IMG/VR virus record: IMGVR_UViG_3300042561_000402
Span: 1-64,000 of that record
DNA: 64,000 bases
Direction: 5' to 3' (one strand)
Source: a virus
Shown here in pieces: positions 1 through 64,000 of this stretch (positions are counted from its first letter, which is position 1; every line of letters begins with the position of its first letter). Below the pieces are notes generated by a model. That model saw only the letters and a list, made by a program, of their open reading frames with translations, ran no database searches and was not told the origin of the DNA. The translations under genes and the position numbers were made by a program.

Positions 1-3000
1 AGTAGCTGTCAGAGTTCCAGATGCCGTGACATTGGAGAAGGAGACGTTGTTAGTGGCTCCGAGTTCTATGGCATTGCGGAAATTGGCGTTGTTGGTGTTG
101 GTGAGGGCTGGAAGTGGAAGGCCGAGGTTGGTGCGGGTAACGGAGGCGTTGGTGGAGTTGTCGAACGTGATAGGAGTTCTTATTTCTAGCAGCGCAGCCT
201 CGATTATAAAATTGTCGTCGTCTAGCTCTATAGATGCGTTAGTGGTTGTTGATTGCAAAAAGTCAGCAGTTATTCTGCTAAACGTCACATCATTCGTAGC
301 CCCCAACCCAATCGCCGTGCGAAAATTTGTGACGTTGGTGTTGGTGAGGGCAGGAAGGGGTAGGCCGAAGTTGGTGCGAGATTCGGAGGCATTTGTTGTA
401 TTATCAAAGCTTATGGCATGAAAAAAAACTCCAGTCTCTATTTCATATTTTGGTGCCCCGCTCCAATAAATAGTAGTATTAGAAATAAGAATATCACTAC
501 TAATTTGTGCGCTTCCAAACGACACATTATTAGTAGTCCCCAATCCCAAATTCGTTCTGCTTGCCGCGGCATTGGCTGCTGCGTTGGTGCCCGAAAAATA
601 GATAGGCTCAATGTAGGAAATGTTATCGGCCAACATCCATGCTCCACCGCGATACATCAATAGAACCGTCTCATCAAGCTGGTTAAGTGTAATAAGATTG
701 GTTGCTGCGCCCAATTGCCTAATAGCCGTCACTGTATTGGTTGACTGGGCCAAGTGGGTAATAGTTGCTCTATCTCCTTCAAATGTGGTTGCGGGGTTGG
801 TCGGAAGCGTCACAGTATTGGTAACTCCAGATACAGAAGGGGCAAGGCTGAACAGGAAAAGATTACGGCTATTTGTCGCGGCATTTGTGGATGTTCCAGT
901 AACATTTGTTTGGTATTGGACAGTTGTGGAAATCGGGGCCGCTGTCCAGAAATTGGTCGGACTCACAACTTCTCCGTTGGTATTGACTAAAACTGGATTG
1001 GTATTAGTTCCAAATAGTGCTGTTTGGAACGTTGCGGCGTTTGTATTTGTTAGCCCGCTCCAAGGAAGGCTAATATTAGTCCTAAATGATGCGGCATTTG
1101 TGATAACAGACTGCAACGTAATACCACCTCCCGCCGTAACCGTAATGTTTTGAGCAGTAATTCCAGCAATTGTAAGAGTATTGGTTGTCCCTATTTCCAA
1201 AGCATTACGGAATCCTACAGCGTTTGTATTTGTTAATGCCGACCATCCAAGATTAAGATTGGTTCTTGCTGTTGCGGCGTTGGTGGTTCCCACAAATCCC
1301 GTCAATCCAGCAGCAGATCCATTAGTTGCCAGCTTGTCATCAAGCGAAGATTGAAGCCCAACTACATTTGACAAAACAAGATTTGTTAATCCAGACCCAT
1401 TATTTCCAGCAAGCGTATTCAGGTTTGTAGATGCTGGCTGGAAGGCTAGTGCGGAATTAGTTGCCGCTGTATCCAAACCAATAGCCGTTCTAAAATCAGA
1501 AGCAGACAATGCTGTTGCGGTGTTGTCGGCGTTTAGCCTGAGAAATCTAATGGCGCTGGGATTTATTAGAGTCAACAATTCTGAACCGATAGCTGTTGCT
1601 CCTAAAGCTGTTCTGGCGCTGGCAGCGTTTGTGGCTCCAGTGCCACCATTAACCAAGGCAACTATCCCCGTGACATTTGTTGCCAAGGTTGCAGTTCCTG
1701 TGGTGGAAAGCTTTCCATCTAATGCGGTTTGCAGTCCTGTAATTTTAGAAATAGCCAAACTTGGCAAATCATCGGATTCAAGCAAACGAAACGCAGGAAT
1801 TCCACCCCCATTAGGAGTGATTAATAGTTGGCGGGACGTTTGATTGTTAAGCGTTATAGCAAATGTTCCACTAGAAGCAATTGTCGCCGTGCTAACAGAT
1901 AGAAAACTTGGAACAGTCATGCCCACAGATGTTACAGTTCCAAGATTTGTTCCAACTGAAAGAGAAGTTCTCATGTCTGCCGCCGTCAAAGAAGAAACTG
2001 AATTGTTGGCATTGATCCTAATAAATCTGGTGTCATCAGGGTTGGCCAATGTGAATAAATTAGCTCCAACAGTTGTTGCGCCAAACGCCGTTCTTGCGCC
2101 AGATGCGCTATTTGTTCCAGTGCCTCCGTTTGCGATGGAGACCACTCCAGTAACATTCGTAGCCGAAGGTGCCGTTCCTGTGATGTTAGAGGCCAGCGCC
2201 ACTGTTCCAGTGATATTTGCTGCGGCAATATTAGTTAATGATCCACCGTTGTTTGCGGCAAGATTTGTCAGGACAGAAGATGAAGCCTGAAAGGCTGTAG
2301 ATGGATTTGTTGCCGCCGTTCCAAGTTCAAGGGATGTTCTCGCGCCAGCGGCATTTGTAGCTCCAGTTCCGCCATTAGCCAAAGAAACAGTTCCGCTTAC
2401 ATTTGAAGCAAGGTTTACGGTTCCAACAACATTTCCAGCAATAATATTTGTTAAAGATCCGCCATTGTTTGCTGCCAAATTAGTTAAAGAAGAAGATGAT
2501 GGTTGAAATGAAGTTGCCGCGCTTGTTGCCGCCGTGCCAAGGCCAAGCGCCAAACGAGCATCAGTCGCATTCGTTGTTCCAGTGCCGCCATTTAAAATAG
2601 AAACAACTCCAGTAACATTTGTAGCCAGTGCGGCAGTGCCAGTAATATTTGAAGCCAAGGCAACGGTGCCGCTAATATTTGATGCCGTAATATTGCTTAA
2701 TCCTGAAGCGTTTCCGTTGGTTGCCAGCTTTGCATCAAGGCTGGACTGAAGATTGGCCACACCAGAAATAGGAATTCCAGTTAATGATGCACCATTATTG
2801 GTGGAAAGGTTTGTAAGATTGGTATTAGCTGGTTGAAATGCTGTAACCGCACTGGTTGCCGCCGTGCCAAGAGACAGTGTGGTTCTAGCCGCTTCAGCAT
2901 TGGTGGCAGTAAACAGGGCATCACCGACTATGGTAGATCCCAAATTTTGCCTTGCATTAGAAGCATTGGTGGCTCCCGTACCACCAGAATTGATGGCAAG

Positions 3001-3327
3001 GGTACCGCCAATATTTGTGAGCGTTACGCTTGGAATATTGGATACTGGAATAACACCAACAAGATTTGTGGCTTGAAGATTGGACAATGCGCTACCATTT
3101 CCTGTAGCTAGATTAGAAAGCGCTGTAGACGAAGGTTGAAATGCTGATGCGGGATTTGTCGCTGCGGTTCCAAGTCCAAGTCCTGAACGAGCATTTGAAG
3201 CATCAGCACCCCAAAAATTAGTTGGCTGAACTACAGCATTGTTAGTTCCAACCAGAACGTTGCGAGTTTGTCCGAAGCCAGAAAAAACCAAGGCTCCACT
3301 GATAATAAGTGAGAGAATATATTTCAT
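1..3327 (-). CDS. tail-fibre-like repeat protein, C-terminus cut by window edge
   Basis: The minus strand is open from an ATG at 3327 to the window edge, at least 1109 residues. The N-terminus MKYILSLIISGALVFSGFGQ looks like a Sec signal peptide ending in a plausible cleavage site. The rest is low in charge and rich in Asn, Thr, Ala, Ser and Gly. A motif of the type NGGTGATNA-x(3)-AR recurs at least five times between about 3000 and 1600, with spacers resembling LGLGTAATNPxxAFQP. Such Gly/Asn/Thr repeats are typical of beta-helical phage fibres, so I infer a receptor-binding or fibre role. It lies just downstream of two small virion-type genes and terminase on the same strand. The signal peptide is odd for a virion protein. 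The C-terminal tip, which would carry the binding domain, is outside the window. Confidence 0.8.
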   Translation of the reverse strand, partial: MKYILSLIISGALVFSGFGQTRNVLVGTNNAVVQPTNFWGADASNARSGLGLGTAATNPASAFQPSSTALSNLATGNGSALSNLQATNLVGVIPVSNIPSVTLTNIGGTLAINSGGTGATNASNARQNLGSTIVGDALFTATNAEAARTTLSLGTAATSAVTAFQPANTNLTNLSTNNGASLTGIPISGVANLQSSLDAKLATNGNASGLSNITASNISGTVALASNITGTAALATNVTGVVSILNGGTGTTNATDARLALGLGTAATSAATSFQPSSSSLTNLAANNGGSLTNIIAGNVVGTVNLASNVSGTVSLANGGTGATNAAGARTSLELGTAATNPSTAFQASSSVLTNLAANNGGSLTNIAAANITGTVALASNITGTAPSATNVTGVVSIANGGTGTNSASGARTAFGATTVGANLFTLANPDDTRFIRINANNSVSSLTAADMRTSLSVGTNLGTVTSVGMTVPSFLSVSTATIASSGTFAITLNNQTSRQLLITPNGGGIPAFRLLESDDLPSLAISKITGLQTALDGKLSTTGTATLATNVTGIVALVNGGTGATNAASARTALGATAIGSELLTLINPSAIRFLRLNADNTATALSASDFRTAIGLDTAATNSALAFQPASTNLNTLAGNNGSGLTNLVLSNVVGLQSSLDDKLATNGSAAGLTGFVGTTNAATARTNLNLGWSALTNTNAVGFRNALEIGTTNTLTIAGITAQNITVTAGGGITLQSVITNAASFRTNISLPWSGLTNTNAATFQTALFGTNTNPVLVNTNGEVVSPTNFWTAAPISTTVQYQTNVTGTSTNAATNSRNLFLFSLAPSVSGVTNTVTLPTNPATTFEGDRATITHLAQSTNTVTAIRQLGAATNLITLNQLDETVLLMYRGGAWMLADNISYIEPIYFSGTNAAANAAASRTNLGLGTTNNVSFGSAQISSDILISNTTIYWSGAPKYEIETGVFFHAISFDNTTNASESRTNFGLPLPALTNTNVTNFRTAIGLGATNDVTFSRITADFLQSTTTNASIELDDDNFIIEAALLEIRTPITFDNSTNASVTRTNLGLPLPALTNTNNANFRNAIELGATNNVSFSNVTASGTLTAT

Positions 3328-3328
3328 T

Positions 3329-3652
3329 TTACATTAGTCGCTTCCAGACTCTTTTGGTTCCTGTTTGGCTATCATAGTCATTGGGTCGGACTACGAATGG
3401 TAGATTTTCGGCGTCAGTGCCGTTGGCAAGTTGGTAGATGGCGGGAATTCCACCAATAACCAAAAAGATGACAATTCCAACAGCATAGGTTCCGCTAACT
3501 GTATTCAAGCTATCAAGGTTAGTTGAGCCACCGCCTTCCAAACCAGTAATTGAAGGTTCAACGCGAAGAATGTTAACGCTTGGGGTTTGGATCGGAGTCG
3601 AAGAAACACCGATAACGCTAGAAGACGGAATAGGAATACAGATCTTGCTCAT
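3329..3652 (-). CDS. small protein with one membrane segment
   Basis: This 107-residue protein has a polar Pro/Ser-rich N-terminal half. One hydrophobic stretch follows at about residues 54-73 (GTYAVGIVIFLVIGGIPAIY), then a basic C-terminus. It sits between the tail-fibre-like gene (1-bp gap) and another small virion-type gene (start-stop abutting), so it is very likely cotranscribed with them. No family was recognised. The membrane segment allows a holin-like or ejection role, but a minor structural protein is equally possible. Confidence 0.65.
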   Translation of the reverse strand: MSKICIPIPSSSVIGVSSTPIQTPSVNILRVEPSITGLEGGGSTNLDSLNTVSGTYAVGIVIFLVIGGIPAIYQLANGTDAENLPFVVRPNDYDSQTGTKRVWKRLM

Positions 3653-4015
3653 TTAGCGGGTAACCTCTGGTGAAATGATAACATTGCCTTGCAGGATTCG
3701 GGTTGTGACGGCCCCGTTGTAAAGCTCAAGGTCATATACGGCTTTATCACATACCGAGAGTGATGCCGTGTCAGACGCCGAAATAAATAGCCTAATAGAT
3801 CCTGTAGCTTCATTCAATACGATTCTACCATTACTTGTGGACAATTCAAGAATTAGTGCTTTGGATTCGGGCTTTGACCGAATATGAATCTTGGCGGTAT
3901 AGCCCGTAAGATCCACTGGTGCAGATGGTTCTCCAGTCTCGTAAAACAGAGTCTGATTAAACGTGGCACCTTGGAATATACAAATATCCGCTTCGGCAAT
4001 CGGTAGTTGAGCCAT
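3653..4015 (-). CDS. small phage structural protein, BppU-like N-terminal type
   Basis: Read from the ATG at 4015 (MAQLP); an upstream ATG at 4024 would add three residues. The protein has a pattern seen in small tail or baseplate-associated phage proteins: FQGATFNQTL, then LTGYTAKIHIRSK, a central YDLELYNG and a C-terminal GNVIISPEVTR. This suggests an all-beta domain resembling the N-terminal part of baseplate upper proteins. It lies directly downstream of the large terminase and upstream of the fibre gene on the same strand. The structural role is inferred from motif and context. Confidence 0.7.
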   Translation of the reverse strand: MAQLPIAEADICIFQGATFNQTLFYETGEPSAPVDLTGYTAKIHIRSKPESKALILELSTSNGRIVLNEATGSIRLFISASDTASLSVCDKAVYDLELYNGAVTTRILQGNVIISPEVTR

Positions 4016-4031
4016 AAATGGCAAATAGAAT

Positions 4032-5873
4032 CTACCAATTCTTCTTTATAGTCAAGGCTTGTTTGAGTTTTTTAAATGTCTCTTTGTTGATACGTTTCTT
4101 TTCCTCAATCGCCTCACTTCCAGCCATGGCTCCGAATACCTTGCGAGCCACAAATAATCCTACTGCAAACGAGTCAAATAAGTCGGGAGATTTTCCAATC
4201 CTCTTTTTCATATCGGTCTTGGACTCAATGATGATCTTGCGGGTTCGGCGCACATACTTTCTCTGGGTCATCTCCCATGCCAAGTCGGGCGTAATTCCCT
4301 TGAGTTGCTCGCATTCAAGGAAGTAGCGAGCAGCAAAGCACAGTTCTGAGGCCATGTTGTGGAACAATTCCTTGCCAACTTGCGGTTTTCCAGTGACTTC
4401 GTTTCTCATGGCGTATTGGGCACTAACAGGAAGGTCGGATGCTGCTCCTGCAAAACTCACTGCATGCCAACCCTTTAGGAGTTCTCGTTCTCCGATTGAC
4501 CAGAAAATACCTCCAGCCGAAGCATCTACGCCCATCCACTGATTAGGAATTCCCAACTTGAGAGAGAGATCGTGGATTTGCTGGATCATCTCGTATTGGA
4601 AGTCCTCTTGTGATCCAGCCCTTCGGTTGAGGACATACTGCTTTTCGACAGCTATCGCCCACTTGCCACTAATAAGCCTGCCATACTTGAGGTGGGTAAA
4701 CACGAACCTATCGCCGCCTTCGGTGTAGCTTGGGTCAATGCCAGCAATATCTTTCGGGGTTCCATCCCAGATCGGTTTGTCTAGCGCCCCGTGCCGAGCC
4801 AATAGGATATCAGAGACAATCGTGGAATCATCGGCATCAGCAGGGGGCCAAAATCCCCTAAACTTTCTCCAATACTGAGGATTAAGTTCTCCGAGTTCTT
4901 TTCGGGCCAAAGCCACATCGTTGGGCTTTGGTAGAAACGGATAGCGCAATCCCTTACCAGCATCGAAGGACTGTTGGTTCGGATTGTCGTTTTCTGAATC
5001 AAATCTGATACATACCCCCTCGATACCAGCCACCCGTATCTTCCAGTTCGGGGTTTGCTCATCCACACTCATCCACCCCTTGATGGGTTCACAGAACTTC
5101 CCATGGGGATCAAAGATGGATGACGGGTTACCAGCGCCGACAATATAGAGTTCTTGTGCGCCCTTAAATCCCCAGACAGCCTCATTGATTACCGAAGCCG
5201 AGCAATCTTGTAACTCGTCAATAATCAACACGATACGACGATTTTTCTTACCCTGAAGTCGCTTCTGGGCATCGTCTTTGTATTCATCGCCAGCCGCCAA
5301 AAGCATGATGGAGGATGCGTCACTCACTCCTGTTTCGGGATCAATAATAGCACCCTCCTCATCCGAAAGCTTGATGATGTCCATGGACTCAATGAGTCTT
5401 CCAGATGCTAATCCCATGTTTCGGGCTTCGCGGTACATCTTGACCAATGCCGCCCAGATACGCTGTTTGGCGTCAATTTTGGACGTAGAGACCACAATGG
5501 TCATCGTATTGATTGGGTCGCAGAACCAGTTAACCAGCGCAAACGCCGCCATTCCATAGGATTTACCAGAGTCGGTACCGCCAGCCAGACCCGTCACACT
5601 TCGGACAAATCGGTTTCCTGTGGCATCATCCACCTCATAGACTTGGTTGCAGAATGCCTGTGCGCTGAGTTCCGCCCACCTGTGCCATTGAAAGGTTGGC
5701 CAGATTGCCGAGACAACATTGCGATAATGACGAGCTTTGCCTAGTCCTCCTTCTTCGGGGGTAAGCCCTTGCAAGAAGGCGTCCATCTCAATGCGGATTG
5801 GCGTAATTGCCTGTCCGTCTTTGGGTAACCACAACCTCCCGTATTTCTCTATCCCTTGATCAACTGTTGCCAT
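4032..5873 (-). CDS. terL: terminase large subunit (DNA packaging ATPase and nuclease)
   Basis: The 613-residue protein drives DNA into the procapsid with ATP and cuts the concatemer. The ATPase domain has Walker A GGTDSGKS at residues 98-105, Walker B VLIIDELQD with D219-E220, and a coupling motif VGAGNPSS near 245-252. The C-terminal RNase H-like nuclease domain has candidate metal ligands D380 (AGIDPSY), D450 (MGVDAS) and D564/D567 (SPDLFDSF). Length and domain order fit the family. The gene is divergent from the helix-turn-helix gene at 5902, with only 28 bp between the two start codons, so their control regions must overlap. No good Shine-Dalgarno sequence is visible before the ATG. Confidence 0.95.
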   Translation of the reverse strand: MATVDQGIEKYGRLWLPKDGQAITPIRIEMDAFLQGLTPEEGGLGKARHYRNVVSAIWPTFQWHRWAELSAQAFCNQVYEVDDATGNRFVRSVTGLAGGTDSGKSYGMAAFALVNWFCDPINTMTIVVSTSKIDAKQRIWAALVKMYREARNMGLASGRLIESMDIIKLSDEEGAIIDPETGVSDASSIMLLAAGDEYKDDAQKRLQGKKNRRIVLIIDELQDCSASVINEAVWGFKGAQELYIVGAGNPSSIFDPHGKFCEPIKGWMSVDEQTPNWKIRVAGIEGVCIRFDSENDNPNQQSFDAGKGLRYPFLPKPNDVALARKELGELNPQYWRKFRGFWPPADADDSTIVSDILLARHGALDKPIWDGTPKDIAGIDPSYTEGGDRFVFTHLKYGRLISGKWAIAVEKQYVLNRRAGSQEDFQYEMIQQIHDLSLKLGIPNQWMGVDASAGGIFWSIGERELLKGWHAVSFAGAASDLPVSAQYAMRNEVTGKPQVGKELFHNMASELCFAARYFLECEQLKGITPDLAWEMTQRKYVRRTRKIIIESKTDMKKRIGKSPDLFDSFAVGLFVARKVFGAMAGSEAIEEKKRINKETFKKLKQALTIKKNW

Positions 5874-5901
5874 TTATGAAATTTATACTAAACTAATCCG
5901 A

Positions 5902-6672
5902 ATGGAGAAAAAGCGCAAGAGCGGAGAGCGGGATTGGGATACGCCAGAAAACCGCATCAAAAAACAGAATGCATTTAGGCTCTACGCCGCTGGGAGAGGA
6001 TTACCAGAGGTAATGAAAGCCTTGGAAACAAAGCATAAACCAACTCTGGAAAAGCTAATCTATAGCGAGAAGTGGGACGAATACGTCAAGGTATGGCAGG
6101 AAAATCCCGAAGCAGAAAACCTCTACCCTTGGGATAAAGAACGTCCCGTAGCCTTGGTTGCACCTCCTTCCAGAATGGAGGAGATGGACAAGAAGCGCAG
6201 AATGGAATGCATCAAGGGATTCTCCATGTACTGTTCGGGGCGCAGCCTGCGGGATATTGCCGAAGAACTGAAAGTAAGCGAGTCTACTGTTTGCTTGTGG
6301 CGGGATACCCAACGCTGGATTCAGTGTAGGGAGCGTTTGGTAAACGAACAATCTCCCGCTCCTTGGGAAGATGATGGGGTTCCTTCCGTGATGTCGGAAA
6401 TAACGGCATCTCTTGAAACCATGAAGAAATCCATCAAGTTTTTAACTGGCAAGGTTCTGGTGAAAGCCGCTGATGCCGCGCAAGACCTAGACGGCATGGA
6501 AGCCCTTGGCATGATGAGAAACATCAAGCAGTTGGCAGAAGCCGCATCTATTAACTTCTCCGAGGGCAATAATCAGCAAAATGCAATTCAGATCAATATT
6601 GCCACCAAGCTGGAGTCGATGAAGATTCCCGAAAACAACACCTATGAAGCGGAGCTAATTATCAATGAGTGA
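5902..6672 (+). CDS. helix-turn-helix DNA-binding protein, candidate small terminase
   Basis: The 256-residue protein has a charged N-terminus and a clear helix-turn-helix at about residues 111-135 (GRSLRDIAEELKVSESTVCLW). An earlier segment, YAAGRGLPEVMKAL, looks like a second degenerate copy. The C-terminal half is predicted helical, as in oligomerising small-terminase subunits. It starts 28 bp from the divergent terL, which supports a packaging recognition role. A transcription regulator is the alternative. It overlaps the next gene by 8 bp. Confidence 0.65.
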   Translation: MEKKRKSGERDWDTPENRIKKQNAFRLYAAGRGLPEVMKALETKHKPTLEKLIYSEKWDEYVKVWQENPEAENLYPWDKERPVALVAPPSRMEEMDKKRRMECIKGFSMYCSGRSLRDIAEELKVSESTVCLWRDTQRWIQCRERLVNEQSPAPWEDDGVPSVMSEITASLETMKKSIKFLTGKVLVKAADAAQDLDGMEALGMMRNIKQLAEAASINFSEGNNQQNAIQINIATKLESMKIPENNTYEAELIINE

Positions 6673-7267
6673 CGCGCCTAAATTTTGCTACGAGAGAAAA
6701 ACGGATGTGCCGCCGCAGGGATGGTGGGTTAAATGCCCAATCGTTGACGAAAAAGTCCAAGGCGGAGATTACTGGGATATGGTAAAAAACTGCGAGAAGC
6801 TTTTGCTCTCCAGAGGAATAACGCCCCCAGTTGATCTTGTGTCACAAATAGACAACAACCTTTGTGACAGACTTGCTGGGAATACCAACTGCGTTCCGTG
6901 TTCAACAGCCAAGCAAACACTTGGATTCGGCGAAATTGTGCGGTGGGTAAAGGCAATGTACCACTTTGCCAAAGACAACAAATTTCAACTGGTTGATCAG
7001 GAAGAAGCGGAACGAAGGGCTAAAATATGTGCGTCTTGTCCGCAACAGATCCCCACTTCTGGATGTTGGGGTTGTAAAGGAATTGCTGGAATGTTGCCCC
7101 ATATTGCGGGAGCAAAGACAACGCCTTATGACCAGCAACTTAAAGCCTGCGGGGTTTGCGGCTGCTACAATGCTGTCTCAGTCCATCTTCCAATTGATGC
7201 ACAGGGCGGAGAAGGATTGAACTTCCCATCCCATTGCTGGAAGGCTACGCCACCTCAAATCGGGTAA
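6665..7267 (+). CDS. Cys-rich putative zinc-binding protein
   Basis: This 200-residue protein has many paired cysteines: CVPC near 77-80, CASCPQ and CWGC near 120-137, and CGVCGC near 162-167, plus a late SHCW. These could hold two or more zinc or iron-sulfur clusters. It overlaps the end of the preceding helix-turn-helix gene, so translation is probably coupled. Its 3' end overlaps the convergent dnaB gene by 23 bp. I do not recognise an enzyme family. It may be a nucleic-acid-binding accessory protein. Confidence 0.7.
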   Translation: MSDAPKFCYERKTDVPPQGWWVKCPIVDEKVQGGDYWDMVKNCEKLLLSRGITPPVDLVSQIDNNLCDRLAGNTNCVPCSTAKQTLGFGEIVRWVKAMYHFAKDNKFQLVDQEEAERRAKICASCPQQIPTSGCWGCKGIAGMLPHIAGAKTTPYDQQLKACGVCGCYNAVSVHLPIDAQGGEGLNFPSHCWKATPPQIG

Positions 7268-8549
7268 TTGCCTTGTTAAAGCTCATGTTGGCCACGCCTG
7301 TGGGGCCGTCACGATGCTTGCCGACAATAAACTCCATGGTGGGATTCTGCTCATGGTCTTGGGCGTCTTCGCTGTGAAGCATGATGACAATGTCTGAATC
7401 CTGTTCGATGGCTCCAGATCCCTTGAGGTCTGAAAGGCTTGGGCGTCCTCCGCGCTTGTCTGGGTCGCGGTTGAGTTGGGCCAACACCAGAACAGGAACC
7501 TTGAGGGTCTTGGCCAGATCCTTGATGCCGCCGCTAATCTCTTCCACCTCGCACACGCGATTGTCTTTTCCGCGCTTGCTATCGCCCTTGACCAACTGGA
7601 GGTAGTCAATGATGATGAGGTCTAGCGGGGTGCGCTGGTGGGCGCGGCGAGCAACCGCCTTGAGATAGCCGATAGATTTGGCCGAGCTATCATCGCAGAT
7701 GATTTCGGATGCTTGGATTTCCTGCACGGCCCGTCCGAGAGATTGCTTTTGATGCGGGGTAACCCGACCAGATAGAATGTCAGCAGCACCCACACGCGCC
7801 CGCGAGCGGATCATGCGCTCCATGAGAGCAACGCTTGTCATCTCCAAAGAGAAGATCAAGACCCGTTTCTTCTGGTTAAGTGCCACGTTTTCGGCAATCT
7901 GAAGGGCGCTGGCCGTCTTGCCAACCGCTGGTCTCGCAGCCAAAACAACCATATCTCCACCACGCAAGCCAAACATGAGAAGATCATCCAGAGGCGTAAT
8001 GCCTGTGCGAATGCCGATACAGGGTTTTCCTGCAATCGTAGATTCGATGTTCTGGGCAGCGCGATCCAAGGCGTTATTGATCGATAGCTTGCTACCGTCA
8101 TCCATCTCGTAGTCAGCCCGCATGACGGTGGTCTCTGACCAGTTCTTAAGTTCTTCAATCTTTAGCTCGCGGTCTCTGGCTTTGTGAACCATGTCGTTGG
8201 CCAAATATTCCAGCGACCTTCTGTAGCGGGCTTCCTCCAGCTTGGGGTAGTAACGCTTCCAGTTGTTGTGGGCTACACACGAAGTTGCGACTTCTGTGAT
8301 CTTCTGCTCACCACCTACAATATCGTACTCGTTGGCAGCTTCGATCTCCCCCTTGACGTTAATGATATCTGCCTGCATCCCCTTGGCGATACAGCGCATG
8401 ACCGCCCGAAAGATGATCTTGTTCTCCTGAAGGTAGAAGTGATCTTCCTTTATGGATAAAAGAATCTCACGCTGATCCTCTGACGGGGCATGACAGAGGC
8501 AGGAAAGGATGGCGGTTTCGGCTGATGGTTCAAAGATGACTTCTTGCAT
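7245..8549 (-). CDS. dnaB: replicative DNA helicase, DnaB family
   Basis: The 434-residue protein matches the DnaB/RecA-like replicative helicase that unwinds DNA ahead of the fork as a hexamer. The N-terminal helical domain (about 1-110) begins with the typical EPSAETAILSCLC. The C-terminal ATPase domain has Walker A ARPAVGKT at 205-212, the SLEM motif (FSLEM), Walker B LIIIDYLQL with D315, and a late IEQDSDIVIML segment. Length is normal. It is separated from the phage primase (27.4 kb) by 19 kb and lies on the opposite strand. The ATG at 8549 is in the usual place for the family. Confidence 0.95.
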   Translation of the reverse strand: MQEVIFEPSAETAILSCLCHAPSEDQREILLSIKEDHFYLQENKIIFRAVMRCIAKGMQADIINVKGEIEAANEYDIVGGEQKITEVATSCVAHNNWKRYYPKLEEARYRRSLEYLANDMVHKARDRELKIEELKNWSETTVMRADYEMDDGSKLSINNALDRAAQNIESTIAGKPCIGIRTGITPLDDLLMFGLRGGDMVVLAARPAVGKTASALQIAENVALNQKKRVLIFSLEMTSVALMERMIRSRARVGAADILSGRVTPHQKQSLGRAVQEIQASEIICDDSSAKSIGYLKAVARRAHQRTPLDLIIIDYLQLVKGDSKRGKDNRVCEVEEISGGIKDLAKTLKVPVLVLAQLNRDPDKRGGRPSLSDLKGSGAIEQDSDIVIMLHSEDAQDHEQNPTMEFIVGKHRDGPTGVANMSFNKAITRFEVA

Positions 8550-8557
8550 AGGAAGCG

Positions 8558-9514
8558 TTAGACAGCCTCTTGGGCCGTTCGTTCACGCTTTTTTTGCAAA
8601 ATCGCCATCATGGCCTCGCGCCTACGCTGGCGCTCTTTTTCGCTGATTTTTCTCTTTTTCTTCTTCAGCGTTTTTGGTATACTTTTTGTTTCGATGGGAG
8701 ATTTTGTTACCTCTGTTTTTGCCTCTGTGGTTTCTTCGTTTGTAACAAAGTGGTTGATGGCCATGCGGTGGAGCGAGCCGTCCTTGCACCCGTGGATAAC
8801 CACGGCTTGGCTAGAGATAATTCGGTCTGGGCAAGTAACTCCCTGAACCGCTTGGGCCTCTGGATCTGCGGCAAAGAATACAATCTTTCCGTCCTTCCAT
8901 TGGTAGTTGACGCTTTTCCAGTAGGTTCGGATAAGCGGCGTGTCGCGGCCAATCTCCAAGAAGTTCCAACGGCATCGAACGTCCCAAGGCTCTGGAATGT
9001 TTCCTGAGTTCTTGTAGGCCAAGTTGTAGGTCGATAGCGATTGAGCCGAAGCGCAAAAGTCCAAGAAATTGGGAGGATAGACCGCGCTTCCCACAATCAT
9101 CTTGTAAATGTTCCTTCCGTTGGAAGCCATTCCGCCTTCATAGAGGTGACCAATGATACCGACTTGTTTATGGTATTCGGCGTCGAGGTCATCAACCCAC
9201 CCCTCTTTCATGGGGACGCAGTCTGGTTCCCAGAAGTAAAATGGAGTCTTGGTTGGGTACATCGCAGATGCCACATCGGCAAACATCTGGTTCGGGCCAA
9301 GTGGCCAACCATCAAATCCATCTTGGGCAATCAGGTGGTCAACTTCAGGAAAGCTTTTCTTTAGTTCATGGATGATATCAGAAACGCCAGATGTATCATT
9401 CTTGGTACATACTGTAGCCTTGTGGCGCATGTTAATCCCCATGGCTGTGATGGCCTTGGCAGACTCCATGGCTAGTTCGGCGTCCCCGTTATGGTAGGCA
9501 AAGACGATATTCAT
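8558..9514 (-). CDS. glycosyltransferase-like protein with basic C-terminal tail
   Basis: The 318-residue protein opens with a beta-alpha start typical of GT-A folds (MNIVFAYHNGDAELA). A DxD-like metal site, FYFWEPDCVP, lies at residues 92-101, followed by WVDDLDAEY and a GSAVYPP segment. The gene at 30334 shares the same order (LLWETDMIP, WVARLEGEY, GGAIYPP), so the two are probably paralogues. The last 60 residues are Lys/Arg/Glu-rich and look disordered. It is cotranscribed with dnaB and four small upstream genes. The sugar and acceptor are unknown; virion or DNA glycosylation is inference. Confidence 0.65.
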   Translation of the reverse strand: MNIVFAYHNGDAELAMESAKAITAMGINMRHKATVCTKNDTSGVSDIIHELKKSFPEVDHLIAQDGFDGWPLGPNQMFADVASAMYPTKTPFYFWEPDCVPMKEGWVDDLDAEYHKQVGIIGHLYEGGMASNGRNIYKMIVGSAVYPPNFLDFCASAQSLSTYNLAYKNSGNIPEPWDVRCRWNFLEIGRDTPLIRTYWKSVNYQWKDGKIVFFAADPEAQAVQGVTCPDRIISSQAVVIHGCKDGSLHRMAINHFVTNEETTEAKTEVTKSPIETKSIPKTLKKKKRKISEKERQRRREAMMAILQKKRERTAQEAV

Positions 9515-9699
9515 TGTGCGTCGAAGTTAAGGGGCCAGCTTGGATGGACTGGATCTTCCAAGCGGATGCGAACATTGTTGTATCCCTGTCCCGCCAGCTT
9601 TTCGGACTCAAGGGTCGCCTCTTCCTTGCTCAGTCCAGAGGCGTGAAGTTCCACAACCTTGTCTCCGTAGCACACGATGAATGTTTTGTCTTTAGTCAT
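9511..9699 (-). CDS. small hypothetical protein
   Basis: This 62-residue protein has alternating charged and hydrophobic residues (FIVCYGDKVVELHA, YNNVRIRLEDP), suggesting a small alpha/beta fold. Its stop overlaps the start of the glycosyltransferase-like gene by 4 bp and its start overlaps the gene upstream, so it belongs to a coupled operon. No family was recognised. Confidence 0.6.
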   Translation of the reverse strand: MTKDKTFIVCYGDKVVELHASGLSKEEATLESEKLAGQGYNNVRIRLEDPVHPSWPLNFDAQ

Positions 9700-9923
9700 T
9701 TTTTCTTTTTCTTAGTTTCTGCTTGATTGATGTATTTGGTAAACTGTTCAGCGCAATCTCTGGCCATCTCGATTTCTGATTCTGGGTCGAAGAAGTAACC
9801 GCCACGTTCAGCGTAGAGTATTTCCATCGGCATGGGCCTCCCCCTACGAAATCTTGGGCCGATAACGAATGGAGAAACGGAGTCTTCATTGATTACCGTA
9901 AGAACTACTTTGAATCGGGCCAT
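9696..9923 (-). CDS. small hypothetical protein
   Basis: I chose the ATG at 9923 (MARFKVVLTV); an ATG at 9932 would add three residues. The 75-residue protein has an N-terminal beta-like strand, a central RFRRGRP segment, and a C-terminal helix ending in a lysine run. It overlaps its neighbours on both sides by a few bases, as in a compact operon. Function unknown. Confidence 0.55.
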   Translation of the reverse strand: MARFKVVLTVINEDSVSPFVIGPRFRRGRPMPMEILYAERGGYFFDPESEIEMARDCAEQFTKYINQAETKKKKK

Positions 9924-10093
9924 GGTGTCCAATACTTAATCACACGTTCAAGGATATGTCCAATCCCGCTCCATCCATGGTGGGGGTGGTAATGACAGGC
10001 CCACTTCAATGGAGGGTTTGACTCATCGTTTTTGATAAGGTAGATTCCCTCTGCATCGGGCTTTGTATCATTGTAATCGTTCCAAGTAATCAT
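9905..10093 (-). CDS. DUF551-like small protein
   Basis: The likely start is the ATG at 10093. The 62-residue product has the pattern of the small phage DUF551 family: an early Trp (MITWNDYNDTKPDAEGIYL), a central HYHPHHGW segment and a Trp/Pro ending (KYWTPWPDSK). The family's function is unknown. A longer reading from 10192 would run across the divergent HNH gene and is unlikely. Its start codon is only 7 bp from the divergent HNH start at 10101. Confidence 0.6.
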   Translation of the reverse strand: MITWNDYNDTKPDAEGIYLIKNDESNPPLKWACHYHPHHGWSGIGHILERVIKYWTPWPDSK

Positions 10094-10100
10094 AGTAGGT

Positions 10101-10487
10101 ATGACAAGAAAAACTTCACTTCGTTCAAAAACTCCACTTAAACGCAGCGGAAGGTTGCGGAGCGCATCCCCCAAACGCCAACGTGAATACAATGAGTATG
10201 CAAAGGTAAAGAAAGCTTACTTGGCACTGCATCCCGTATGCGAGAAATGCAAGAAGGCGAAGAGTCAGGACATCCATCATAAGGCTGGCAGGGTTGGTCG
10301 CTACCTTTGTGACTACAGTCTGTTTGCCGCGCTTTGTCGGGGTTGCCATGATTGGTGCCATCAGAATGGGCGAGAAGCCCGCAAGCAAGGATGGATCATT
10401 GATACATTTCATGCTCTTCAAGATCCCTCTCCAGAACCTTCATCAGTTCAATCTCATAGCCAAAGTCAGGCTCATACTGCCGAATAA
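10101..10487 (+). CDS. HNH-type zinc endonuclease-like protein
   Basis: The 128-residue protein has a very basic N-terminus followed by an HNH/zinc-finger core: C47-x2-C50, H59-H60 (DIHHKAGR) and C79-x2-C82-H83. It ends in a Ser/Gln-rich tail. Small phage HNH proteins of this type act as nicking or packaging-associated nucleases or as mobile endonucleases. It is on the strand opposite to its neighbours and its 3' end overlaps the convergent lipoprotein gene by about 90 bp, so the tail may be partly constrained by that gene. Which HNH role applies cannot be told. Confidence 0.75.
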   Translation: MTRKTSLRSKTPLKRSGRLRSASPKRQREYNEYAKVKKAYLALHPVCEKCKKAKSQDIHHKAGRVGRYLCDYSLFAALCRGCHDWCHQNGREARKQGWIIDTFHALQDPSPEPSSVQSHSQSQAHTAE

Positions 10488-10686
10488 TTGGATTCCAGAC
10501 CCTGCCTTTGGGGGCTGTCCAGTTACGGAAGGCATCAACGGCATTGACCCAGCTAGTCTCCAAGGGTGCGTTCCACTCATGTTCTGGTGGGAAGTTCCAA
10601 GGATAGGGGCGTGGCGGATAAGAAACACAACCACTTGCAATAAGTAGTGCGATTACTATCCCTGTTCTTTGAAATCGTAAAACCAT
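10396..10686 (-). CDS. small Pro-rich lipoprotein, candidate outer-membrane spanin
   Basis: The 96-residue protein has a basic start, a hydrophobic stretch and a lipobox-like IASGC, putting the lipidated Cys at residue 20. The segment after it is Pro- and Trp-rich (SYPPRPYPWNFPPEHEW). Short Pro-rich lipoproteins are typical of phage outer-membrane spanins, but o-spanins usually overlap or adjoin their inner-membrane partner. Here a signal-peptide plus coiled-coil gene lies about 600 bp upstream in the same direction. The lipobox has Ala at -3, which is less common. A surface-exclusion lipoprotein is the alternative. Confidence 0.6.
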   Translation of the reverse strand: MVLRFQRTGIVIALLIASGCVSYPPRPYPWNFPPEHEWNAPLETSWVNAVDAFRNWTAPKGRVWNPIIRQYEPDFGYEIELMKVLERDLEEHEMYQ

Positions 10687-11306
10687 AGCTCCTCCTCGCT
10701 TTCGCTAACCCAACGGCTTCCTGTGCTTTCACAGCTAAATTCTTGGCTAAACACCTTCCAGTCGGGCTTCTTGGGAAACTTCTTGGCGATAAACGAGCCT
10801 CCGTCCATCCATAGCACACGGTTGTTGGGTTGTAAAAAATATTGACCACCTTCTCCTGCAAACACATGACCACACTTATGCCCTGCTGCCATCTCCCCAT
10901 AGCCAGAGGTATATTGCGGCCCCAAACACCAATCTAGCGTGAACATATACTTTGCCTCCTCAAAGCTTTTGTTTTTAAGCATGATGGATGCCGCCCTGTT
11001 CTTGCAGTAGTCCAAGATATTAACCGAGCAATAGTAGCTCATGGAGTCCCATAGCTGTATCCAGTCCAAGGGATAGAACGTTCCGCCAGTTTCATTGGTA
11101 TGTATGTAATGAATTGGAACTCTGGCATGTTGACTTCCGTATTCCGTCATTACACTGAACATTCCGCATCTCTGGGGGATAGAAGTATAGGCAAACACTT
11201 CTACCAGTTGCCTTGGGCGAGAGATCTCTGGCTCCAAATCGTAAAAGAACCCTTCATCTACAAAAGCAAAGAAGGTGGGAATGTTGACGTTGAGATAGTT
11301 GCTCAT
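10656..11306 (-). CDS. hypothetical protein, aromatic- and Cys-containing
   Basis: This 216-residue soluble protein is rich in aromatics and opens with FFAFVDEGFFYDLEPEI. A YGSQHARVP segment lies near residues 56-64. It overlaps the lipoprotein gene downstream by 31 bp and touches the signal-peptide gene upstream, so it is part of that operon. No family was identified with certainty. Confidence 0.65.
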   Translation of the reverse strand: MSNYLNVNIPTFFAFVDEGFFYDLEPEISRPRQLVEVFAYTSIPQRCGMFSVMTEYGSQHARVPIHYIHTNETGGTFYPLDWIQLWDSMSYYCSVNILDYCKNRAASIMLKNKSFEEAKYMFTLDWCLGPQYTSGYGEMAAGHKCGHVFAGEGGQYFLQPNNRVLWMDGGSFIAKKFPKKPDWKVFSQEFSCESTGSRWVSESEEELWFYDFKEQG

Positions 11307-11587
11307 TTGTTGGCAATTTCTTCAAGAAGCCTTGTTTGACGGCGAAGCTCGTAAAGTTGACGGCTGGCCGTGATCTCAGCACTCATGCGGGCATTTGACT
11401 CTGCCAACTCTGCATTGATGCGTTTTAACCTTGAAACATGTGTATTTTCCTTTGGTTTCGGACAGTCGATAGATGCGCTGATAACCTGTATCCGCCCCGA
11501 ATTCAAATCATAAACCGTACCCGAAAGGGTGCCGTCTTGTGCCTGAATATTAGCTGTTAGTAGTAATACTATTAGTAGTAGTTTCAT
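11303..11587 (-). CDS. exported coiled-coil protein, candidate inner-membrane spanin
   Basis: The ATG at 11587 gives a 94-residue protein with a hydrophobic N-terminus MKLLLIVLLLTANIQAQ, either a signal peptide or an anchor. A short beta-like part follows, and from residue 53 a charged coiled coil (RLKRINAELAESNARMSAE). A membrane anchor plus periplasmic coiled coil is the architecture of i-spanins. It lies upstream of the lipoprotein at 10396. A longer reading to 12070 is rejected because it enters the structured non-coding region. Confidence 0.6.
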   Translation of the reverse strand: MKLLLIVLLLTANIQAQDGTLSGTVYDLNSGRIQVISASIDCPKPKENTHVSRLKRINAELAESNARMSAEITASRQLYELRRQTRLLEEIANK

Positions 11588-12660
11588 AAAGAGATTGGAA
11601 GCGGGGTGGCGCGACTTCATCGACCCCCCGATCTTTGAAGCTTCCGCATTTTCATGCCGAGTCTCCCCGCCTCCAAAAGTAGCGGAATGCAGACGCTGGG
11701 CCACGGCTACATTCCTCGCATGAGCATCGGAGTTGACATTACCCATCCTGCTCCTGCTAGAAATAATTTGCTGGGGACGAGGATGCATCCACTTTTCAGC
11801 GCACGGGTTCCCATGGTTACGGCTCCAGTGGGGTGTAGATTTTAGCTCTACACGGGCGGATAAACCTTGAAGACCTCCCGACCACGGAGTCCACCATACG
11901 GTGGCTCCAGTATTACTACGCTGCCCAGCATTTTCCTCATCGTTTATTCCCGCGCCATGGAGACGCGCATCGAAACGTTCGGAATTGCGGGATTTCAGGT
12001 CGCTTGCCCCCGTATTCACAGTGGCACCCTCAATGCATCCCGCAAAGTTGTTCATAGATACATAGACCATAGCCCCTTCGGGGCGTTCAATGTTTTTTCT
12101 TCTTTTTTCTTTGGGGGTATTCGGCGGGCTAAAGCCGTGCGCCCGCCTATATAGCGGCTCTCTTTCGCTTGAACCCCGAACGCCGCCGTCATTGGATTAA
12201 TAATTCCTTGAGCTAGATCCGACCGATTGACCACACCTCGCCCCCGCAGGGGCAAAGGCATAGTCAAAATTGGATTCTCATTCCTATGAGTGAGTCCTCC
12301 GCTTTATTCCACAGATCACGATCTAGGCTCCGAAGCCGCTAATAGACCTTCAAACAATCGCAATCGACCTCCGAGGGTATTATCCCCCGCGCTTACCAGA
12401 GTTTCTCTGGATTCCCACGCCGCAATAAGATCAAGCAATGGGACGGATGGCTAACTGTGAGTACGGCGGTTTTACCCTTGCATACCTCGTCACAGGTTCT
12501 AGTGGCGTATGTCGCGCCCACTTTGCGCCGTCACTCGTCGTTGACAGCGCGACCCTACGAAATGTTCAAACAGGAGTCAATAAAAAAAGAAAAAGGGTGC
12601 GGCCCCGAAACAAAGTCAACGACATGACAGCGCATGGAACCGCACCCAGAACTATGCAAA
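11588..12660. ncRNA. candidate large structured non-coding RNA
   Basis: About 1.07 kb holds no convincing gene but many perfect hairpins: 11833-11853 (7 bp), 11886-11908 (9 bp with one bulge), 12072-12084 (5 bp), 12123-12147 (7 bp, GGCGGGC/GCCCGCC), 12240-12253 (5 bp), 12277-12290 (5 bp), 12396-12410 (6 bp) and 12595-12647 (8-bp closing stem GGGTGCGG/CCGCACCC). Open frames crossing it lack protein-like composition. Size, density of helices, phage context and a tRNA about 0.4 kb away recall the ornate GOLLD or ROOL RNA classes, but I could not match their conserved sequence. The sense strand is unresolved. A rapidly evolving non-coding spacer is the dull alternative. Confidence 0.5.
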
Positions 12661-12717
12661 CGAACGCCAAAATAACTAAGAGTGGCTACCCTGTCAACAA
12701 GAGAGTAAGATCTTTTT

Positions 12718-13020
12718 GTGGACAAAGAATCCTACAAAGCCTACTTGAACACCCCCTATTGGCGGGAAGTAAGCCGACTTGTGAAGAAGCGGTTCGGCTG
12801 GAGGTGTGGGGTTTGCAATAGCCCGCTAGAACTTCAGGCCCACCACCGCACCTACGAACACCGAGGGGACGAACTCAACCATCTGGATGATCTGATCTGC
12901 CTGTGCAAGATCTGCCACAAATTGTTCCACAAGGAACAAAGGAAGTCTAAGCCCCGCAAAAGAAGAGCGCGGCTCCCGAAGAAACCGCGCCAAACTTCGA
13001 CCACCCCAACTACTCGCTAA
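12718..13020 (+). CDS. HNH endonuclease-like protein (GTG start)
   Basis: The 100-residue protein has the compact HNH layout: C30-x2-C33, a QAHHRTYEHRG segment with H43-H44, an Asn at about 55, and CLCKICHKLFH holding C63-x2-C66 and H71. The C-terminus is strongly basic (RKRRARLPKKPR). Such proteins cut DNA with one metal and can be free-standing homing enzymes. The start is a GTG at 12718. It lies alone on the plus strand between the hairpin-rich region and a tRNA, a common place for mobile HNH genes. Confidence 0.75.
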   Translation: MDKESYKAYLNTPYWREVSRLVKKRFGWRCGVCNSPLELQAHHRTYEHRGDELNHLDDLICLCKICHKLFHKEQRKSKPRKRRARLPKKPRQTSTTPTTR

Positions 13021-13023
13021 GAG

Positions 13024-13043
13024 AAAGCCCCATGGGCTTTTGT
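13024..13043. terminator. short hairpin terminator candidate
   Basis: A perfect 7-bp stem AAAGCCC/GGGCTTT with a CAT loop lies just after the HNH stop codon and ends in a short T run. It is nearly symmetric, so it could end both the plus-strand HNH transcript and the minus-strand tRNA transcript. The T run is short, so strength is uncertain. Confidence 0.45.
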
Positions 13044-13068
13044 CATTGAGGTGGAACCTTTGCAAAGG

Positions 13069-13142
13069 TAGCGGGAGTGAGAATTGAACTCACATTACCC
13101 CAGCTTATGAGACTGGTTAGCCTACCAAGGCTTGTTCCCGCG
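13069..13142 (-). tRNA. tRNA-Met (CAT), initiator-like
   Basis: The minus strand folds as a tRNA. The acceptor stem has GCGGGA/TCCCGC as pairs 2-7. The D loop contains GG. The anticodon stem CCAGT/GCTGG holds loop CTCATAA with anticodon CAT, and the T arm is GTGAG/TTCAATT/CTCAC. Position 1 is C facing T72, a mismatch, and the D stem has A11-T24; both are hallmarks of bacterial initiator tRNA. The three consecutive G-C pairs of an initiator anticodon stem are absent. The discriminator is A and CC follows, but a full CCA is not encoded. Elongator Met or a lysidine-type Ile tRNA remain possible. Confidence 0.85.
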
Positions 13143-13158
13143 ATTTAAAAGAACTTGG

Positions 13159-13186
13159 TTGACGTATATTGAACAACAGCTAGGTT
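13159..13186 (+). promoter_or_regulatory. sigma70-like promoter candidate
   Basis: TTGACG and TAGGTT are separated by 16 bp, just upstream of the first gene of the long plus-strand region. Transcription would start near 13193, which favours the ATG at 13208 over the GTG at 13190 as the start of that gene. Confidence 0.35.
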
Positions 13187-13207
13187 TAAGTGTCAATATA
13201 TAATCAT

Positions 13208-13519
13208 ATGATCAACACATCTATTCTACCTACTGAAATTCAAGAAAACCCCGAAATTACCATTGGCGAACTGGCCGTAAAACACGGATCAAGCTACCAT
13301 GCCATGGCTTCGGCGTTGAAACGGACTGGCATTCGGGCGAGGCGCAAGAAGACCACCAAGAGACGTTTGTCCAGTGGTGGAAGGGCGTTCAAGATTCTGG
13401 GTTTTATTATGAACAACCCTGAAACCAACTTCACTGCCGTTGCTGAAGTATTCAATTGTACCCGCGAGTATGTGAGCCAGATTGAAGCCATCGCCCGCCA
13501 AGAAGGAATCATCAAATGA
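13208..13519 (+). CDS. helix-turn-helix protein, putative early regulator
   Basis: The 103-residue protein begins MINTSILPTEIQ. Two helix-turn-helix-like segments are visible: ITIGELAVKHGSSYHAMASALKRTGI (about 21-46) and NFTAVAEVFNCTREYVSQIEAIA (about 74-96). The second resembles a sigma-factor-like or MarR-like reader. As first gene of a long plus-strand operon it may regulate early transcription. A GTG at 13190 would add six residues. It overlaps the next gene by 4 bp. Confidence 0.65.
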   Translation: MINTSILPTEIQENPEITIGELAVKHGSSYHAMASALKRTGIRARRKKTTKRRLSSGGRAFKILGFIMNNPETNFTAVAEVFNCTREYVSQIEAIARQEGIIK

Positions 13520-13833
13520 AAACAAAAAAACTAAACAAAAAAGAACAGGTATTATGGGACGGAGCAATCCAATTAGCCAATAGTCCCAAAGAACTAATAA
13601 AGCTCTTCCAAGATGTTTCTGAATTATCTTGTAAAGCAAACGCAGAAAAAAATATGTGGGAAAGATGTGCGGAAAATCTCTACGAAGTAATGAAATCTGC
13701 TATTGAAAGCGGCGACTGGAAAGTTGATGGAGCCTGCGATCCAGACGTAGCGATGAAAGATTTCTTGAGCTTTAAACAAGGAAATCTTCCAGAATTGCGT
13801 TTTTGGGAACCAGAAATGGCGGAAGCGGTATGA
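13516..13833 (+). CDS. hypothetical helical protein
   Basis: This 105-residue, mostly helical protein starts with a basic MKTKKLNKKEQ and ends EPEMAEAV. The start overlaps the upstream regulator stop by 4 bp and its stop overlaps the next start (ATGA), so translation is coupled. No family was recognised. Confidence 0.6.
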   Translation: MKTKKLNKKEQVLWDGAIQLANSPKELIKLFQDVSELSCKANAEKNMWERCAENLYEVMKSAIESGDWKVDGACDPDVAMKDFLSFKQGNLPELRFWEPEMAEAV

Positions 13834-14003
13834 CTGTTGGACGAGTCTATTCCAACATCAACCCCGTCCATGCGGATGTGTTTGAAGTATTGTTACAGCA
13901 AAAAGAAAAGCAACTGGAGAAGGCCCGCCAAGCACTGATGATGTGCATTGCTCCTGACCCCGAAGCCGAAAGACTCAAAGAGGAAGTATTGCTTGAGCAA
14001 TGA
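13830..14003 (+). CDS. small helical hypothetical protein
   Basis: The 57-residue product (MTVGRVYSNINP start) is read from an ATG overlapping the previous stop as ATGA. Its second half is a charged amphipathic helix with heptad character (LLQQKEKQLEKARQALMM), suggesting a coiled coil. Function unknown. Confidence 0.55.
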   Translation: MTVGRVYSNINPVHADVFEVLLQQKEKQLEKARQALMMCIAPDPEAERLKEEVLLEQ

Positions 14004-14257
14004 ACACTGGTGGAACATATAACGGAAACGGAACAGATCTCATTTGCAAGTATTGCGGGCGACCAGTCCTTAAAGATATCGTGTGGGGAAATGCTGGAGC
14101 CTACCACCGCGAATGCACCGAACCACCGAAAACGCTGATGCAGGATATTATGAAACAGCACCAACCACCGAACTTCACCTATCCCTCACCAATCCCGTAT
14201 CAACATGAACCCAAGACTTGGACTAAGCAATTTGAAGGAAACATCTGCCACACATGA
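14000..14257 (+). CDS. small zinc-ribbon-like protein
   Basis: The 85-residue protein has C16-x2-C19 (CKYCGRP) and a later H-x3-C (YHREC), a plausible single zinc site, followed by a Pro-rich tail. It overlaps both neighbours by 4 bp, so it is an operon member. It may be a nucleic-acid-binding adaptor. Confidence 0.6.
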   Translation: MNTGGTYNGNGTDLICKYCGRPVLKDIVWGNAGAYHRECTEPPKTLMQDIMKQHQPPNFTYPSPIPYQHEPKTWTKQFEGNICHT

Positions 14258-14634
14258 AGGAAATCCCCGCAGGCTATGTGGAAGTAAGCAAAGGAGTCTA
14301 TGAGCGAATCGATACAATCCAACGAACCTTTCTTAACCGTAAGAGTGCCAGCAGTAACGCCAAGCCTAAACGCGCTGTTCGCAATGAACCACTGGCGAAG
14401 GGCGGCAGCAAAAAAGAAAATACAGGACGCATTCACATCCGCCTTACGGCAAGAAGGAAACGACTTATTGACCCAGACAATCTCGTTTTCAAATACTTCA
14501 TTGACTGCCTCCGCTATGCTGGAGCAATTCCAGATGACCGTGCGGAAGATGTCACTATTGAAACGAAGCAAGAAAAAACTCGTCAAAAAGAAGAGACGAT
14601 TATAGAGTTGTTCCGTGAATCAAAAGCAGTTTGA
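14254..14634 (+). CDS. RusA-like Holliday junction resolvase
   Basis: The 126-residue protein carries the RusA-type catalytic core in its second half: a beta strand IHIRLTARRK, then LIDPDNLVFKYFIDCLRYAG and IPDDRAEDV. The Asp residues of DPDN and DD are the metal ligands in RusA. Its N-terminal half (IPAGYVEVSKGVYERID) does not look like the RusA N-terminus, which instead appears in an overlapping frame starting at 14300. RusA enzymes resolve branched DNA before packaging. It overlaps both neighbouring genes. The reading frame is secure; whether a frameshifted form is made is open. Confidence 0.7.
   Translation: MKEIPAGYVEVSKGVYERIDTIQRTFLNRKSASSNAKPKRAVRNEPLAKGGSKKENTGRIHIRLTARRKRLIDPDNLVFKYFIDCLRYAGAIPDDRAEDVTIETKQEKTRQKEETIIELFRESKAV
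14300..14605 (+). CDS. overlapping frame with RusA N-terminal-like motif
   Basis: In the frame one base back from the RusA-like gene, an ATG at 14300 opens a 101-residue frame. It begins with a segment much like the start of RusA-family proteins: VRVPAVTPSLNALF, then MNHWRRAAAKKKIQ. Beyond about residue 50 the sequence looks like a shadow of the other frame. A heptamer A AAA AAG at 14410-14416 is in the correct phase for a -1 slip into the RusA-like frame. It could be a real overlapping gene, the front part of a frameshift product, or chance. Confidence 0.35.
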   Translation: MSESIQSNEPFLTVRVPAVTPSLNALFAMNHWRRAAAKKKIQDAFTSALRQEGNDLLTQTISFSNTSLTASAMLEQFQMTVRKMSLLKRSKKKLVKKKRRL

Positions 14635-14767
14635 TGATGATCTAAAAGTCGCCTACGATGACACGGGTGTTCTGATGCCATTTCCAGAACAAGAAGAAGG
14701 CTTTTGCGACAATCCTATCAGAAGGCTGTTTGAACAAGTTGAGGAAACCGATGTCGAAGAAGAGTGA
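14615..14767 (+). CDS. small acidic protein (GTG start)
   Basis: A GTG at 14615 opens a 50-residue acidic protein (MNQKQFDDDLKVAYDD start, ending VEETDVEEE) that fills the gap between the RusA-like gene and the zincin gene. It overlaps the former by 20 bp and its TGA overlaps the GTG of the latter as GTGA. Tight packing supports it as real; function unknown. Confidence 0.5.
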   Translation: MNQKQFDDDLKVAYDDTGVLMPFPEQEEGFCDNPIRRLFEQVEETDVEEE

Positions 14768-15342
14768 CGATGGATCAGGCAACAATCAACTTTCTGGGGC
14801 GGTCTATTCTTAAATACCGCCAATTCAAGCTTTCGTTTGTTCCTCAAAAGTATCTCATCACGGGCAAGGCCACCTCTGTGGGGTGGGCAGATGATAAAGA
14901 ACTTCGTATAGCCACCAAGCGGCCTGTATCCACATGGCTAGATGTTTTTGTCCATGAGACCTGTCACTTAGATCAACAACTCCAAAGACCTAAGTGGCAT
15001 GATGTCAGGGAGGATGCCCTTGGGAAGCTGGATGAATGGCTTGCTGGTAAGAAGGTAGACTATGTGGATAAATACATACGCCTCGTTGTTGAACTGGAGT
15101 GGGATTGTGAGAAGAGATCCATTCGAAAACTTGCCCGCAACAAACTACCCGTAGATCTTAAACGCTATGCACAAATGGCCAACGCCTACATCTTGGGCTA
15201 CCATTGGATGTTCAACAATCGCAAGTGGTGCAAGAAGAGCTACGAAACCACACGCATCTGGAGCCTGATGCCCGAAAAAATTATCCCTCTAAATACTGCG
15301 TTATTTCCCCCTAGCAAACTTACCGATCCGTACTATGATTGA
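14764..15342 (+). CDS. HExxH zinc metallopeptidase-like protein
   Basis: The 192-residue protein has an HExxH zincin motif (VFVHETCHLDQQ) with H64, E65 and H68 in a helix after a hydrophobic strand. Downstream Glu and Asp residues (HDVREDALGKLDEW, VVELEWDCEKRS) could give the third ligand. The start is a GTG at 14764 overlapping the previous stop; an ATG two codons later is possible. Its substrate is unknown. Standing among early genes, a role in altering a host protein is inference. Confidence 0.65.
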   Translation: MTMDQATINFLGRSILKYRQFKLSFVPQKYLITGKATSVGWADDKELRIATKRPVSTWLDVFVHETCHLDQQLQRPKWHDVREDALGKLDEWLAGKKVDYVDKYIRLVVELEWDCEKRSIRKLARNKLPVDLKRYAQMANAYILGYHWMFNNRKWCKKSYETTRIWSLMPEKIIPLNTALFPPSKLTDPYYD

Positions 15343-15604
15343 CCTAATGAATAACGGGCTCAATGGCAGTAGCGACTACATCCCATGTCCCGCCTGTTCA
15401 CAGCTTGATAAAATCAAGCAGCTACTTTCTGAATACCAGACATTTACAGGCGAAAGCCCAATCATCTCAATTGACCTACTAATTTCGGAAGTCAAGATGT
15501 GGAGAGCCAAAGACTCCTACGAGCGGAAACTTAAAACCTCCATGATATCTAATATGGTCAAGAGTATGGAAAAACAAGGACTCCAAATCGATGAAAACAA
15601 TTGA
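15335..15604 (+). CDS. hypothetical protein with CPAC pair
   Basis: This 89-residue protein has one CPAC pair near the N-terminus (YIPCPACSQLDKIKQLL) and is otherwise helical and charged. It overlaps the zincin gene upstream and the deaminase gene downstream. Function unknown. Confidence 0.6.
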   Translation: MIDLMNNGLNGSSDYIPCPACSQLDKIKQLLSEYQTFTGESPIISIDLLISEVKMWRAKDSYERKLKTSMISNMVKSMEKQGLQIDENN

Positions 15605-16037
15605 GTCCAAGTGGCAGGGGCGGTTTATCAAGTTGGCCGAGGAAGTCTCCACATGGAGTAAAGATCCATCGTCACAAGTTGGCGCTGTCATTGTCCGACC
15701 AGACCGAACCATAGCATCTGTGGGATTCAATGGCTTCCCAAGGGGTGTGGATGATAGCGAACACCGAATCACCAACAGAGAGGTTAAGCTTCTCTACACC
15801 ATCCACGCCGAGATGAATGCCATCCTATCGGCCAAAGAGCCATTAACAGGATATTCCCTTTTTGTCTGGCCATTCCAACCATGTGCCCATTGTGCGGCGT
15901 CTATCATTCAATCGGGAATCAAGGATGTGTATTGCCCATTCAATGCCCATTTGGATAGCTACGAGCGTTGGTCTGAATCTTTCAAAGCCGCCCTCCAGAT
16001 GTTTGACGAGGCCGATGTTAGGGTTATTTTCTCTTGA
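15591..16037 (+). CDS. deoxycytidylate (dCMP) deaminase
   Basis: The 148-residue protein converts dCMP to dUMP, feeding thymidylate synthesis. The zinc site is clear: H72-A-E74 (TIHAEMNAIL), with H72 as ligand and E74 as proton shuttle, and P97-C98-A-H-C101 (QPCAHCAASII). The KDPSSQVGAVIV opening is typical of the phage and host dCMP deaminase family. Length is normal. No thymidylate synthase was found in the window, so dUMP must be used by a gene outside it or by the host. Confidence 0.9.
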   Translation: MKTIESKWQGRFIKLAEEVSTWSKDPSSQVGAVIVRPDRTIASVGFNGFPRGVDDSEHRITNREVKLLYTIHAEMNAILSAKEPLTGYSLFVWPFQPCAHCAASIIQSGIKDVYCPFNAHLDSYERWSESFKAALQMFDEADVRVIFS

Positions 16038-16075
16038 CATTGAACGAGTTCCGACATTAAGTGTCTTACTTAACT

Positions 16076-16291
16076 ATGAGCAATGGGCTTACAAGAGTCT
16101 TTGAGTGGTTTAGCGGATGGAGAGAATACTCTCAATTTGAACATGACCATGAGGGCTACATTACTGTTGAGCGAGTCGGAGAACACGGGTCTGCAATGTT
16201 TCTTTGGAGGGTTGACAAAGATCCCGTTCACCTCGATTGTATGTACATGGACGGGAAAACTTTCGTCCGATTCAGCAACAACCACCATTAA
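16076..16291 (+). CDS. small hypothetical protein
   Basis: From the ATG at 16076, the 71-residue product is aromatic-rich with alternating strands (FEWFSGWREYSQFEHD, AMFLWRVDKDPVHLD). The upstream in-frame ATG at 16061 is less likely, since MSNGL matches the usual start spacing. Function unknown. Confidence 0.55.
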   Translation: MSNGLTRVFEWFSGWREYSQFEHDHEGYITVERVGEHGSAMFLWRVDKDPVHLDCMYMDGKTFVRFSNNHH

Positions 16292-16294
16292 TTT

Positions 16295-16495
16295 ATGGAA
16301 GAAAACAAAAACCAACAACGACTACAAATCGCCACGCAAATTGCCCAAGGGCTTCTTGCTTCACAAAATCCCGAAAAAGGATGGAACCTTGATACTCTTT
16401 CCATTCTGGCACTTAAAATTGCAGACAATCTTGTGCATTTTAACGAAATGGAAAAGCTCCCAGAGCTTATCACTGCTGGCAAAAAAGAAGAGTAA
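16295..16495 (+). CDS. small helical hypothetical protein
   Basis: This 66-residue protein is almost entirely helical and polar (QRLQIATQIAQGLLASQNPEK), ending GKKEE. It starts 3 bp after the previous stop. No recognisable family. Confidence 0.55.
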   Translation: MEENKNQQRLQIATQIAQGLLASQNPEKGWNLDTLSILALKIADNLVHFNEMEKLPELITAGKKEE

Positions 16496-16498
16496 TTT

Positions 16499-16753
16499 AT
16501 GAGCGAAGAAACAAAACAGGAAAAACCATCCGAAGAACTTACCAAGCGCGTTAACGGCGCTTATGTAGCCAAGGATTACACGCTGCTTAACGGCGGCACC
16601 GACAACATCGTAATGATTCAAGGAGAGCGCGAAGGCGTTGATCCCGTGGACGTTCTCCTCACCTATGAGGGAATGGAAGAAGTTGTGGCATCCCTCAAGG
16701 AATCCACCACGCCGAAACAAGAAGAAGTCAAAGAAGAATCTTCTGATGACTAG
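16499..16753 (+). CDS. small acidic hypothetical protein
   Basis: An 84-residue protein with charged ends and a central segment VAKDYTLLNGGTDNIVMIQ. It starts 3 bp after the previous stop and overlaps the next, membrane-protein gene by 8 bp. Function unknown. Confidence 0.55.
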   Translation: MSEETKQEKPSEELTKRVNGAYVAKDYTLLNGGTDNIVMIQGEREGVDPVDVLLTYEGMEEVVASLKESTTPKQEEVKEESSDD

Positions 16754-16904
16754 CATCTGGCTGATAGGTGCGGTAGGTATCTGCTATGGTATTGTCTCTC
16801 TAGAGCAGGCTGTGCGCGGAAACTACGCCCTGTCAGTCATCTGGGGAGGATATTGTTTCTCCCAATGGGGACTACTTTGGATCACGCTTTACGGAACCAA
16901 GTAA
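16746..16904 (+). CDS. 52-residue membrane microprotein
   Basis: The ATG at 16746 gives a small protein with two hydrophobic segments, IWLIGAVGICYGIVSL and LSVIWGGYCFSQWGLLWITL, separated by a short charged turn. It overlaps the previous gene by 8 bp. It is the first of several tiny membrane proteins in a row. Function unknown; phage microproteins of this sort often act on host membranes. Confidence 0.55.
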   Translation: MTSIWLIGAVGICYGIVSLEQAVRGNYALSVIWGGYCFSQWGLLWITLYGTK

Positions 16905-16955
16905 TTCTGGCATAATTCCAGCTTCGTTCTTTTACAGAAAGGAGGTGGAAAGGAA

Positions 16956-17096
16956 TTGAACAACTACTACACTAATGAATTCGGTATTGTCTACGGCCCC
17001 TATGGGGGGATTGGCTACGCCCCGCGACTCAAAACGAAGCAGGATAAACCCAACTGTTTCGGTTTGTGCCGCTGGTTTGCGTATCTCTTTCTGTAG
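16956..17096 (+). CDS. 46-residue microprotein (TTG start)
   Basis: A TTG at 16956 opens a 46-residue frame, preceded by a strong AGAAAGGAGG ribosome-binding site at 16936-16945 with about 10 bp spacing. The product has an aromatic- and Gly-rich start (NNYYTNEFGIVYGPYGG) and a Cys/aromatic end (CFGLCRWFAYLFL). The strong binding site is the main support for this gene. Confidence 0.5.
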   Translation: MNNYYTNEFGIVYGPYGGIGYAPRLKTKQDKPNCFGLCRWFAYLFL

Positions 17097-17123
17097 ACAA
17101 CGGGTTCAAACTACAGAAACAAA

Positions 17124-17158
17124 GGGAGGGGGCAATTAGCCTCCTCCCTATTTATTTT
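17124..17158 (+). terminator. intrinsic terminator or attenuator
   Basis: A 10-bp stem, GGGAGGGGGC (17124-17133) with GCCTCCTCCC (17139-17148), closes a 5-nt loop and is followed by TATTTATTTT. This is a convincing rho-independent terminator. The next possible start codon (17159) lies directly after it, so it may act as an attenuator within the operon. Confidence 0.7.
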
Positions 17159-17242
17159 ATGGAAGCTATAGGATCTATCTACGCAATGCTGGCCTGTTTG
17201 TTTATCGGCTGGTGGAAAGTTACGGGCAAGCATCTTGACTGA
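17159..17242 (+). CDS. 27-residue membrane microprotein
   Basis: The ATG at 17159 directly follows the terminator. The product MEAIGSIYAMLACLFIGWW is mostly one membrane helix with a short basic tail. Its TGA overlaps another ATG. Being this short it could be chance, but the neighbouring frames show the same design. Confidence 0.4.
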   Translation: MEAIGSIYAMLACLFIGWWKVTGKHLD

Positions 17243-17261
17243 TGGTTGACTAATTATCTCA

Positions 17262-17351
17262 ATGGTTGACTCATTTGTGGCTATTGTTTTTTGGGGGGCT
17301 ATGCTTATCGTGGCCCTCAAGGTCATCAAAGACCGCATTAAACCTGAATAA
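17262..17351 (+). CDS. 29-residue membrane microprotein
   Basis: The ATG at 17262 encodes one hydrophobic helix (FVAIVFWGAMLIVALKVI) with a basic C-terminus. Just upstream at 17242 the same ATGGTTGACT start sequence occurs but ends after three codons, suggesting a duplicated start region. Function unknown. Confidence 0.45.
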   Translation: MVDSFVAIVFWGAMLIVALKVIKDRIKPE

Positions 17352-17353
17352 CA

Positions 17354-17449
17354 ATGAAGCTAACCACAATAGTTGCAGCCTCTATCCTAGCGATAATCTT
17401 TTGGGGAACATTCTCCTATGGCATCTATGCCCTCCTATACTGGGAATAA
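17354..17449 (+). CDS. 31-residue membrane microprotein
   Basis: The ATG at 17354 follows the previous stop by 2 bp. The product starts MKLTTIVAASILAIIFWGTF and is a single membrane helix, possibly with a signal-like start. It overlaps the next gene at its 3' end. Function unknown. Confidence 0.45.
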   Translation: MKLTTIVAASILAIIFWGTFSYGIYALLYWE

Positions 17450-17624
17450 GCTAGAGAGGTGGATCAAAACCCGATCTGAGGACGAAGTTAAAGTAATGAA
17501 CTTCCTCCAAGAATACGGGGTGGTGAGCGATAATGCTGTCTGGGCCAAGGATGTGGGGAATGATGGAAAGGCCATGCGGTGTATGGCGATAAACTTTGAA
17601 CGCTTCAAAACCTACGCTGTCTAA
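17418..17624 (+). CDS. small hypothetical protein
   Basis: A 68-residue soluble protein with a basic N-terminus (GNKLERWIKTRSEDEVKV). Two start candidates, ATG 17418 and ATG 17427, both overlap the upstream microprotein. The EDEVKVMNFLQEYGVV segment looks like a winged-helix-type start but is too short to assign. Confidence 0.5.
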   Translation: MASMPSYTGNKLERWIKTRSEDEVKVMNFLQEYGVVSDNAVWAKDVGNDGKAMRCMAINFERFKTYAV

Positions 17625-17631
17625 TATCGCA

Positions 17632-18087
17632 ATGGACACATGCTACGACACTGGTAGAAAGGCTGAGTATTGCTTTGCCCGCCATCTTGACAGCCCGCGA
17701 TTCTCCACCCCCCAAGAGGACATAGAAGAGCATTGGGATGTAGTGAGTAATAATTTAAAATACGATGTTAAGGCGATGAAAAAGTGGAATCGGGCCGACC
17801 CCGAACCCACAGATCGTATGCACTACATCGAACTACGCAACGTCAACGGAGATCTGGGCTGGCTTTACGGAGAAGCAGACTACATCGTCTTTGAGACCCG
17901 CGCCCACTGGATAGTGGTCAAACGCCGCACCCTCATGCCTTTTATCGAAGGATTGACAGAAAATAGTGAACAAAGCTTGAAACCCGCTGTCTATAGACTT
18001 TACCAACGCAATGGTAGAAAAGATCTGATGACCGTAGTGCCTACAGTAGACCTACTGGCCATTAGTGAAGAGATAATAAAGAAATAA
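17632..18087 (+). CDS. putative PD-(D/E)XK-like phage protein
   Basis: From the ATG at 17632 the 151-residue product has a core reminiscent of restriction-like nucleases: NLKYDVKAMKKW (D45, K47), then HYIELRNVNGDLGWLYGEAD with E67, then YIVFETRAHWIVVKRR. The arrangement of an Asp-x-Lys strand, a following Glu and a GWLYG loop is suggestive, but the classical E-x-K is not clear. A repair or resolvase role is inference. Confidence 0.5.
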   Translation: MDTCYDTGRKAEYCFARHLDSPRFSTPQEDIEEHWDVVSNNLKYDVKAMKKWNRADPEPTDRMHYIELRNVNGDLGWLYGEADYIVFETRAHWIVVKRRTLMPFIEGLTENSEQSLKPAVYRLYQRNGRKDLMTVVPTVDLLAISEEIIKK

Positions 18088-18094
18088 AATAACT

Positions 18095-18307
18095 ATGAAT
18101 AACCAACAAAAAGACAATTCGGGAGCCTTATTCCCGAACAAAAGCGACAACCCCAAAGCCCCGACCCACAAGGGTAAGGTGATGGTCAATGGAGTCCTCC
18201 TCGACGTTGCGGGCTGGAAACAGAAGTCCCAAAAGGGAGTGGACTACGTCAGCCTTAAGTTCTCTCCTCCTTACAAGAAGGAAGAAGAAGTAGACGAGGC
18301 ATTCTAA
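18095..18307 (+). CDS. small hypothetical protein
   Basis: A 70-residue protein with a polar N-terminus and a beta-like second half (GVLLDVAGWKQKSQKG, YVSLKFSPPYKKEEE). Such small proteins, with an ordinary-looking strand pair plus an acidic end, could be an OB-type fragment, but this is weak. It starts 7 bp after the previous gene. Confidence 0.55.
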   Translation: MNNQQKDNSGALFPNKSDNPKAPTHKGKVMVNGVLLDVAGWKQKSQKGVDYVSLKFSPPYKKEEEVDEAF

Positions 18308-18369
18308 TTTAGGGTGTCAGCCCATGGGGTGGGGGGTAATTCGACCTATCTCCCGCCCCAATCCTTCAC

Positions 18370-18569
18370 ATGAATACAACAATTGCACAGCTTAACGACG
18401 ATCTGGCCCACGCCGAAGCTACGTTAAGATCTCTGTTGGAATCCACCCGCGACTGGATGGATAGCGACATCAAGGAGTCTGGAGAAGACTTCGTTAAGGG
18501 GCTGCAACGCCGAATCATAGACCGCCACCCCCAACTAGGGTGGGTTATTGACCCATTGGAGTTCTAATG
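18370..18569 (+). CDS. small helical hypothetical protein
   Basis: The protein is 65 residues and mostly helical (TIAQLNDDLAHAEATLRSLL, DWMDSDIKESGEDFVK). Its stop overlaps the next start as TAATG. About 60 bp of G/C-rich, hairpin-prone spacer precedes it (GGGGTGGGGG and CTCCCGCCCC around 18324-18355). Confidence 0.55.
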
Positions 18570-18686
18570 GCTGGCAAGGGAGACAAACCAAGGAAAGTAA
18601 ATGGCCCGAAGTATCGGGACAACTACGACTCCATCAAGTGGGGGAAGAAAAAAACAGTTGACACAAAGAAGCCCGAACCCAAATGA
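18567..18686 (+). CDS. 39-residue basic protein
   Basis: The ATG at 18567 overlaps the previous stop, and the TGA overlaps the next ATG (ATGA). The product is very basic (MAGKGDKPRKVNGPKYRDNY start, many Lys at the end), so nucleic acid binding is possible. Coupling on both sides supports it. Confidence 0.5.
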   Translation: MAGKGDKPRKVNGPKYRDNYDSIKWGKKKTVDTKKPEPK

Positions 18687-18943
18687 GCAAAAACCTCCAC
18701 CTCCATAGAGACAGACTAAGCGGCAAAAACGTACCATTACCCCAAAACAGAGTGCCCATGGACAAAATGAACAAACTCTTAAAGCAAGGAAGGCTACTTC
18801 CCATCTACAACGCCGTAGGAGAAACCTTGTGCCTCGTTGGCTATCGACGCAAGCCAACCAGCAGAAAAGCCCACCAGCGGCCCTTTATGCTCAAACAGCC
18901 CATACCCTTGGGCCCAATCGAGACCAACCCCGAAACAGAATGA
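18683..18943 (+). CDS. hypothetical basic protein
   Basis: This 86-residue, Arg/Lys/Pro-rich protein starts MSKNLHLHRDRLSGKNVPLP. It has start-stop overlaps with both neighbours. No family was recognised. Confidence 0.5.
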   Translation: MSKNLHLHRDRLSGKNVPLPQNRVPMDKMNKLLKQGRLLPIYNAVGETLCLVGYRRKPTSRKAHQRPFMLKQPIPLGPIETNPETE

Positions 18944-19197
18944 CCACAGTAGAAGCAGACAGGCTCCTAAAGGAAAGAGAAGAAAGCGTAGTATTCGCAG
19001 ACGGCCTAGAAGAAGCCTTTATTGGAATAGGCTATCAGTTCAATGACCCCATAGCCATCTACTCCAAGTCCAAAGCCATCCAATGCTTCATTAAGGAGGG
19101 CATGAACGAGGAGCAAGCCTACGAATACTTCGACTACAACGTGGCTGGAGCCTATGTCGGGGGGGCTACCCCAATCTTCCTAGAAGATGGTGATTGA
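18940..19197 (+). CDS. hypothetical acidic protein
   Basis: From the ATG at 18940 (ATGA overlap) the 85-residue protein reads MTTVEADRLLKEREESVVFA, and later DPIAIYSKSKAIQCFIKEGM. Similar small proteins with the sense 'what to do when an item is clicked' helix pair (EEQAYEYFDYNVAGAYVG) are common in tailed phages, but none has a known function. Confidence 0.5.
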   Translation: MTTVEADRLLKEREESVVFADGLEEAFIGIGYQFNDPIAIYSKSKAIQCFIKEGMNEEQAYEYFDYNVAGAYVGGATPIFLEDGD

Positions 19198-19266
19198 GTA
19201 CAAAATGTGAAATAGTTCAATTTTGGCTTGAATAAACCCCTGTAGTTAACAGTCAAATCCCGAAAT

Positions 19267-19536
19267 ATGAAAGTCTCCATACGCACAGCATATAGGATAG
19301 TCAAGAAGACCGAAGACCCCGAAGTCCCCATCTTCATCCCCCAATACCAAGAAGAGGGAAGCGAAGACTGGTACAGCTTCAAAGTTCCTATCAATGGAAG
19401 AAGCGGGGGTTATAATACCATCTACTTCTACACGTTTTTAAAAGCTAGAAGATACATAGACCACCAAAAGGCCACACAAGACATTATTATTCATTATGAT
19501 GATGAATATGGGGAATGGGTGGAAAACCCATCCTAG
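19267..19536 (+). CDS. hypothetical protein
   Basis: An 89-residue alpha/beta protein with acidic and aromatic residues (KVSIRTAYRIVKKTEDPE, VEN end). It follows a 70-bp gap and is the last gene before the 1-kb non-coding iteron region. Function unknown. Confidence 0.5.
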   Translation: MKVSIRTAYRIVKKTEDPEVPIFIPQYQEEGSEDWYSFKVPINGRSGGYNTIYFYTFLKARRYIDHQKATQDIIIHYDDEYGEWVENPS

Positions 19537-19816
19537 GCCCATTTAAACGCAAATAATCCCCATTTACGGGGCCATATGTCGATAAAAACGGAATCCTTAT
19601 ACACATTCCCCCCAATATGTATAAGCCATAGACATATTAAAGGATAGGGCCCATTCCTTTAATAGCGCAACCCGTTATAAAACCAGCCCCGAATTTATAA
19701 CAGAGAAAAATATTTAAGACTGGGTTCGCCTTAAATAAGGGGGTAGAGGGTTCTCCAGAAAGAGAAGAGACGGGGGTGGGGGTGATGTACAGTCATTCGA
19801 TTGTATAATGCATACA

Positions 19817-19909
19817 ACGCTACGCTCTACCGCCCCTATATAAGGGCGGATAGCGCGATAGCGTCCACGCTATACCACGCTCAAATAGCGTCCCATAGCG
19901 TTGTAGCGT
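19817..19909. repeat. iteron cluster, core ATAGCGT
   Basis: Copies of ATAGCGT or its complement occur at 19858-19864, 19867-19873 (inverted), 19885-19891 and 19895-19901. Partial copies lie at 19817-19821, 19822-19826, 19850-19856, 19877-19881 (inverted ACGCT) and 19904-19909. A palindrome-like CGCCC/GGGCG flanks a TATATAA at 19831-19848. Nine elements within 93 bp, in both orientations, fit binding sites for a replication initiator or a phage regulator. Confidence 0.7.
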
Positions 19910-19911
19910 TC

Positions 19912-19931
19912 ATTACAAATTATTACTTGAC
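19912..19931 (+). promoter_or_regulatory. 20-mer promoter-like element, copy 1
   Basis: ATTACAAATTATTACTTGAC matches the two other copies (20472 and 22186) at about 16 of 20 positions and ends in a -35-like TTGAC. No good -10 hexamer is visible at the right distance. It lies directly after the iteron cluster. Confidence 0.4.
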
Positions 19932-20158
19932 GGGTTACTTTTGCACAGAAAATTTTCGAGAGGGGGTATTTCAGGATAAAGGTATGTCCGCCAGCGAAGG
20001 GTGGGGGGTGGGACGGGTGTGGTGGGGGGGCAATTGCTGGGCCTGTGAGGCTCTGGGAGGGCTCCGTGCCTGCTATCCCCTGACCGCGCCCCGCTTCCCC
20101 ATCATCTCCTCCCGCAGGACTGTTCTACACTGTGCCCCCCCTTGCCCGCGCTTCCCCT

Positions 20159-20434
20159 CTGTGGCGCTTCCGTCCTTTCCCCGCCCCTCTGTGGGCTCGC
20201 CCCCTCTATCCGCCCCCCTGTGGGCGTATGGGCCCGCCGCCCCCCTATACCGCCCCTCTCCACCCTGCCCCCTGTGGGCTCCCCCGCCTCTGTGAGTATG
20301 ACCACCGCACCCCGCCCCTTCTCTGTTCCTGTGGCATCCTCGCGCCATTGGATGGCATAGGACATCAATGTCTTACCCCTCCCTTCCCGCACTGTGGCAA
20401 TGGTGGATCTGGCAGGATCTGTGCCAACCTGTGG
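20159..20434 (+). repeat. CTGTGG direct repeats in pyrimidine-rich DNA
   Basis: CTGTGG occurs at 20159, 20189, 20218, 20272, 20329, 20392 and 20429. The first four are embedded in CCCCTCTGTGG or CCCCCTGTGGGC. Seven direct copies in 276 bp far exceed the roughly 0.07 expected by chance with even base use. They may bind an initiator or single-strand protein. Confidence 0.5.
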
Positions 20435-20471
20435 AAATGATGGGAAATATATTTTCCCCCGATGATGATTT

Positions 20472-20514
20472 ATTTGAAAATATTACTTGCCTTGGTTCTG
20501 TGGTTCGCTACCTT
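20472..20514 (+). promoter_or_regulatory. promoter with 20-mer element, copy 2
   Basis: ATTTGAAAATATTACTTGCC at 20472-20491 contains -35-like TTGCCT (20487-20492), and TACCTT follows after 16 bp (20509-20514). The next start codon is at 20526, so the transcript would have only about five untranslated bases. The -10 region reads TACCTTTG, which also fits the Bacteroidota -7 consensus TAnnTTTG. Confidence 0.55.
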
Positions 20515-20525
20515 TGTCCTTGGTT

Positions 20526-20807
20526 ATGAATAAATCATACTTCACCCAACAGGAGGACGGCTCGTTTCGTCCTATCACCTTCAATCAATCCAACCTGTCC
20601 GACATCATCGCGGACGTTATCGGCCAAGAATTCAAGTCTGCTCTGGCGGATAAGGTTCGCGGTCTCATCGATTCGGTGGATCTTGGCAATCGTATCGAAT
20701 CCGCCCTCGATGGGGTTGACCTCGATGACATTGCAGAAGAAGCAGTGCGCGATGAAATCAACAATCGTGTGGAAAACTTGGATATCTCGGTTGATGTCTC
20801 AATCTAA
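20526..20807 (+). CDS. hypothetical acidic protein
   Basis: From the ATG at 20526 this 93-residue protein is acidic and helical, with repeated short segments (LADKVRGLIDSVDLGNRIES, ALDGVDLDDIAEEAVRD). It is the first gene after the candidate origin, right under a promoter-like element. It could be an early host-takeover or regulatory protein; no family was recognised. Confidence 0.6.
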   Translation: MNKSYFTQQEDGSFRPITFNQSNLSDIIADVIGQEFKSALADKVRGLIDSVDLGNRIESALDGVDLDDIAEEAVRDEINNRVENLDISVDVSI

Positions 20808-20811
20808 TCCC

Positions 20812-21012
20812 ATGACTGCTATCATTGCACACGAAGCAACAGGAACCATCTGCCGCTTGTCGGAGGATCACGATTCCACCCCAACAGCAACGTGGGTTGA
20901 AAGATTCAAAGGCAATTGCTGGCAGTGGGAAAGCATGACCTCCCAGCCTTTCGCGGAGATTGTGAAAGAGTATAACGAGAAAGGTTATATCTGCTTGGCA
21001 GTTGAGAAGTAA
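20812..21012 (+). CDS. small hypothetical protein
   Basis: The 66-residue product (MTAIIAHEATGTICRLSEDH start) is aromatic and Cys/Trp-containing. An ATG at 20794 would overlap the previous gene. Function unknown. Confidence 0.5.
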   Translation: MTAIIAHEATGTICRLSEDHDSTPTATWVERFKGNCWQWESMTSQPFAEIVKEYNEKGYICLAVEK

Positions 21013-21064
21013 GCACGGGGGGATGCTTCGGCGTCCCTCCCTCTTAACCCTTAACCACACTACC

Positions 21065-21151
21065 ATGATCGAAATAACTACACTCCAAACCCTGCTGGAA
21101 CTTGCCATGATGCTCTTTCTCGGTGCGCTGGCCTTAATCCTCTGGGAGTAA
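21065..21151 (+). CDS. 28-residue membrane microprotein
   Basis: The ATG at 21065 encodes a short protein that is one membrane helix (LLELAMMLFLGALALILW) after a short polar start. It lies alone between two larger genes, 5 bp before the next ATG. Function unknown. Confidence 0.45.
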   Translation: MIEITTLQTLLELAMMLFLGALALILWE

Positions 21152-21156
21152 TCACC

Positions 21157-21858
21157 ATGTACCTGATCCATCAAACCGACAAGATAGCGGTCATTGCTAC
21201 CGCGAATAGCACTAACAGGAAAACTGGCAAATCTGTTCAGCTATGGATCCTCGACGCCACCATGCATCCGCACGAATCAAGGCAATCGGGCCATGACGCA
21301 GAGAACCAGTGCGCGGGATGTCCCTTTGCTTCTGGCAATGGGTGCTACGTCTCGCCTAATGCTTTGGGCTCGATCTGGAGAAAATACCAGCGCGGCGGAT
21401 ATCCTGCTTTGATAATGGGTTCCCATGAGTGGAACCAATTTTTCTCTGTCGATTACGTCCGCTTTGGAGCGTATGGCAATCCCTCTCTTATCCCTCTGGA
21501 AATGGTCAAGGACATTGCCAGCAAAGCCCAGAAGATCACTGGTTACTTCCATGATTGGCACATGATGCCTATTGATTCGGCCAAAGCCTATGGCAACTTC
21601 TTTATGGCATCCTGCGAGCCAGACAACTATGGCAAGGCTCAATCCCTTGGCCTGCGAACGTTCACAGTAGTATCTGATGCCCTACCATCTGCTGGGATTG
21701 AATGCCTTGCAGATGCCAAAGGGATGACTTGCAAGCAGTGCGGACTATGTGACGGCAACAGACGCACGGCAAACCGAGCCAAACCCCTTCCCAATATTTT
21801 CATCACTGCACATGGTTACCAAGTGGCAAAAGCCAAAGCTATGGCAATGGTGAACTAA
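21157..21858 (+). CDS. DUF7227-like Cys-rich phage protein
   Basis: The 233-residue protein has a Cys pattern typical of a widespread unexplained phage family. CAGCPFASGNGCYV lies near 51-64, followed by RFGAYGNPSLIP at 101-112, an aromatic FHDWHM segment, and a late MTCKQCGLCDGNRR. Four or more Cys at each end suggest an iron-sulfur or zinc site. The family has no proven role. It is cotranscribed with small early genes. Confidence 0.6.
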   Translation: MYLIHQTDKIAVIATANSTNRKTGKSVQLWILDATMHPHESRQSGHDAENQCAGCPFASGNGCYVSPNALGSIWRKYQRGGYPALIMGSHEWNQFFSVDYVRFGAYGNPSLIPLEMVKDIASKAQKITGYFHDWHMMPIDSAKAYGNFFMASCEPDNYGKAQSLGLRTFTVVSDALPSAGIECLADAKGMTCKQCGLCDGNRRTANRAKPLPNIFITAHGYQVAKAKAMAMVN

Positions 21859-21877
21859 CCCAAACCAATAACATAAC

Positions 21878-22135
21878 ATGACAACATTAAATCAACCTGT
21901 TAAGCGTAGCCTGTCCACCATTGCCCAAGAGATCAGAAAAGACTGGGGTGCAAAGGTCAACTTTGCGGCCAAGCCCTATCTGTCTGCTATGATGGGTCTC
22001 GACTCGATCAATGACCAGTATGGGTATGATGATGCGCGGAGCATTGTCCTGTATTTCCTCTCCAATGCCTCCTCATGGCGGGGCGAGAATGCTAAACGCA
22101 TCAAAGCGGAGCTAAAGACTTTGGTGAAGAGGTAA
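21878..22135 (+). CDS. small hypothetical protein
   Basis: An 85-residue helical protein, SLSTIAQEIRKDWGAKVN then KPYLSAMMGLDSINDQYGYD and a basic end. Small proteins of this shape occur in many phages without known function. It is the last gene before a strong terminator. Confidence 0.6.
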   Translation: MTTLNQPVKRSLSTIAQEIRKDWGAKVNFAAKPYLSAMMGLDSINDQYGYDDARSIVLYFLSNASSWRGENAKRIKAELKTLVKR

Positions 22136-22141
22136 CCACAA

Positions 22142-22174
22142 GGGGAGAGGGTAGCAATATCCTCTCCCCTTTTT
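22142..22174 (+). terminator. strong intrinsic terminator
   Basis: A perfect 9-bp stem GGGGAGAGG/CCTCTCCCC with a 10-nt loop is followed by a T run. It closes the first plus-strand unit after the origin. A new promoter-like element begins 11 bp further on. Confidence 0.9.
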
Positions 22175-22185
22175 CCGCTCAAAAT

Positions 22186-22228
22186 ATTTGAAATTTTTAC
22201 TTGCCCACAACACCTAACCCGATACCAT
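22186..22228 (+). promoter_or_regulatory. promoter with 20-mer element, copy 3
   Basis: ATTTGAAATTTTTACTTGCC at 22186-22205 is 18/20 identical to the copy at 20472. TTGCCC (22201-22206) is followed after 16 bp by TACCAT (22223-22228). It stands right after a terminator and before a gene with a good ribosome-binding site (AAAGGAG near 22238), so it should start a new transcript. Confidence 0.55.
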
Positions 22229-22257
22229 CCAAGTCGAAAGGAGTCAGAAGGAACACC

Positions 22258-22425
22258 ATGAAAACAGAACAAACCACCATCGATATCACACCAACTTGGG
22301 AGGCATGCGTCCGCATCTATTGCGCGGTGCTGCGTAATCCCGATGCAAGTCAGGAAGCAGTGAGTCAGGCGGAGGATGAATTGCTCCGCCTTGGCAAGCA
22401 CGTTGACAGTCTTCAATCAAAGTAA
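22258..22425 (+). CDS. small hypothetical protein
   Basis: The 55-residue helical protein from ATG 22258 (MKTEQTTIDITPTWEACVRI start) follows a clear GGAG ribosome-binding site and the promoter-like element. Function unknown. Confidence 0.6.
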   Translation: MKTEQTTIDITPTWEACVRIYCAVLRNPDASQEAVSQAEDELLRLGKHVDSLQSK

Positions 22426-22430
22426 ATTCT

Positions 22431-22655
22431 ATGACCAAGCCTGTTCGCATGATTGAAGAGACGCGCAAAGCCTCGGAGTTAGTCAATGGTTTGCAGGATG
22501 TTCTGGAGCAATGGGATTTGAACTATGGTCTAATCCCTCATCCCGAACGCGCAAAGCTTGACTCACTATGTAAAACCCTCATTAGCCTACACAACGATTT
22601 GTTGGATGCGGCTTATGAGATGGAAGAAGAAAACACAACCACCACCACTCACTAA
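22431..22655 (+). CDS. small helical hypothetical protein
   Basis: A 74-residue helical protein (RMIEETRKASELVNGLQDVL) ending in a run of Thr residues before His. Five bp separate it from the previous stop. Function unknown. Confidence 0.55.
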   Translation: MTKPVRMIEETRKASELVNGLQDVLEQWDLNYGLIPHPERAKLDSLCKTLISLHNDLLDAAYEMEEENTTTTTH

Positions 22656-22659
22656 ACCT

Positions 22660-22935
22660 ATGGAAACCACAATCACAAGAAAACCTGTTGGATTCAAAGT
22701 AACCACACCAAGTGAAAACGGGCAAGGGGATTCCGCCTTGCAAGATCTATTCTTTGAAGCAATGAAGATTGCTGGTGCGGCGATTGCCTTGGCCGAAGAT
22801 TATTCGGGAGGCGAGTCAGAAACCGCACAATATCTATCGAAAGAATACGATAAACTGAATCTCAAATTCGATAAAGCGATTGATAAGCGTAATGCCATGC
22901 ATAATGCCATCGTTTACTCCAAAGTTTCCAAATAA
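22660..22935 (+). CDS. hypothetical helical protein
   Basis: From ATG 22660 this 91-residue protein has a beta-like start (MKPV type VGFKVTTPSENG) and then long charged helices (DKLNLKFDKAIDKRNAMHNA). It follows 4 bp after the previous gene. Function unknown. Confidence 0.55.
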   Translation: METTITRKPVGFKVTTPSENGQGDSALQDLFFEAMKIAGAAIALAEDYSGGESETAQYLSKEYDKLNLKFDKAIDKRNAMHNAIVYSKVSK

Positions 22936-22945
22936 AAATAGGACA

Positions 22946-23353
22946 ATGAAAAAGCCTGAAACGTTCAAAATAATCACAGAAACAAACATCCCTTCCGAAC
23001 GTGTGGCAGATCTCCTCTGCTGTGCCTTTGAGGGTGGGAGTAATTACTGGGCAACTGTCAAAGAAAAGCGCTCGCCACTGGAATTCAATTTCCGATACAT
23101 GGCAGATCTCTTCGAGAAACCCTGTTCTTATACCGATTACCCCTTGAATCGCGGAGGATTGCTTATGGTCGGAGATATTGAGGGAGATATGCCAGACGCA
23201 CTGTTAGACTTGGGGACTATCCGAAATGGCTTGCAAGTCATGGCGTATAAATACCCTAAACACTGGCATGATTTCATCAACGACAACGAAGATGCCACCA
23301 CAGGGGATGTATTCCTGCAATGCTGTCTCTATGGGGAGGTCGTATTCGGATGA
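22946..23353 (+). CDS. conserved phage hypothetical protein
   Basis: The 135-residue protein matches the layout of a phage family I know only as uncharacterised: ERVADLLCCAFEGGSNYWA, then DYPLNRGGLLMV, then a closing NDNEDATTGDVFLQCCLYGE. Its function is not known. The start at 22946 follows the ribosome-binding-like AGGAC. Overlaps the next gene by 4 bp. Confidence 0.65.
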   Translation: MKKPETFKIITETNIPSERVADLLCCAFEGGSNYWATVKEKRSPLEFNFRYMADLFEKPCSYTDYPLNRGGLLMVGDIEGDMPDALLDLGTIRNGLQVMAYKYPKHWHDFINDNEDATTGDVFLQCCLYGEVVFG

Positions 23354-23532
23354 GCAACGAACTAATCCGCCCGAAAAACGTGAGGCAATACCTCTTGGAT
23401 TATGCTTCCAAGACTCGCCACCACAAATTCACCCAAGTCAGTCCAGACACTATTGACAGAATAGAAGCGGCGGCGAGAGCCGCATGCAAAACAATCGTAA
23501 CTTCAGCACCATCGAAAGGAAAAACACTATGA
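23350..23532 (+). CDS. small phage protein with PSKGKTL end
   Basis: The 60-residue protein overlaps the previous stop as ATGA. It has a helical core (YLLDYASKTRHHKFTQVSPD, IDRIEAAARAACKTIV) and a conserved-looking SAPSKGKTL tail. Small phage proteins of this type, often beside the family above, have no known function; a DNA-binding role fits its basic helix. Confidence 0.6.
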   Translation: MSNELIRPKNVRQYLLDYASKTRHHKFTQVSPDTIDRIEAAARAACKTIVTSAPSKGKTL

Positions 23533-23867
23533 CCGAAAAAGACGAAATGCACCTTCTCCATCTGGAGGACAAATACGATGTGTCCTTTGAGGCACTACCA
23601 GAAGACATTAGAGTCAGAGGGAATGCTTTGGCATCTGGAGATGATGAATTAGACAGAGAGGCAGAAGATGAAATTATCTCTCGACTTGAGTCTGGGGATA
23701 TCTTCGCATGGTTCACTGCCAAAGTAACTGTGCGTGATGACAAGGGAAACGAAGCAACGGATTACCTCGGATGCTGCAACTATCGTGACGAAGATGATTT
23801 CCGCATGGGCGGCTATTATCTCGACATGGTGGAAGAATGCGTTCGCCAACTAAACCTCGCAGAATAA
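23529..23867 (+). CDS. acidic hypothetical protein
   Basis: An acidic 112-residue protein with many Asp/Glu (EDKYDVSFEALPEDIRVRG, GDDELDREAEDEI) and a C-terminal aromatic patch. It overlaps the previous gene by 4 bp. Acidic small early proteins can be DNA mimics that block host proteins; that is only a possibility. Confidence 0.55.
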   Translation: MTEKDEMHLLHLEDKYDVSFEALPEDIRVRGNALASGDDELDREAEDEIISRLESGDIFAWFTAKVTVRDDKGNEATDYLGCCNYRDEDDFRMGGYYLDMVEECVRQLNLAE

Positions 23868-23872
23868 ACCAC

Positions 23873-24025
23873 ATGAAAACCAAAGATCTAATCAAGCAAC
23901 TGTCGGAATTTGATCCGAACTCGGAGGTATTTGTTCAGAACGACAACTACCAGCAATTCAATCTGGAGGTTAAAGGATATACCAAGCCCGTGCTGGTTAT
24001 CTTTCCAAAGGAGTCAGAAGAATGA
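23873..24025 (+). CDS. small hypothetical protein
   Basis: From ATG 23873, a 50-residue protein (MKTKDLIKQLSEFDPNSEVF start) with the pattern of a small family in which DLIKxLxxFDPxxxV begins a helix-strand unit. Function unknown. Confidence 0.55.
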   Translation: MKTKDLIKQLSEFDPNSEVFVQNDNYQQFNLEVKGYTKPVLVIFPKESEE

Positions 24026-24026
24026 A

Positions 24027-24236
24027 TCACTTCCCCTTGGTTGCCCACTTCTTCTCTCCCGCTCTGCGTCTGGCACCCTTGCCTTTGCGGTCTGGACGAT
24101 TACGCAGTGCTTCAAAGCGGATTGCTGCCTTCTCCTGCCAAGTCAGTGGGATCTTGGGAATCGGCTTGTCTGGTTGCGGGGCGGGAGCCTCGCCGTCAGA
24201 CGGAGGGAAATCGTGAATCGACCAAGAAGATCTCAT
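24027..24236 (-). CDS. possible minus-strand gene inside plus-strand region
   Basis: A 69-residue minus-strand frame from ATG 24236 has a protein-like composition, with a Pro-rich first half and a basic second half (LTWQEKAAIRFEALRNRPDR). The overlapping plus-strand frame 24022-24216 has an ATGA overlap with its upstream gene but a composition (Arg, Ser, Leu, Gly) typical of an antisense shadow. One of the two is probably real. No ribosome-binding site is seen for the minus frame. Confidence 0.3.
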   Translation of the reverse strand: MRSSWSIHDFPPSDGEAPAPQPDKPIPKIPLTWQEKAAIRFEALRNRPDRKGKGARRRAGEKKWATKGK

Positions 24237-24237
24237 T

Positions 24238-24456
24238 ATGTTTAAAGACGCACTCGGTAACACACACTTTGAAATCTGGCAAGGAATTAAGATCAATGGA
24301 CGCACCTTCCAATCCGAAGCACTATACGAATTGTCTAAAGAATTCGGGGATGCAGAGATATTGGACGCCTGTATGCGTTTAGGATGTTTGCCATATGCTG
24401 CTGATTTACAAGCAATTAAAGAAGAATGTGAACGAATCGAAAACAGCTTTGTCTAA
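24238..24456 (+). CDS. small hypothetical protein
   Basis: This 72-residue protein, starting MFKDALGNTHFEIWQGIKIN, has a mixed fold with a charged C-terminal helix. It begins directly after the uncertain segment. Function unknown. Confidence 0.55.
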   Translation: MFKDALGNTHFEIWQGIKINGRTFQSEALYELSKEFGDAEILDACMRLGCLPYAADLQAIKEECERIENSFV

Positions 24457-24470
24457 CCAATACACACACC

Positions 24471-24773
24471 ATGAAAACCATAGTCAAAGACGATAGAACA
24501 GAAGAACAAAAGACCACCCATGTTTGGGCGGTAGTAGCCAATGATCGGGCCATGAGTAACTGGGGAATCGCCAAAGGCGGAACCTCCAGAGTCGCATGGG
24601 CTTGTCAATCCCACAGGGATGCCTCCAAGGTATTCGATTGGGTCAAGAGTCGCAGTGAGATGAAGTATGTCTCAATCGTTGATCTGCGAAACTACACGCC
24701 ACCCAAAACTGACGCACACTTCCATGTGTATGTCTGTGATGGGGATCATATCGCACTGCAAGACAATGAGTAA
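24471..24773 (+). CDS. hypothetical protein
   Basis: A 100-residue protein with an alpha/beta look (WAVVANDRAMSNWGIAKGGT, VFDWVKSRSEMKYVSIVDL). The start is preceded by an A/C-rich ACACACC tract, not a Shine-Dalgarno sequence. Overlaps the next gene by 8 bp. Function unknown. Confidence 0.55.
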   Translation: MKTIVKDDRTEEQKTTHVWAVVANDRAMSNWGIAKGGTSRVAWACQSHRDASKVFDWVKSRSEMKYVSIVDLRNYTPPKTDAHFHVYVCDGDHIALQDNE

Positions 24774-24969
24774 GGAACAGGTCAAACTTTTCCAAGACTT
24801 GTGGCATGACCTCATGCTGCTTGTCCGCAAACCCAAACAACCTTCGCTTCTGGCGGAGGGAATCTCATGGTGCAGCAATGTTCCTTGGGTTCCTCGTCTG
24901 GAAGCATACCAACAAACGGAGGATTGGATCTCCATCAAACACACAAACCATGAAAACACACTCGGCTAA
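24766..24969 (+). CDS. small helical hypothetical protein
   Basis: From ATG 24766 (overlapping the previous stop) a 67-residue protein reads MSKEQVKLFQDLWHDLMLLV, then a Trp-rich segment. Its end overlaps the next gene by 20 bp. Function unknown. Confidence 0.5.
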   Translation: MSKEQVKLFQDLWHDLMLLVRKPKQPSLLAEGISWCSNVPWVPRLEAYQQTEDWISIKHTNHENTLG

Positions 24970-25255
24970 ATTCGGAAATATTGAACTGGATTATTCACTA
25001 ATCGATAACGTTGAAGAATACATAGATGTTGATATCTATGCTGTCCTTTCGAATAACGAAGAGTACCTCGTTAGAGTCTATAAATACAATGGTGAGGGAG
25101 ATATCGTAGATCCCTCCTATCGTTATTCAAAAAATAGAACTGATGCATTTTCGAATAGAAATGTTAAGCCCCCCGAAGAAGTTAAGAATGCCATCAATTC
25201 TATAATGCCACATATTACGGAGATTATTCTTAAAGAAGAAGAAGCGAGGAAATAA
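24950..25255 (+). CDS. hypothetical acidic protein
   Basis: A 101-residue protein from ATG 24950 (MKTHSAKFGNIELDYSLIDN start), acidic with a beta-rich centre and a Lys/Glu helix at the end. Function unknown. Confidence 0.55.
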   Translation: MKTHSAKFGNIELDYSLIDNVEEYIDVDIYAVLSNNEEYLVRVYKYNGEGDIVDPSYRYSKNRTDAFSNRNVKPPEEVKNAINSIMPHITEIILKEEEARK

Positions 25256-25257
25256 AA

Positions 25258-25503
25258 ATGATACATCGTCACATAACTAAAGCTGGGCTCAACGCCGAAA
25301 AGCGTTGCAGGGGAAGGGTCACAATCTGGAACGACTCAAGTAATATTGAGCTAACTATGAGTGTGGCAGAATGCAAGAAACTGGAGCGCCAATACTTCAT
25401 CGATATTGAAGATATTATCTCCAATGACTTGATGGGTAAACTCTTGGAGCATTTCCGCGATCTCGGTCAACTCTACGATCAGGAAGATCTTTGCTTGGTA
25501 TAA
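25258..25503 (+). CDS. hypothetical protein
   Basis: An 81-residue protein (MIHRHITKAGLNAEKRCRGR start) with a strand-helix pattern and an acidic end. It starts 2 bp after the previous stop. Function unknown. Confidence 0.55.
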   Translation: MIHRHITKAGLNAEKRCRGRVTIWNDSSNIELTMSVAECKKLERQYFIDIEDIISNDLMGKLLEHFRDLGQLYDQEDLCLV

Positions 25504-25507
25504 CAAA

Positions 25508-26068
25508 ATGAAAACAATAGATCCAAACAACATCACAGACTTCCAGCGCACAGATGCTGAACTGGAATCATTCATGGTCTTCGCCATCGCAGTCGCGGGG
25601 AAGAAGGCATCCATGACGGCAGACCTTGTGGGCAAGGTTCTGGGACAAGCAAAGCCAGACGAGAGTCCTTTTGAATATCTCAAGCAGATTCCCTTGGAGG
25701 ATCATCTGCGGTTCTGGAAGGTCGGACAGTATAGGCGTATCCTCCCCGCTTTGCTGGGAGTGATGAAACTAAATCTCCGCACTTGCACCATGGGAGACCT
25801 CCTCAAGGTTCACGGAATCGGGCCAAAGACAGCAAACTTCTTCTTGCTCCATTCCCGCCCGAACCATGAGGGGGCAGTGTTGGATACCCATATTCTTCGC
25901 TGGATGCGGGAGGTTCATGGAGTCAAAACTCCCAAGCAAACACCCAGTGGCAAACGCTATGACCAGTTGGAGAAACAGGCAAGGGAGCTTATCGCTTCGT
26001 CCTTTCCCCATCTTTGTCTGGCGGATGCCGATCTATTCATTTGGAAAATGATGAGCAACAATGAGTAA
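25508..26068 (+). CDS. HhH-GPD DNA glycosylase-like protein
   Basis: The 186-residue protein has the endonuclease III-type core: the helix-hairpin-helix LKVHGIGPKTANFF with K107, then VLDTHILRWM with D126. These align with the catalytic Lys and Asp of bifunctional glycosylase/lyases. The C-terminal four-Cys iron-sulfur loop of Nth is absent. The enzyme should flip out and excise a modified or wrong base. It could repair phage DNA or, as in some phages, act on modified bases. It overlaps the next gene by 8 bp. Confidence 0.7.
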   Translation: MKTIDPNNITDFQRTDAELESFMVFAIAVAGKKASMTADLVGKVLGQAKPDESPFEYLKQIPLEDHLRFWKVGQYRRILPALLGVMKLNLRTCTMGDLLKVHGIGPKTANFFLLHSRPNHEGAVLDTHILRWMREVHGVKTPKQTPSGKRYDQLEKQARELIASSFPHLCLADADLFIWKMMSNNE

Positions 26069-26237
26069 GGTCATACTCAACATAGCAGGGGAGAGAATTC
26101 CAGTGCTGTTCGACGGCACAAGGGTTACTTCTCCAGACTTCCCAGATATCGAAATGGAATTCTTTGCCCAGTGTGGGCACAGGATTAGCCAGCAAATGCT
26201 GGTTGATGTTTGCAAACAGAAACTTGCCGCCCAATAG
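26061..26237 (+). CDS. 58-residue hypothetical protein
   Basis: ATG 26061 overlaps the end of the glycosylase gene and its TAG overlaps the next GTG. The product starts MSKVILNIAGERIPVLFDGT and has a later EFFAQCGHRIS. Coupling on both sides supports it. Function unknown. Confidence 0.5.
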   Translation: MSKVILNIAGERIPVLFDGTRVTSPDFPDIEMEFFAQCGHRISQQMLVDVCKQKLAAQ

Positions 26238-26440
26238 TGAAAACCTACCACACAGCAAAAGCGGCACAGGCAGACCAGTCAGAAGTGGCGGTCATCTACA
26301 ACGAGTCCAATACCTCACAACTTTCCATCACCATGGAGGAAATAGAAGAATACGAGGCACATAGCGGATTCGGGGTTGAGGATGTTACGCCCGATTGGAT
26401 TCTGTTTGATATACTGATGTGGTGCAAAGACATAAAATAA
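26237..26440 (+). CDS. 67-residue hypothetical protein (GTG start)
   Basis: A GTG at 26237 (TAGTG overlap) opens a 67-residue acidic protein starting MKTYHTAKAAQADQSEVAVI. It ends in an aromatic WILFDILMWCKDIK helix. The coupling favours this start over an upstream one. Function unknown. Confidence 0.5.
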   Translation: MKTYHTAKAAQADQSEVAVIYNESNTSQLSITMEEIEEYEAHSGFGVEDVTPDWILFDILMWCKDIK

Positions 26441-26451
26441 AACACACAACA

Positions 26452-26616
26452 ATGACTGCCACACTAAAAGAAAATCAGATCAAGGGTATACCAGCAGGAA
26501 CCTACTGGTTCTTGGGCGACCATGCCATCCGCATGGTAAACAAATCGGTACTGTCGGACGATTCCTATAAGTTGCCGAACGAATTCCTACAAAAACTAAT
26601 AAACAAATCCAAATGA
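26452..26616 (+). CDS. 54-residue hypothetical protein
   Basis: The ATG at 26452 is preceded by an A-rich ACACACAACA tract. The 54-residue protein has a strand-rich IPAGTYWFLGDHAIRMV segment. Overlaps the next gene by 4 bp. Function unknown. Confidence 0.5.
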   Translation: MTATLKENQIKGIPAGTYWFLGDHAIRMVNKSVLSDDSYKLPNEFLQKLINKSK

Positions 26617-26969
26617 ACAACCATACCTGTAGCTACAAAGTCGGCTTCGATAGAGAAATTCAAGTCTCTGGGGAATCGTTTTACGTCAATCTGGATGCTT
26701 CTGTGGAATTCGACAACGAGGCGGAGGCCAAGAATGTTGAGATCACCGAATGCATTATTGAAAACGACAAGGGAGAAACCCTGTCTTGGGATCTGGAGGG
26801 CAGACAACTTGAAAGAGTTGTTGTGAATAACTATCCAGACTTAACATCTGCCATAGATAATACCCTGTGGGCAGAAATCGAAACGTATGCTTCGGACAAC
26901 TATAGCGACATCGCTAAAGACATTGACGAAGATTACGAAATGGCAAGGGCCGAATGGTTTAGGGATTAA
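26613..26969 (+). CDS. acidic hypothetical protein
   Basis: A 118-residue acidic protein (NHTCSYKVGFDREIQVSG at the N-terminus) with beta strands first and an acidic helix later (SDNYSDIAKDIDEDYEMA). Overlaps the upstream gene by 4 bp. Function unknown. Confidence 0.55.
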   Translation: MNNHTCSYKVGFDREIQVSGESFYVNLDASVEFDNEAEAKNVEITECIIENDKGETLSWDLEGRQLERVVVNNYPDLTSAIDNTLWAEIETYASDNYSDIAKDIDEDYEMARAEWFRD

Positions 26970-26973
26970 GTTC

Positions 26974-27261
26974 ATGCCAAGAAGACTGATCAAAGCATGG
27001 GTCTGGGACGATTTTCCGATACCCAAAGAGATTGCCCCCTTGCCCGTGATGAAACATCCCTTGCATGACTTTCTCAAGCAACTGGAGGTGGGAGAGTGCC
27101 TTGAGTTGCCAGAAATGTTCCACAAGGTCACAACCAACAGGCTCATAGCCATCAAACAACGTCATGCCAAGACAATGGGAAAGCGTTTCAAATTCCGAAC
27201 GATTCACCCCAAGCCTTGGTCTAAAGAAAAAGTAACCTATATCATCCAAAGAACAAAATAA
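26974..27261 (+). CDS. basic hypothetical protein
   Basis: From ATG 26974 the 95-residue protein reads MPRRLIKAWVWDDFPIPKEI and ends in a basic, aromatic segment (HAKTMGKRFKFRTIHPKPW). It may bind nucleic acid. It directly precedes a membrane microprotein and primase. Function unknown. Confidence 0.55.
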   Translation: MPRRLIKAWVWDDFPIPKEIAPLPVMKHPLHDFLKQLEVGECLELPEMFHKVTTNRLIAIKQRHAKTMGKRFKFRTIHPKPWSKEKVTYIIQRTK

Positions 27262-27426
27262 ATGAAACCATACGCATTCCTATCACTAATCGTCGCTATC
27301 ACAGGCTTTCTTGCCGTAGTGACTGCCATCGAAGCACCACGCAAACCAAAGAAAGAGGGTGAGACAATCTATGTCCTACCCCTTGTCGAGGAAATGCCAT
27401 CAAATCCTAATCCACTTAGTTTTTGA
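27262..27426 (+). CDS. 54-residue membrane protein
   Basis: ATG 27262 follows the previous stop directly. One hydrophobic helix (AFLSLIVAITGFLAVVTA) is followed by a polar, Pro-rich tail. Its TGA overlaps the TTG start of primase, so the two are coupled. Function unknown. Confidence 0.5.
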   Translation: MKPYAFLSLIVAITGFLAVVTAIEAPRKPKKEGETIYVLPLVEEMPSNPNPLSF

Positions 27427-29003
27427 TCTCCGAAACTACCATCGCTTCGATAGCGGAAAACGTCCGTCTCTCTGAAGTAGCAGGGGATTACTTCCCCGTG
27501 AAAAGGAGGGGCGGGCGGTTCTCCGCGCTATGTCCATTCCATAGGGAAAAGACTCCATCATTCTTCATCAATGATGATAAGAACACCTATAAGTGTTTTG
27601 GATGCGGGGCTGGAGGATCTGTCTTCCGCTTCGTCATGGAGATGGACAAGATCAAATTCCCCGAAGCCGTACGAAAACTTGGGGCCAAGGCTGGGATAGC
27701 CATAGAAGAGCAGGAAAGTGAAGTTGACAAATTACGAAGGGGCTTGCTATCCGTAGTTTACAAAGCTCACCAACAATTTTTCAATTTGCTGCTGGGTGGT
27801 GAAGGGCGCGATACTCGTAGTGCCCTAAAAGTCAGGGGGTTTAATCGGGAAATCTGTGAAGAGTGGAAGATCGGCTTTGCTCCGAATAAGTATACCCTGT
27901 CTGGTAATACCGACGATCACACCCTGTCAGGGTTAGCCTATGAGAACGGGACACTACGTTTTACCAATCGGATTATGTTCGGGATAGCTGATGAGGGTGG
28001 GACTCTGGTCGGATTTAGTGGGAGAACTACCGACAACCACCCCGCCAAGTATCTTAATAGCCCAGAATCATCTATTTTTCACAAGGGTAAACTACTGTAT
28101 GGGCTGGATAAGGCCAAGAGATCCATCATAGACAGGGGGGTTACAGTCATAGTCGAGGGGCAGATTGATACTATCAGATGCCACTTGGCTGGAATTACTA
28201 ATACTGTTGCCCCATTAGGCACAGGCTTTACCGCATTCCATGGCTCCACTATTAGACGCTTATGCGAGGAGGCTGTCTTGGTGTTCGACGGCGATAAGGC
28301 GGGGCGAGAGGCGTCATTTAAAGCGTTTGCAGGGCTGGCAAGCCTCGGTGTCAGAGTTAAGTCTGTCATGCTGCCAGACGGAGATCCCGATTCCTTCTTG
28401 ATTTCGGGCGGAGATCTTGCGAGTCTTATATCGAATGCCAAGCTTTACCCCGAAGCATTGGCTGAATCTCTGGATAAAAACTCAATTGAGGACAAACAAA
28501 TTGCCATGGGCAAGGTCGGGCAAGCCCTATCAGTCTTGGAAGATGGAATTGAGCGTGATGAATTGGCTAATCGTTGTGCGAAACTACTTGGCATCAAGCC
28601 ATCACAGTTAAAGAAACAAGCCGCCATGGGCGGTGGACACATAGCCCTCCCCACCGAAACCCGCTACGGAGAGCAAAAAGGAGAGGCTTGGAAACAGTTG
28701 GTAGCTCATCTTCTTCTTTGTGGGAAGGAGTCTGCGAACACCTACAATTGGAAGTTGTTGTCGGACGGCGACATCCAGACCATCATGGACTCGGACTACG
28801 AGGCAGGGAACCCCTCCTCCATAGCCAAAATTATATCCCAATTGGACAACAATGCGGAGGCCGCGATCCAAGGTATATCCCATCAGGATATAGCCGATCT
28901 GGATATACATAGTATATACAAGTCCATGTTGGAAGCGGAGATCAAGCGCCGCACCTCCATAGTTGACTTGATGCCCCTTTTGGATACGCTCAAATCTCTG
29001 TGA
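27423..29003 (+). CDS. dnaG: DNA primase, DnaG type
   Basis: The 526-residue protein makes RNA primers for the replication fork opened by the phage DnaB. The CHC2-type zinc domain has C37-x2-H40 (LCPFHREKTPSF) and C58-x2-C61 (CFGCGAGG). The TOPRIM core has VIVEGQID with E245 and LVFDGDKAG with D289 and D291. The C-terminal helicase-interaction part is short and not assignable. Length is somewhat below E. coli DnaG. The start is a TTG at 27423 overlapping the previous TGA, and its stop overlaps the next GTG. Confidence 0.95.
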   Translation: MISETTIASIAENVRLSEVAGDYFPVKRRGGRFSALCPFHREKTPSFFINDDKNTYKCFGCGAGGSVFRFVMEMDKIKFPEAVRKLGAKAGIAIEEQESEVDKLRRGLLSVVYKAHQQFFNLLLGGEGRDTRSALKVRGFNREICEEWKIGFAPNKYTLSGNTDDHTLSGLAYENGTLRFTNRIMFGIADEGGTLVGFSGRTTDNHPAKYLNSPESSIFHKGKLLYGLDKAKRSIIDRGVTVIVEGQIDTIRCHLAGITNTVAPLGTGFTAFHGSTIRRLCEEAVLVFDGDKAGREASFKAFAGLASLGVRVKSVMLPDGDPDSFLISGGDLASLISNAKLYPEALAESLDKNSIEDKQIAMGKVGQALSVLEDGIERDELANRCAKLLGIKPSQLKKQAAMGGGHIALPTETRYGEQKGEAWKQLVAHLLLCGKESANTYNWKLLSDGDIQTIMDSDYEAGNPSSIAKIISQLDNNAEAAIQGISHQDIADLDIHSIYKSMLEAEIKRRTSIVDLMPLLDTLKSL

Positions 29004-29662
29004 AAAACATCAAAGAACTTCCGAACGGCATCTGGGTGGTATCAAATGATACCCACATCTCCAAGTGGGTTGAGGAACACAACAGTCTCAAATGCGATCC
29101 TCATTTGTTTCAATGGTTGGAACCTCGGCTATCGGGTTGCAAAAGAGTTTGGGATGTGGGGGCAAACATTGGAGACCATACCAGATTCTATCTGGATGCT
29201 GGCCTTATGGTTATAGCTTTTGAGCCCAATCCTAATGCCTACGAATGCCTTAAGCGTAATTGCGGAGAGGCTATCTGCAAGAATGTGGCCGCATCCGATG
29301 TGCGCGGAACTATCAAAATGAATCTGTTGGATAATGTTGGGGCTTCCCACATTGACGATAATGGACAGGTCGAGGTGGACGCTATTCCGCTGGACGAACT
29401 GGAAGAGGCTATTTGGCCACCAGACTTTATCAAGATTGATGTGGAGGGATTTGAGTCCAAGGCTTTGGCTGGCATGGAGGGGATTATCCAAAAGAAAAAG
29501 CCGAAGCTGTTTGTCGAGTTTAACCATGGTGCGCTGGAACGCTGCGGCTCAAACCCGAAGCAACTCAAGGATCAGATCGAATCCTACGGCTATACCAACT
29601 TTGAAATCTATCCACCCAAAGCAACCCCCGAAGACCTTCAATATGACTACTTCTGCTATTAA
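29000..29662 (+). CDS. FkbM-family methyltransferase
   Basis: The 220-residue protein is an S-adenosylmethionine-dependent FkbM methyltransferase: motif I VWDVGANIGDHT (50-61), a cofactor-ribose acid in AFEPNPNAY (E75) and the family motif FIKIDVEGFE (143-152). FkbM enzymes often O-methylate sugars. It starts with a GTG overlapping the primase stop and overlaps the next glycosyltransferase, forming a three-gene sugar-modification set. Confidence 0.8.
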   Translation: MKNIKELPNGIWVVSNDTHISKWVEEHNSLKCDPHLFQWLEPRLSGCKRVWDVGANIGDHTRFYLDAGLMVIAFEPNPNAYECLKRNCGEAICKNVAASDVRGTIKMNLLDNVGASHIDDNGQVEVDAIPLDELEEAIWPPDFIKIDVEGFESKALAGMEGIIQKKKPKLFVEFNHGALERCGSNPKQLKDQIESYGYTNFEIYPPKATPEDLQYDYFCY

Positions 29663-30347
29663 ACCACACATCCTGATTAGAACCTACAACAGGGATCGTG
29701 ACTGGTTGGAGTATTGTCTTAAGTCAATTCAGAAGCACAATCCAGAATTGGGACTAACTGTGGTTGCGCCAGAAGGTCATGATGTTGGCTGTCCGTGTGC
29801 CCACGTTTCTCCCGTACACTTGGATGGTTACATTGACCAGCAATATACCAAGCTTCGCGCCATCTCTTACATACCAGAGGATGCCACCCATGTAATCCAT
29901 ATTGATTCGGATTGCATTGTGCTGGGCAACTTGATGGATCTTTTTATTGATGGTAAGCCAATCCTGCTCAAGACTCCTTGGCATCTCATTGATAATGACG
30001 CCAAGGTTTGGCACGGGGTTACCCAGCACTACCTCGGATTTAGCCCAGAATATGAATACATGCGGAGAATGCCGCTTATATATCCTTCCCGTATATACAA
30101 CGATCTTACAATCTATTTGGAGGAACGCCATGGATTCATGTCAAAATGGTTCCACAAGATTGATGGGCGAAGACTCAGTGAGTTTAACTTGCTCGGAGCA
30201 TACGCTGATCGGTTTATGCCAGAGGAGTTTCACTGGGTTGATACATCAAAAGAACCCCTGCCACCTCTTGTGGTGAAGCAGGGATGGAGTTGGGGCGGGT
30301 TTGCTGCCATGAAAGACGAGTGGGACATGCTCTATGCTAAATCCTGA
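29643..30347 (+). CDS. glycosyltransferase (GT-A, DxD)
   Basis: The 234-residue protein, from the ATG at 29643 (MTTSAIKPHILIRTYNRD), begins with the typical nucleotide-sugar-binding beta-alpha unit. It carries a DxD motif, HIDSD with D88 and D90. C-terminal acidic and Trp-rich segments (KQGWSWGGF) may hold the acceptor. An upstream frame extending to 29334 is a shadow of the methyltransferase gene. It overlaps genes on both sides, so it is tightly coupled. Confidence 0.75.
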   Translation: MTTSAIKPHILIRTYNRDRDWLEYCLKSIQKHNPELGLTVVAPEGHDVGCPCAHVSPVHLDGYIDQQYTKLRAISYIPEDATHVIHIDSDCIVLGNLMDLFIDGKPILLKTPWHLIDNDAKVWHGVTQHYLGFSPEYEYMRRMPLIYPSRIYNDLTIYLEERHGFMSKWFHKIDGRRLSEFNLLGAYADRFMPEEFHWVDTSKEPLPPLVVKQGWSWGGFAAMKDEWDMLYAKS

Positions 30348-31122
30348 CCTGTTTCGCCGCGCTCCTGAATGCCGTTCCGCCCCACCAGAGGGTTATGTAT
30401 GGACTCCGCCGCCACTAAATCTGGCGTTTCTTTTCTGTTCTCGCGACTATGGGCAGGCTATTCGTGTATTAACTTGGGCCAAGGATCTTGGAAAACAACC
30501 CAACGAAATCCACTTCATTACGGACGAGGGACTGGATTGTAGTGCTGCTGTAGAGATTGCGAAAAAAGTATTTAAGAAATGCGTAGTGCATTACATTCCG
30601 CTCTGTCACATGCCTTGGCCAGCATGCAATAACCATGCCTTTGCCGAAACCTGTAAGATTATGGCAGGACTTGGCAAGCCTTGGTTGCTTTGGGAAACGG
30701 ACATGATCCCATCCCAGCCTGATTGGGTTGCTCGCTTGGAGGGGGAGTATCAGAAGGCTAAACGTCCCTTCATGGGAGCTTGGGTGGACTGCTTTGACCA
30801 CATCAACGGAGGGGCAATCTATCCTCCCGATGTCATCTCATGGTGTCCAAAATTCTTTAGCCAGCCAGCCACTTCTCAAATGGCTTTTGATTGTGCGATA
30901 GCCCCAGAGATCATCTGGTTTTCGCATCCAGCCAACCACATGATGCCAAACATCTTTTATTCAAGATCCAATGGGCGACCAGCAGGACTTATCCCTAATC
31001 CTACAGTGTGGAATCCCAAGGTGTTTGAATGGGTGCATACCCATGACGCTTGTATTATTCACCGTGATAAGCGCGGAGAATGTATTGATTTTCTCCGTGA
31101 GAAATTCGGTGTTCGCAAATAG
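30334..31122 (+). CDS. glycosyltransferase-like protein
   Basis: The 262-residue protein has a DxD-like PWLLWETDMIP (W120-E121-T-D123), then WVARLEGEY and NGGAIYPPDV, the same order as the gene at 8558. A Cys/His-rich region, HYIPLCHMPWPACNNH, lies before the active-site strand. It is the last gene of the plus-strand region and converges with the giant gene, leaving only 6 bp between the stops and no visible terminator. Sugar and acceptor unknown. Confidence 0.7.
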   Translation: MLNPDLFRRAPECRSAPPEGYVWTPPPLNLAFLFCSRDYGQAIRVLTWAKDLGKQPNEIHFITDEGLDCSAAVEIAKKVFKKCVVHYIPLCHMPWPACNNHAFAETCKIMAGLGKPWLLWETDMIPSQPDWVARLEGEYQKAKRPFMGAWVDCFDHINGGAIYPPDVISWCPKFFSQPATSQMAFDCAIAPEIIWFSHPANHMMPNIFYSRSNGRPAGLIPNPTVWNPKVFEWVHTHDACIIHRDKRGECIDFLREKFGVRK

Positions 31123-31128
31123 CGAATG

Positions 31129-34100
31129 TTAGTAGGTTGAAACCTTCCTGACCCAACGGGCTCGGATCTCGGACAGCCTTTTGCTGATACGCTTTTTGCC
31201 ACGCTCAAGAGCCTGCTCGCTCACTTCGGCATCAGGATCATAGTTGCTGTTCAGCCACTTCTTGAATTCCTGTCCAACGCCGATGGCAAACTCACCATAC
31301 TGTTCTTCGGTCATGGGAGCCTTCTCCCCATCAATCAAGGCTTCGGCCCTGCGAGGATTGGGCATATAAGGATAAGCATCGTATTTGGCGAGGATGCGGG
31401 ATTCTCGGCTTGGCTTCGGAAACGCCACAAACCTACCAGCAAGACGATCAAGAAGGGGCTTGCCCTCACCAATCGGTTCTCCAAACATATTCATCTTCGG
31501 GCCACCAAGGCGACGAGCAAATGGCATCTGGTCGATAATGATGCCCTTCACACCTTGAGAGTCATATTGCTGGGGATCGAAAAGACGATCAATGTAGCGC
31601 AAGAAGTTGGGGAACAGCATGCCAGTCTTTCCTTCAGCAAACTTCTCAAACCTTTTAACCATGTCGGTATTTGATTTCATGTTGAACAAATCAATCAAAT
31701 CTGCGGCACCTTGGAAGAAGGGAAGCTCCATAACAATGGCGGGAACAAACGAGACGCTGGCCATCAGTCTATAGGCATAAGATGCATCATCTTTGGCGTT
31801 GTATTTATTCCAGTTGACCATATTGGCCATGACCGAAAGCGGCACAGCCCAAGGACTGTAGACAAAGCTGATTTGTGGCCCATTACCAAAACGGAAGGTG
31901 TATGGCTTATTGCCATCATCAGACCATTGCTTGCGCTCCTCTTCATCCGAAGGCCCGCGACCATTCAGTGTCATGATGCCAGCCTTGATCAGGCCACCAA
32001 GCAATCCCATAACCATGACGGATGAGTTGGCCTTGAAAAGTTGTGCCCTCCATTCGGGTGTTCCTTTGGCGTATGGGGCTACATAATATTTTGAGTCCAC
32101 ACCATACCATCCACCAGTTCCCATGAACAAACGCTTATAGCCCCAAGGAGACCAATCCAGCCACTTATTGAAAAGGTTAACTGGAGTGATGATAAACGGA
32201 GACACTGTGAGCTTGAGCGCATTACGAACCCAAGGATTATCAATCTTTTCAAATGCAGAGTTAACAGTGGCGGCAAGTTGTCCAGCCACACCAACAGGCA
32301 TGTTGCGGTAAACGTCACGCAATCCACGCTCAAAGCTGCGATCCTTGATATCAGCAGGAATCTTCTCATCCTGAATTTCAATGGCACGGAACTTGGCCTC
32401 GGTTCCCATATAGCCCTCGGCCTCGGCTTGTTGTAGTGCTTTCTGATATGCACCATCTCCCACATTCAGGATCTCATGGATGCGCTTCTGCTTGGAGCGC
32501 CCCTTCAATCCTTCTTCTGTGGCAATACGGGCAGCTTCGGCGTAACGCTGACCTTCAACAGATGCTGAAAAGTTGAGAGCATCCTGTGCCTCAAGAAGTC
32601 TGCCAACCCATTTAGCGGCATTAAGAAACTTGGCTGGCTTGGATTCCAAGATGGATTGAGCAACAGAATTAGCACCTTCTTTGGATGCCAGTTTTACTCC
32701 GCCCTTCTTACCAAAACGAACAAGCTCTGCAATAAGCGGGGCTTTCTCTTCAAAGCTGGGCATATTGATTCGGCGTCCAGTCTTCATTACCTCTACGGCT
32801 TCAAATATTCCCTTGCGATAGCCATTAACAACACCGCGAAGTCTGGAGAAGTCCTTGATAGAGACAGCATCAGCAAAGGCATTTGCGAAGTTGTTGATCA
32901 GTGTATCCACAATGTTGACCATGTGGGTGTCGGGACTGGATAGGATATTGGCATAGATAAACCCAGAACCAAGATCTGCTAGGTTGAATCCCTTCTGTCG
33001 GGCAATCTCAACCATTAGGTTTTGCGTCATCAGCCTGCGTTGTAGTCCGTCATCCATATCTTGGATGTCTTGTGCCATCTCGTAAATCTTGTCTGCAAAT
33101 TTCTGATCCCAAGTTGGCAAATCAAAGCGGTTGGCCATGATTTCGTATGCATCTTGGTCTGTCAGGGCTCCCATGTTTGTTAGTTCAAAGAACTTCTTGA
33201 GTGGGGTTTCTTTGATGGGGTCAGACTTTTCTTGAGGTTTCTTAAAACGCTCCAAGGCTTTTTGGCGGCGGGCATCAGCTTTTTCGCGGAAGTCTTTAAT
33301 GATGGACTGTGAAAGCCTGCGGGCATCAGCAAGCGGAATGTTTAGGTCTGCAATCAAGCGTTGTTGAAGCTTGGCATCAATTTCGCCCCTATCCCTTCTG
33401 CTGGAACGATACCACCTATTGTATTCAGCAATCAGAGATATACCCAAATTCTTCGTTTTTTGTCCCACAAATCGGCTTACAAGCTTTTCGCTAACAGGGA
33501 AGTCCTGAATCTTTGGGGCAAGCTTTTGCAGAAATTCTTCTGCGGCCAGCGCTTGAAAATAAGCCGCATTACCCTCTTCAGTTTCGGAAGCTTCAGTTTC
33601 AAGCTCTTCGACTTTGGCGCTGATATCACGCAAGGCTTTATTGAAAGCCTCTTGATATTTTTCTTTATTGTTCAAGGCATCCTCAACCATGGCTTGGAAA
33701 GACTTCGGAGTGGAAGCCTGACGTTCTGATTCAGGAATAAAGCCAAGCAAGTTTTCTGTAAGCCTGTCGGTAAACAGAAGGAGTGACGGAGGAACCTTTT
33801 TCTGTGGATCACGCATCAGGCGACGAGCAAGGCGATCAGAGAACATCGATTGGTAGTTTTCCCATATGGTGGGACGCTCTCCATAGATATATTTATTCTC
33901 GCGGGCCAACTGACGCTTAACGCGCATCCGCTCTTCCTGCATTGCATCAAAGCGTTCTTTTTCGCTTTTTGTGGCAACCCTTGAATCGCGCAATTTTTGT
34001 GCAGACTCGTCAATTTTTTGCGCCGTTTCTTGCGAGATGCCCATAGCTCTTGCATCAGCAAGGAAGTCTTTGTTGTATTTACGAAGATGGCCATTTACCA

Positions 34101-37100
34101 ACTCGGACAAGGGATCTGCCTTGCGAGGACGAACTGCTTCTCCAGTAACCTTTTTTGCGGCTTTTTGAGCGAGCTTCTGAGCCTGCTCTTCGATGGTTAG
34201 TTTCTTAGCTTCTTGCTTTGCGGCATTATTGGCAGCTTGATCGATGCTGGACTTGTTGGCGTTGACAGCAGCATTAAAGGCGGCATTGTCTCCATCCTCG
34301 ATATCTTTCTTAATTTGATCAATCTTGCTTTTGCGTTCCTTGATTTTTTTCGCAACAGCCTTATCGGTATCTTTCTTGAGCTTGCGAAGAATGCCATCGG
34401 CCCCAAGATCCATGAAGCGAGAGATAGCCTGAACGCCTTGGCCCAACTCTTTGAAGTATTCGTTTGTCCAGTTAAAGAAGTCCACATGAGCCTCAACAGA
34501 AGCTTTGTAATCCTCGTTGCGCCCACTCTTCTTTGTGTTCTTGCGATAGTCCATCAGCCTGCGATTTACGATCTGTGCCATCATGGAACGCACGGGCATT
34601 GAAACACCATTCTCCATGTCCTTGGTAGCGGCAATGGCCTCATCCAGAGAAAGACCGCGCATCACTTCGTTGGCCTCTTGAACGCTAACATCGTTACGAA
34701 GAACTTCATAAACAGTTTCAATCTTACGGGCCACTGACGGCGGAAGATCTTCTTTGACTCGCCGCGCAAAGCTATAAGCCCGCTCTTCAATCTCGTCTTC
34801 AGCCCTTTTCTTGGACGCCATGTCGGAGATCTCGGCAATGCCACGCTGGATATCAAGTTGCTTGGAGATGGCCTCGGCCAATGTGGTAGCAACCTCTGGA
34901 GATAGATTGGTGTAGCGAATAATGGCATCTTCCAAGGTCTGCGTATCCCTCCCAGAATTCATCCACGCATTTGTAATAGTCTCAAGCGGCAGGGTTCCTT
35001 CGGTAGATCCTTCTGCGGCACTCTGTTCATTGGCCAACTTGAATGCCGCGCCCATCACTTTGATGGTGGATGCTTCTGGGGTACCATCTATCTGGTCTTC
35101 GACCTGTTCGGGAGAGATCTCAAATTCTTCTTCGGGGGCATAGCGGACATCTTCCTCTTCGGCCAAGAAGCGTTCAGACAGTGGAATAACATTATCCTGA
35201 TCGTCGCGGGTTATGGCATCGGCAGACTTAATCTGGCTTGAATTGAATACAATAGTATGCACTGTATCGGCCCCCATGCCAGCCATCGCCTTACCAATTC
35301 TTTTTTGCGAACCAAACTTTTGATTTACCAGATTATCAACAATACCATCAAACCCAGCCGCTTCAATTGCCTCGCGGATAATTTCGCTTGATGCCAAATC
35401 CCCGTTCTCATCCGAAGCCCACATGATACCAGAATCCTCTTGCTTGAGTATACTAACCAAGTCAGAAGCGTTAATGCCGCCTTGATCAAATGCAGCTTCC
35501 AAAATATTGCCAACGGCCTTGTCTGCATCTACAGCGCTATCTTCGCTGTATCTTTCGATGATGGAACGGAGTTGATCAAGGAAATCCACCAAGGTACCAG
35601 TAGGCTCTCCGTATTCTTCATTCGTCTCATCGTACGGAGCTTCATAGTCCAAGAAGGTTTCATTGGGGCCACCAACATTGAAGGGGTTTTCAAGACGGAC
35701 ATACACGCGCATGATGCGCTGACCGCCACCACTGAGAATTTCGCGAGCCTTTTCTTTTGCGACATCCTCGTCCATGTCCTCATTGCTTTGAAGCTGTTCG
35801 GCAAGGCGCTCAATGCGATTGGTGAGGTCTGGGCCTTCGCCAGCATAGTTGGTCTGGGCATCGGCTTCTGTGTTGGTCAGGTAGTAACCCTTGCCAAAAT
35901 CGTTTTCAATGTTTGCACGATCTTTTTTGAATACGTTGAAGATGTGGGTTGTGCCGTGGAAAAGAAGATTTTCTGAATTGTAATTCCTCGATTTTGCAAC
36001 TTCATCCGTAAGCCTCTGCGCCTCTTCAACATTATTACTGGCAGCAGCATCAATGTGTTTTTTGGTTGCCTCGCGCACTTCAGGTTCTGGTGCCAGAGAG
36101 TTGTACCTAATCAAATTGGCAGATTCTTCAGAATAAGCATATGTTTGTGGCTGATAAATTTGAAATGGTCTTGCAACCGAATCAATGCGATACAATTGAA
36201 GCTTTTTCTTTGGATCTGTTACAAGCTGATAGAATGACTCATATGCATCAAGTCCAAGCTTGGCCTGAATCATGTCTAAAAATTCCCAGAATATCTTGGC
36301 AAGCTTGCCCATAAATGTGTCTGGAGCAGCTTGCTTTTCACGAACAAGATCCGTCATATTTTCAGCAATCCACTCATCAAGCATGATATAGCGGTAACTT
36401 TCATTATCGTAGATGATCTGGTATTTCGTGATATTGCCCTGCGAATCAATAACTGGAGCCAATTTTGTTTCGGCCTCTTTTGGATTAAAAATCTTATAGT
36501 CCTCGTATTGTTCTGGCGTTAGGCTATAGCGACCAACAAAAGCCAAGAACCAAGGATTCTCATTAATATATTCAGACAGAGCCCCAGTGTAATCCTTGCT
36601 CATTTTGCCAAGCTCTTCTTTGGGCAAGAAACGAGAAAGCCCGTGCCAGAACTCATGGATGCCAACCCTCGCGCCAAGCTCTGGTTTGTCCTGAGTAAGA
36701 TAAAAGCTTACAAGGCTATCTCCGAAATCGAAATTGCTGACGTTTCCAGCGCCACGAATGGAAATGGCCGTATCGCCAATGGCGTCTGGACGTATGGTGT
36801 TTACGAAATCCGTAAGGGCTTTCGCTGTTTCATCTGAAATCTTGCCGCTTGAACGCTCTCTGGCTATGCGCTCAATGATGGGCGCTTGACCCCTGACACG
36901 GGGACGCTGTCTTTTTTGGGATTCCCGCTTGATCCTGTCGCGCAATTCTGTGGATTGCTTTACAACGGCATTTACAGCTTTTAATGGGCCGTCTGTTTTC
37001 CCCTGTTTAATGTCTTCAACAACATTTGTGATATCATACCCAAGGGAATTTTCAGGCTCTGGAGCCATATCGGCTTCTGCTGTAGTGGCTGGTGATGGCG

Positions 37101-40100
37101 CTGCTACGCCAGCCTTCTTTGCTGGTACTGTGTACATCCCAATATCAACCGAAGCTTCAATTACGCCAGCAGCCATAGAGCCTTTGGGCAACTGAAGAAT
37201 CTTTTGAATGGCCTCAACAAATGCTGTCCATAGAGTGCGGCTAGGTTGAGTCGGATCTTTGAGTGTTTTGAGAAGTTCGCGAAAATCGGGCTCTGCAAAT
37301 GTTTGAGAAACAAATTCCTCAATGTTTGCCAAGCCATACAACTGAACCCAGTTTAGATCCTTACGAAGAGTTCCTTGAGCCTGCAACCTTCTGGCCATGG
37401 CGCGAGATGTATCTGCCTTGGGACTTCCAGCAACTCCATCAGCGCCAAAATATTGTTCCGTAATACCAAGCTGATCAATGGTCGATATGTAAAGCGAAAA
37501 CAACTTCCTGATTGGCTCTGGTGTATTGGTGTCGTTGATGGCCTTGTTAAGCGTATCCAAATAATCCCTGCCCCTGTTTTGAGTAAATCTACGAGGAGCA
37601 TATTTACGAATTTCGTCGGCAGTAATGGTGTGGCCAACCTCATGAACGAATAACTCAACAGGAGTTTTTAGGGTAGATGGTATGGCTATTACCCTCCTGC
37701 CATCAGACAAGGTGAACCTCCCAGCCCGCCCCTTCCTACCAAGAGAAGAAAGGCTTACAACCTCTTCGGAATCCAGAATGGGCATTTGCAACTCGGCAAG
37801 AATTGCTGCCACATCCTGCATCATTATCTCATTAGGATCAGATTGCGCGATCTTTGACAAATTGAGGCGCGAGACATTGATCAATGCCGCCCTAGCCGAC
37901 TTACCAATAACAACCTTTGGGGCTACAGAATTGACCCCATATTTCGTCTTGCCCTTAACATCCACTGGAGGTTTGCGGGCGCGTTCGCGTTCTGCTGCTT
38001 TTACAAAGTTTTGAGCCTGTTCCTCAGTCAATGCTCCAGCAAGCGGGGCTTGTGCAGGGGCGGCAGCAACGGGCGGCTCGGCGGGAGGTGCTGCTGGGGG
38101 TAGCGCTACTTGCGCGGTTTTTGGGGCGGTAGCAGGAACCCCTCGTCCTTCAATAGCTGGACTAGGCGGGACTTCTCCTGCGGCGACAGGGACTGCTTTG
38201 GCTTCTGGTTGAGCTTGAGCAATTCCTCGCTGGGGTTGGGTAGCTTGTTCATCTTTTCTTCTCCATTGTTTATTCTGCTGTAGCTCGTCTTGAGCCATTC
38301 GTTGATTTTCTGCTTTTGCGCTCTCAACCATCTGTGCTGCTTCTTCTGGAGCAACATTAAATGCCAGTTGATAGTATTCTGGATCTTCAGAATAACGCAT
38401 CTGGGCAGGAATAACCCCGCCATTCTCTTCAAATTTTGCTCGCACGAAGTCTCTCCACTCTTCGGCTCCCATTTCCCCAGCCTCGTCTTGATAGCTAGAT
38501 GCCACAAGTGCGGCAGTTTCTTCATCAACTCCAATGCTAGTCAGAATCTTTACTGCTTGTTTGCCGCGAGGATTAAGAGTTTCAGGGTCAATTGTTGGGC
38601 GAGCTTCGGGTTGGGCGGGTTCCGTGGGAGGAGTAACCTCACCAACAGCGGGAGGCGTGACTGCTGCAACACCAGTTTCAGGCACTACGATTCTACTCGG
38701 ATCATCAGAATTTATGCGTAGTTGTTTAACAAACTCCTCTGGCTCCATCTTTCCTTTAACGCGATCCCAAGCTTTTCCTACACTGGAGTTTTTCTCAGGC
38801 GATGGAACTTCTCCCTTTTCCTGCAATGATTTTAGTACGGCCTCATAATATGAGTCAACTATTCCTGCCCCCATTTGCTTAAATCCCTCTTCAATTCCAG
38901 CCCCAGTCTCCTTCTTTTGTAGGGCTTCCAATGCTTGTCGTTGAGCCTCTTCCTGCTCCTTGAGAAGTTGCGCTATCTTAGCTTGGGTATTGCCATCGCC
39001 TGCGGGCGGTTGTCCTTCGGCTTGCTGCTTTAGGGCTTCGGCGCTTGCTGGGCCATAGCGTTTAGCTTCTTCAGATTCTGCTGTTTCTTTAGCTTCGGTT
39101 TGCGCCCTTTGTGCCGCAATTTCTTCAGCAATCCTTTGTATCTCAGCCGCCTTGGCTTGGGTGGTTTCTGAAAGTCCAATCATGCGAACCAGCGGAACCA
39201 TGCCAACATTCTCTGCCATCAAGCGTCCAGCTTCGGTAACAGTAGCAACGCCCTGTTCGTTGATTTCAACCATCGGGTTCTTCTTGCTGGGTAGGAACCT
39301 ACCCTCACCAACACTAGTAATGCCAACTGCTACACGCTCGCGGCCCGTCAGAGACTCAGCACCAAGTCCATTGGCAATCTTAGCCAAGGCCGTAACGCTA
39401 TCTTTGGTTTGCTGAGTGGCTCCAAGCGCGTCCAACTGATCCACAATTTGTTCGTTGACCACATTGATGCGCGAAGGAACAAGGATTTCGTTGTAGTAAG
39501 AAAAGTCTGCTGCTGCCAGTTTGGCCTCAAGTTGGTTTCGGGCCACACGGGAAATGCCATCATCCTCCAAAAGTTCAGTGAGTTGCTTGCGCTCTTCTTG
39601 CAGGGTTGTCATCCTGTTACGATCCACAGAACGAGCGCCAAGATTCGTCGCCATATCGCTAGGCTGAGTTACATCATATTCGCGCTGAAACTCTGCTCCA
39701 ATCGGGGAGGATGCTGCTGCTTCGGAGATTTCTTTTTCAACATCGGAAATGGACTGCCGCATTGATGCCATGGACTCTTCCCTGCGAGCCATCTGGCTGG
39801 GAGCCCGCATGTAGTCATATCCATATTTAAGTCCCTCTACGGTTCCACCCGTAATTCCGCCAATAACCAAAGCCTTGAATGCATTATTAACAATGTCAGA
39901 TGTGGCCAGTTCGGGGTTGAATGAGAATTGTTCAATGATTCCTTGGGCAAGCTGATCAGCAAACTCTTCGTAGCCCTCATTTCGCATGCCCTTAAAAATA
40001 TTAGGAACGAACGCATCAAGTTCCCCCTTGAATGCCGCCGTATTAAGCTTTGCCTTAATGCCATCCACACCTTCGCGGAACACGCCTTCCGCACCACGCT

Positions 40101-41799
40101 TACCTCCCAAGGTGGTTACAATAGCGGTAGACAATCCAGAGAGAGCGGCGGGTAGCTGGGCCTCTTTGACGGCTTCCGCTCTGGCTTGAACTGGATCCAT
40201 TCCACCATCGATTTTCTCTTTTTCAAGTTGCTGAAAGGCCGAAGAAAGAACCCCACCATAAGACTGGGCAAATGCCATGCCAACCGAAGATCCAAATCCA
40301 ATATTGCTGACAGTCTTTGGCTTAAGGCCAAGCTTGCTGCCACCAAGACCAATTGCACTTCCGAAGCCAATTTGTGTAACAATTTGAGGAACAACAGCCG
40401 CGAGTTCTGCGGCAAATGTTGGCCCACCAATCTCCTGTGAGATGCGGCTTAATCTTTGGATCTCGTCACTTGTTTTAGTTGCGGAATCCAAAAACGGATC
40501 GGCAAAATCTTGCGCCCCTAGCGTGAGCGCTGTTCCGCCAACAATGGCCTGACCAGCCTCAAGCAGTCCAAGGGCTCCCTTGGTAAGACCAATACCGATT
40601 TGTGGAAAAGTTTTACCAACATAATCCAACCAGTCTTCGTTGCGATTTTTCCATTGGGATATCTGCTGTTTTGGAGAAACGTTTTCTAAGTTATTCTCTT
40701 TAACGAAGTCATTGAATTCGCTGACTTGTTGCAGAAATGGCAACTCAACCTTTGCAGCCTCTTCTTGAAGTTGTGGGATAGATGCGATGGTCTTTTGCTT
40801 CTTGGCATCAGAGATATCGAGGGCATTGATCTCCGCTTTAATTCCTTCAGCGTCCCACACATGGAGCGGGGACACTCGGATCTCGTTGTTGACGATGCCA
40901 ACTTTGGCAGCTTCAGTTCTTCCAGTGCCATCCTCTGTTCCCAGCTTCCAAGTATCCGCTGGCCCCTCTTTAACTTTTTGGCCTCTGGCCAAATCAAGCA
41001 TTGTTAGTGCTTCGCGATACAGTTTTCCTTTTTCGGGATCGTTCTGATTTAAAACGGATTCCTGTAATTCACGATACTCTTCAGGGCTACCCAAATATTC
41101 TATAAGGTATGTTCCAACATCCATCCCCTTTTCAGCCGCCTGTCCAATCACATCGGCAGCATTATTAATCTTGGTTTCACCCTCCTTGAAGCGATCAACA
41201 AATTGATTGTTTAGGGATTTCTCTTCGGCGCTATACTTAGCCTGAATGGATGCCATTGCTTCTTTGCGCTTCTGGTCATCTTCGATAGCGCGGGCTGCTT
41301 CGTATTCCTGCTCGGCGCGGCCATCCAATTCATATAGAGCGTTAGCTCCCTCATCCCCAAAAATCCCACTACCCCTGCGATCTTCGATGTAATCGATACG
41401 GGCCTGTTTTTGATCGGCAAAATATTTATCGTAAGCTGGTTGAAGATCCTTAAGCTTGGAAGCATCATCACCTAATTGAGCCTGAGACCTAATCATGGAC
41501 TGCCATTGATTGGTCATTTCAACCTCTTGCTCTGGAGTGCGTTCTGGGGACTCTGCCAGACTTTTATATTTCTCAGAGGCCGACTGAAGAGCAACAGATC
41601 TTTCTTTGTAGCCTTTGGCTACTTCGTCATATTGCTGAAGAATCGAAGGGGTGGACGGAGCATTTGCCGACTCTCCAATTACAGAGTCATTAGCGCCCCA
41701 ATCGTCTTGTTGATCCTCAACTACGAGGTCGTTTTCGCCCCAAGTCTCCGAATCGTTTTCACCCACCACGGGATCGTTAATGCCCCATTCTTCATCCAT
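31129..41799 (-). CDS. giant polyvalent virion protein with two zincin motifs and ART domain
   Basis: This 3556-residue protein is likely carried in the virion and injected. In order: an acidic N-terminus with three WGxND repeats (up to about residue 45); a long coiled region; hydrophobic Gly/Ala-rich segments (about 400-700) that could cross or disturb membranes; a Pro/Glu-rich linker (about 1100-1320); a first zincin, LFVHEVGHTIT (about 1385); a second, GIHEFWHGL (about 1714); and an ADP-ribosyltransferase-like domain with LLFHGTTHIF and GKGYYLTN (about 1940-1975), closing with VFNSSQIKSA. Long coiled-coil stretches follow, and an LPD38-like C-terminal part (about 3380-3440). It has the size of the N4 virion RNA polymerase, but no polymerase motif was seen. 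Confidence 0.9.
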   Translation of the reverse strand: MDEEWGINDPVVGENDSETWGENDLVVEDQQDDWGANDSVIGESANAPSTPSILQQYDEVAKGYKERSVALQSASEKYKSLAESPERTPEQEVEMTNQWQSMIRSQAQLGDDASKLKDLQPAYDKYFADQKQARIDYIEDRRGSGIFGDEGANALYELDGRAEQEYEAARAIEDDQKRKEAMASIQAKYSAEEKSLNNQFVDRFKEGETKINNAADVIGQAAEKGMDVGTYLIEYLGSPEEYRELQESVLNQNDPEKGKLYREALTMLDLARGQKVKEGPADTWKLGTEDGTGRTEAAKVGIVNNEIRVSPLHVWDAEGIKAEINALDISDAKKQKTIASIPQLQEEAAKVELPFLQQVSEFNDFVKENNLENVSPKQQISQWKNRNEDWLDYVGKTFPQIGIGLTKGALGLLEAGQAIVGGTALTLGAQDFADPFLDSATKTSDEIQRLSRISQEIGGPTFAAELAAVVPQIVTQIGFGSAIGLGGSKLGLKPKTVSNIGFGSSVGMAFAQSYGGVLSSAFQQLEKEKIDGGMDPVQARAEAVKEAQLPAALSGLSTAIVTTLGGKRGAEGVFREGVDGIKAKLNTAAFKGELDAFVPNIFKGMRNEGYEEFADQLAQGIIEQFSFNPELATSDIVNNAFKALVIGGITGGTVEGLKYGYDYMRAPSQMARREESMASMRQSISDVEKEISEAAASSPIGAEFQREYDVTQPSDMATNLGARSVDRNRMTTLQEERKQLTELLEDDGISRVARNQLEAKLAAADFSYYNEILVPSRINVVNEQIVDQLDALGATQQTKDSVTALAKIANGLGAESLTGRERVAVGITSVGEGRFLPSKKNPMVEINEQGVATVTEAGRLMAENVGMVPLVRMIGLSETTQAKAAEIQRIAEEIAAQRAQTEAKETAESEEAKRYGPASAEALKQQAEGQPPAGDGNTQAKIAQLLKEQEEAQRQALEALQKKETGAGIEEGFKQMGAGIVDSYYEAVLKSLQEKGEVPSPEKNSSVGKAWDRVKGKMEPEEFVKQLRINSDDPSRIVVPETGVAAVTPPAVGEVTPPTEPAQPEARPTIDPETLNPRGKQAVKILTSIGVDEETAALVASSYQDEAGEMGAEEWRDFVRAKFEENGGVIPAQMRYSEDPEYYQLAFNVAPEEAAQMVESAKAENQRMAQDELQQNKQWRRKDEQATQPQRGIAQAQPEAKAVPVAAGEVPPSPAIEGRGVPATAPKTAQVALPPAAPPAEPPVAAAPAQAPLAGALTEEQAQNFVKAAERERARKPPVDVKGKTKYGVNSVAPKVVIGKSARAALINVSRLNLSKIAQSDPNEIMMQDVAAILAELQMPILDSEEVVSLSSLGRKGRAGRFTLSDGRRVIAIPSTLKTPVELFVHEVGHTITADEIRKYAPRRFTQNRGRDYLDTLNKAINDTNTPEPIRKLFSLYISTIDQLGITEQYFGADGVAGSPKADTSRAMARRLQAQGTLRKDLNWVQLYGLANIEEFVSQTFAEPDFRELLKTLKDPTQPSRTLWTAFVEAIQKILQLPKGSMAAGVIEASVDIGMYTVPAKKAGVAAPSPATTAEADMAPEPENSLGYDITNVVEDIKQGKTDGPLKAVNAVVKQSTELRDRIKRESQKRQRPRVRGQAPIIERIARERSSGKISDETAKALTDFVNTIRPDAIGDTAISIRGAGNVSNFDFGDSLVSFYLTQDKPELGARVGIHEFWHGLSRFLPKEELGKMSKDYTGALSEYINENPWFLAFVGRYSLTPEQYEDYKIFNPKEAETKLAPVIDSQGNITKYQIIYDNESYRYIMLDEWIAENMTDLVREKQAAPDTFMGKLAKIFWEFLDMIQAKLGLDAYESFYQLVTDPKKKLQLYRIDSVARPFQIYQPQTYAYSEESANLIRYNSLAPEPEVREATKKHIDAAASNNVEEAQRLTDEVAKSRNYNSENLLFHGTTHIFNVFKKDRANIENDFGKGYYLTNTEADAQTNYAGEGPDLTNRIERLAEQLQSNEDMDEDVAKEKAREILSGGGQRIMRVYVRLENPFNVGGPNETFLDYEAPYDETNEEYGEPTGTLVDFLDQLRSIIERYSEDSAVDADKAVGNILEAAFDQGGINASDLVSILKQEDSGIMWASDENGDLASSEIIREAIEAAGFDGIVDNLVNQKFGSQKRIGKAMAGMGADTVHTIVFNSSQIKSADAITRDDQDNVIPLSERFLAEEEDVRYAPEEEFEISPEQVEDQIDGTPEASTIKVMGAAFKLANEQSAAEGSTEGTLPLETITNAWMNSGRDTQTLEDAIIRYTNLSPEVATTLAEAISKQLDIQRGIAEISDMASKKRAEDEIEERAYSFARRVKEDLPPSVARKIETVYEVLRNDVSVQEANEVMRGLSLDEAIAATKDMENGVSMPVRSMMAQIVNRRLMDYRKNTKKSGRNEDYKASVEAHVDFFNWTNEYFKELGQGVQAISRFMDLGADGILRKLKKDTDKAVAKKIKERKSKIDQIKKDIEDGDNAAFNAAVNANKSSIDQAANNAAKQEAKKLTIEEQAQKLAQKAAKKVTGEAVRPRKADPLSELVNGHLRKYNKDFLADARAMGISQETAQKIDESAQKLRDSRVATKSEKERFDAMQEERMRVKRQLARENKYIYGERPTIWENYQSMFSDRLARRLMRDPQKKVPPSLLLFTDRLTENLLGFIPESERQASTPKSFQAMVEDALNNKEKYQEAFNKALRDISAKVEELETEASETEEGNAAYFQALAAEEFLQKLAPKIQDFPVSEKLVSRFVGQKTKNLGISLIAEYNRWYRSSRRDRGEIDAKLQQRLIADLNIPLADARRLSQSIIKDFREKADARRQKALERFKKPQEKSDPIKETPLKKFFELTNMGALTDQDAYEIMANRFDLPTWDQKFADKIYEMAQDIQDMDDGLQRRLMTQNLMVEIARQKGFNLADLGSGFIYANILSSPDTHMVNIVDTLINNFANAFADAVSIKDFSRLRGVVNGYRKGIFEAVEVMKTGRRINMPSFEEKAPLIAELVRFGKKGGVKLASKEGANSVAQSILESKPAKFLNAAKWVGRLLEAQDALNFSASVEGQRYAEAARIATEEGLKGRSKQKRIHEILNVGDGAYQKALQQAEAEGYMGTEAKFRAIEIQDEKIPADIKDRSFERGLRDVYRNMPVGVAGQLAATVNSAFEKIDNPWVRNALKLTVSPFIITPVNLFNKWLDWSPWGYKRLFMGTGGWYGVDSKYYVAPYAKGTPEWRAQLFKANSSVMVMGLLGGLIKAGIMTLNGRGPSDEEERKQWSDDGNKPYTFRFGNGPQISFVYSPWAVPLSVMANMVNWNKYNAKDDASYAYRLMASVSFVPAIVMELPFFQGAADLIDLFNMKSNTDMVKRFEKFAEGKTGMLFPNFLRYIDRLFDPQQYDSQGVKGIIIDQMPFARRLGGPKMNMFGEPIGEGKPLLDRLAGRFVAFPKPSRESRILAKYDAYPYMPNPRRAEALIDGEKAPMTEEQYGEFAIGVGQEFKKWLNSNYDPDAEVSEQALERGKKRISKRLSEIRARWVRKVSTY

Positions 41800-41805
41800 T
41801 GTAAA

Positions 41806-42819
41806 TTATTGTTTGATCTTAATTTTACCGTCTTTCCCAATATAGGAGGTTCCAGACGGAAGTCGATCATATTGTTCCCTATTTGATGGAGAAGGAAAAA
41901 CTTCAGGAGCGTTTTCTCCGATAGCTGATTTGTAGCGCTCGCGCAATCCAGCAACCTTGGCTCTAGCGCTATCAGTATCATCAGCGCCCGAAAGCAAAAG
42001 CTCGTTCAACTCTCCGTATGCCTGCTGTAGGTCAAGATTAATTTTGTCCTTCGGGGTTTCTTCTTTTTTCTCTGCCGTAGCCTGCTTTTCTGCAAATTTA
42101 GTCGTTCCGATTTGCTTGCTTACGGCATTTTGATCAAAGCGAATAACTCCTGCTGGTGCATTGGCATCATAGTATTTTGATAATTTTTCTTCTGGAACCC
42201 CAGACTCCAATAGGGATTGCTGTGTTTTGAAAAACACCTCTTCATCTTTTTTCTGTTGCTCAGACTGTGTTACAAGAGAATTGTTATAAATCTCACTAGC
42301 CGCGCCATACTGGCCCCAAACCTTTTGAACGCCTTCATCAGTCGCTCCCAATGGGTTTTGGCCAAATAAGGTGGCTACGTTTTTTTGGTAATCAGGGGAT
42401 CGCGGATCAAGTTGGTTCAGTCCTCCAATAATAGCAGCGGCCTCCGAACGCTGTTGGGCTTGAAGTTTTTGCTCCGCCTCTTTAAGACCTCTATTGTAAT
42501 AAAATTCATCCTCTTGGAATTGCTGGTCGCGAGCTTGCATTTCAAATTGTTTTCTTTGGATGTCCATTTCCTGAAATGCTTTGGCCTCATCTATCTGGCG
42601 CTCGCGCTTTTTATCCCATTCCTCTTGCATACGAATGGCCCTACGGGAAGATCCTGTCGGCCTACCACCCCACTCTTCTGGAAATGATTCTGGAACCATT
42701 TGCTTGGATGGTGATTCGTTCATCCTTCGCTGTAATCCAGCGGCAAGTTCTACTGGCTCTGGAAGTCTTTGACCAGAATTCCAAGGGCCACCATTAATTG
42801 TTACTGGTTCTTCATCCAT
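41806..42819 (-). CDS. putative internal virion protein, coiled coil
   Basis: A 337-residue, charged and Gln-rich protein, with long helical stretches (KKRERQIDEAKAFQEMDIQR, then AEQKLQAQQRSEAAAIIGG) and a folded-looking C-terminal end (LPSGTSYIGKDGKIKIKQ). It lies directly upstream of the giant gene on the same strand (6-bp gap), as do the ejection proteins of podophages. A scaffold-like or core role is inference. Confidence 0.65.
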   Translation of the reverse strand: MDEEPVTINGGPWNSGQRLPEPVELAAGLQRRMNESPSKQMVPESFPEEWGGRPTGSSRRAIRMQEEWDKKRERQIDEAKAFQEMDIQRKQFEMQARDQQFQEDEFYYNRGLKEAEQKLQAQQRSEAAAIIGGLNQLDPRSPDYQKNVATLFGQNPLGATDEGVQKVWGQYGAASEIYNNSLVTQSEQQKKDEEVFFKTQQSLLESGVPEEKLSKYYDANAPAGVIRFDQNAVSKQIGTTKFAEKQATAEKKEETPKDKINLDLQQAYGELNELLLSGADDTDSARAKVAGLRERYKSAIGENAPEVFPSPSNREQYDRLPSGTSYIGKDGKIKIKQ

Positions 42820-42824
42820 AAAAA

Positions 42825-44054
42825 TTAAAGATATCTCGTTTGGTCAAATGGATTGCTTCTGTAAATCATGTTTACGCTCTCGCCGCCAAATGGCCCAACC
42901 GAATAATCTTGAGGATAATTTCTGCGAAGCCAATCATCTTTTGATTCTTCTGCACGGACACCAGAAGACGCAAAGGATGGCATGAATCCAGATGACATAA
43001 ATCCACCCAAGGGTTGGGGGCCACCAGAGGAAGCAAAACCAGAAGCCGTTCCAATACTTCGCACTGGAGAATATTCTCCCATTGATCCACGTTGAAATTG
43101 AAAACCAAATGCATTCATTGGTTCACGGCTCATTGGGTCACGCCCAGTCTGTGCCTGCTTCCAACGCTCTGTCTCAACCGAGGCTTGCGCTCCCGCCATA
43201 CCGCCACGTTGTGCCGCAGACTCCGCCAGCCCTTGACGGAATGCATATCCTCTTTGAATTGATTTTTCGTCAAATTCTTTTTGTTTTTGTGCAATATCTT
43301 GTCTAATTCCAGCACCAGCCTCTCTCATTTGAGCCAACAATGCCTGTTGTTGCTCTGGGGTGCGAGGCATGGTTCCAGCTTGTTCGGCATTTTGGCGGGC
43401 CAACGCCCGTTGTTCTACCTGTTGTGGTGTAAGATTTGTTGAGGCAAATCCATAAGGGCTGACAATTTGTTCAACTCTCCCACCCGCGCCCGTTTCAATA
43501 TTTCTGCTGAATCCCGCCGCCCCCACGTTGGGGGATGTTGGCAATGGATTGTTGGCGTTCATTGCTGCCCCACGGCTTTCAATATTGGCCGCTCTTTCTG
43601 GATTTGAGTAAAGCGTATTTGAAAGGCGGCTACCAAATGGTGAAAGTTGGCTACCAAATGGATTTCCAAAAGAAGCGGTAGGAAGCGTATATCTGTTAGC
43701 CATCCTTGTTGCGGCATCTTGTGTGTATTGAACGTTTGCCTGATTTTGAGTTGATGCAAAAGTTGTGCTTGGATTTGTTCTGGTGAATCCACCAGCAGGA
43801 GTGTCTTGACCAAAATCAAAACGCCTATCTACAGTATCTAAAGATGTGGAACTCGCACCTCCAAACGGAAATCGCGGAAGACCGCCTTGTTGTGAAAAAG
43901 ATGGAGCGCCCGCGCCCCTAAAATCCACTGCCCTCTCTCTATTGGTAAAAATAGAACCAGTATCAGCAATTGCCTGTCCGCGCATAGCAGCGGCATTTGC
44001 CCTGTTCATAACAGCTTCTGGAATTACAATTTCTTCTTCTTTACGAGGAGGCAT
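42825..44054 (-). CDS. putative structural or internal virion protein
   Basis: A 409-residue protein, rich in Gln, Ala, Ser, Gly and Phe and low in hydrophobic core, for example FSQQGGLPRFPFGGASSTSL and then long Gln/Ala helices. The C-terminus ends with NMIYRSNPFDQTRYL. It lies between a connector-like gene and another internal virion candidate. No family was recognised; a virion role is inferred from context. Confidence 0.6.
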   Translation of the reverse strand: MPPRKEEEIVIPEAVMNRANAAAMRGQAIADTGSIFTNRERAVDFRGAGAPSFSQQGGLPRFPFGGASSTSLDTVDRRFDFGQDTPAGGFTRTNPSTTFASTQNQANVQYTQDAATRMANRYTLPTASFGNPFGSQLSPFGSRLSNTLYSNPERAANIESRGAAMNANNPLPTSPNVGAAGFSRNIETGAGGRVEQIVSPYGFASTNLTPQQVEQRALARQNAEQAGTMPRTPEQQQALLAQMREAGAGIRQDIAQKQKEFDEKSIQRGYAFRQGLAESAAQRGGMAGAQASVETERWKQAQTGRDPMSREPMNAFGFQFQRGSMGEYSPVRSIGTASGFASSGGPQPLGGFMSSGFMPSFASSGVRAEESKDDWLRRNYPQDYSVGPFGGESVNMIYRSNPFDQTRYL

Positions 44055-44055
44055 A

Positions 44056-45030
44056 TTAAGTCATGTTTACAAGTCGGCGGGTAAGCCAAGGAGCGATTTG
44101 CATAACCCCTTCTTGCCCTGAGTTATACTCTTTTAGTTCGGCGTTGAGAAGTAAAATTGCTCTGTCCATGTAATATTGTCCGCGCTCGACATCGGCTTTT
44201 TCTTCGGCGTTCAGAGCCATGAGGCCAAGCTTGATGGCTTCCAGTGAGTCAGGATAAAGCGGATCATTGTCGCTGATAGCCCAACAATGCTTGCGCTTAA
44301 AGATGCCTTGTGCGGCGTCCCAATTACGATCCACCAGATAGCGGCGGTAGCTTATAACCCGCTCGCCTGCCTCATACTTCGCCAAGGTGGTCGCCCCAGC
44401 CGATACGGATACAACGCCCGTGGTAGGGGTTTTCTCAACAGAATAGATCTCCGCAAATGTCTGGGTTGTGGTTTGGGTTCCATCTCCAAGGTCAAGACGA
44501 ATTCCCTCCACTCGTTCTCCATCCACTGTAGAATAAATTTTATTCCCATTTGAGTCCTTTCCGCGAATCCAGATGTAGCTTCCAGCACACTCTGTTTCGC
44601 TGCTTGATAGGGTAAGTTGGGAAGGTGTCTCAATGTCCCGAAATGTAACAAACCCCTCGCCCATATCTTGAATCGGGCCAAAGTATTTCTCATCCGATTT
44701 GCGGATGCCGCGCCCTTGAGGAAGATACTGATACCACTCGCTCTGGACTGCGGATGTCTTGTAACCCGCCTTACCCGCCCGAATACAGGTCTCCAGATGG
44801 CGAGGAAGGGTAATAAACTTGTTGTCGTTGGTGTCCTCATAAGCAGTAATGGCGGCTTGGGCCAAAGTGCCCACCCATTTACCCTCTGAAATTACACGCT
44901 CACAAAAGCGATTAATGTTGTTACGAAGCTCGGCTTGCGCGTCAAACCCTTCCAGATCAGGAGGATCGGGCTGTGGAACGACAGATGTTGGTAGCCGCTC
45001 AACGGCCAATCCTAGTGTAAGGCTCGACAT
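44056..45030 (-). CDS. putative head-tail connector or tail protein
   Basis: I use the ATG at 45030 (MSSLTLGLAVERLPTSVV), since a start at 45129 would overlap the upstream gene. The 324-residue protein has helical ends and a beta-rich centre (YIWIRGKDSNGNKIYSTV, VSVSAGATTLAKYEAGER). Size and place, upstream of the internal-protein genes, fit a tail-tube or adaptor protein of a short-tailed phage, but I could not match a named family. Confidence 0.6.
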   Translation of the reverse strand: MSSLTLGLAVERLPTSVVPQPDPPDLEGFDAQAELRNNINRFCERVISEGKWVGTLAQAAITAYEDTNDNKFITLPRHLETCIRAGKAGYKTSAVQSEWYQYLPQGRGIRKSDEKYFGPIQDMGEGFVTFRDIETPSQLTLSSSETECAGSYIWIRGKDSNGNKIYSTVDGERVEGIRLDLGDGTQTTTQTFAEIYSVEKTPTTGVVSVSAGATTLAKYEAGERVISYRRYLVDRNWDAAQGIFKRKHCWAISDNDPLYPDSLEAIKLGLMALNAEEKADVERGQYYMDRAILLLNAELKEYNSGQEGVMQIAPWLTRRLVNMT

Positions 45031-45076
45031 ATTCGGCGCAAAACTACCACCTTCGCATGAGAAGGTCAATAGCAGA

Positions 45077-45304
45077 TTACAGCCCGTCCCAAAGATCCCC
45101 CTGACCGAACTTATCCAGATACTCTCCAAAGGTAATTAGCTGCTCTTCGTTATAGATATAGTCGAATAGATGGTCTCGGAGTCGATCTTCGCTATCTAAT
45201 CCAAGCTCAAAGCATAAGGACTCAAAGTAAGAGTCCTGAACCCGCGAGAGTTCGTTGATGAAGTCTTTAACTTTAAAGATGCTATCGTCTGGATGTGGTT
45301 TCAT
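45077..45304 (-). CDS. small acidic hypothetical protein
   Basis: A 75-residue acidic helical protein (FELGLDSEDRLRDHLFDYIY) ending GDLWDGL. Its start overlaps the upstream basic gene's stop by 4 bp. Function unknown; it may pair with one of the basic neighbours. Confidence 0.55.
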   Translation of the reverse strand: MKPHPDDSIFKVKDFINELSRVQDSYFESLCFELGLDSEDRLRDHLFDYIYNEEQLITFGEYLDKFGQGDLWDGL

Positions 45305-45438
45305 TTCTCTTTAAATCCACCCTTCTTTAACTTCATCTTCTTGTAGACCTTGGGATCAATCGTGGATTTGGATTTCGGGCGGCTGGTGCCAGATTTCTTC
45401 CTTGCGTTGATATTATCGTATAGTCCTCGTTTTTTCAT
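45301..45438 (-). CDS. 45-residue basic protein
   Basis: From the ATG at 45438, the protein starts MKKRGLYDNINARKKSGTSR and ends KLKKGGFKEK. Small, extremely basic proteins with the KKRGLYDNI opening occur in many phage genomes without known role. A longer reading to 45594 is a shadow of the upstream gene. It may bind DNA. Confidence 0.6.
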   Translation of the reverse strand: MKKRGLYDNINARKKSGTSRPKSKSTIDPKVYKKMKLKKGGFKEK

Positions 45439-45442
45439 AGTA

Positions 45443-45679
45443 TTATTTTCCTTTCTTAACTGATTTACTTCCGCTACAGCCCCACTTCTTGCGGGAAAGT
45501 TTGTTCGGTGAATTTGGGTCGCTCCGCCAATCTCCCTTGATCTTGTTGCTGCGGGCACAGTAGGCATCGGCGCGGGGGCTACCGATGGGGCCAATCTTGC
45601 TGCCCTTCTCTCCGTATTTCACAGTTTTTTTACGCCCCGTTTCGGGGTTGGTTACAGTTTTGCTGAATTTCTTTTTCAT
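45443..45679 (-). CDS. basic phage protein (SRKKW type)
   Basis: From the ATG at 45679 the 78-residue protein shows a pattern seen in many phages: KTVTNPETGRKKTVKYGEKG, ADAYCARS, then DPNSPNKLSRKKWGC. It is strongly basic and likely binds nucleic acid; the family is uncharacterised. Its start overlaps the stop of the nuclease gene. Confidence 0.65.
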   Translation of the reverse strand: MKKKFSKTVTNPETGRKKTVKYGEKGSKIGPIGSPRADAYCARSNKIKGDWRSDPNSPNKLSRKKWGCSGSKSVKKGK

Positions 45680-46542
45680 TTTTTTAAGTTTCTCCAGTAG
45701 TTGCAATGGCCTCTAACACGGCAGTAGTCCGCGCAACGTTTATCTTCCCCAAGCCGTTCCTCAACAACACCTCCGATACTCTTGGCGTGAGACTCAGCCT
45801 GTAGTCGGTCTTCGTAAGTCCCATTGTTAACCGCTCGCTTTGCTCCCTTTTTTGGTAGGACGGCATAGAGGTCTGGGACGCGCCAACGTTCGGATTCGGT
45901 GCAGATCGGTATCTGGTCATCGGGAAGGTCTTTTGCTTGTTGGTGGAGATTAATCCGACTTTTGATATATGCAAATGTTTCTTCGGGCTTCCATGGATCT
46001 AACTTAATTTCCACAATAGCGCACTTGGGGTAATCAGCTTTGATTTTGGAGTCGCGCAACTTCCAGTCTTTCATTACAAGAATGATGGCCGCACGTTTTA
46101 CTGGATATCCATTGTGCCCAAGCAGGAGCGTGTTGATGGCGGCTTGTGCCGTCCAGTCAAACCTGTCATCGGACAAGGCTTTATAAACGCTACTGACCTT
46201 GTAGTCATAGAGGACTTGCTCTTGCCTGTCATAGAGATCGACCTGTCCACCAAGCTTCACGCCATCTACATCCATATAGAAGCGCTCTTCCGTAAGGTAG
46301 CGTTCAGGATTGCGTTTGGCAATCTGTTCAAGAACGTAGTGGTTGGCTGTGCCAAGCATTGTCCACACGCGATCCGAAGCGTCCTCGGTAATCTTATCTC
46401 CGTGGCGTTTCATCAACTCCCGAATCTTCGGAGGTTGAAAAAGACTTGTAGTAGTAATATCAGCCTCCCCCGCCGAATACGAAGACTCGCTAACGAGATC
46501 AACGAACGGCTGGGGGAGATTGAATGTATTAGTGACAGTCAC
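45676..46542 (-). CDS. PD-(D/E)XK nuclease (RecB/Cas4-like)
   Basis: The 288-residue protein has the PD-(D/E)XK core: GGQVDLYD with D102, followed after a hairpin by VLYDYKVSS with D116 and K118, and the Gln-containing helix WTAQAAINTLLL. Three or four Cys at the C-terminus (RCADYCRVRGHC) may form an iron-sulfur or zinc site as in Cas4-like exonucleases. The start is a GTG at 46542 overlapping the upstream TAG. It may process phage ends or degrade host DNA. Confidence 0.75.
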   Translation of the reverse strand: MTVTNTFNLPQPFVDLVSESSYSAGEADITTTSLFQPPKIRELMKRHGDKITEDASDRVWTMLGTANHYVLEQIAKRNPERYLTEERFYMDVDGVKLGGQVDLYDRQEQVLYDYKVSSVYKALSDDRFDWTAQAAINTLLLGHNGYPVKRAAIILVMKDWKLRDSKIKADYPKCAIVEIKLDPWKPEETFAYIKSRINLHQQAKDLPDDQIPICTESERWRVPDLYAVLPKKGAKRAVNNGTYEDRLQAESHAKSIGGVVEERLGEDKRCADYCRVRGHCNYWRNLKK

Positions 46543-46703
46543 TAGCGTTTCTTTTTCTTCTTGCTCATGCCAGCCTCGCTGAGTGCGATAGCAATGGCTT
46601 GTTTAGGATTCTTGACCTTCTGGCCAGAACTGCTTTTGAGTTTACCGCTGCCATACTCGCGCATGACCTTACTGATCTTTTTTTCTCCTTTGGATTTTTT
46701 CAT
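46542..46703 (-). CDS. DUF6496 small protein
   Basis: A 53-residue basic protein from ATG 46703. It contains the hallmark of DUF6496: ISKVMREYGSGKLKSSSG and KNPKQAIAIALSEAGMSK. The family is common in phages and bacteria and has no known role. It ends in a Lys run and its TAG overlaps the GTG of the nuclease gene. Confidence 0.75.
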   Translation of the reverse strand: MKKSKGEKKISKVMREYGSGKLKSSSGQKVKNPKQAIAIALSEAGMSKKKKKR

Positions 46704-46706
46704 ATA

Positions 46707-46961
46707 TTATGCTGCTATTAGTTGGTTGTTGTTTGACTTCGGCGTTTGGACGCCCAAGAGTTTGCAGAGGTATCGGATGTGGAAGCACTCTTTGCGGAAT
46801 TGATAGCCTGAACAAGTGCAGGAACACCCTGTGATATCCCCGATTTCATCGGTAGCGAATTCCACCATGTAGTAGTCTTCGCGATTCGTCCGACTTTGAA
46901 CGAGGAACGATCCCTTATCATGCGACAGAATTTCGATGCCGCGCTCTCGCTCATCAGTCAT
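46707..46961 (-). CDS. SWIM zinc-finger protein
   Basis: The 84-residue protein has the SWIM pattern C-x-C-x(n)-C-x-H: C46-S-C48 (with C50) and C59-F-H61 in GCSCTCSGYQFRKECFHI. SWIM fingers bind DNA or proteins. It overlaps the OB-like gene upstream by 8 bp, suggesting a shared role in DNA transactions. Confidence 0.75.
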   Translation of the reverse strand: MTDERERGIEILSHDKGSFLVQSRTNREDYYMVEFATDEIGDITGCSCTCSGYQFRKECFHIRYLCKLLGVQTPKSNNNQLIAA

Positions 46962-47610
46962 TCGCTTGTGGATTTTTCAGGGATTCGGCCTTGCTCGCCC
47001 CGAAGCCAAGTTGTTCGGGGGTGTATGCTGTGATGGGCATGGCCGAAATATGGCCTTGGCGATCTGCCTGAATGAAGAGGGTGGTTGCGATTCCCTGACG
47101 ATGCTGTTCAGGAAGGTTCAACTCTACTGCGATATCATTGGCCTTCTTGACGCACAGACGCATCAGGTTTGCCGCCTGACAGAGGAATTGCTTGGCATCC
47201 TTGTCTGGGTGGGCTGGAGCCGTAACAACCTTTTCTGCGGGCTTCTGGGGCGATTGAGAGGTATTAATGGTGTTCCATGTAACGGGCTTCGATTGAGTGG
47301 GGGCCGCAGGCAGGCTTGAAGCAGGAACCCCAGCGGGCTGAATCTCCATGGAATCGGTCTTCTGCTTGGAGTTGCCAGAGGCAATCAGCACTACGGACTT
47401 ACCCACATATTGCTGGAACTTCGACGCAATGTCTTTGTTTTCAGTGAAATACACATGGGCCACGCCATCAACGATTAATTCGATAACGCACAATGAGTTG
47501 TTCTTCACCCACTTAGGGGGCGATTTAACGGCTACGAGTTTAGGCCCATTCTTGGCCAAGGTGAAGTGTGAGAGGATTGGTGCTTTTGGTTGGTTTGATT
47601 GATATGCCAT
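46954..47610 (-). CDS. possible OB-fold single-strand DNA-binding protein
   Basis: The 218-residue protein has an N-terminal strand-rich part (SLCVIELIVDGVAHVYFTEN, then YVGKSVVLIASGNSKQK) that could be an OB fold. A Pro/Ser/Thr linker follows, then a helical C-terminal part with ATTLFIQADRQGHIS. The layout recalls phage ssDNA-binding proteins, but no diagnostic motif or acidic tail is present. It is the first gene of its minus-strand unit. Confidence 0.5.
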   Translation of the reverse strand: MAYQSNQPKAPILSHFTLAKNGPKLVAVKSPPKWVKNNSLCVIELIVDGVAHVYFTENKDIASKFQQYVGKSVVLIASGNSKQKTDSMEIQPAGVPASSLPAAPTQSKPVTWNTINTSQSPQKPAEKVVTAPAHPDKDAKQFLCQAANLMRLCVKKANDIAVELNLPEQHRQGIATTLFIQADRQGHISAMPITAYTPEQLGFGASKAESLKNPQAND

Positions 47611-47657
47611 ATAAGTAGATGTTCGTTATATCCGACAGTCCAACTTGTCAAGCGTTC

Positions 47658-47694
47658 AAAAAAAAAGCGGGGCCGAGTTTTACCCCGACCCCGC
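47658..47694 (-). terminator. strong minus-strand intrinsic terminator
   Basis: On the minus strand, GCGGGG pairs with CCCCGC, extended by T-G and two C-G pairs (9 pairs in all) around a 10-nt loop, followed by nine T. It lies between two divergent genes, so it can only stop minus-strand transcription coming from the repeat-protein region, ahead of the gene at 47610. Confidence 0.75.
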
Positions 47695-47779
47695 CCCACA
47701 CACATGAAAACAGGAAGACGAATGCCTTCCAAGTGCGGAATTTAGCATAGATGATAATCCATGCAAGCGGAAAATGATC

Positions 47780-47808
47780 TTGCCGCCAAACTTGTTTTAA
47801 GGTAAGTT
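47780..47808 (+). promoter_or_regulatory. promoter candidate for the repeat protein operon
   Basis: TTGCCG (47780-47785) and TAAGTT (47803-47808) are 17 bp apart, 11 bp before the ATG. The -35 matches the TTGCC seen in the elements at 20487 and 22201. The leader would be only a few bases. Confidence 0.45.
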
Positions 47809-47819
47809 TTCTGGAATCT

Positions 47820-50800
47820 ATGGCAGAATTTCCTCCACGGGGCAAATCCGAGTACCCACCTTTAGGCAAGGCGTTTGTTGCCGAGTATCGCTATGGTGAT
47901 CGGGATTTTCCCGTTGTCCACATCAAAAAAGACCCAAGAGTCGATAATTACAAGGCTCCAGATGTTGGCGAGCCTTGTCCTGATAAGCGATTTCCAGACC
48001 ATGCCTTTATCCAAACCCTACCCACAAACTCTGACGAAAGAGTCTTGTGGGTCTATGAAAAACTGGATGGGCCGATTATCAGTGGAAAAATCCTTGATAA
48101 GGATGGGAATGTCGCCACCTTAACCCGTCAACCCGTTGTTTCGGGGAGCCCTGTAGATCAAGGGTTTAAGGTTCTTTCAAGTGCCATCAACCCCGAAAAC
48201 AAAGCATTTGGGACAAAGGAAACCGTCACAGTTGACGAGTTTCCCGTTCTTCGGGGCACCCAAATTGATCCCCGTTATGGGGTTGCCTTGGAATATACCA
48301 AAGAATTGGTGGACGCCGCAACTGCGGTTGGTGGGGTTGATGGTCTGGAATCTGTAGAGATCGAGCCCAAGGATCAGTGGCGGTCTTGGAAACTTACCAC
48401 AAAGCTCGCGCAACTTCCACAAGATCAGGTTTGGTATGGTTATCGCAAGGAGTCGCTTCCCGATGTTTTGGTTAATCTTTCAATCGTTGGCACGGAAACA
48501 TTTCAGCCTATTCCAACTTGGCGGGTTGCGCCCGACATGGCCCTTAAGGCTAGATTTACTAGGAAGTTTAGCATGGGGCCACCGCCAGACCCATCCCCAG
48601 CCCTTTCCCCTAAATACTGGGCGGAACCGTTTTATATTGCTGTAGAATATTTGCGAGAGTCTGCAAGTGAATCCGAAACAACTTCAAGTTCAACATCTTC
48701 TGGTACAACTAGCTCCACCAATTCATCAACTCAAAGCTCTACTTCTAGCGGTACGCAGTCTGGAACCAATACTTCTACACAGACTTCCACTAATAGCTCA
48801 ACACAATCTTCTACAAGCAGTGGAACCCAAAGTTCTACCAATAGTTCTACCAGCAGTTCTACCAATAGCTCTACGCAATCCTCAACCAATAGTTCAACGC
48901 AAAGTTCTACGGGGTCTTCAACGTCAAGCTCCACAAACAGTGGAACACAAAGTTCTACCAGTAGTGGCACCCAGAGTTCCACTAATTCTTCCACATCCTC
49001 GTCTACTAATTCGTCTACATCGTCTTCCACATCTTCTAGTACAACTAGCTCGACCAATAGTTCCACGCAGTCGTCCACTGGATCTTCCACCTCTTCTTCT
49101 ACTAACTCGTCCACCCAATCTTCAACATCCAGCGGAACTACCAGTTCAACCAATTCATCAACATCATCTAGCACCTCTAGTGGAACCACTAGCTCTACAA
49201 ATTCTGGAACTAATAGCTCAACCAACAGTTCCACAAATTCCTCCACTTCTAGCTCTACAAATTCTGGCACAACCAGTTCCACTAACTCGTCCACGAATAG
49301 CTCTACATCATCATCAACAAATAGCTCCACAACTAGCTCAACCAACTCTTCCACCAACTCCTCTACCACCTCATCAACGAACAGCGGAACCAATAGTTCA
49401 ACTAACTCATCCACCAATAGCTCAACAACATCTTCGACTAATAGTTCTACACAGAGTTCCACCAACTCTTCTACTACATCTTCTACAAACAGTGGCACTG
49501 CCAGTTCTACAAATAGCGGAACACAGAGTTCGACATCCAGCGGAACAAACAGTGCTACAAATTCATCTACAAGCAGCGGAACTACCAGTGGGACATCGTC
49601 ATCAACAAGCAGTTCAACCAATTCATCCACCACATCCTCTACGAACAGTGGCACAACAAGCTCCACTAATAGTTCCACTAACAGTTCTACCACAAGCTCA
49701 ACCTCAAGCTCTACCAATTCTGGAACACAATCATCCACCAACTCCTCTACATCATCGTCCACCAATAGTGGAACCACAAGCTCCACTTCAGGCGGGACAA
49801 CATCATCAACCAACAGTGGAACGCAAAGCTCCACAACATCTGGAACAAATGAATCAACTAGCAACTCTGAAGGTAATGGATCAGACTCGTCAGCAGAATC
49901 AAATCAAGGAGCAGTAACACTAGATGACCCAAATACGAACAGGGTTCAATTTTTTGAATCAACAGTAATTGGAAGCTCCACAACCTCTGGAACAAATTCT
50001 GGAACATCAAGCTCCACTAACAGTGGAACCCAAAGCTCAACCTCAAGTGGAACATCGTCATCAACCAATAGCGGCACTCAAAGTTCAACATCTTCTGGTA
50101 CAACAAGTTCCACTAACTCGGGAACACAATCGTCCACATCAAGCGGGACAAGCACTTCTACATCTTCTGGTACGCAATCATCCACTAATAGCGGAACGTC
50201 ATCGTCTACATCAAGTGGAACCAACAGTTCTACATCAAGCTCTACAACATCTTCCACAACAAGCTCTACGTCCTCTGGAACCACCAGTTCCACCAATAGC
50301 TCTACATCTAGCTCGACTAATAGTGGAACAACGTCTTCAACTAATAGTGGTACGTCAAGTTCAACCTCTAGCTCTACCTCCTCCTCGACCAATAGCGGAA
50401 CAACCAGTGGAACAACTTCTTCAACATCTTCTGGAACAACATCGTCAACCAATAGCGGAACTAGCAGTGGCACAACTAGCTCTACCTCTTCAGGAACCAG
50501 TACTTCAACTAACTCTGGCACCACCTCGTCTACAGCATCTTCAACAAGTTCGGGTACAACATCATCTACTAATAGCGGAACATCATCTTCAACACAGAGT
50601 TCAACATCTTCGGGCACCACATCTTCTACTAATAGTGGAACCACAAGCTCCACCAATTCGTCTACACAGTCTTCGACGGCCAGCGGTACATCTAGCTCTA
50701 CAAATAGTTCCACTTCAAGCTCCACTGGTTCTGGAACACAAAGCTCCACTTCAAGCTCCACCTCTAGCTCAACTGGTTCTGGAACACAGTCATCCACAAG

Positions 50801-51380
50801 TTCCTCAACTCAGTCATCCACAAGTAGCGGAACCACCAGTTCTACAAATTCATCAACAACCAGTTCCACTAATTCTTCCACATCCTCCTCCACGAATAGT
50901 TCAACGCAAAGTTCTACATCTTCTTCGACAAGTAGTTCGACAGGAAGCGGGACAACATCATCCACTTCTTCGGGGACGCAAACATCAACCTCTTCAGGAA
51001 CTAATAGCGCCACCAATAGCTCGACATCCTCGTCCACTGGTAACGGAACCACTAGCTCAACGTCTTCGTCAACAACAAGTTCCACAAATTCTGGAACAAA
51101 CACATCAACCTCTAGCGGGACATCTTCTTCTACGAACGAGTCCACTTCGCAGAACTCAACCATATCTCGCGGTAAGTCCATCTTTAATTTGACAATACCC
51201 AAGTGCCTGCGTAGTAATATCAATGTAACATTACCAAGCGGTGACTCATTTACCATTCCAGCAACCAGACAAACTGATCTTAGTTGGGGAGAATATGTGG
51301 AAGTAGCCCGTCAAAGCGAACATTGGAAACAGGGTATTTGGATTACCGAAATAACAGAAATATATTTACCAGAGCTTTAA
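47820..51380 (+). CDS. mucin-like Ser/Thr tetrapeptide-repeat virion protein
   Basis: The 1186-residue protein has an ordinary globular N-terminal part of about 283 residues (for example VWYGYRKESLPDVLVNLSIV). About 200 copies of a tetrapeptide S-[SG]-T-[NQSTGA] follow in two blocks (about 284-677 and 718-1107). Between them is an acidic insert, NRVQFFESTVIG. A C-terminal folded part (about 1115-1186) ends EITEIYLPEL. The repeats hold almost no charge or hydrophobic residue, like O-glycosylated mucin stalks. The two genes that follow at 2 and 23 bp spacing look like DUF3431 glycan-related proteins. It sits in a virion module and may be a fibre or capsid decoration; glycosylation is inference. 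Confidence 0.85.
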   Translation: MAEFPPRGKSEYPPLGKAFVAEYRYGDRDFPVVHIKKDPRVDNYKAPDVGEPCPDKRFPDHAFIQTLPTNSDERVLWVYEKLDGPIISGKILDKDGNVATLTRQPVVSGSPVDQGFKVLSSAINPENKAFGTKETVTVDEFPVLRGTQIDPRYGVALEYTKELVDAATAVGGVDGLESVEIEPKDQWRSWKLTTKLAQLPQDQVWYGYRKESLPDVLVNLSIVGTETFQPIPTWRVAPDMALKARFTRKFSMGPPPDPSPALSPKYWAEPFYIAVEYLRESASESETTSSSTSSGTTSSTNSSTQSSTSSGTQSGTNTSTQTSTNSSTQSSTSSGTQSSTNSSTSSSTNSSTQSSTNSSTQSSTGSSTSSSTNSGTQSSTSSGTQSSTNSSTSSSTNSSTSSSTSSSTTSSTNSSTQSSTGSSTSSSTNSSTQSSTSSGTTSSTNSSTSSSTSSGTTSSTNSGTNSSTNSSTNSSTSSSTNSGTTSSTNSSTNSSTSSSTNSSTTSSTNSSTNSSTTSSTNSGTNSSTNSSTNSSTTSSTNSSTQSSTNSSTTSSTNSGTASSTNSGTQSSTSSGTNSATNSSTSSGTTSGTSSSTSSSTNSSTTSSTNSGTTSSTNSSTNSSTTSSTSSSTNSGTQSSTNSSTSSSTNSGTTSSTSGGTTSSTNSGTQSSTTSGTNESTSNSEGNGSDSSAESNQGAVTLDDPNTNRVQFFESTVIGSSTTSGTNSGTSSSTNSGTQSSTSSGTSSSTNSGTQSSTSSGTTSSTNSGTQSSTSSGTSTSTSSGTQSSTNSGTSSSTSSGTNSSTSSSTTSSTTSSTSSGTTSSTNSSTSSSTNSGTTSSTNSGTSSSTSSSTSSSTNSGTTSGTTSSTSSGTTSSTNSGTSSGTTSSTSSGTSTSTNSGTTSSTASSTSSGTTSSTNSGTSSSTQSSTSSGTTSSTNSGTTSSTNSSTQSSTASGTSSSTNSSTSSSTGSGTQSSTSSSTSSSTGSGTQSSTSSSTQSSTSSGTTSSTNSSTTSSTNSSTSSSTNSSTQSSTSSSTSSSTGSGTTSSTSSGTQTSTSSGTNSATNSSTSSSTGNGTTSSTSSSTTSSTNSGTNTSTSSGTSSSTNESTSQNSTISRGKSIFNLTIPKCLRSNINVTLPSGDSFTIPATRQTDLSWGEYVEVARQSEHWKQGIWITEITEIYLPEL
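48673..51140 (+). repeat. 12-bp coding repeats of the mucin-like gene
   Basis: About 200 in-frame 12-bp units encode S-[SG]-T-x. The Ser and Thr codons vary freely (TCA, TCT, TCC, TCG, AGC, AGT; ACA, ACC, ACT, ACG), so neighbouring units are often identical in protein but different in DNA. All frames on both strands stay open for long stretches, which creates long false antisense frames. Confidence 0.95.
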
Positions 51381-51381
51381 T

Positions 51382-52026
51382 ATGGAAAAATCAAACAAAA
51401 AGACAGCAGATAGCCCAAAGTATCAAATTCTTATTGCAAGACACAACGAGAAAATTGATTATCTTAACTATTTGCCAAAGAGGGAAAATAGAAATTATGA
51501 AGTAATCGTTAGTAACAGTGGCGACCCAAAAGACCAATTCTCTTGTGACAGAACAATTGTACGCGAGAACGTGGGAAGAGAGGCTGGACACTATTTAAAT
51601 TTCATGGCCTCAGAGTACGAAAACATGGCCCCAACAGTTGTTTTTATTCAAGCTGGATGTTTCGCGCATTTTAATACCATTGAACCAATACTAGAGCTTT
51701 TTTATGGGGCTCCCGAATTCCCATTCCCAATGAGTTTTTTGGGCACGGAATCTGTAGTTGGAATTGAGAGTGTTCCAAGATGGTCTGAGGCCGAGCATAT
51801 ACTTAAAACAGCTTGGCAAGACGCAAGCTGGAACAAACCAATCAAAGGCAAGCCTTGGGTAATTGGAGGCGGGGCACAGTTTTACGTCAAAAAAGAAATT
51901 CTTATTAAAAGACCTCCAGAACATTATTTAAGAGCCATTGAATGCGCCAGAGATCCAGACTCAAAACTCGCACATGTTCTAGAGTTTCATTGGCCCAACA
52001 TGTTTGATCTTTCCTGCCTTCATTAG
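51382..52026 (+). CDS. DUF3431-like protein, putative glycosylation gene 1
   Basis: The 214-residue protein matches the DUF3431 layout: NVGREAGHYL (63-72), then VVFIQAGCFAHF (86-97), then GGGAQFYVKKEILI and RPPEHYLRAIE. DUF3431 proteins are predicted glycosyltransferase-like enzymes; the activity is not proven for all members. It starts 2 bp after the mucin-like gene and is paralogous to the next gene, so glycosylating the Ser/Thr repeats is the natural hypothesis. Confidence 0.65.
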   Translation: MEKSNKKTADSPKYQILIARHNEKIDYLNYLPKRENRNYEVIVSNSGDPKDQFSCDRTIVRENVGREAGHYLNFMASEYENMAPTVVFIQAGCFAHFNTIEPILELFYGAPEFPFPMSFLGTESVVGIESVPRWSEAEHILKTAWQDASWNKPIKGKPWVIGGGAQFYVKKEILIKRPPEHYLRAIECARDPDSKLAHVLEFHWPNMFDLSCLH

Positions 52027-52046
52027 AAAAACACAAAAGCTTAATT

Positions 52047-52685
52047 ATGGAACAAAAAAAATACAACGTACTGCTTGCGACACACTCAGAAGATCTTGAT
52101 TGGTTGAGATATCTTCCCAAAGAAAGAGATTACAACATTATTGTTTCCAACAGCAATGGGGTGAAAGATGTCTTTAATGCCGATTTGGTTCTAAATAGGG
52201 AGAATTACGGTCGGGAAGCAGGCCACTACTTTCATTACATGGTTGAGTTTTATGAAAGCTTGCCAGAAATAACCATGTTTGTGCAGGGTGATCCTTGGCC
52301 TCATGCTGCTGCTGGAAATTATACAATTTCGCTAATGGAGGTTCTTTTTGGAACGCCCGAATTCGTGTGGCCAATTACTTATCTTGGAAAGCAGTATTCA
52401 CCAAGCAAGCTCCTCTCTGGAGAGGATTCAAGACAGGCAAAAGCGATTAGGGCTGGAATCGGGGATCTTCCCATAGGACAAGGAATACCAATCAGTATTG
52501 GTGCCAATTTTTACGCAAGGAAGGATATCATCCTTTCTCGCCCAAAAGAAGTTTATCAAAGCTTTTTGAAATACGCAGCAGACAAAACGATATACCCAGA
52601 TGATCCTTATTACACGTTGGCACACGATCTAGAAGGCGTTTGGGGCGGCGTGTTCCAACATTCATCTGGAAAACGTGCCATCTAA
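52047..52685 (+). CDS. DUF3431-like protein, putative glycosylation gene 2
   Basis: The 212-residue protein is a paralogue of the preceding one: NYGREAGHYF (53-62), MFVQGDPWPH (77-86) and IGANFYARKDIIL near 150-162. Its motifs match DUF3431 better than those of gene 1, keeping Q-G-D-P. Its TAA overlaps the next start as TAATG. The role in repeat-protein glycosylation is inferred from adjacency. Confidence 0.7.
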   Translation: MEQKKYNVLLATHSEDLDWLRYLPKERDYNIIVSNSNGVKDVFNADLVLNRENYGREAGHYFHYMVEFYESLPEITMFVQGDPWPHAAAGNYTISLMEVLFGTPEFVWPITYLGKQYSPSKLLSGEDSRQAKAIRAGIGDLPIGQGIPISIGANFYARKDIILSRPKEVYQSFLKYAADKTIYPDDPYYTLAHDLEGVWGGVFQHSSGKRAI

Positions 52686-54565
52686 TGAGCGACATTCTTT
52701 CTGGTGGCGTAATTGATGATTCAACATCAGGCCCAATTCCATCCAATCTGGATGATCGGAAAAGGGACATTATTGCCGAACAGAAAGAAGCCCAGAGGCA
52801 AGACGCTATAGGTGGAACAGAAGTTCCACCAACCCCAAGTCAGCCGCAACAAATTCCAGAGCCACCACAGGTAGCACCACCGCTACCCGTAATACCATCG
52901 TTTGAATTTAACATCCCTGCATCGTTGGCAGAGGAAACAAGAGAGGTTGCCAGACAAGCAACCATTGACGTTATTAAAAACGTCACAATTAACGGCCAAG
53001 GCCCATCCATTGAAGGCTCCACAATCTCCTTCAACATACCTCAAGAAAGGCCAGCAAATGAGGTTTTTGTTTTTCAGGGGATCGCCATACCACAATCGCA
53101 ACTTTCTCAAGTAACTCAACCACAAATCCAGCAACAGCCAACGATTCAATTAGATAGAAATCAAGAAATACAATCTGTTACAGTATCTTCTCCGCAGGCA
53201 GTACGGGTTACAACGGAGCAAACTCAAGAACCCCAAGTAACAATTCAAGAAAGTCGCAGTGCAGAAATCAAAGCCATTCCTGCTGCCACAACTCAGGAAG
53301 AGGCTGTACAGCCAGAAATTCAAAAAATATCGACTGCCCCCCTTGTCGAAGCGGAATCCATACCTTTACAGGAACCCACTGTCCCACAATCACAGTCAGC
53401 CGAACCAAGAAGTGAGTCCATTGGGGAAAGGCAAGTTAGGGAAAACAATGAAAGGGCAGCAAGAAACAGAGAAATAAGGAGTGCCCTCGGATTGGGTGAA
53501 GCCTCGCCTTTTGATGAACCTCCAGAAGTTGTACCCAGAGAAACAGTTCCTATCGGGCAAAAACAAGACATAGAGAACAATGAAAGAGCCGAAAGAAACA
53601 GAGAAATAAGGAGCAATCTTGGACTTGGCAATGAATCACCATTAGATAAATACGAGGGAGTTTCTTTTGGAGAAAGGCAAGATGCGGAACTTTCTGAAAG
53701 AAGAGAAAGAGATAAAAAAATAAGAAGAGATCTTGGATTGGGTGAAATTTCTCCCTTTGACGAAGAAACGGATGTAGCCAAAGGCTTTAAAGCAGCCGAA
53801 GAAAGATACCGCCAAAGAATAGAAAGTGGCCCCAACTTTGACCGCGAATCAGATGTGCGTCAAAAAGGCGAAAGATATAGTGATTTTAAAGAGAGGCAAG
53901 AAGCCCTAAAAGAAGAACGCTCCGAACGCGCCGAAGCAGTAAGAGAACGGGCCGAACTCCAAAAAAGACTTAAAGATGGTGGAATTGCAGAAACCCCTAG
54001 TGGCATGGTTCCAGTTGCTCTTACGAGGGCAGATGGACAAAAAAGGATTCTGGCCTACCTCTCTTCGGAATTTGTTGGTGTTGTGGAGGGTGGTGAATCC
54101 CAAGATAGAATAACGAGCTTACCAGCAGAAGGTGACTATTATGAAGCTGGTGGAGGCGGTGCCCCTGATCATCCTTGGAAAATAAGAATTAGAACCATAC
54201 CAGAAACAGAGCCCCCAGAATATGAATATATGGTTGTAAGTGGAAAACTTTATACTGGTATAGGGGGTTGGGACAGCGTTGATGTTGAAGGTCTCAATGA
54301 ATGGAAATCGGCGCAAGAAGGTAACGTGATTCTTTTTGGAGAAGTTACAAATGGAGAATGTTCAGCCGCCTCAATAAAATTTGAAGAAACACTCCCAGAT
54401 CGTATTAAATACAATGATTTGGATCAGGAAGAATTCAATACTGTGATTGGATATCTATTTACATATGAAGGAACGTTTTCCGTTAAACAAGATGCGTTCC
54501 AAAATTTCACATTGACACAATTCTGTGTTGATTCAAAGTCAGCAATATACCCAATTTCGACTTAA
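52685..54565 (+). CDS. putative virion protein with tandem coiled repeats
   Basis: The 626-residue protein from ATG 52685 has a Pro/Gln-rich start. Three tandem repeats of about 40 residues follow near residues 240-380: ENNERAARNREIRSALGLGE, ENNERAERNREIRSNLGLGN and LSERRERDKKIRRDLGLGE. A charged helix comes next (KERQEALKEERSERAEAVRE), and a beta-rich C-terminal domain with YMVVSGKLYTGIGGWDSV. It lies between the DUF3431 pair and another structural gene with TAATG overlaps on both sides. A fibre or spike with a trimeric stalk is plausible. Confidence 0.7.
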   Translation: MSDILSGGVIDDSTSGPIPSNLDDRKRDIIAEQKEAQRQDAIGGTEVPPTPSQPQQIPEPPQVAPPLPVIPSFEFNIPASLAEETREVARQATIDVIKNVTINGQGPSIEGSTISFNIPQERPANEVFVFQGIAIPQSQLSQVTQPQIQQQPTIQLDRNQEIQSVTVSSPQAVRVTTEQTQEPQVTIQESRSAEIKAIPAATTQEEAVQPEIQKISTAPLVEAESIPLQEPTVPQSQSAEPRSESIGERQVRENNERAARNREIRSALGLGEASPFDEPPEVVPRETVPIGQKQDIENNERAERNREIRSNLGLGNESPLDKYEGVSFGERQDAELSERRERDKKIRRDLGLGEISPFDEETDVAKGFKAAEERYRQRIESGPNFDRESDVRQKGERYSDFKERQEALKEERSERAEAVRERAELQKRLKDGGIAETPSGMVPVALTRADGQKRILAYLSSEFVGVVEGGESQDRITSLPAEGDYYEAGGGGAPDHPWKIRIRTIPETEPPEYEYMVVSGKLYTGIGGWDSVDVEGLNEWKSAQEGNVILFGEVTNGECSAASIKFEETLPDRIKYNDLDQEEFNTVIGYLFTYEGTFSVKQDAFQNFTLTQFCVDSKSAIYPIST

Positions 54566-55401
54566 TGGGCAAAACTTCACATATTAAATATTTTAATGAT
54601 TGTTCCACGGTAGCACCTTATCCGCCAAAGGGCACAGGTGGCACCATAGTTGGAACTGGGGATTATGAATATTATTGTATAAAACTACCAATTCCTGCTT
54701 GTCTTAGACTTTTTTGGGGTGTTAAAAAGTGGAAATTATCTTATGATTATGATTTTCATATACTAATAGATGATGAATCCACAGATGATTCAAACGGATA
54801 TTTGCTTGGAAGCGAGATAACTGGTTCTGGAAGTGTTGAACTTGTAAGTGGGGATGGATATAGTACGTCTAATCTAAATTATATACATCTTCTTTCAGAA
54901 AAAGAAACTGATCTTTTCTGCAAAAACATAGAGCCAGAAACTAACGTATTGGATTATGGTTGGGATTATCCAGTAACCTACACCCGCAAGATCATTAAAA
55001 ACGAAGGAACGGAAGAAGAACCAGAAATCGTCACAACAGTTGACGAGCTTCAAGACAATTTATACGCAGCATTTGGCAGCGGTGGGGGTAGCCAGCAAGA
55101 GTTTTTTTCAAGGTTTTCAGAAACAGAAGATCCTTCAAATGAATTTTGGGTTAGCTTGATATTAACTCTAAGCGTTGGATTTAGTGCTGGGTATAGCCAA
55201 TTTGACACACCAACCTTCAATATAAGCAGAAGTACAACAGCCACGCTTAAGTTTCTTAACTACCAAATTCCAATTGAATTAGGAGCCACGAGCCTTCCAA
55301 GCTACGTTTTAAAATCTGAGGTTTCTAATGTTATTTTAGAACCCTATGAATGGTGGACATATGATGGAAAATATGATTCAGAAACTGGGCTTGAAAATTA
55401 A
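54565..55401 (+). CDS. putative virion protein
   Basis: A 278-residue, beta-rich, aromatic protein (KWKLSYDYDFHILIDD, TATLKFLNYQIPIELG), acidic overall. It is the last plus-strand gene of this block, coupled by TAATG to the repeat protein. It converges with the minus-strand genes with an overlap of 4 bp. No family was recognised. Confidence 0.65.
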   Translation: MGKTSHIKYFNDCSTVAPYPPKGTGGTIVGTGDYEYYCIKLPIPACLRLFWGVKKWKLSYDYDFHILIDDESTDDSNGYLLGSEITGSGSVELVSGDGYSTSNLNYIHLLSEKETDLFCKNIEPETNVLDYGWDYPVTYTRKIIKNEGTEEEPEIVTTVDELQDNLYAAFGSGGGSQQEFFSRFSETEDPSNEFWVSLILTLSVGFSAGYSQFDTPTFNISRSTTATLKFLNYQIPIELGATSLPSYVLKSEVSNVILEPYEWWTYDGKYDSETGLEN

Positions 55402-55688
55402 ACTTTCGGCCTGACAAATACCATTTCTCTGGTTTTGCCACCGTAATTAATTTTTCTCTTGGTTGATTCCACCATATCTTTAGAGATAAGGTCGAACATT
55501 GCCTGTCTTGAAAGACCAACCTCTTTGGCGGCTTGAATGGCAAGCTTCCATCCCTCTGCCTCCATATTTTCAATAGTGGTCTTGGTTCGGGCTTCTTTGA
55601 AAGAGTCCCAGACACTATCCCAAGATGGGACTACAATTTTAGGAGAGGAGCCTTTTGTTCTTCCAGATGTGCTATGATGGGTTGCCAT
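55398..55688 (-). CDS. hypothetical basic protein
   Basis: From ATG 55688 the 96-residue protein reads MATHHSTSGRTKGSSPKIVV, then a helix-turn-helix-like segment (WKLAIQAAKEVGLSRQAMFD) and a basic end. It may be a DNA-binding regulator. Its start overlaps the phosphoesterase gene by 58 bp. A longer reading from 55748 is less likely. Confidence 0.55.
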   Translation of the reverse strand: MATHHSTSGRTKGSSPKIVVPSWDSVWDSFKEARTKTTIENMEAEGWKLAIQAAKEVGLSRQAMFDLISKDMVESTKRKINYGGKTREMVFVRPKV

Positions 55689-56419
55689 GTGTATGTTCCT
55701 TTGTTTACTTGAAATACGAGAAATCCGAAGTCTACTACGCCAGTGCATCGTCTAGCCCCGAAACGTGAACCAAATCCCTGAAGAGCAGGGGTGGTGATGG
55801 CCAGCCAGTCTGGGCCTCCCGCGAAGTTGTGGTAATGGACATGGGAGCGGATAAAGATGTCTCCCTTGGGCTGTAGCTCTTTTTCAGACCATATGAGGTT
55901 CCATAGGCGATCTCTGGCAACTCCGCTATGCCGACCATGGGGAATGCCGCTGGAGCCCGCTGGGTGGTGTTTAAGGTCAAATACAACACCTTCTACCTCC
56001 ACCCACTCATGTTCTCCGATTGTGGCGTCTACGCGCTCTGCAATAATGTTCTCCCAGTCTTCTGAATCACCCGTATGGTAGGGAGTTCCCCTAGTGATAA
56101 CAATCTTGCAGTTTTTGGATTTCGGGATTTCGCGGATGATTTTTACCGCCATGTCACACTGCTCTTCCATGTCGGTGGTGATTTGTTCCGTTCCTCCAGA
56201 CTTCTTGCCCGTTCCGTCCACAAGATCCCCGTTAATAAAGATGATATCGTAGGGGCCGTTTTTGCGGATGTTCTGGCTATACCAGTTGTAGTAGGCTTTG
56301 TTGGCATTGACCCAGCGTGACCGCTCTTCGGCTGGTTCTTCTGGGAGGTAGCCTTTCGGGGTTAACCCTACTTTGTGGCCGCAGTGGAAGTCCGATAGGA
56401 CTGCTATTTTTTTGCTCAT
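55631..56419 (-). CDS. calcineurin-like metallophosphoesterase
   Basis: The 262-residue protein has the dimetal phosphoesterase motifs: D10-F-H12 (LSDFHCGH), G64-D65-L-V-D68 (NGDLVDG), an ITRGTPYHTGD segment in place of GNHD, H151-H152 (LKHHPAG) and S192-H193-V-H195 (RSHVHYH). It should hydrolyse a phosphoester such as a cyclic or terminal phosphate of a nucleotide or nucleic acid. Phages often carry such enzymes near nucleotide-metabolism genes. Its start overlaps the next gene by 4 bp. Confidence 0.85.
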   Translation of the reverse strand: MSKKIAVLSDFHCGHKVGLTPKGYLPEEPAEERSRWVNANKAYYNWYSQNIRKNGPYDIIFINGDLVDGTGKKSGGTEQITTDMEEQCDMAVKIIREIPKSKNCKIVITRGTPYHTGDSEDWENIIAERVDATIGEHEWVEVEGVVFDLKHHPAGSSGIPHGRHSGVARDRLWNLIWSEKELQPKGDIFIRSHVHYHNFAGGPDWLAITTPALQGFGSRFGARRCTGVVDFGFLVFQVNKGTYTWQPIIAHLEEQKAPLLKL

Positions 56420-57018
56420 AGAGAGGTTGCTTGGTTACAGAGATCTAAACACCGCGCATAGCCGCAGATATCGGCCACGCTGTCACGATGGCGCGGTGAA
56501 TTGGTGAGTCTGGAAAGCTTGACCGCAATCATGCACATGGCGATTTGTTGCGGGGTCACATTGGTTCCAAGAATAGCTCCCCACATCTTGGCTTGTTTGG
56601 TAAAGTCTTCAATGGGGCTTCCGTAGTCGGTTTGGCGATCATAGGAAGTAAGGCGCTTGGCAATGTCGCACACATCTTCTTTGTCCAATCTAACCATAGA
56701 CGGGTAGAGACGCAAGGGTTTTTCTAGCCATTGTGCTACGGCGACCTCCGCTCTTGCTCCTTTGGACTTCTCCCACTTGGGAAGAAGTACCAACTCATCG
56801 CACTCAAAGACTGCATCAATATCCCTTCGGGCACAGTCCTCGATAAACTTGCTGTCCATTTGAGAGTTGTGTGGATCTAGTCCTAGCTCTTGATCCATTC
56901 TTGCGGGGTTGATCACTTTATGCCCTGCTTTCAGTAGGGTTTCTTCGGCCTCAAAGAATGCAGGATGATTAAGGTTGGGATGTGAGCGCATAGGCCCACA
57001 GATGTATACTGTAGTCAT
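56416..57018 (-). CDS. DUF4406/DUF6378 two-domain nucleotide-metabolism-like protein
   Basis: The 200-residue protein joins two phage domains. Residues 1-105 match DUF4406, related to nucleoside deoxyribosyltransferases: YICGPMRSHPNLNHPAFF, INPARMDQE and VFECDELVLLP. Residues about 125-195 match DUF6378, a MazG-like helical domain: YGSPIEDFTKQAKMWGAIL, MCMIAVKLSRL and SVADICGYA. The pair suggests nucleotide sanitation or exchange, but no activity is proven for either family. Confidence 0.75.
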   Translation of the reverse strand: MTTVYICGPMRSHPNLNHPAFFEAEETLLKAGHKVINPARMDQELGLDPHNSQMDSKFIEDCARRDIDAVFECDELVLLPKWEKSKGARAEVAVAQWLEKPLRLYPSMVRLDKEDVCDIAKRLTSYDRQTDYGSPIEDFTKQAKMWGAILGTNVTPQQIAMCMIAVKLSRLTNSPRHRDSVADICGYARCLDLCNQATSL

Positions 57019-57033
57019 AGGTGTGTGTTGTGG

Positions 57034-57255
57034 TTAGTGGATTTGGATGCCGTAGTCGGCAATCAGATCGTAAAGAGTTTTCCTAACTTTTTCAATAGTT
57101 GTGCTATCCCAATCGGGATGAGAATTATGGCGAAGATGAGAGCGTAACTCATTGTCAAAATTGTCAAGAACAGCGCGAAAATCCCCTGCCTTGCAAGCAT
57201 CTTCAAACTCCTGTCGCTCTTCTGGAAGGGTGAAGGATAGAGATCCATTAGCCAT
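57034..57255 (-). CDS. small hypothetical protein
   Basis: A 73-residue helical protein with an EERQEFEDACKAGDF helix, then RSHLRHNSHPDWDSTTIEKV. Proteins of this shape (a helix ending in a KxxxxDLIADYG-like end) occur in phages beside nucleotide genes, role unknown. Confidence 0.6.
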   Translation of the reverse strand: MANGSLSFTLPEERQEFEDACKAGDFRAVLDNFDNELRSHLRHNSHPDWDSTTIEKVRKTLYDLIADYGIQIH

Positions 57256-57259
57256 TGTA

Positions 57260-57520
57260 TTAGGAGTCTTTGATAATCTTCTTCAAATCCCCGTCATCTA
57301 GATCGTCATCCCCCTCGTCCTCTTCTTGCCCGTAGAGGATGTCATGGATATTGGATACAATGCCTTCGATGGCGTAATCATTGCCGAACTTGAGGAAAGC
57401 GTTTTTGGTTTCGTGGCCGTCTTGAAATGTGGCAACGACAAAACCCGAATCAAAGTATTCAACAAGATCCTTGGCCAATTTGTCCAAAACTTCTTGCAGT
57501 CTTTTGTCATGGGAAGCCAT
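57260..57520 (-). CDS. small acidic hypothetical protein
   Basis: An 86-residue protein with a helix, a strand pair (FVVATFQDGHETKNAFLKFG) and a highly acidic C-terminal stretch EEDEGDDDLDDGD. The acidic end could mimic DNA or bind a basic partner. Function unknown. Confidence 0.55.
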   Translation of the reverse strand: MASHDKRLQEVLDKLAKDLVEYFDSGFVVATFQDGHETKNAFLKFGNDYAIEGIVSNIHDILYGQEEDEGDDDLDDGDLKKIIKDS

Positions 57521-57524
57521 GAGT

Positions 57525-57680
57525 TTAGTCGATTTGTTCGCGGCAGTTCTTGCATGTCTTGATTACTCCGACATGCTTGATCACGGTTTGTTCAATATTT
57601 TTTGAGCCGCAATAGGGACATTCTCTGAATTCGGGCTTGCGGTAGGTCTTTTTCTTTCGGGGACTGGGCTGCTCTTTCAT
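57525..57680 (-). CDS. 51-residue zinc-ribbon protein
   Basis: On the minus strand an ATG at 57680 gives MKEQPSPRKKKTYRKPEFRE, then C21-P-Y-C24 and C43-K-N-C46 around a short strand pair: a classic zinc ribbon. A role in transcription or DNA binding is possible. Its ATG overlaps the endolysin stop as ATGA. Confidence 0.65.
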   Translation of the reverse strand: MKEQPSPRKKKTYRKPEFRECPYCGSKNIEQTVIKHVGVIKTCKNCREQID

Positions 57681-58195
57681 TTAACTTTCGACTGATTGAT
57701 TCTGATGTAACACCTTGCCAAAGAATGGTTTCTGCTCTTGAGCCAAACGCCGTCACCAGAATCACTGTCTCTGGTTCCGCGCTGGTTTGTATTGCCCTCA
57801 ACACAGTCAAACATTGTTTTGCTTGTGGCCACCACAATTCCCGTATGGGAGAAGTCAAAGACCGCAATGTCCCCGACCTTGGGAGCCTTGGTATTGTAGA
57901 TGACTTGGGTGGTATTCGGGCGCTTCTTGGCCCATTCAATCAGTCCGAAAGCGGCGGCAGTCCTTGGACGCCACTTGCTGGGGGTCATGGTCTTCAGACC
58001 AAGCCAAGACACAACTTCCTTGTCGTTGAGCCACTGAGCCACACACCAATCAACAAACGCAGCACACCATGGCCAAGCTGCTGGTGCTAAGTTAGTTGCA
58101 GCTTGATACTCGCGGATTTTCTTGCCGCGATTGTTCCCACCAACCTCTTTAACTCCGACTTGCGAAAGCGCAATGTCTGCAAGTTTTTTTACCAT
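57677..58195 (-). CDS. endolysin with CHAP domain
   Basis: From ATG 58195 the 172-residue protein is a CHAP-type peptidoglycan amidase/endopeptidase: catalytic C44 in WPWCAAFVDWC, H117 in FDFSHTGIVV, and a third polar residue in CVEGNTN near 132-138. It has no signal peptide or cell-wall-binding domain. It should cut peptide cross-links or amide bonds of the wall at lysis. It lies directly beside three membrane protein genes, the lysis cassette. An upstream ATG at 58222 would overlap the preceding gene. Confidence 0.85.
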   Translation of the reverse strand: MVKKLADIALSQVGVKEVGGNNRGKKIREYQAATNLAPAAWPWCAAFVDWCVAQWLNDKEVVSWLGLKTMTPSKWRPRTAAAFGLIEWAKKRPNTTQVIYNTKAPKVGDIAVFDFSHTGIVVATSKTMFDCVEGNTNQRGTRDSDSGDGVWLKSRNHSLARCYIRINQSKVK

Positions 58196-58389
58196 TTGCA
58201 CTGCCTCTTGCCAATATCCCAATTTCTAGAAATCCGCTCTACCTCCGATTCGGTAGGACTTGGCAACCTTTCCATCATGGCCCCGCTTGATTTGGATGCC
58301 AATTTTGAGGGAACTGAATAGACGGACAAAGAAACTTCTGCGATCTTCTTTAGGGGGGCTTGGGACGAGTATTGCTTTGAGGGTTTCAT
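58189..58389 (-). CDS. small hypothetical protein of the lysis region
   Basis: A 66-residue basic protein, Ser-rich at the N-terminus and with a helical, charged end (TESEVERISRNWDIGKRQ). Its stop overlaps the endolysin start region by 7 bp. Coupling supports it. It could be a lysis regulator, but nothing is recognised. Confidence 0.5.
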   Translation of the reverse strand: MKPSKQYSSQAPLKKIAEVSLSVYSVPSKLASKSSGAMMERLPSPTESEVERISRNWDIGKRQCKW

Positions 58390-58398
58390 AAGATAATC

Positions 58399-58731
58399 TC
58401 ATTTCTTTTTACGGCGAACGGGCTTCTTGATAGCGATAGCCCGACGAACTTCGGTGTAAGTAATCGGCCCAGCCACTCCGTCCTCGTCAGTATGAACCAA
58501 GGCTTGGATCTTCTTAACACCCCTGACATTCACTTCGTTGGTAACGTAGTTAACGATAGAGATGAGGAGAGCCACAATGAAGCCAGTAAGACTGACCTGA
58601 TCAACGGACTCTGCCAATTTGGGATCAACCATAGCAAGGCGAGAAACAATCGCGGCAACCACCATGGCAATGAGGGGGGTAATGACTCCGCCCAGCTTGC
58701 TAACCAGAAATGCGAGGATTTTATCTTTCAT
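58399..58731 (-). CDS. putative holin 1
   Basis: A 110-residue protein with two hydrophobic segments, GGVITPLIAMVVAAIVSRL and VSLTGFIVALLISIVNYV, and a very basic C-terminus (KKPVRRKKK). This fits a class II holin. It lies just upstream of the endolysin on the same strand. Confidence 0.65.
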   Translation of the reverse strand: MKDKILAFLVSKLGGVITPLIAMVVAAIVSRLAMVDPKLAESVDQVSLTGFIVALLISIVNYVTNEVNVRGVKKIQALVHTDEDGVAGPITYTEVRRAIAIKKPVRRKKK

Positions 58732-58735
58732 TTGG

Positions 58736-59020
58736 TTATTGCTCTAACTTGTAGCGTTGAACCGCCGATTCAACTGTAAAGCGAATCAGGGACTCCGAAG
58801 CACTAACACCCTGCTTTTTGGCAGCAGCAGTGAGCTTCTTGACTGCGGCCTCGCGCTTTTCGGCTCCCGTTTTATCGGTAGAGGCCAGTGATTGTACGAT
58901 CTCCAAGGCAATCGGAAGCAAGACTGCTACCGAAGAGGAAGCAATTTCCCGAAGGACAGGAAGGAAGAAGTTAAAGACATTGGAGGTAATCCCCCAGATT
59001 TTGGCAAAGAATGATTTCAT
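58736..59020 (-). CDS. putative holin 2, LLH-like
   Basis: A 94-residue protein with one N-terminal hydrophobic segment (FFLPVLREIASSSVAVLLPI) and a helical C-terminal half that resembles the LLH-type holin family (AAVKKLTAAAKKQG and SESLIRFTVESAVQRYKLEQ). It is the middle of three membrane genes. A holin-antiholin pair is likely. Confidence 0.6.
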   Translation of the reverse strand: MKSFFAKIWGITSNVFNFFLPVLREIASSSVAVLLPIALEIVQSLASTDKTGAEKREAAVKKLTAAAKKQGVSASESLIRFTVESAVQRYKLEQ

Positions 59021-59035
59021 AGATTTAAAGCTAGA

Positions 59036-59320
59036 CTAGAATCCCTTGGATTTCAAGTAATCTTCGATTCTTTTTGTGCGCTCGTCAATGCGGGCTAGGG
59101 TCTCGGATCTCTCTTGGTTCTCTTTATTAATCATTTCAATCCGCGCATCCTGTTTGGCGTCATTGTTTTGGATGTGCCTCATTTGTTCTGGTAGAACAAT
59201 CCACCCATTAAGTGCCGAAAACAGAGTAATCATAAGCGCAATCCCTGCAACCAATTCGCTCATCGTAAGTTTTACTCCGCGCTCCATACCCCTGCGTCTT
59301 GGAATGTCTTCAATACTCAT
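59036..59320 (-). CDS. membrane protein with coiled coil
   Basis: A 94-residue protein with one hydrophobic segment (LVAGIALMITLFSALNGWIV), then a charged coiled coil (AKQDARIEMINKENQERSET) ending in KSKGF. It could be a holin accessory, or an inner-membrane spanin, since anchor plus coiled coil is that design. It is the first gene of the lysis set. Confidence 0.6.
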   Translation of the reverse strand: MSIEDIPRRRGMERGVKLTMSELVAGIALMITLFSALNGWIVLPEQMRHIQNNDAKQDARIEMINKENQERSETLARIDERTKRIEDYLKSKGF

Positions 59321-59324
59321 AGTG

Positions 59325-59999
59325 CTACACGTTGGTTGGTGTCAAAATTGGAACTGGTGCATATTCTCCATTATCTTCCCACAAGCTTGCTTGCCATGGA
59401 AATTCAACGTCATCAGATGCAAGATAGGCCACTTCTGCAGCTTCGCCTGAATATATAACCCAAGAACCACCGTTCCATTCAATATAATTTGATTCATAAA
59501 TATATTTGGCCTTACCTTCGTTTTCTCCGTCTAAAACATAAGTTGCATTAACGGATTCTATTCCAGCGCCAGAAACAATTACTGCATTGTAGGTTGTTGG
59601 TGTGGCTATGCTGGTAATAATTGAAGCCACCTGATAGCGCCAAGGCCAGTTGATATAGGTGGCTAGGTTTGCGGGGTTACCCGTGTCTCCGCGATAGGCG
59701 GCGGCGATATGCCCCAAAGCCTGCTTCTCACTCCAGTCAATAGTCCCAAGGCTCGACCCCGAAACCGCATCATAGATGGCCTTCCACACATATTGTTTAG
59801 GAAGAGAGATGTAATCTGCTTCGCTTCTTGGTGCGCCTGCGGCTACGGCGATCTTGGCCCAGAGATAGCGTTCTGGGAGGGTGACGTAGTTAGCGACCGA
59901 CCCCGAACCCAACTCATTTACCAGCCATTGGGCAAGCATGTACCTTCGGGGCTGATCCGCCGCCGAAGCAAACACCGCATCTAAAGTAGGGAGAGCCAT
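59325..59999 (-). CDS. putative structural protein with YxxLPxxYxW repeats
   Basis: The 224-residue protein contains three related segments, YVTLPERYLWAKIAVA, YISLPKQYVWKAIYDA and YINWPWRYQVASIITS, spaced about 30-60 residues. It also has a beta-rich end (SGEAAEVAYLASDDVEFPWQ). Small phage proteins with the YISLPxxYxW pattern appear between head and tail genes. The exact role, perhaps an adaptor, is not known. Confidence 0.6.
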   Translation of the reverse strand: MALPTLDAVFASAADQPRRYMLAQWLVNELGSGSVANYVTLPERYLWAKIAVAAGAPRSEADYISLPKQYVWKAIYDAVSGSSLGTIDWSEKQALGHIAAAYRGDTGNPANLATYINWPWRYQVASIITSIATPTTYNAVIVSGAGIESVNATYVLDGENEGKAKYIYESNYIEWNGGSWVIYSGEAAEVAYLASDDVEFPWQASLWEDNGEYAPVPILTPTNV

Positions 60000-60018
60000 A
60001 GCCTATGGTCTCCGTCCT

Positions 60019-60264
60019 TTAAGCCATGCCCATGATACGCTCACCCATGCCAGCCATCGGGGACACGCCCGCTTCCATTTCGTCAGCAGCCTCATCCTCC
60101 ATCTCGTCTTCGTCTTCGGCCTCTTCAGCCGCAATCTCGACGCCAGCCAACATGGTGGGAACCAGCGAATCTCCGTCAACACGGAAGGTTACAAGCTCTT
60201 CAAAGGTGTCGCCATCAGCAACATCTTCAGGCAGGGTATAATCAGTCGGTATAGTTAGTTTCAT
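60019..60264 (-). CDS. small acidic protein downstream of capsid gene
   Basis: An 81-residue protein with a short beta start (MKLTIPTDYTLPEDVADGDT) and a very acidic middle (AAEEAEDEDEMEDEAADEME). It lies just downstream of the major capsid gene and may be a head decoration or accessory protein. Function unknown. Confidence 0.55.
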   Translation of the reverse strand: MKLTIPTDYTLPEDVADGDTFEELVTFRVDGDSLVPTMLAGVEIAAEEAEDEDEMEDEAADEMEAGVSPMAGMGERIMGMA

Positions 60265-60271
60265 AATTGTT

Positions 60272-60312
60272 ATTCTCTCCTCATAGAGCTTGCCTTAGAT
60301 TTTACTCCAAGG
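60272..60312 (-). promoter_or_regulatory. intercistronic hairpin after the capsid gene
   Basis: On the minus strand GCTTGCCTT pairs with AAGGCAAGC (9 bp) around a 12-nt loop, between the capsid gene stop and the next gene. It has no T run, so a processing or stability element for the capsid message is more likely than a terminator. Confidence 0.5.
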
Positions 60313-60340
60313 CAAGCCTTGATGAATAGAGACTAACTAA

Positions 60341-61576
60341 TTACGCGAGGTAACCGTAGCCGCTGCCCGTGGGGCAAGTAACCAGATCGCTGGCGAGGTT
60401 GCAACGGAGATGCAAGATGTAGTATCCCCACTGAGGGAAGATCTGCTTCACCGCGCAAGCCATCTTGGCGCGCCAGTAACCGCTGTTTTTGTCGGGGTTA
60501 CAGTTCTTATCGTACTCGTTGATCCAGCGGAAGTCTCCGCGATAGTTCTGAGCATCATAGACCAGTTTGCCGACTTTGAGGTTCGGGTTCGGGACAAGCC
60601 ACTCCATCGCCTTCGGGTGGAAAATAACCGTGGAGGTGTATTTCGCAGCCTTGTAGGCGGGGTTGATGATGTACTTGTTCTTGCCGTTGACGGACGCACC
60701 GCCCGAAATATACGGAAGGACTTCGGTGAAACCACCAGAACCGTTGTCGTTGAAACGCTTCGGGAACGGGCGGCTATGGAACACGAATCCACCGTAGGAC
60801 TTACGGGGCAGGAGCGAGGAGCCGTTGGCACCAAGCAGATCGTTGACGCGATCACTCCAGCGGATGTCCTGACGAACATCGTCGTTGAGCTTGATCAGGT
60901 TCTCAATCGTGGCGCGTTCAGCGAACACGTTGAAAACAGGCGAGCCGTCATCGGTCACCGCATCACCGTCATCGCCAGCGTTGTCCTGATAGAGACGATC
61001 ATAGAGTTCACGAAGAACACCCATCGTCATAACGGACGTAGGAGCGGGCAATGCGCTGGTGAAGCCGCTGGTCGAAGTGGACTCAGAGAGGCCAGGTTCC
61101 ACAGAGACCTTGGTCGAGAAGGCGAGGTAGTCATTGTCATAACGCTCGATCCACTCTTTGTTGACGTTGTCGGCGAGGATCTTGATGTAGTTGTTGACAT
61201 CATCAATCGGGAAAGCCGAAGTACGAACGTCTTCCAAGCAGATCCAATCGGATTCGATGGCCTGATGGCGGAGCTTGAATTCCTTCTGGTCGAAGGCATA
61301 GCTGACAGTCTTAACGGGAGCCAAGCAGGAGTTAAGCTCGCCAGAGACGCCAGTGACGCCGATATCTTCCCATCCGCTGCCAACGGCAACAGTGCGCTGG
61401 GCGATGGTGTTTTTGACAATCGCGCCCATATTGTCGGGGAAAGCCGACTGGGTCACGAAACGGAGGTAGGGATCTTTATAAAGACCCAAGCGATGAGTGC
61501 CAAGAGCAATACGTCCAGTCTCGCGTTGAAACTGATCAGAAATGCTTTCGCACGAAGTAGCAACAGGTGCTGACAT
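60341..61576 (-). CDS. major capsid protein
   Basis: The 411-residue protein is identified by place (after the scaffold-like gene, preceded by a strong promoter-like element), size and composition: mostly soluble, beta-rich, Asn/Asp/Gly-rich loops, no membrane segment. The start reads MSAPVATSCESISDQFQRET. A strong ribosome-binding-like AAAGAAATAA stands before it. HK97-type details such as an E-loop could not be proven by eye. Confidence 0.75.
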   Translation of the reverse strand: MSAPVATSCESISDQFQRETGRIALGTHRLGLYKDPYLRFVTQSAFPDNMGAIVKNTIAQRTVAVGSGWEDIGVTGVSGELNSCLAPVKTVSYAFDQKEFKLRHQAIESDWICLEDVRTSAFPIDDVNNYIKILADNVNKEWIERYDNDYLAFSTKVSVEPGLSESTSTSGFTSALPAPTSVMTMGVLRELYDRLYQDNAGDDGDAVTDDGSPVFNVFAERATIENLIKLNDDVRQDIRWSDRVNDLLGANGSSLLPRKSYGGFVFHSRPFPKRFNDNGSGGFTEVLPYISGGASVNGKNKYIINPAYKAAKYTSTVIFHPKAMEWLVPNPNLKVGKLVYDAQNYRGDFRWINEYDKNCNPDKNSGYWRAKMACAVKQIFPQWGYYILHLRCNLASDLVTCPTGSGYGYLA

Positions 61577-61786
61577 GATATTATTTCTTTCTATTTAGTT
61601 TAAGGGTTAGGTTTGATATCAAGGCATAGAATGCCCGTCTATCGGTTAAGTTTCTGGGCCGCGACCAGAGATTTACGGCTACAAATTTTGAAGGCTAACC
61701 AGCCAGCGAGGTATCCGCGACCAACTCGGATCTAAGTCTTGGTGGGACGTTATTACATTTCCCCTATATTGTCAAGAGGGAAAAAT
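61577..61786 (-). promoter_or_regulatory. promoter and structured leader of the capsid gene
   Basis: On the minus strand TTGACA (61770-61775) is followed after 17 bp by TAACGT (61747-61752). The -35 lies just beyond the scaffold-like gene's stop codon. The following leader of about 165 nt is G/C-rich with a possible GCCG/CGGC stem around 61660. This should give extra capsid mRNA, the most abundant virion protein. Confidence 0.6.
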
Positions 61787-63112
61787 TTATCGCCGCCCCA
61801 AAAGCGTTTTACCGAAGTTCATCAGGCTATCGGCGTCTTCATCATCGCCAGAATCTGATTCGATTTCAGTCGCTTTTCCAAGGGAGGGGGTGGCTCCAAC
61901 CAAGCCATCTAGCTGAATCTGGAGTTCTTTGATCTTGGCGTCTTTTTCGGCGCTCATCCGCTCTACCTGTGAGGTATAGTGGTTGATGGCGCTTTCAAGG
62001 AATGGAACGACAGCCGCCCGTGCGAGGATGGCGCTTCGGTCTTCAACGCTCAAGCGATCCAGATTGGTCTCTGCGGCGTTTTTCTTGGCGCTGCGGATGC
62101 TGCTATTCCACTCATCCTGTCCGTCGATTTCCCGAAGGAAATTGTAACGATCCTCCAGATTCGTCCAAGTCTTGGCCGTGAACGCCTTCTGGAGCCGTTG
62201 ATCGTTCTCAATAAATTCCTGTTCAGATTGGGCTTTGCGGGCATTTTCGGCCTCGGCAAGGGACTCTGCTTCACTTTGGAAGCGCTCATGGTACTGAGCA
62301 AGTTCGTGGTATTTATCGGCCATCTTGACGATGGACAACTGTTCCATGCGCTTAAAGTCGCTGGTCAGATCCTCCAAGGAGTCGATGCGTTTACGAGCAT
62401 CGGGCTCACTGATGGCTTGCCAGAGCTTAGAAAAGTCTGCGTCATTAGCCTCTGCGATGGCTTTCAAATCGCCCTGAAGGCCGCTGAGAGGCTTTTTGAT
62501 GGTTTCGACGTATTCGGGGCTTCGCTCAAAGTTCGCCGCCTTTAGCTCGCGATTAAGCTCTGCCATACGAGTTTTGTAGCTCTCTAGCTCTTCCTGAAGG
62601 CTCTTGACTGTTTCGCCCTCATATTTGCCCACCCTCTCTTTGGTGGCGTCCAATTCGGCCTTCAAGCGATCCCGCTCCTCGCGGGCCTTTTTCATTTCGC
62701 TTTTGATCTCTTTCCAGCTTGAGACACCCTTCTCGGAATCATCACCTTCGGGTTTGTCAGAAACGGGCTTATCGGCAAAGTGGGGATTTAGCGGGAGATC
62801 GTCATCTGAAGTATTTTCATTTGATTGTTCGCCAGTCTCCTTAGACGAGGCGCTTTTGGTAATATCGGCAACTACTTTCTCCGTCTCTTCCTTGGTTGCC
62901 TTGGCCTTGGGCTCCGCTTTAACGGGAGCTTTTTTCTCCGCCTTGGGAGCCTCTTCTTTCGGGGTTTCGGCAACAGGTTGCTCTTTCGGGGTTTCGGTTG
63001 CAGGCGCTTCATTGGGTTGAGCTTCAGGAGTTGGTTCGGCGTTGGCCACTCCAAAAATGGTTCCAGCGAAGTCTGCTTCACCCGTAAGGGCGGAATTGAG
63101 TATATTAGCCAT
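61787..63112 (-). CDS. putative scaffolding protein
   Basis: A 441-residue, highly charged protein. A disordered Pro/Glu/Lys-rich N-terminal third (KAEKKAPVKAEPKAKATKEE) is followed by coiled coils (ERDRLKAELDATKERVGKYE). The C-terminal helices end FGKTLLGRR, a basic end like those that bind capsid proteins. It lies between the portal-side genes and the capsid gene, as scaffolds do. Confidence 0.7.
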   Translation of the reverse strand: MANILNSALTGEADFAGTIFGVANAEPTPEAQPNEAPATETPKEQPVAETPKEEAPKAEKKAPVKAEPKAKATKEETEKVVADITKSASSKETGEQSNENTSDDDLPLNPHFADKPVSDKPEGDDSEKGVSSWKEIKSEMKKAREERDRLKAELDATKERVGKYEGETVKSLQEELESYKTRMAELNRELKAANFERSPEYVETIKKPLSGLQGDLKAIAEANDADFSKLWQAISEPDARKRIDSLEDLTSDFKRMEQLSIVKMADKYHELAQYHERFQSEAESLAEAENARKAQSEQEFIENDQRLQKAFTAKTWTNLEDRYNFLREIDGQDEWNSSIRSAKKNAAETNLDRLSVEDRSAILARAAVVPFLESAINHYTSQVERMSAEKDAKIKELQIQLDGLVGATPSLGKATEIESDSGDDEDADSLMNFGKTLLGRR

Positions 63113-63120
63113 AAGTTATA

Positions 63121-63408
63121 TTAGTTGGTTTCTTCTGAAATTATATGAGAGAAGGGCTCTGGCAAGTCAAATTTAGGTTTATTTACCTGTCCCTGACCCA
63201 AGGTATCAATGATATCCAGAACCTCTTGACTGCCCTCATAAAAACCCGCGCTCTTAATGAACACTGGCGACAGATCAAACCCTTGGGCCACAGGACTGCT
63301 ACTCCGCCTTGGGCGCATTCGCTTAGATATGAACTTAAGCCCTTTTTGCATATGGGGCATTGCCCAAGTTTTGGCCCATTCACGCGAGTCCTGATCTGTC
63401 CAATCCAT
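63121..63408 (-). CDS. small hypothetical protein between portal and scaffold
   Basis: A 95-residue basic protein starting MDWTDQDSREWAKTWAMPHM, with a very basic middle (FISKRMRPRRSSSPVAQG). It overlaps no neighbour. A small head-associated role is possible; no family was recognised. Confidence 0.55.
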   Translation of the reverse strand: MDWTDQDSREWAKTWAMPHMQKGLKFISKRMRPRRSSSPVAQGFDLSPVFIKSAGFYEGSQEVLDIIDTLGQGQVNKPKFDLPEPFSHIISEETN

Positions 63409-63457
63409 TTGTTATACTGACTACTATACTCGGAATTTAATTCTGTCTAGTAGTTTT

Positions 63458-64000
63458 TTAAGCCCCTGTTGCCAAGGGAGGTCGGCCAGCGGGCCTTGCC
63501 GTTTTCTCAAGAATAGAACTGCGGGTTTTAAGATCATTAAGGGCCATCTGCTGGCGAATAGTCTCCATCTTCTGCTGATGGGTTTCTTGGTTCATCATGC
63601 GTTTTTCCTGCATTTCTGCCAACTTGAGTTGCGCTTTTTGCATTTCCATCTCCATCTTGGGATCAATCTGTCCCTGCGGCTGTTGCCCAGCTTGCATGGC
63701 CTGTTCTTGTGCTTGGCTCTGTTGGGCCATCATACGATTGATGACCTGTTGCTCAAGCTCATCGACATAAGCAGTGAGGTTTTGGATTTGGCGTTTGAGT
63801 TCGCGGACTTCCTGTGCCCTAAAACTATTGTTGGAGAAGAAGACAAGGTGTTCGGTCACATGGTCAGAAGCGGGGCGCAAGATCTGCATTGCCTGCTCGT
63901 CAGGAATCTGTTGTTGGCGATGGGCCTCAATAATTTCGGCAATCATCGGGATATGAGCCTCAATGTGAACAGCGTGGTTCTGGCTATCGTGAACTATCTG
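63458..64000 (-). CDS. portal protein C-terminus, start outside the window
   Basis: The frame is open from 63458 through the window edge, giving 180 residues. The visible part is helical and Gln-rich: DSQNHAVHIEAHIPMIAEII, then VRELKRQIQNLTAYVDELEQ and KMEMEMQKAQLKLAEMQEKR. The HAVHIEAHI helix and Gln-rich coiled tail recall C-termini of podophage portal proteins. It lies upstream of the scaffold- and capsid-type genes. Since only the tail is seen, portal identity is inferred. Confidence 0.55.
   Translation of the reverse strand, partial: QIVHDSQNHAVHIEAHIPMIAEIIEAHRQQQIPDEQAMQILRPASDHVTEHLVFFSNNSFRAQEVRELKRQIQNLTAYVDELEQQVINRMMAQQSQAQEQAMQAGQQPQGQIDPKMEMEMQKAQLKLAEMQEKRMMNQETHQQKMETIRQQMALNDLKTRSSILEKTARPAGRPPLATGA

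What the first reader, a model, noticed from the sequence alone, without database searches (positions are those of the whole stretch)
47820..52685. Mucin-like phage protein coupled to two DUF3431 genes
Seen: about 200 Ser/Thr tetrapeptides with almost no other residue type, in one 1186-residue protein, followed at 2 and 23 bp by two paralogous DUF3431-like genes. Known: Ser/Thr stalks without charge or hydrophobic residues are typical O-glycosylation substrates, and DUF3431 is predicted to be glycosyltransferase-like. Inference: the phage makes a glycosylated stalk on its virion, perhaps to bind or hide in mucus or capsules, with its own glycosylation pair.
Basis: partly seen in the sequence, partly recalled or inferred. 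Interest (0 to 1): 0.85.

Follow-up and report, generated by a model that had tools for sequence, protein, structure and literature searches.

The report
Mirror-armed polar hairpin fibre of phages
The serine/threonine-repeat protein looks like a very long hairpin fibre whose two featureless-looking arms match each other almost residue for residue, and in some of these uncultured phages a probable sugar-adding enzyme is encoded right beside it; if true, such "low-complexity" protein carries a hidden pairing code.

Summary
In detail: 47820-51380 encodes 1186 aa with 194 [NQTSG]-S-[SG]-T tetrads (76% Ser/Thr), followed at 1 and 20 bp by two PF11913 (DUF3431) genes. The mucin reading is only half right. 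In 25-odd related uncultured phages the stalk is always split by a short conserved linker into two arms of equal length to within one residue (offset -8 ±1 in 22 of 26 proteins, arms 130-784 aa; the four misfits carry long exact DNA repeats and look mis-assembled). At the antiparallel register this implies, residues co-vary across the arms (N faces G, T faces T, S faces S; 0 of 2000 shuffles in each of four proteins), while codons do not. So the stalk is most likely a precisely paired antiparallel hairpin with the linker at the tip, not an unstructured bottlebrush. DUF3431 models as a GT-A glycosyltransferase; in its close clade it sits only directly behind a stalk gene (13/13 contigs) and its types swap between sibling phages, but 19 stalk contigs lack it. 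Sugar on the stalk is therefore plausible, optional and unproven; the paired hairpin is the main find.

The parts
47820..51380 (+). Stalk protein, 1186 aa
   Evidence: ORF; composition; homologues
47820..48656 (+). N-terminal base domain (aa 1-279); ends in the conserved strand PFYIAVEYLR
   Evidence: alignments A1, A5
48657..49883 (+). Arm 1, polar tetrads (aa 280-688)
49908..49949 (+). Conserved linker GAVTLDDPNTNRVQ (aa 697-710), predicted tip/turn; family form GAPLxxDPxTNR
49971..51161 (+). Arm 2, polar tetrads (aa 718-1114), same length as arm 1
51162..51377 (+). C-terminal base domain (KSIFNLTIPKCLR...EHWKQGIWITEITEIYLPEL)
   Evidence: alignment A4, 27 loci
51382..52026 (+). DUF3431 type A, probable GT-A glycosyltransferase
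   Evidence: PF11913; tree
52047..52685 (+). DUF3431 type B, probable GT-A glycosyltransferase (modelled)
   Evidence: PF11913; model; fold search
52685..54565 (+). Conserved next gene (MSDILSGG...), directly behind the stalk gene where DUF3431 is absent
54565..55401 (+). Variable last gene of the stalk operon
29000..29662 (+). FkbM-type methyltransferase (PF05050, E 3e-19), possible glycan methylation
29652..30347 (+). GT-like gene with DxD-like HIDSDC; 63% identical to the C-terminal half of a DUF3431-GT fusion in L051/L052
30334..31122 (+). Second GT-like gene (about 60% identical to its counterpart in L051/L052)

Best explanation
The gene encodes a phage surface fibre built as one very long antiparallel hairpin. 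The N-terminal domain anchors the chain; arm 1 runs outward; the conserved linker makes the turn at the tip; arm 2 runs back in exact register and the C-terminal domain docks beside the N-terminal one. The arms are probably paired as an extended polar beta ribbon (Thr opposite Thr and Ser opposite Ser on one face; Asn opposite Gly and Gln/Thr/Ser opposite Ser on the other), roughly 140 nm long for the window protein if fully extended (422 residues x 0.33 nm; inference), perhaps several copies bundled. In some lineages, this one included, one or two DUF3431 GT-A enzymes made from the same operon probably add sugar to Ser/Thr of the fibre in the cytoplasm before assembly. Shown: equal arms, register coupling, selection on amino acids rather than codons, GT-A model, gene linkage. 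Inferred: beta structure, virion location, sugar transfer, role in contact with host or surroundings.
For: Length rule: (VEY to linker) minus (linker to PKCL) = -8 +/-1 in 22 of 26 proteins with arm 1 from 130 to 784 aa; r = 0.99999 in the 14 without long exact repeats. Siblings window and L024 differ by exactly +156 and +156 aa. Coupling: pooled mutual information at the antiparallel register z = 9.5 and 8.0; that offset is rank 1 of 125 in window, L024, L026, L031, L034, L077 and of 555-1279 in a wide scan of the long ones; N:G pairs 43 vs 18.0 +/-2.8 in shuffles (window), 26 vs 6.8 +/-2.0 (L034), 0/2000 reach it; kept in every quarter of the arm. Ser codon class and Thr third base are not significantly coupled (p 0.11, 0.06) and RNA complementarity is not raised. 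The implied turn falls inside the linker (GAPL|VGDP). DUF3431: model pLDDT 81, top folds all GT-A enzymes; 13/13 contigs of its close clade directly behind a stalk gene; types A/B/C swap between siblings.
Against: Coupling is not seen in L032, L036, L038, L041, L045, L050, L079, where the repeat is very uniform or irregular, though the length rule holds there. Linkers of L045 and L048 were placed by eye. No virion proteomics; no cultured relative. DUF3431 is absent beside 19 stalk genes and lacks a DxD motif; distant DUF3431 genes have no stalk neighbour.
Confidence: 0.62

Rival explanations
1. One reading: a mucin-like, unstructured, heavily O-glycosylated stalk made by a dedicated stalk-plus-DUF3431 pair, to bind or hide in mucus or capsule.
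For: 76% Ser/Thr; DUF3431 GT-A model; tight linkage in the close clade; sugar cassette in the window.
Against: An unstructured bottlebrush needs no equal arms and no cross-arm N:G coupling; 19 stalk contigs have no DUF3431; stalks of the same family can be Q/S or N/S repeats (L077, L061).
Confidence: 0.13
2. Paired hairpin fibre as in the best explanation, but DUF3431 acts on something else (a host surface glycan or DNA), being merely co-transcribed.
For: Stalk genes occur without DUF3431; distant DUF3431 genes lie beside nucleotide-sugar genes (GLF, FdtA-like) and away from stalks.
Against: Exclusive slot behind the stalk gene in 13 contigs, with repeated gain or loss (5 changes) and type swapping at that slot.
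Confidence: 0.2
3. Equal arms arise from a mutational mechanism (duplication, gene conversion) and not from pairing of the arms.
For: Both arms share the same kind of repeat in most proteins.
Against: Equality within about one residue persists over a six-fold length range and in proteins whose arms differ in repeat type (L077); no codon-level coupling at the register; amino-acid coupling at one register.
Confidence: 0.04
4. The long coding region itself forms an RNA or DNA stem, and the protein pattern is a by-product.
For: None found beyond the mirror layout.
Against: Base complementarity at the register is below the mean of other offsets in window, L024, L026, L031 and near the mean in L034; synonymous codons are scrambled.
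Confidence: 0.01

Closest known systems
SMC/Rad50-type proteins (antiparallel coiled-coil arms with hinge; from general knowledge)
   Same: One chain folds back at a central hinge; two arms of matched length; N- and C-terminal parts meet at the base.
   Different: There the arms are alpha-helical heptads; here low-complexity S/T/N/G/Q repeats; no sequence relation; phage gene.
Serine-rich repeat glycoproteins with GtfA/GtfB (SecA2/Y2 loci; PMC6973325)
   Same: Long Ser/Thr repeat region; two repeat blocks split by a non-repeat piece; glycosyltransferase genes beside it.
   Different: SRRPs have signal peptide, accessory Sec, LPXTG anchor and GtfA/GtfB with DUF1975; here none of these, a phage late operon, DUF3431, and equal arms.
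Mycobacteriophage virion glycosylation (Freeman et al. 2023, read only through PMC12619734 and PMC10877033)
   Same: Phage-encoded glycosyltransferases that modify virion proteins.
   Different: There C-termini of capsid and tail-tube subunits; here a fibre-like stalk protein with a linked DUF3431; no mass-spectrometric proof.
DUF3431 family PF11913
   Same: Both genes score above the curated cut-off.
   Different: Function unassigned in Pfam; only three papers in the library name it, all fungal.
Metal-independent GT-A enzymes (core-2 GnT 3OTK, BoGT6a 4AYJ)
   Same: Fold-search neighbours; GT-A without a DxD motif.
   Different: TM-score about 0.45 and 10% identity: fold-level kinship only.

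Membership tests
DUF3431 (PF11913) | Profile score over curated cut-off | tested here: met
   36.5 and 45.9 bits vs 25; all 15 aligned members match
GT-A glycosyltransferases | GT-A fold | tested here: met
   AF2 model pLDDT 81.3, pTM 0.85; PDB top hits DPMS 9EP0 E 5.8e-4 and core-2 GnT 3OTK 7.5e-4; viral top hit GTA-type E 5e-10, TM 0.64
GT-A glycosyltransferases | DxD metal motif | tested here: not met
   Conserved motifs are NxGREAGHY and Q[AGS]x..H; no invariant DxD; metal-independent GT-A enzymes exist
GT-A glycosyltransferases | Sugar transfer activity | not testable with these tools
   needs an enzyme assay
Serine-rich repeat glycoproteins | Ser/Thr repeat region with linked GT genes | tested here: met
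Serine-rich repeat glycoproteins | Signal peptide, SecA2/Y2 system, cell-wall anchor | tested here: not met
   N-terminus MAEFPPRGKSEYPPLGK... has no hydrophobic signal and C-terminus ...YLPEL no LPXTG (by eye)
Mucin-like unstructured O-glycoprotein stalk | No positional structure in the repeat | tested here: not met
   equal arms and register coupling
Glycosylated phage virion protein | Glycan on a protein of the purified virion | not testable with these tools
   needs mass spectrometry
Antiparallel hairpin-arm protein (SMC-like topology) | Two arms of equal length around a central hinge, paired in register | tested here: met
   (sequence evidence, no structure)
Phage tail/head fibre | Gene in the late structural module of a tailed phage | tested here: met
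   L016: major head protein (phrog_1328, 6e-32) and one small gene directly before the stalk gene; L018: collagen-like tail fibre directly upstream; window has terminase, DnaB, CHAP endolysin
Phage tail/head fibre | Protein present in the virion | not testable with these tools
   no cultured relative, no proteomics

The most novel reading that the evidence does not exclude
A new class of protein fibre: low-complexity Ser/Thr/Asn/Gly/Gln sequence that encodes a hundreds-of-residues-long, register-exact antiparallel beta hairpin through simple facing rules (T:T, S:S, N:G, Q:S), lengthened or shortened in evolution symmetrically on both arms, and decorated with sugar by a swappable glycosyltransferase slot.
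Probability: 0.5. Interest if true: 0.93.

Novelty: categorically new. Interest (0 to 1): 0.85.

Why it matters
Ser/Thr-rich low-complexity tracts are normally read as disordered linkers or glycosylation carpets. Here sequence alone shows a strict, long-range, residue-level pairing in such a tract, repeated over a diverse phage family with no cultured member in 50,697 phage records. It gives a directly testable pairing rule for very long thin fibres, and a natural test case for whether phages glycosylate their fibres with DUF3431, a domain without known function. It also warns that repeat regions should be checked for mirror symmetry before being called disordered. The literature search was limited to an open-access library, so prior description elsewhere cannot be excluded.

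Tried and rejected
Cultured phage relatives of stalk or DUF3431: none (only a weak chance-level hit). GTDB genomes: none with the phage-type DUF3431 or base domain. Known structure for the base domain by sequence: none meaningful. PHROGs for stalk, DUF3431 and partners: nothing. DNA slippage as cause of the repeats: rejected by scrambled codons. RNA stem: rejected. A link between DUF3431 presence and S/T content or periodicity of the stalk: no clear difference. First DUF3431 model from 8 sequences was poor (pLDDT 58.8) and was not used. A parallel instead of antiparallel arrangement: raw mutual information is not a clean comparison (best parallel offset is higher in L031), but N:G facing is highest at the antiparallel register in all six proteins. 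No RNA family in the region.
Full report
What was claimed and what is there. The ORF 47820-51380 (+) is real and encodes 1186 aa. Residues 280-1116 hold S 396, T 243, N 72, G 68, Q 29 and 29 others, with 194 tetrads of the form [NQTSG]-S-[SG]-T. The next two genes, 51382-52026 and 52047-52685, match PF11913 (DUF3431) above the curated cut-off. The window is 64 kb of a 69,898-base IMG/VR record of a tailed phage (terminase, DnaB helicase, endolysin). The repeat is a selected amino-acid pattern, not DNA slippage: the 36 NSST copies have 29 different DNA spellings, and window versus its sibling L004/L024 shows 433 synonymous against 62 non-synonymous codon differences in the stalk (alignment guided by protein, so approximate).

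Relatives. Searches with the N-terminal domain, with DUF3431, with the C-terminal 72 residues and with a wider N-core profile give about 30 uncultured viral contigs whose protein has the same build: N-terminal base domain, polar arm 1, short conserved linker (GAPLxxDPxTNR and variants), polar arm 2, C-terminal base domain ending in EHWKxGIWVTEIxEV. No cultured phage of 50,697 records and no GTDB species genome gave a relative. The repeat type varies: SSTN tetrads, STSTNT, SGSQ, and in L077 and L061 QSQSQ or NSNSN. The gene lies in the late structural region: directly after a major head protein (phrog_1328, E 6e-32) and a small gene in L016, directly after a collagen-like tail fibre in L018.

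Equal arms. Measured between three conserved anchors (VEY at the end of the N-domain, the first residue of the linker motif, PKCL in the C-domain), the two arms differ by -8 ±1 residues in 22 of 26 proteins, while arm 1 ranges from 130 (L041) to 784 residues (L077); window 422/430, its sibling L024 578/586, L034 274/283, L048 282/290, L082 170/178. Without proteins carrying exact DNA repeats of 60 bases or more, r = 0.99999 (n = 14) and no permutation of 20,000 is as tight. The four exceptions, L039, L040, L043, L046, carry exact repeats of 80-190 bases and have near-identical siblings (L045 obeys with -7), so collapsed assembly is the likely reason. Window and L024, 96% identical in the base domain, differ by exactly +156 aa in each arm. 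The linkers of L045 and L048 had to be placed by eye. Some of the 26 are near-copies of each other, so the number of independent cases is about 18.

Cross-arm coupling. If equality means pairing, facing residues should co-vary at one antiparallel register. Counting outward from V of VEY and from P of PKCL, that register is offset +1: pooled mutual information of the two variable tetrad positions is 9.5 and 8.0 standard deviations above the other same-phase offsets. Offset +1 ranks first of 125 in window, L024, L026, L031, L034 and L077 and first of 555, 867 and 1279 offsets in the long ones. The rule is simple: T faces T, S faces S, N faces G, Q mostly faces S. N:G facing pairs number 43 in the window against 18.0 ±2.8 in within-phase shuffles, 20 against 9.3 (L026), 26 against 15.7 (L031), 26 against 6.8 (L034); none of 2000 shuffles reaches the observed value in any of them. 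The excess is present in all four quarters from base to tip. Serine codon class (p 0.11) and threonine third base (p 0.06) are not significantly coupled and RNA complementarity at the register is not raised, so the coupling is at the protein level. The register puts the turn between residues 4 and 5 of the linker motif. Seven proteins show no coupling signal (L032, L036, L038, L041, L045, L050, L079); several of these have nearly uniform repeats, in which coupling cannot show, or irregular ones.

Interpretation of the stalk. The simplest reading is an antiparallel hairpin: base domains together, linker at the tip, arms paired along their whole length. Alternation of a nearly invariant face (S, T) and a variable face (X opposite small Y) suggests a beta ribbon; the hydrophobic strands FYIAVEY and SIFNLTI at the base would start it. 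Extended beta at 0.33 nm per residue gives about 140 nm for the window protein and 43-260 nm over the family.

DUF3431. A 15-sequence alignment gave a confident model (pLDDT 81.3, pTM 0.85). Foldseek against the PDB lists GT-A glycosyltransferases on top (dolichyl-phosphate mannose synthase 9EP0 E 5.8e-4, core-2 GnT 3OTK E 7.5e-4, GlfT2, GT6 enzymes; TM 0.4-0.45) and, among viral models, a GTA-type protein at E 5e-10, TM 0.64, and rhamnan-synthesis-F-like proteins. There is no DxD; conserved instead are NxGREAGHY and a Q[AGS]x..H motif, as could suit a metal-independent GT-A. In the genomes of relatives L009 and L012 a DUF3431 domain is fused to a second GT-like domain in a cassette with a dTDP-sugar epimerase (PF00908, E 3e-67) and methyltransferases; more distant DUF3431 genes sit beside UDP-galactopyranose mutase or FdtA-like genes. 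The window carries the homologous cassette with an FkbM methyltransferase at 29000-31122. A sugar-transferase role is therefore well supported, though not assayed.

Linkage. In its close clade DUF3431 lies -14 to +18 bases behind a stalk gene in 13 of 13 contigs counting the window. In 19 contigs with a visible slot it is missing and, as a rule, the next conserved gene follows directly; for the 16 of these found nothing was found anywhere in the contig. Many of these contigs are fragments and some are near-copies. On the stalk-core tree presence needs five changes. Among close relatives three types, about 40% identical, swap in the same slot: A+B (window, L003, L004), B (L009), C (L005, L012). 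This fits a variable decoration module on a fibre that can do without it. At 25-36% identity most other phage DUF3431 genes have no stalk neighbour (L079/L096, at 36%, is the exception that has one), so the coupling belongs to one clade only.

Verdict. Observation confirmed; interpretation partly supported. The main result is the equal-arm, register-coupled polar hairpin, to my knowledge without precedent; open-access literature searches found none, but that library is incomplete. Glycosylation of the fibre by DUF3431 is plausible, optional and untested.

Noticed in passing
window 31129-41799 (-): 3556-aa protein with an ADP-ribosyltransferase-like polyvalent domain (PF18760, E 2.7e-9); probably an ejected virion protein.
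   Followed up: partly
window 29000-31122 and L051/L052: Sugar cassette beside the giant gene: FkbM methyltransferase and GT-like genes in the window; dTDP-4-dehydrorhamnose 3,5-epimerase, methyltransferases and a DUF3431-GT fusion in relatives.
   Followed up: partly
L004:2008-2805, L005:6451-7248, L009:2723-3505, L012:5574-6347 (-): Extra GT2-like gene next to the head-tail adaptor-like gene, absent in the window.
   Followed up: no
L032:2096-7216: Stalk protein whose base domain is 1308 aa and seems to contain several ~130-aa internal repeats before the usual core.
   Followed up: no
L077:7452-13421: 1989-aa member with QSQSQGQ and STSTGT blocks; arms 784/792, the longest found.
   Followed up: partly
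window 52685-54565 and 54565-55401: Genes behind DUF3431: conserved N-terminus with variable C-terminus, then a highly variable gene; looks like an exchangeable tip or adhesin module.
   Followed up: no
window 59325-59999 (-): Gene with a conserved 124-aa N-terminus and unrelated C-terminal parts in relatives.
   Followed up: no
L039, L040, L043, L046: Exact DNA tandem repeats inside stalk genes; copy number differs between otherwise near-identical contigs, probably collapsed in assembly.
   Followed up: partly
arm coupling at offset +5, pooled proteins: A second, weaker coupling peak one tetrad from the main register (z 4.5, one phase only), perhaps a contact between chains.
   Followed up: no
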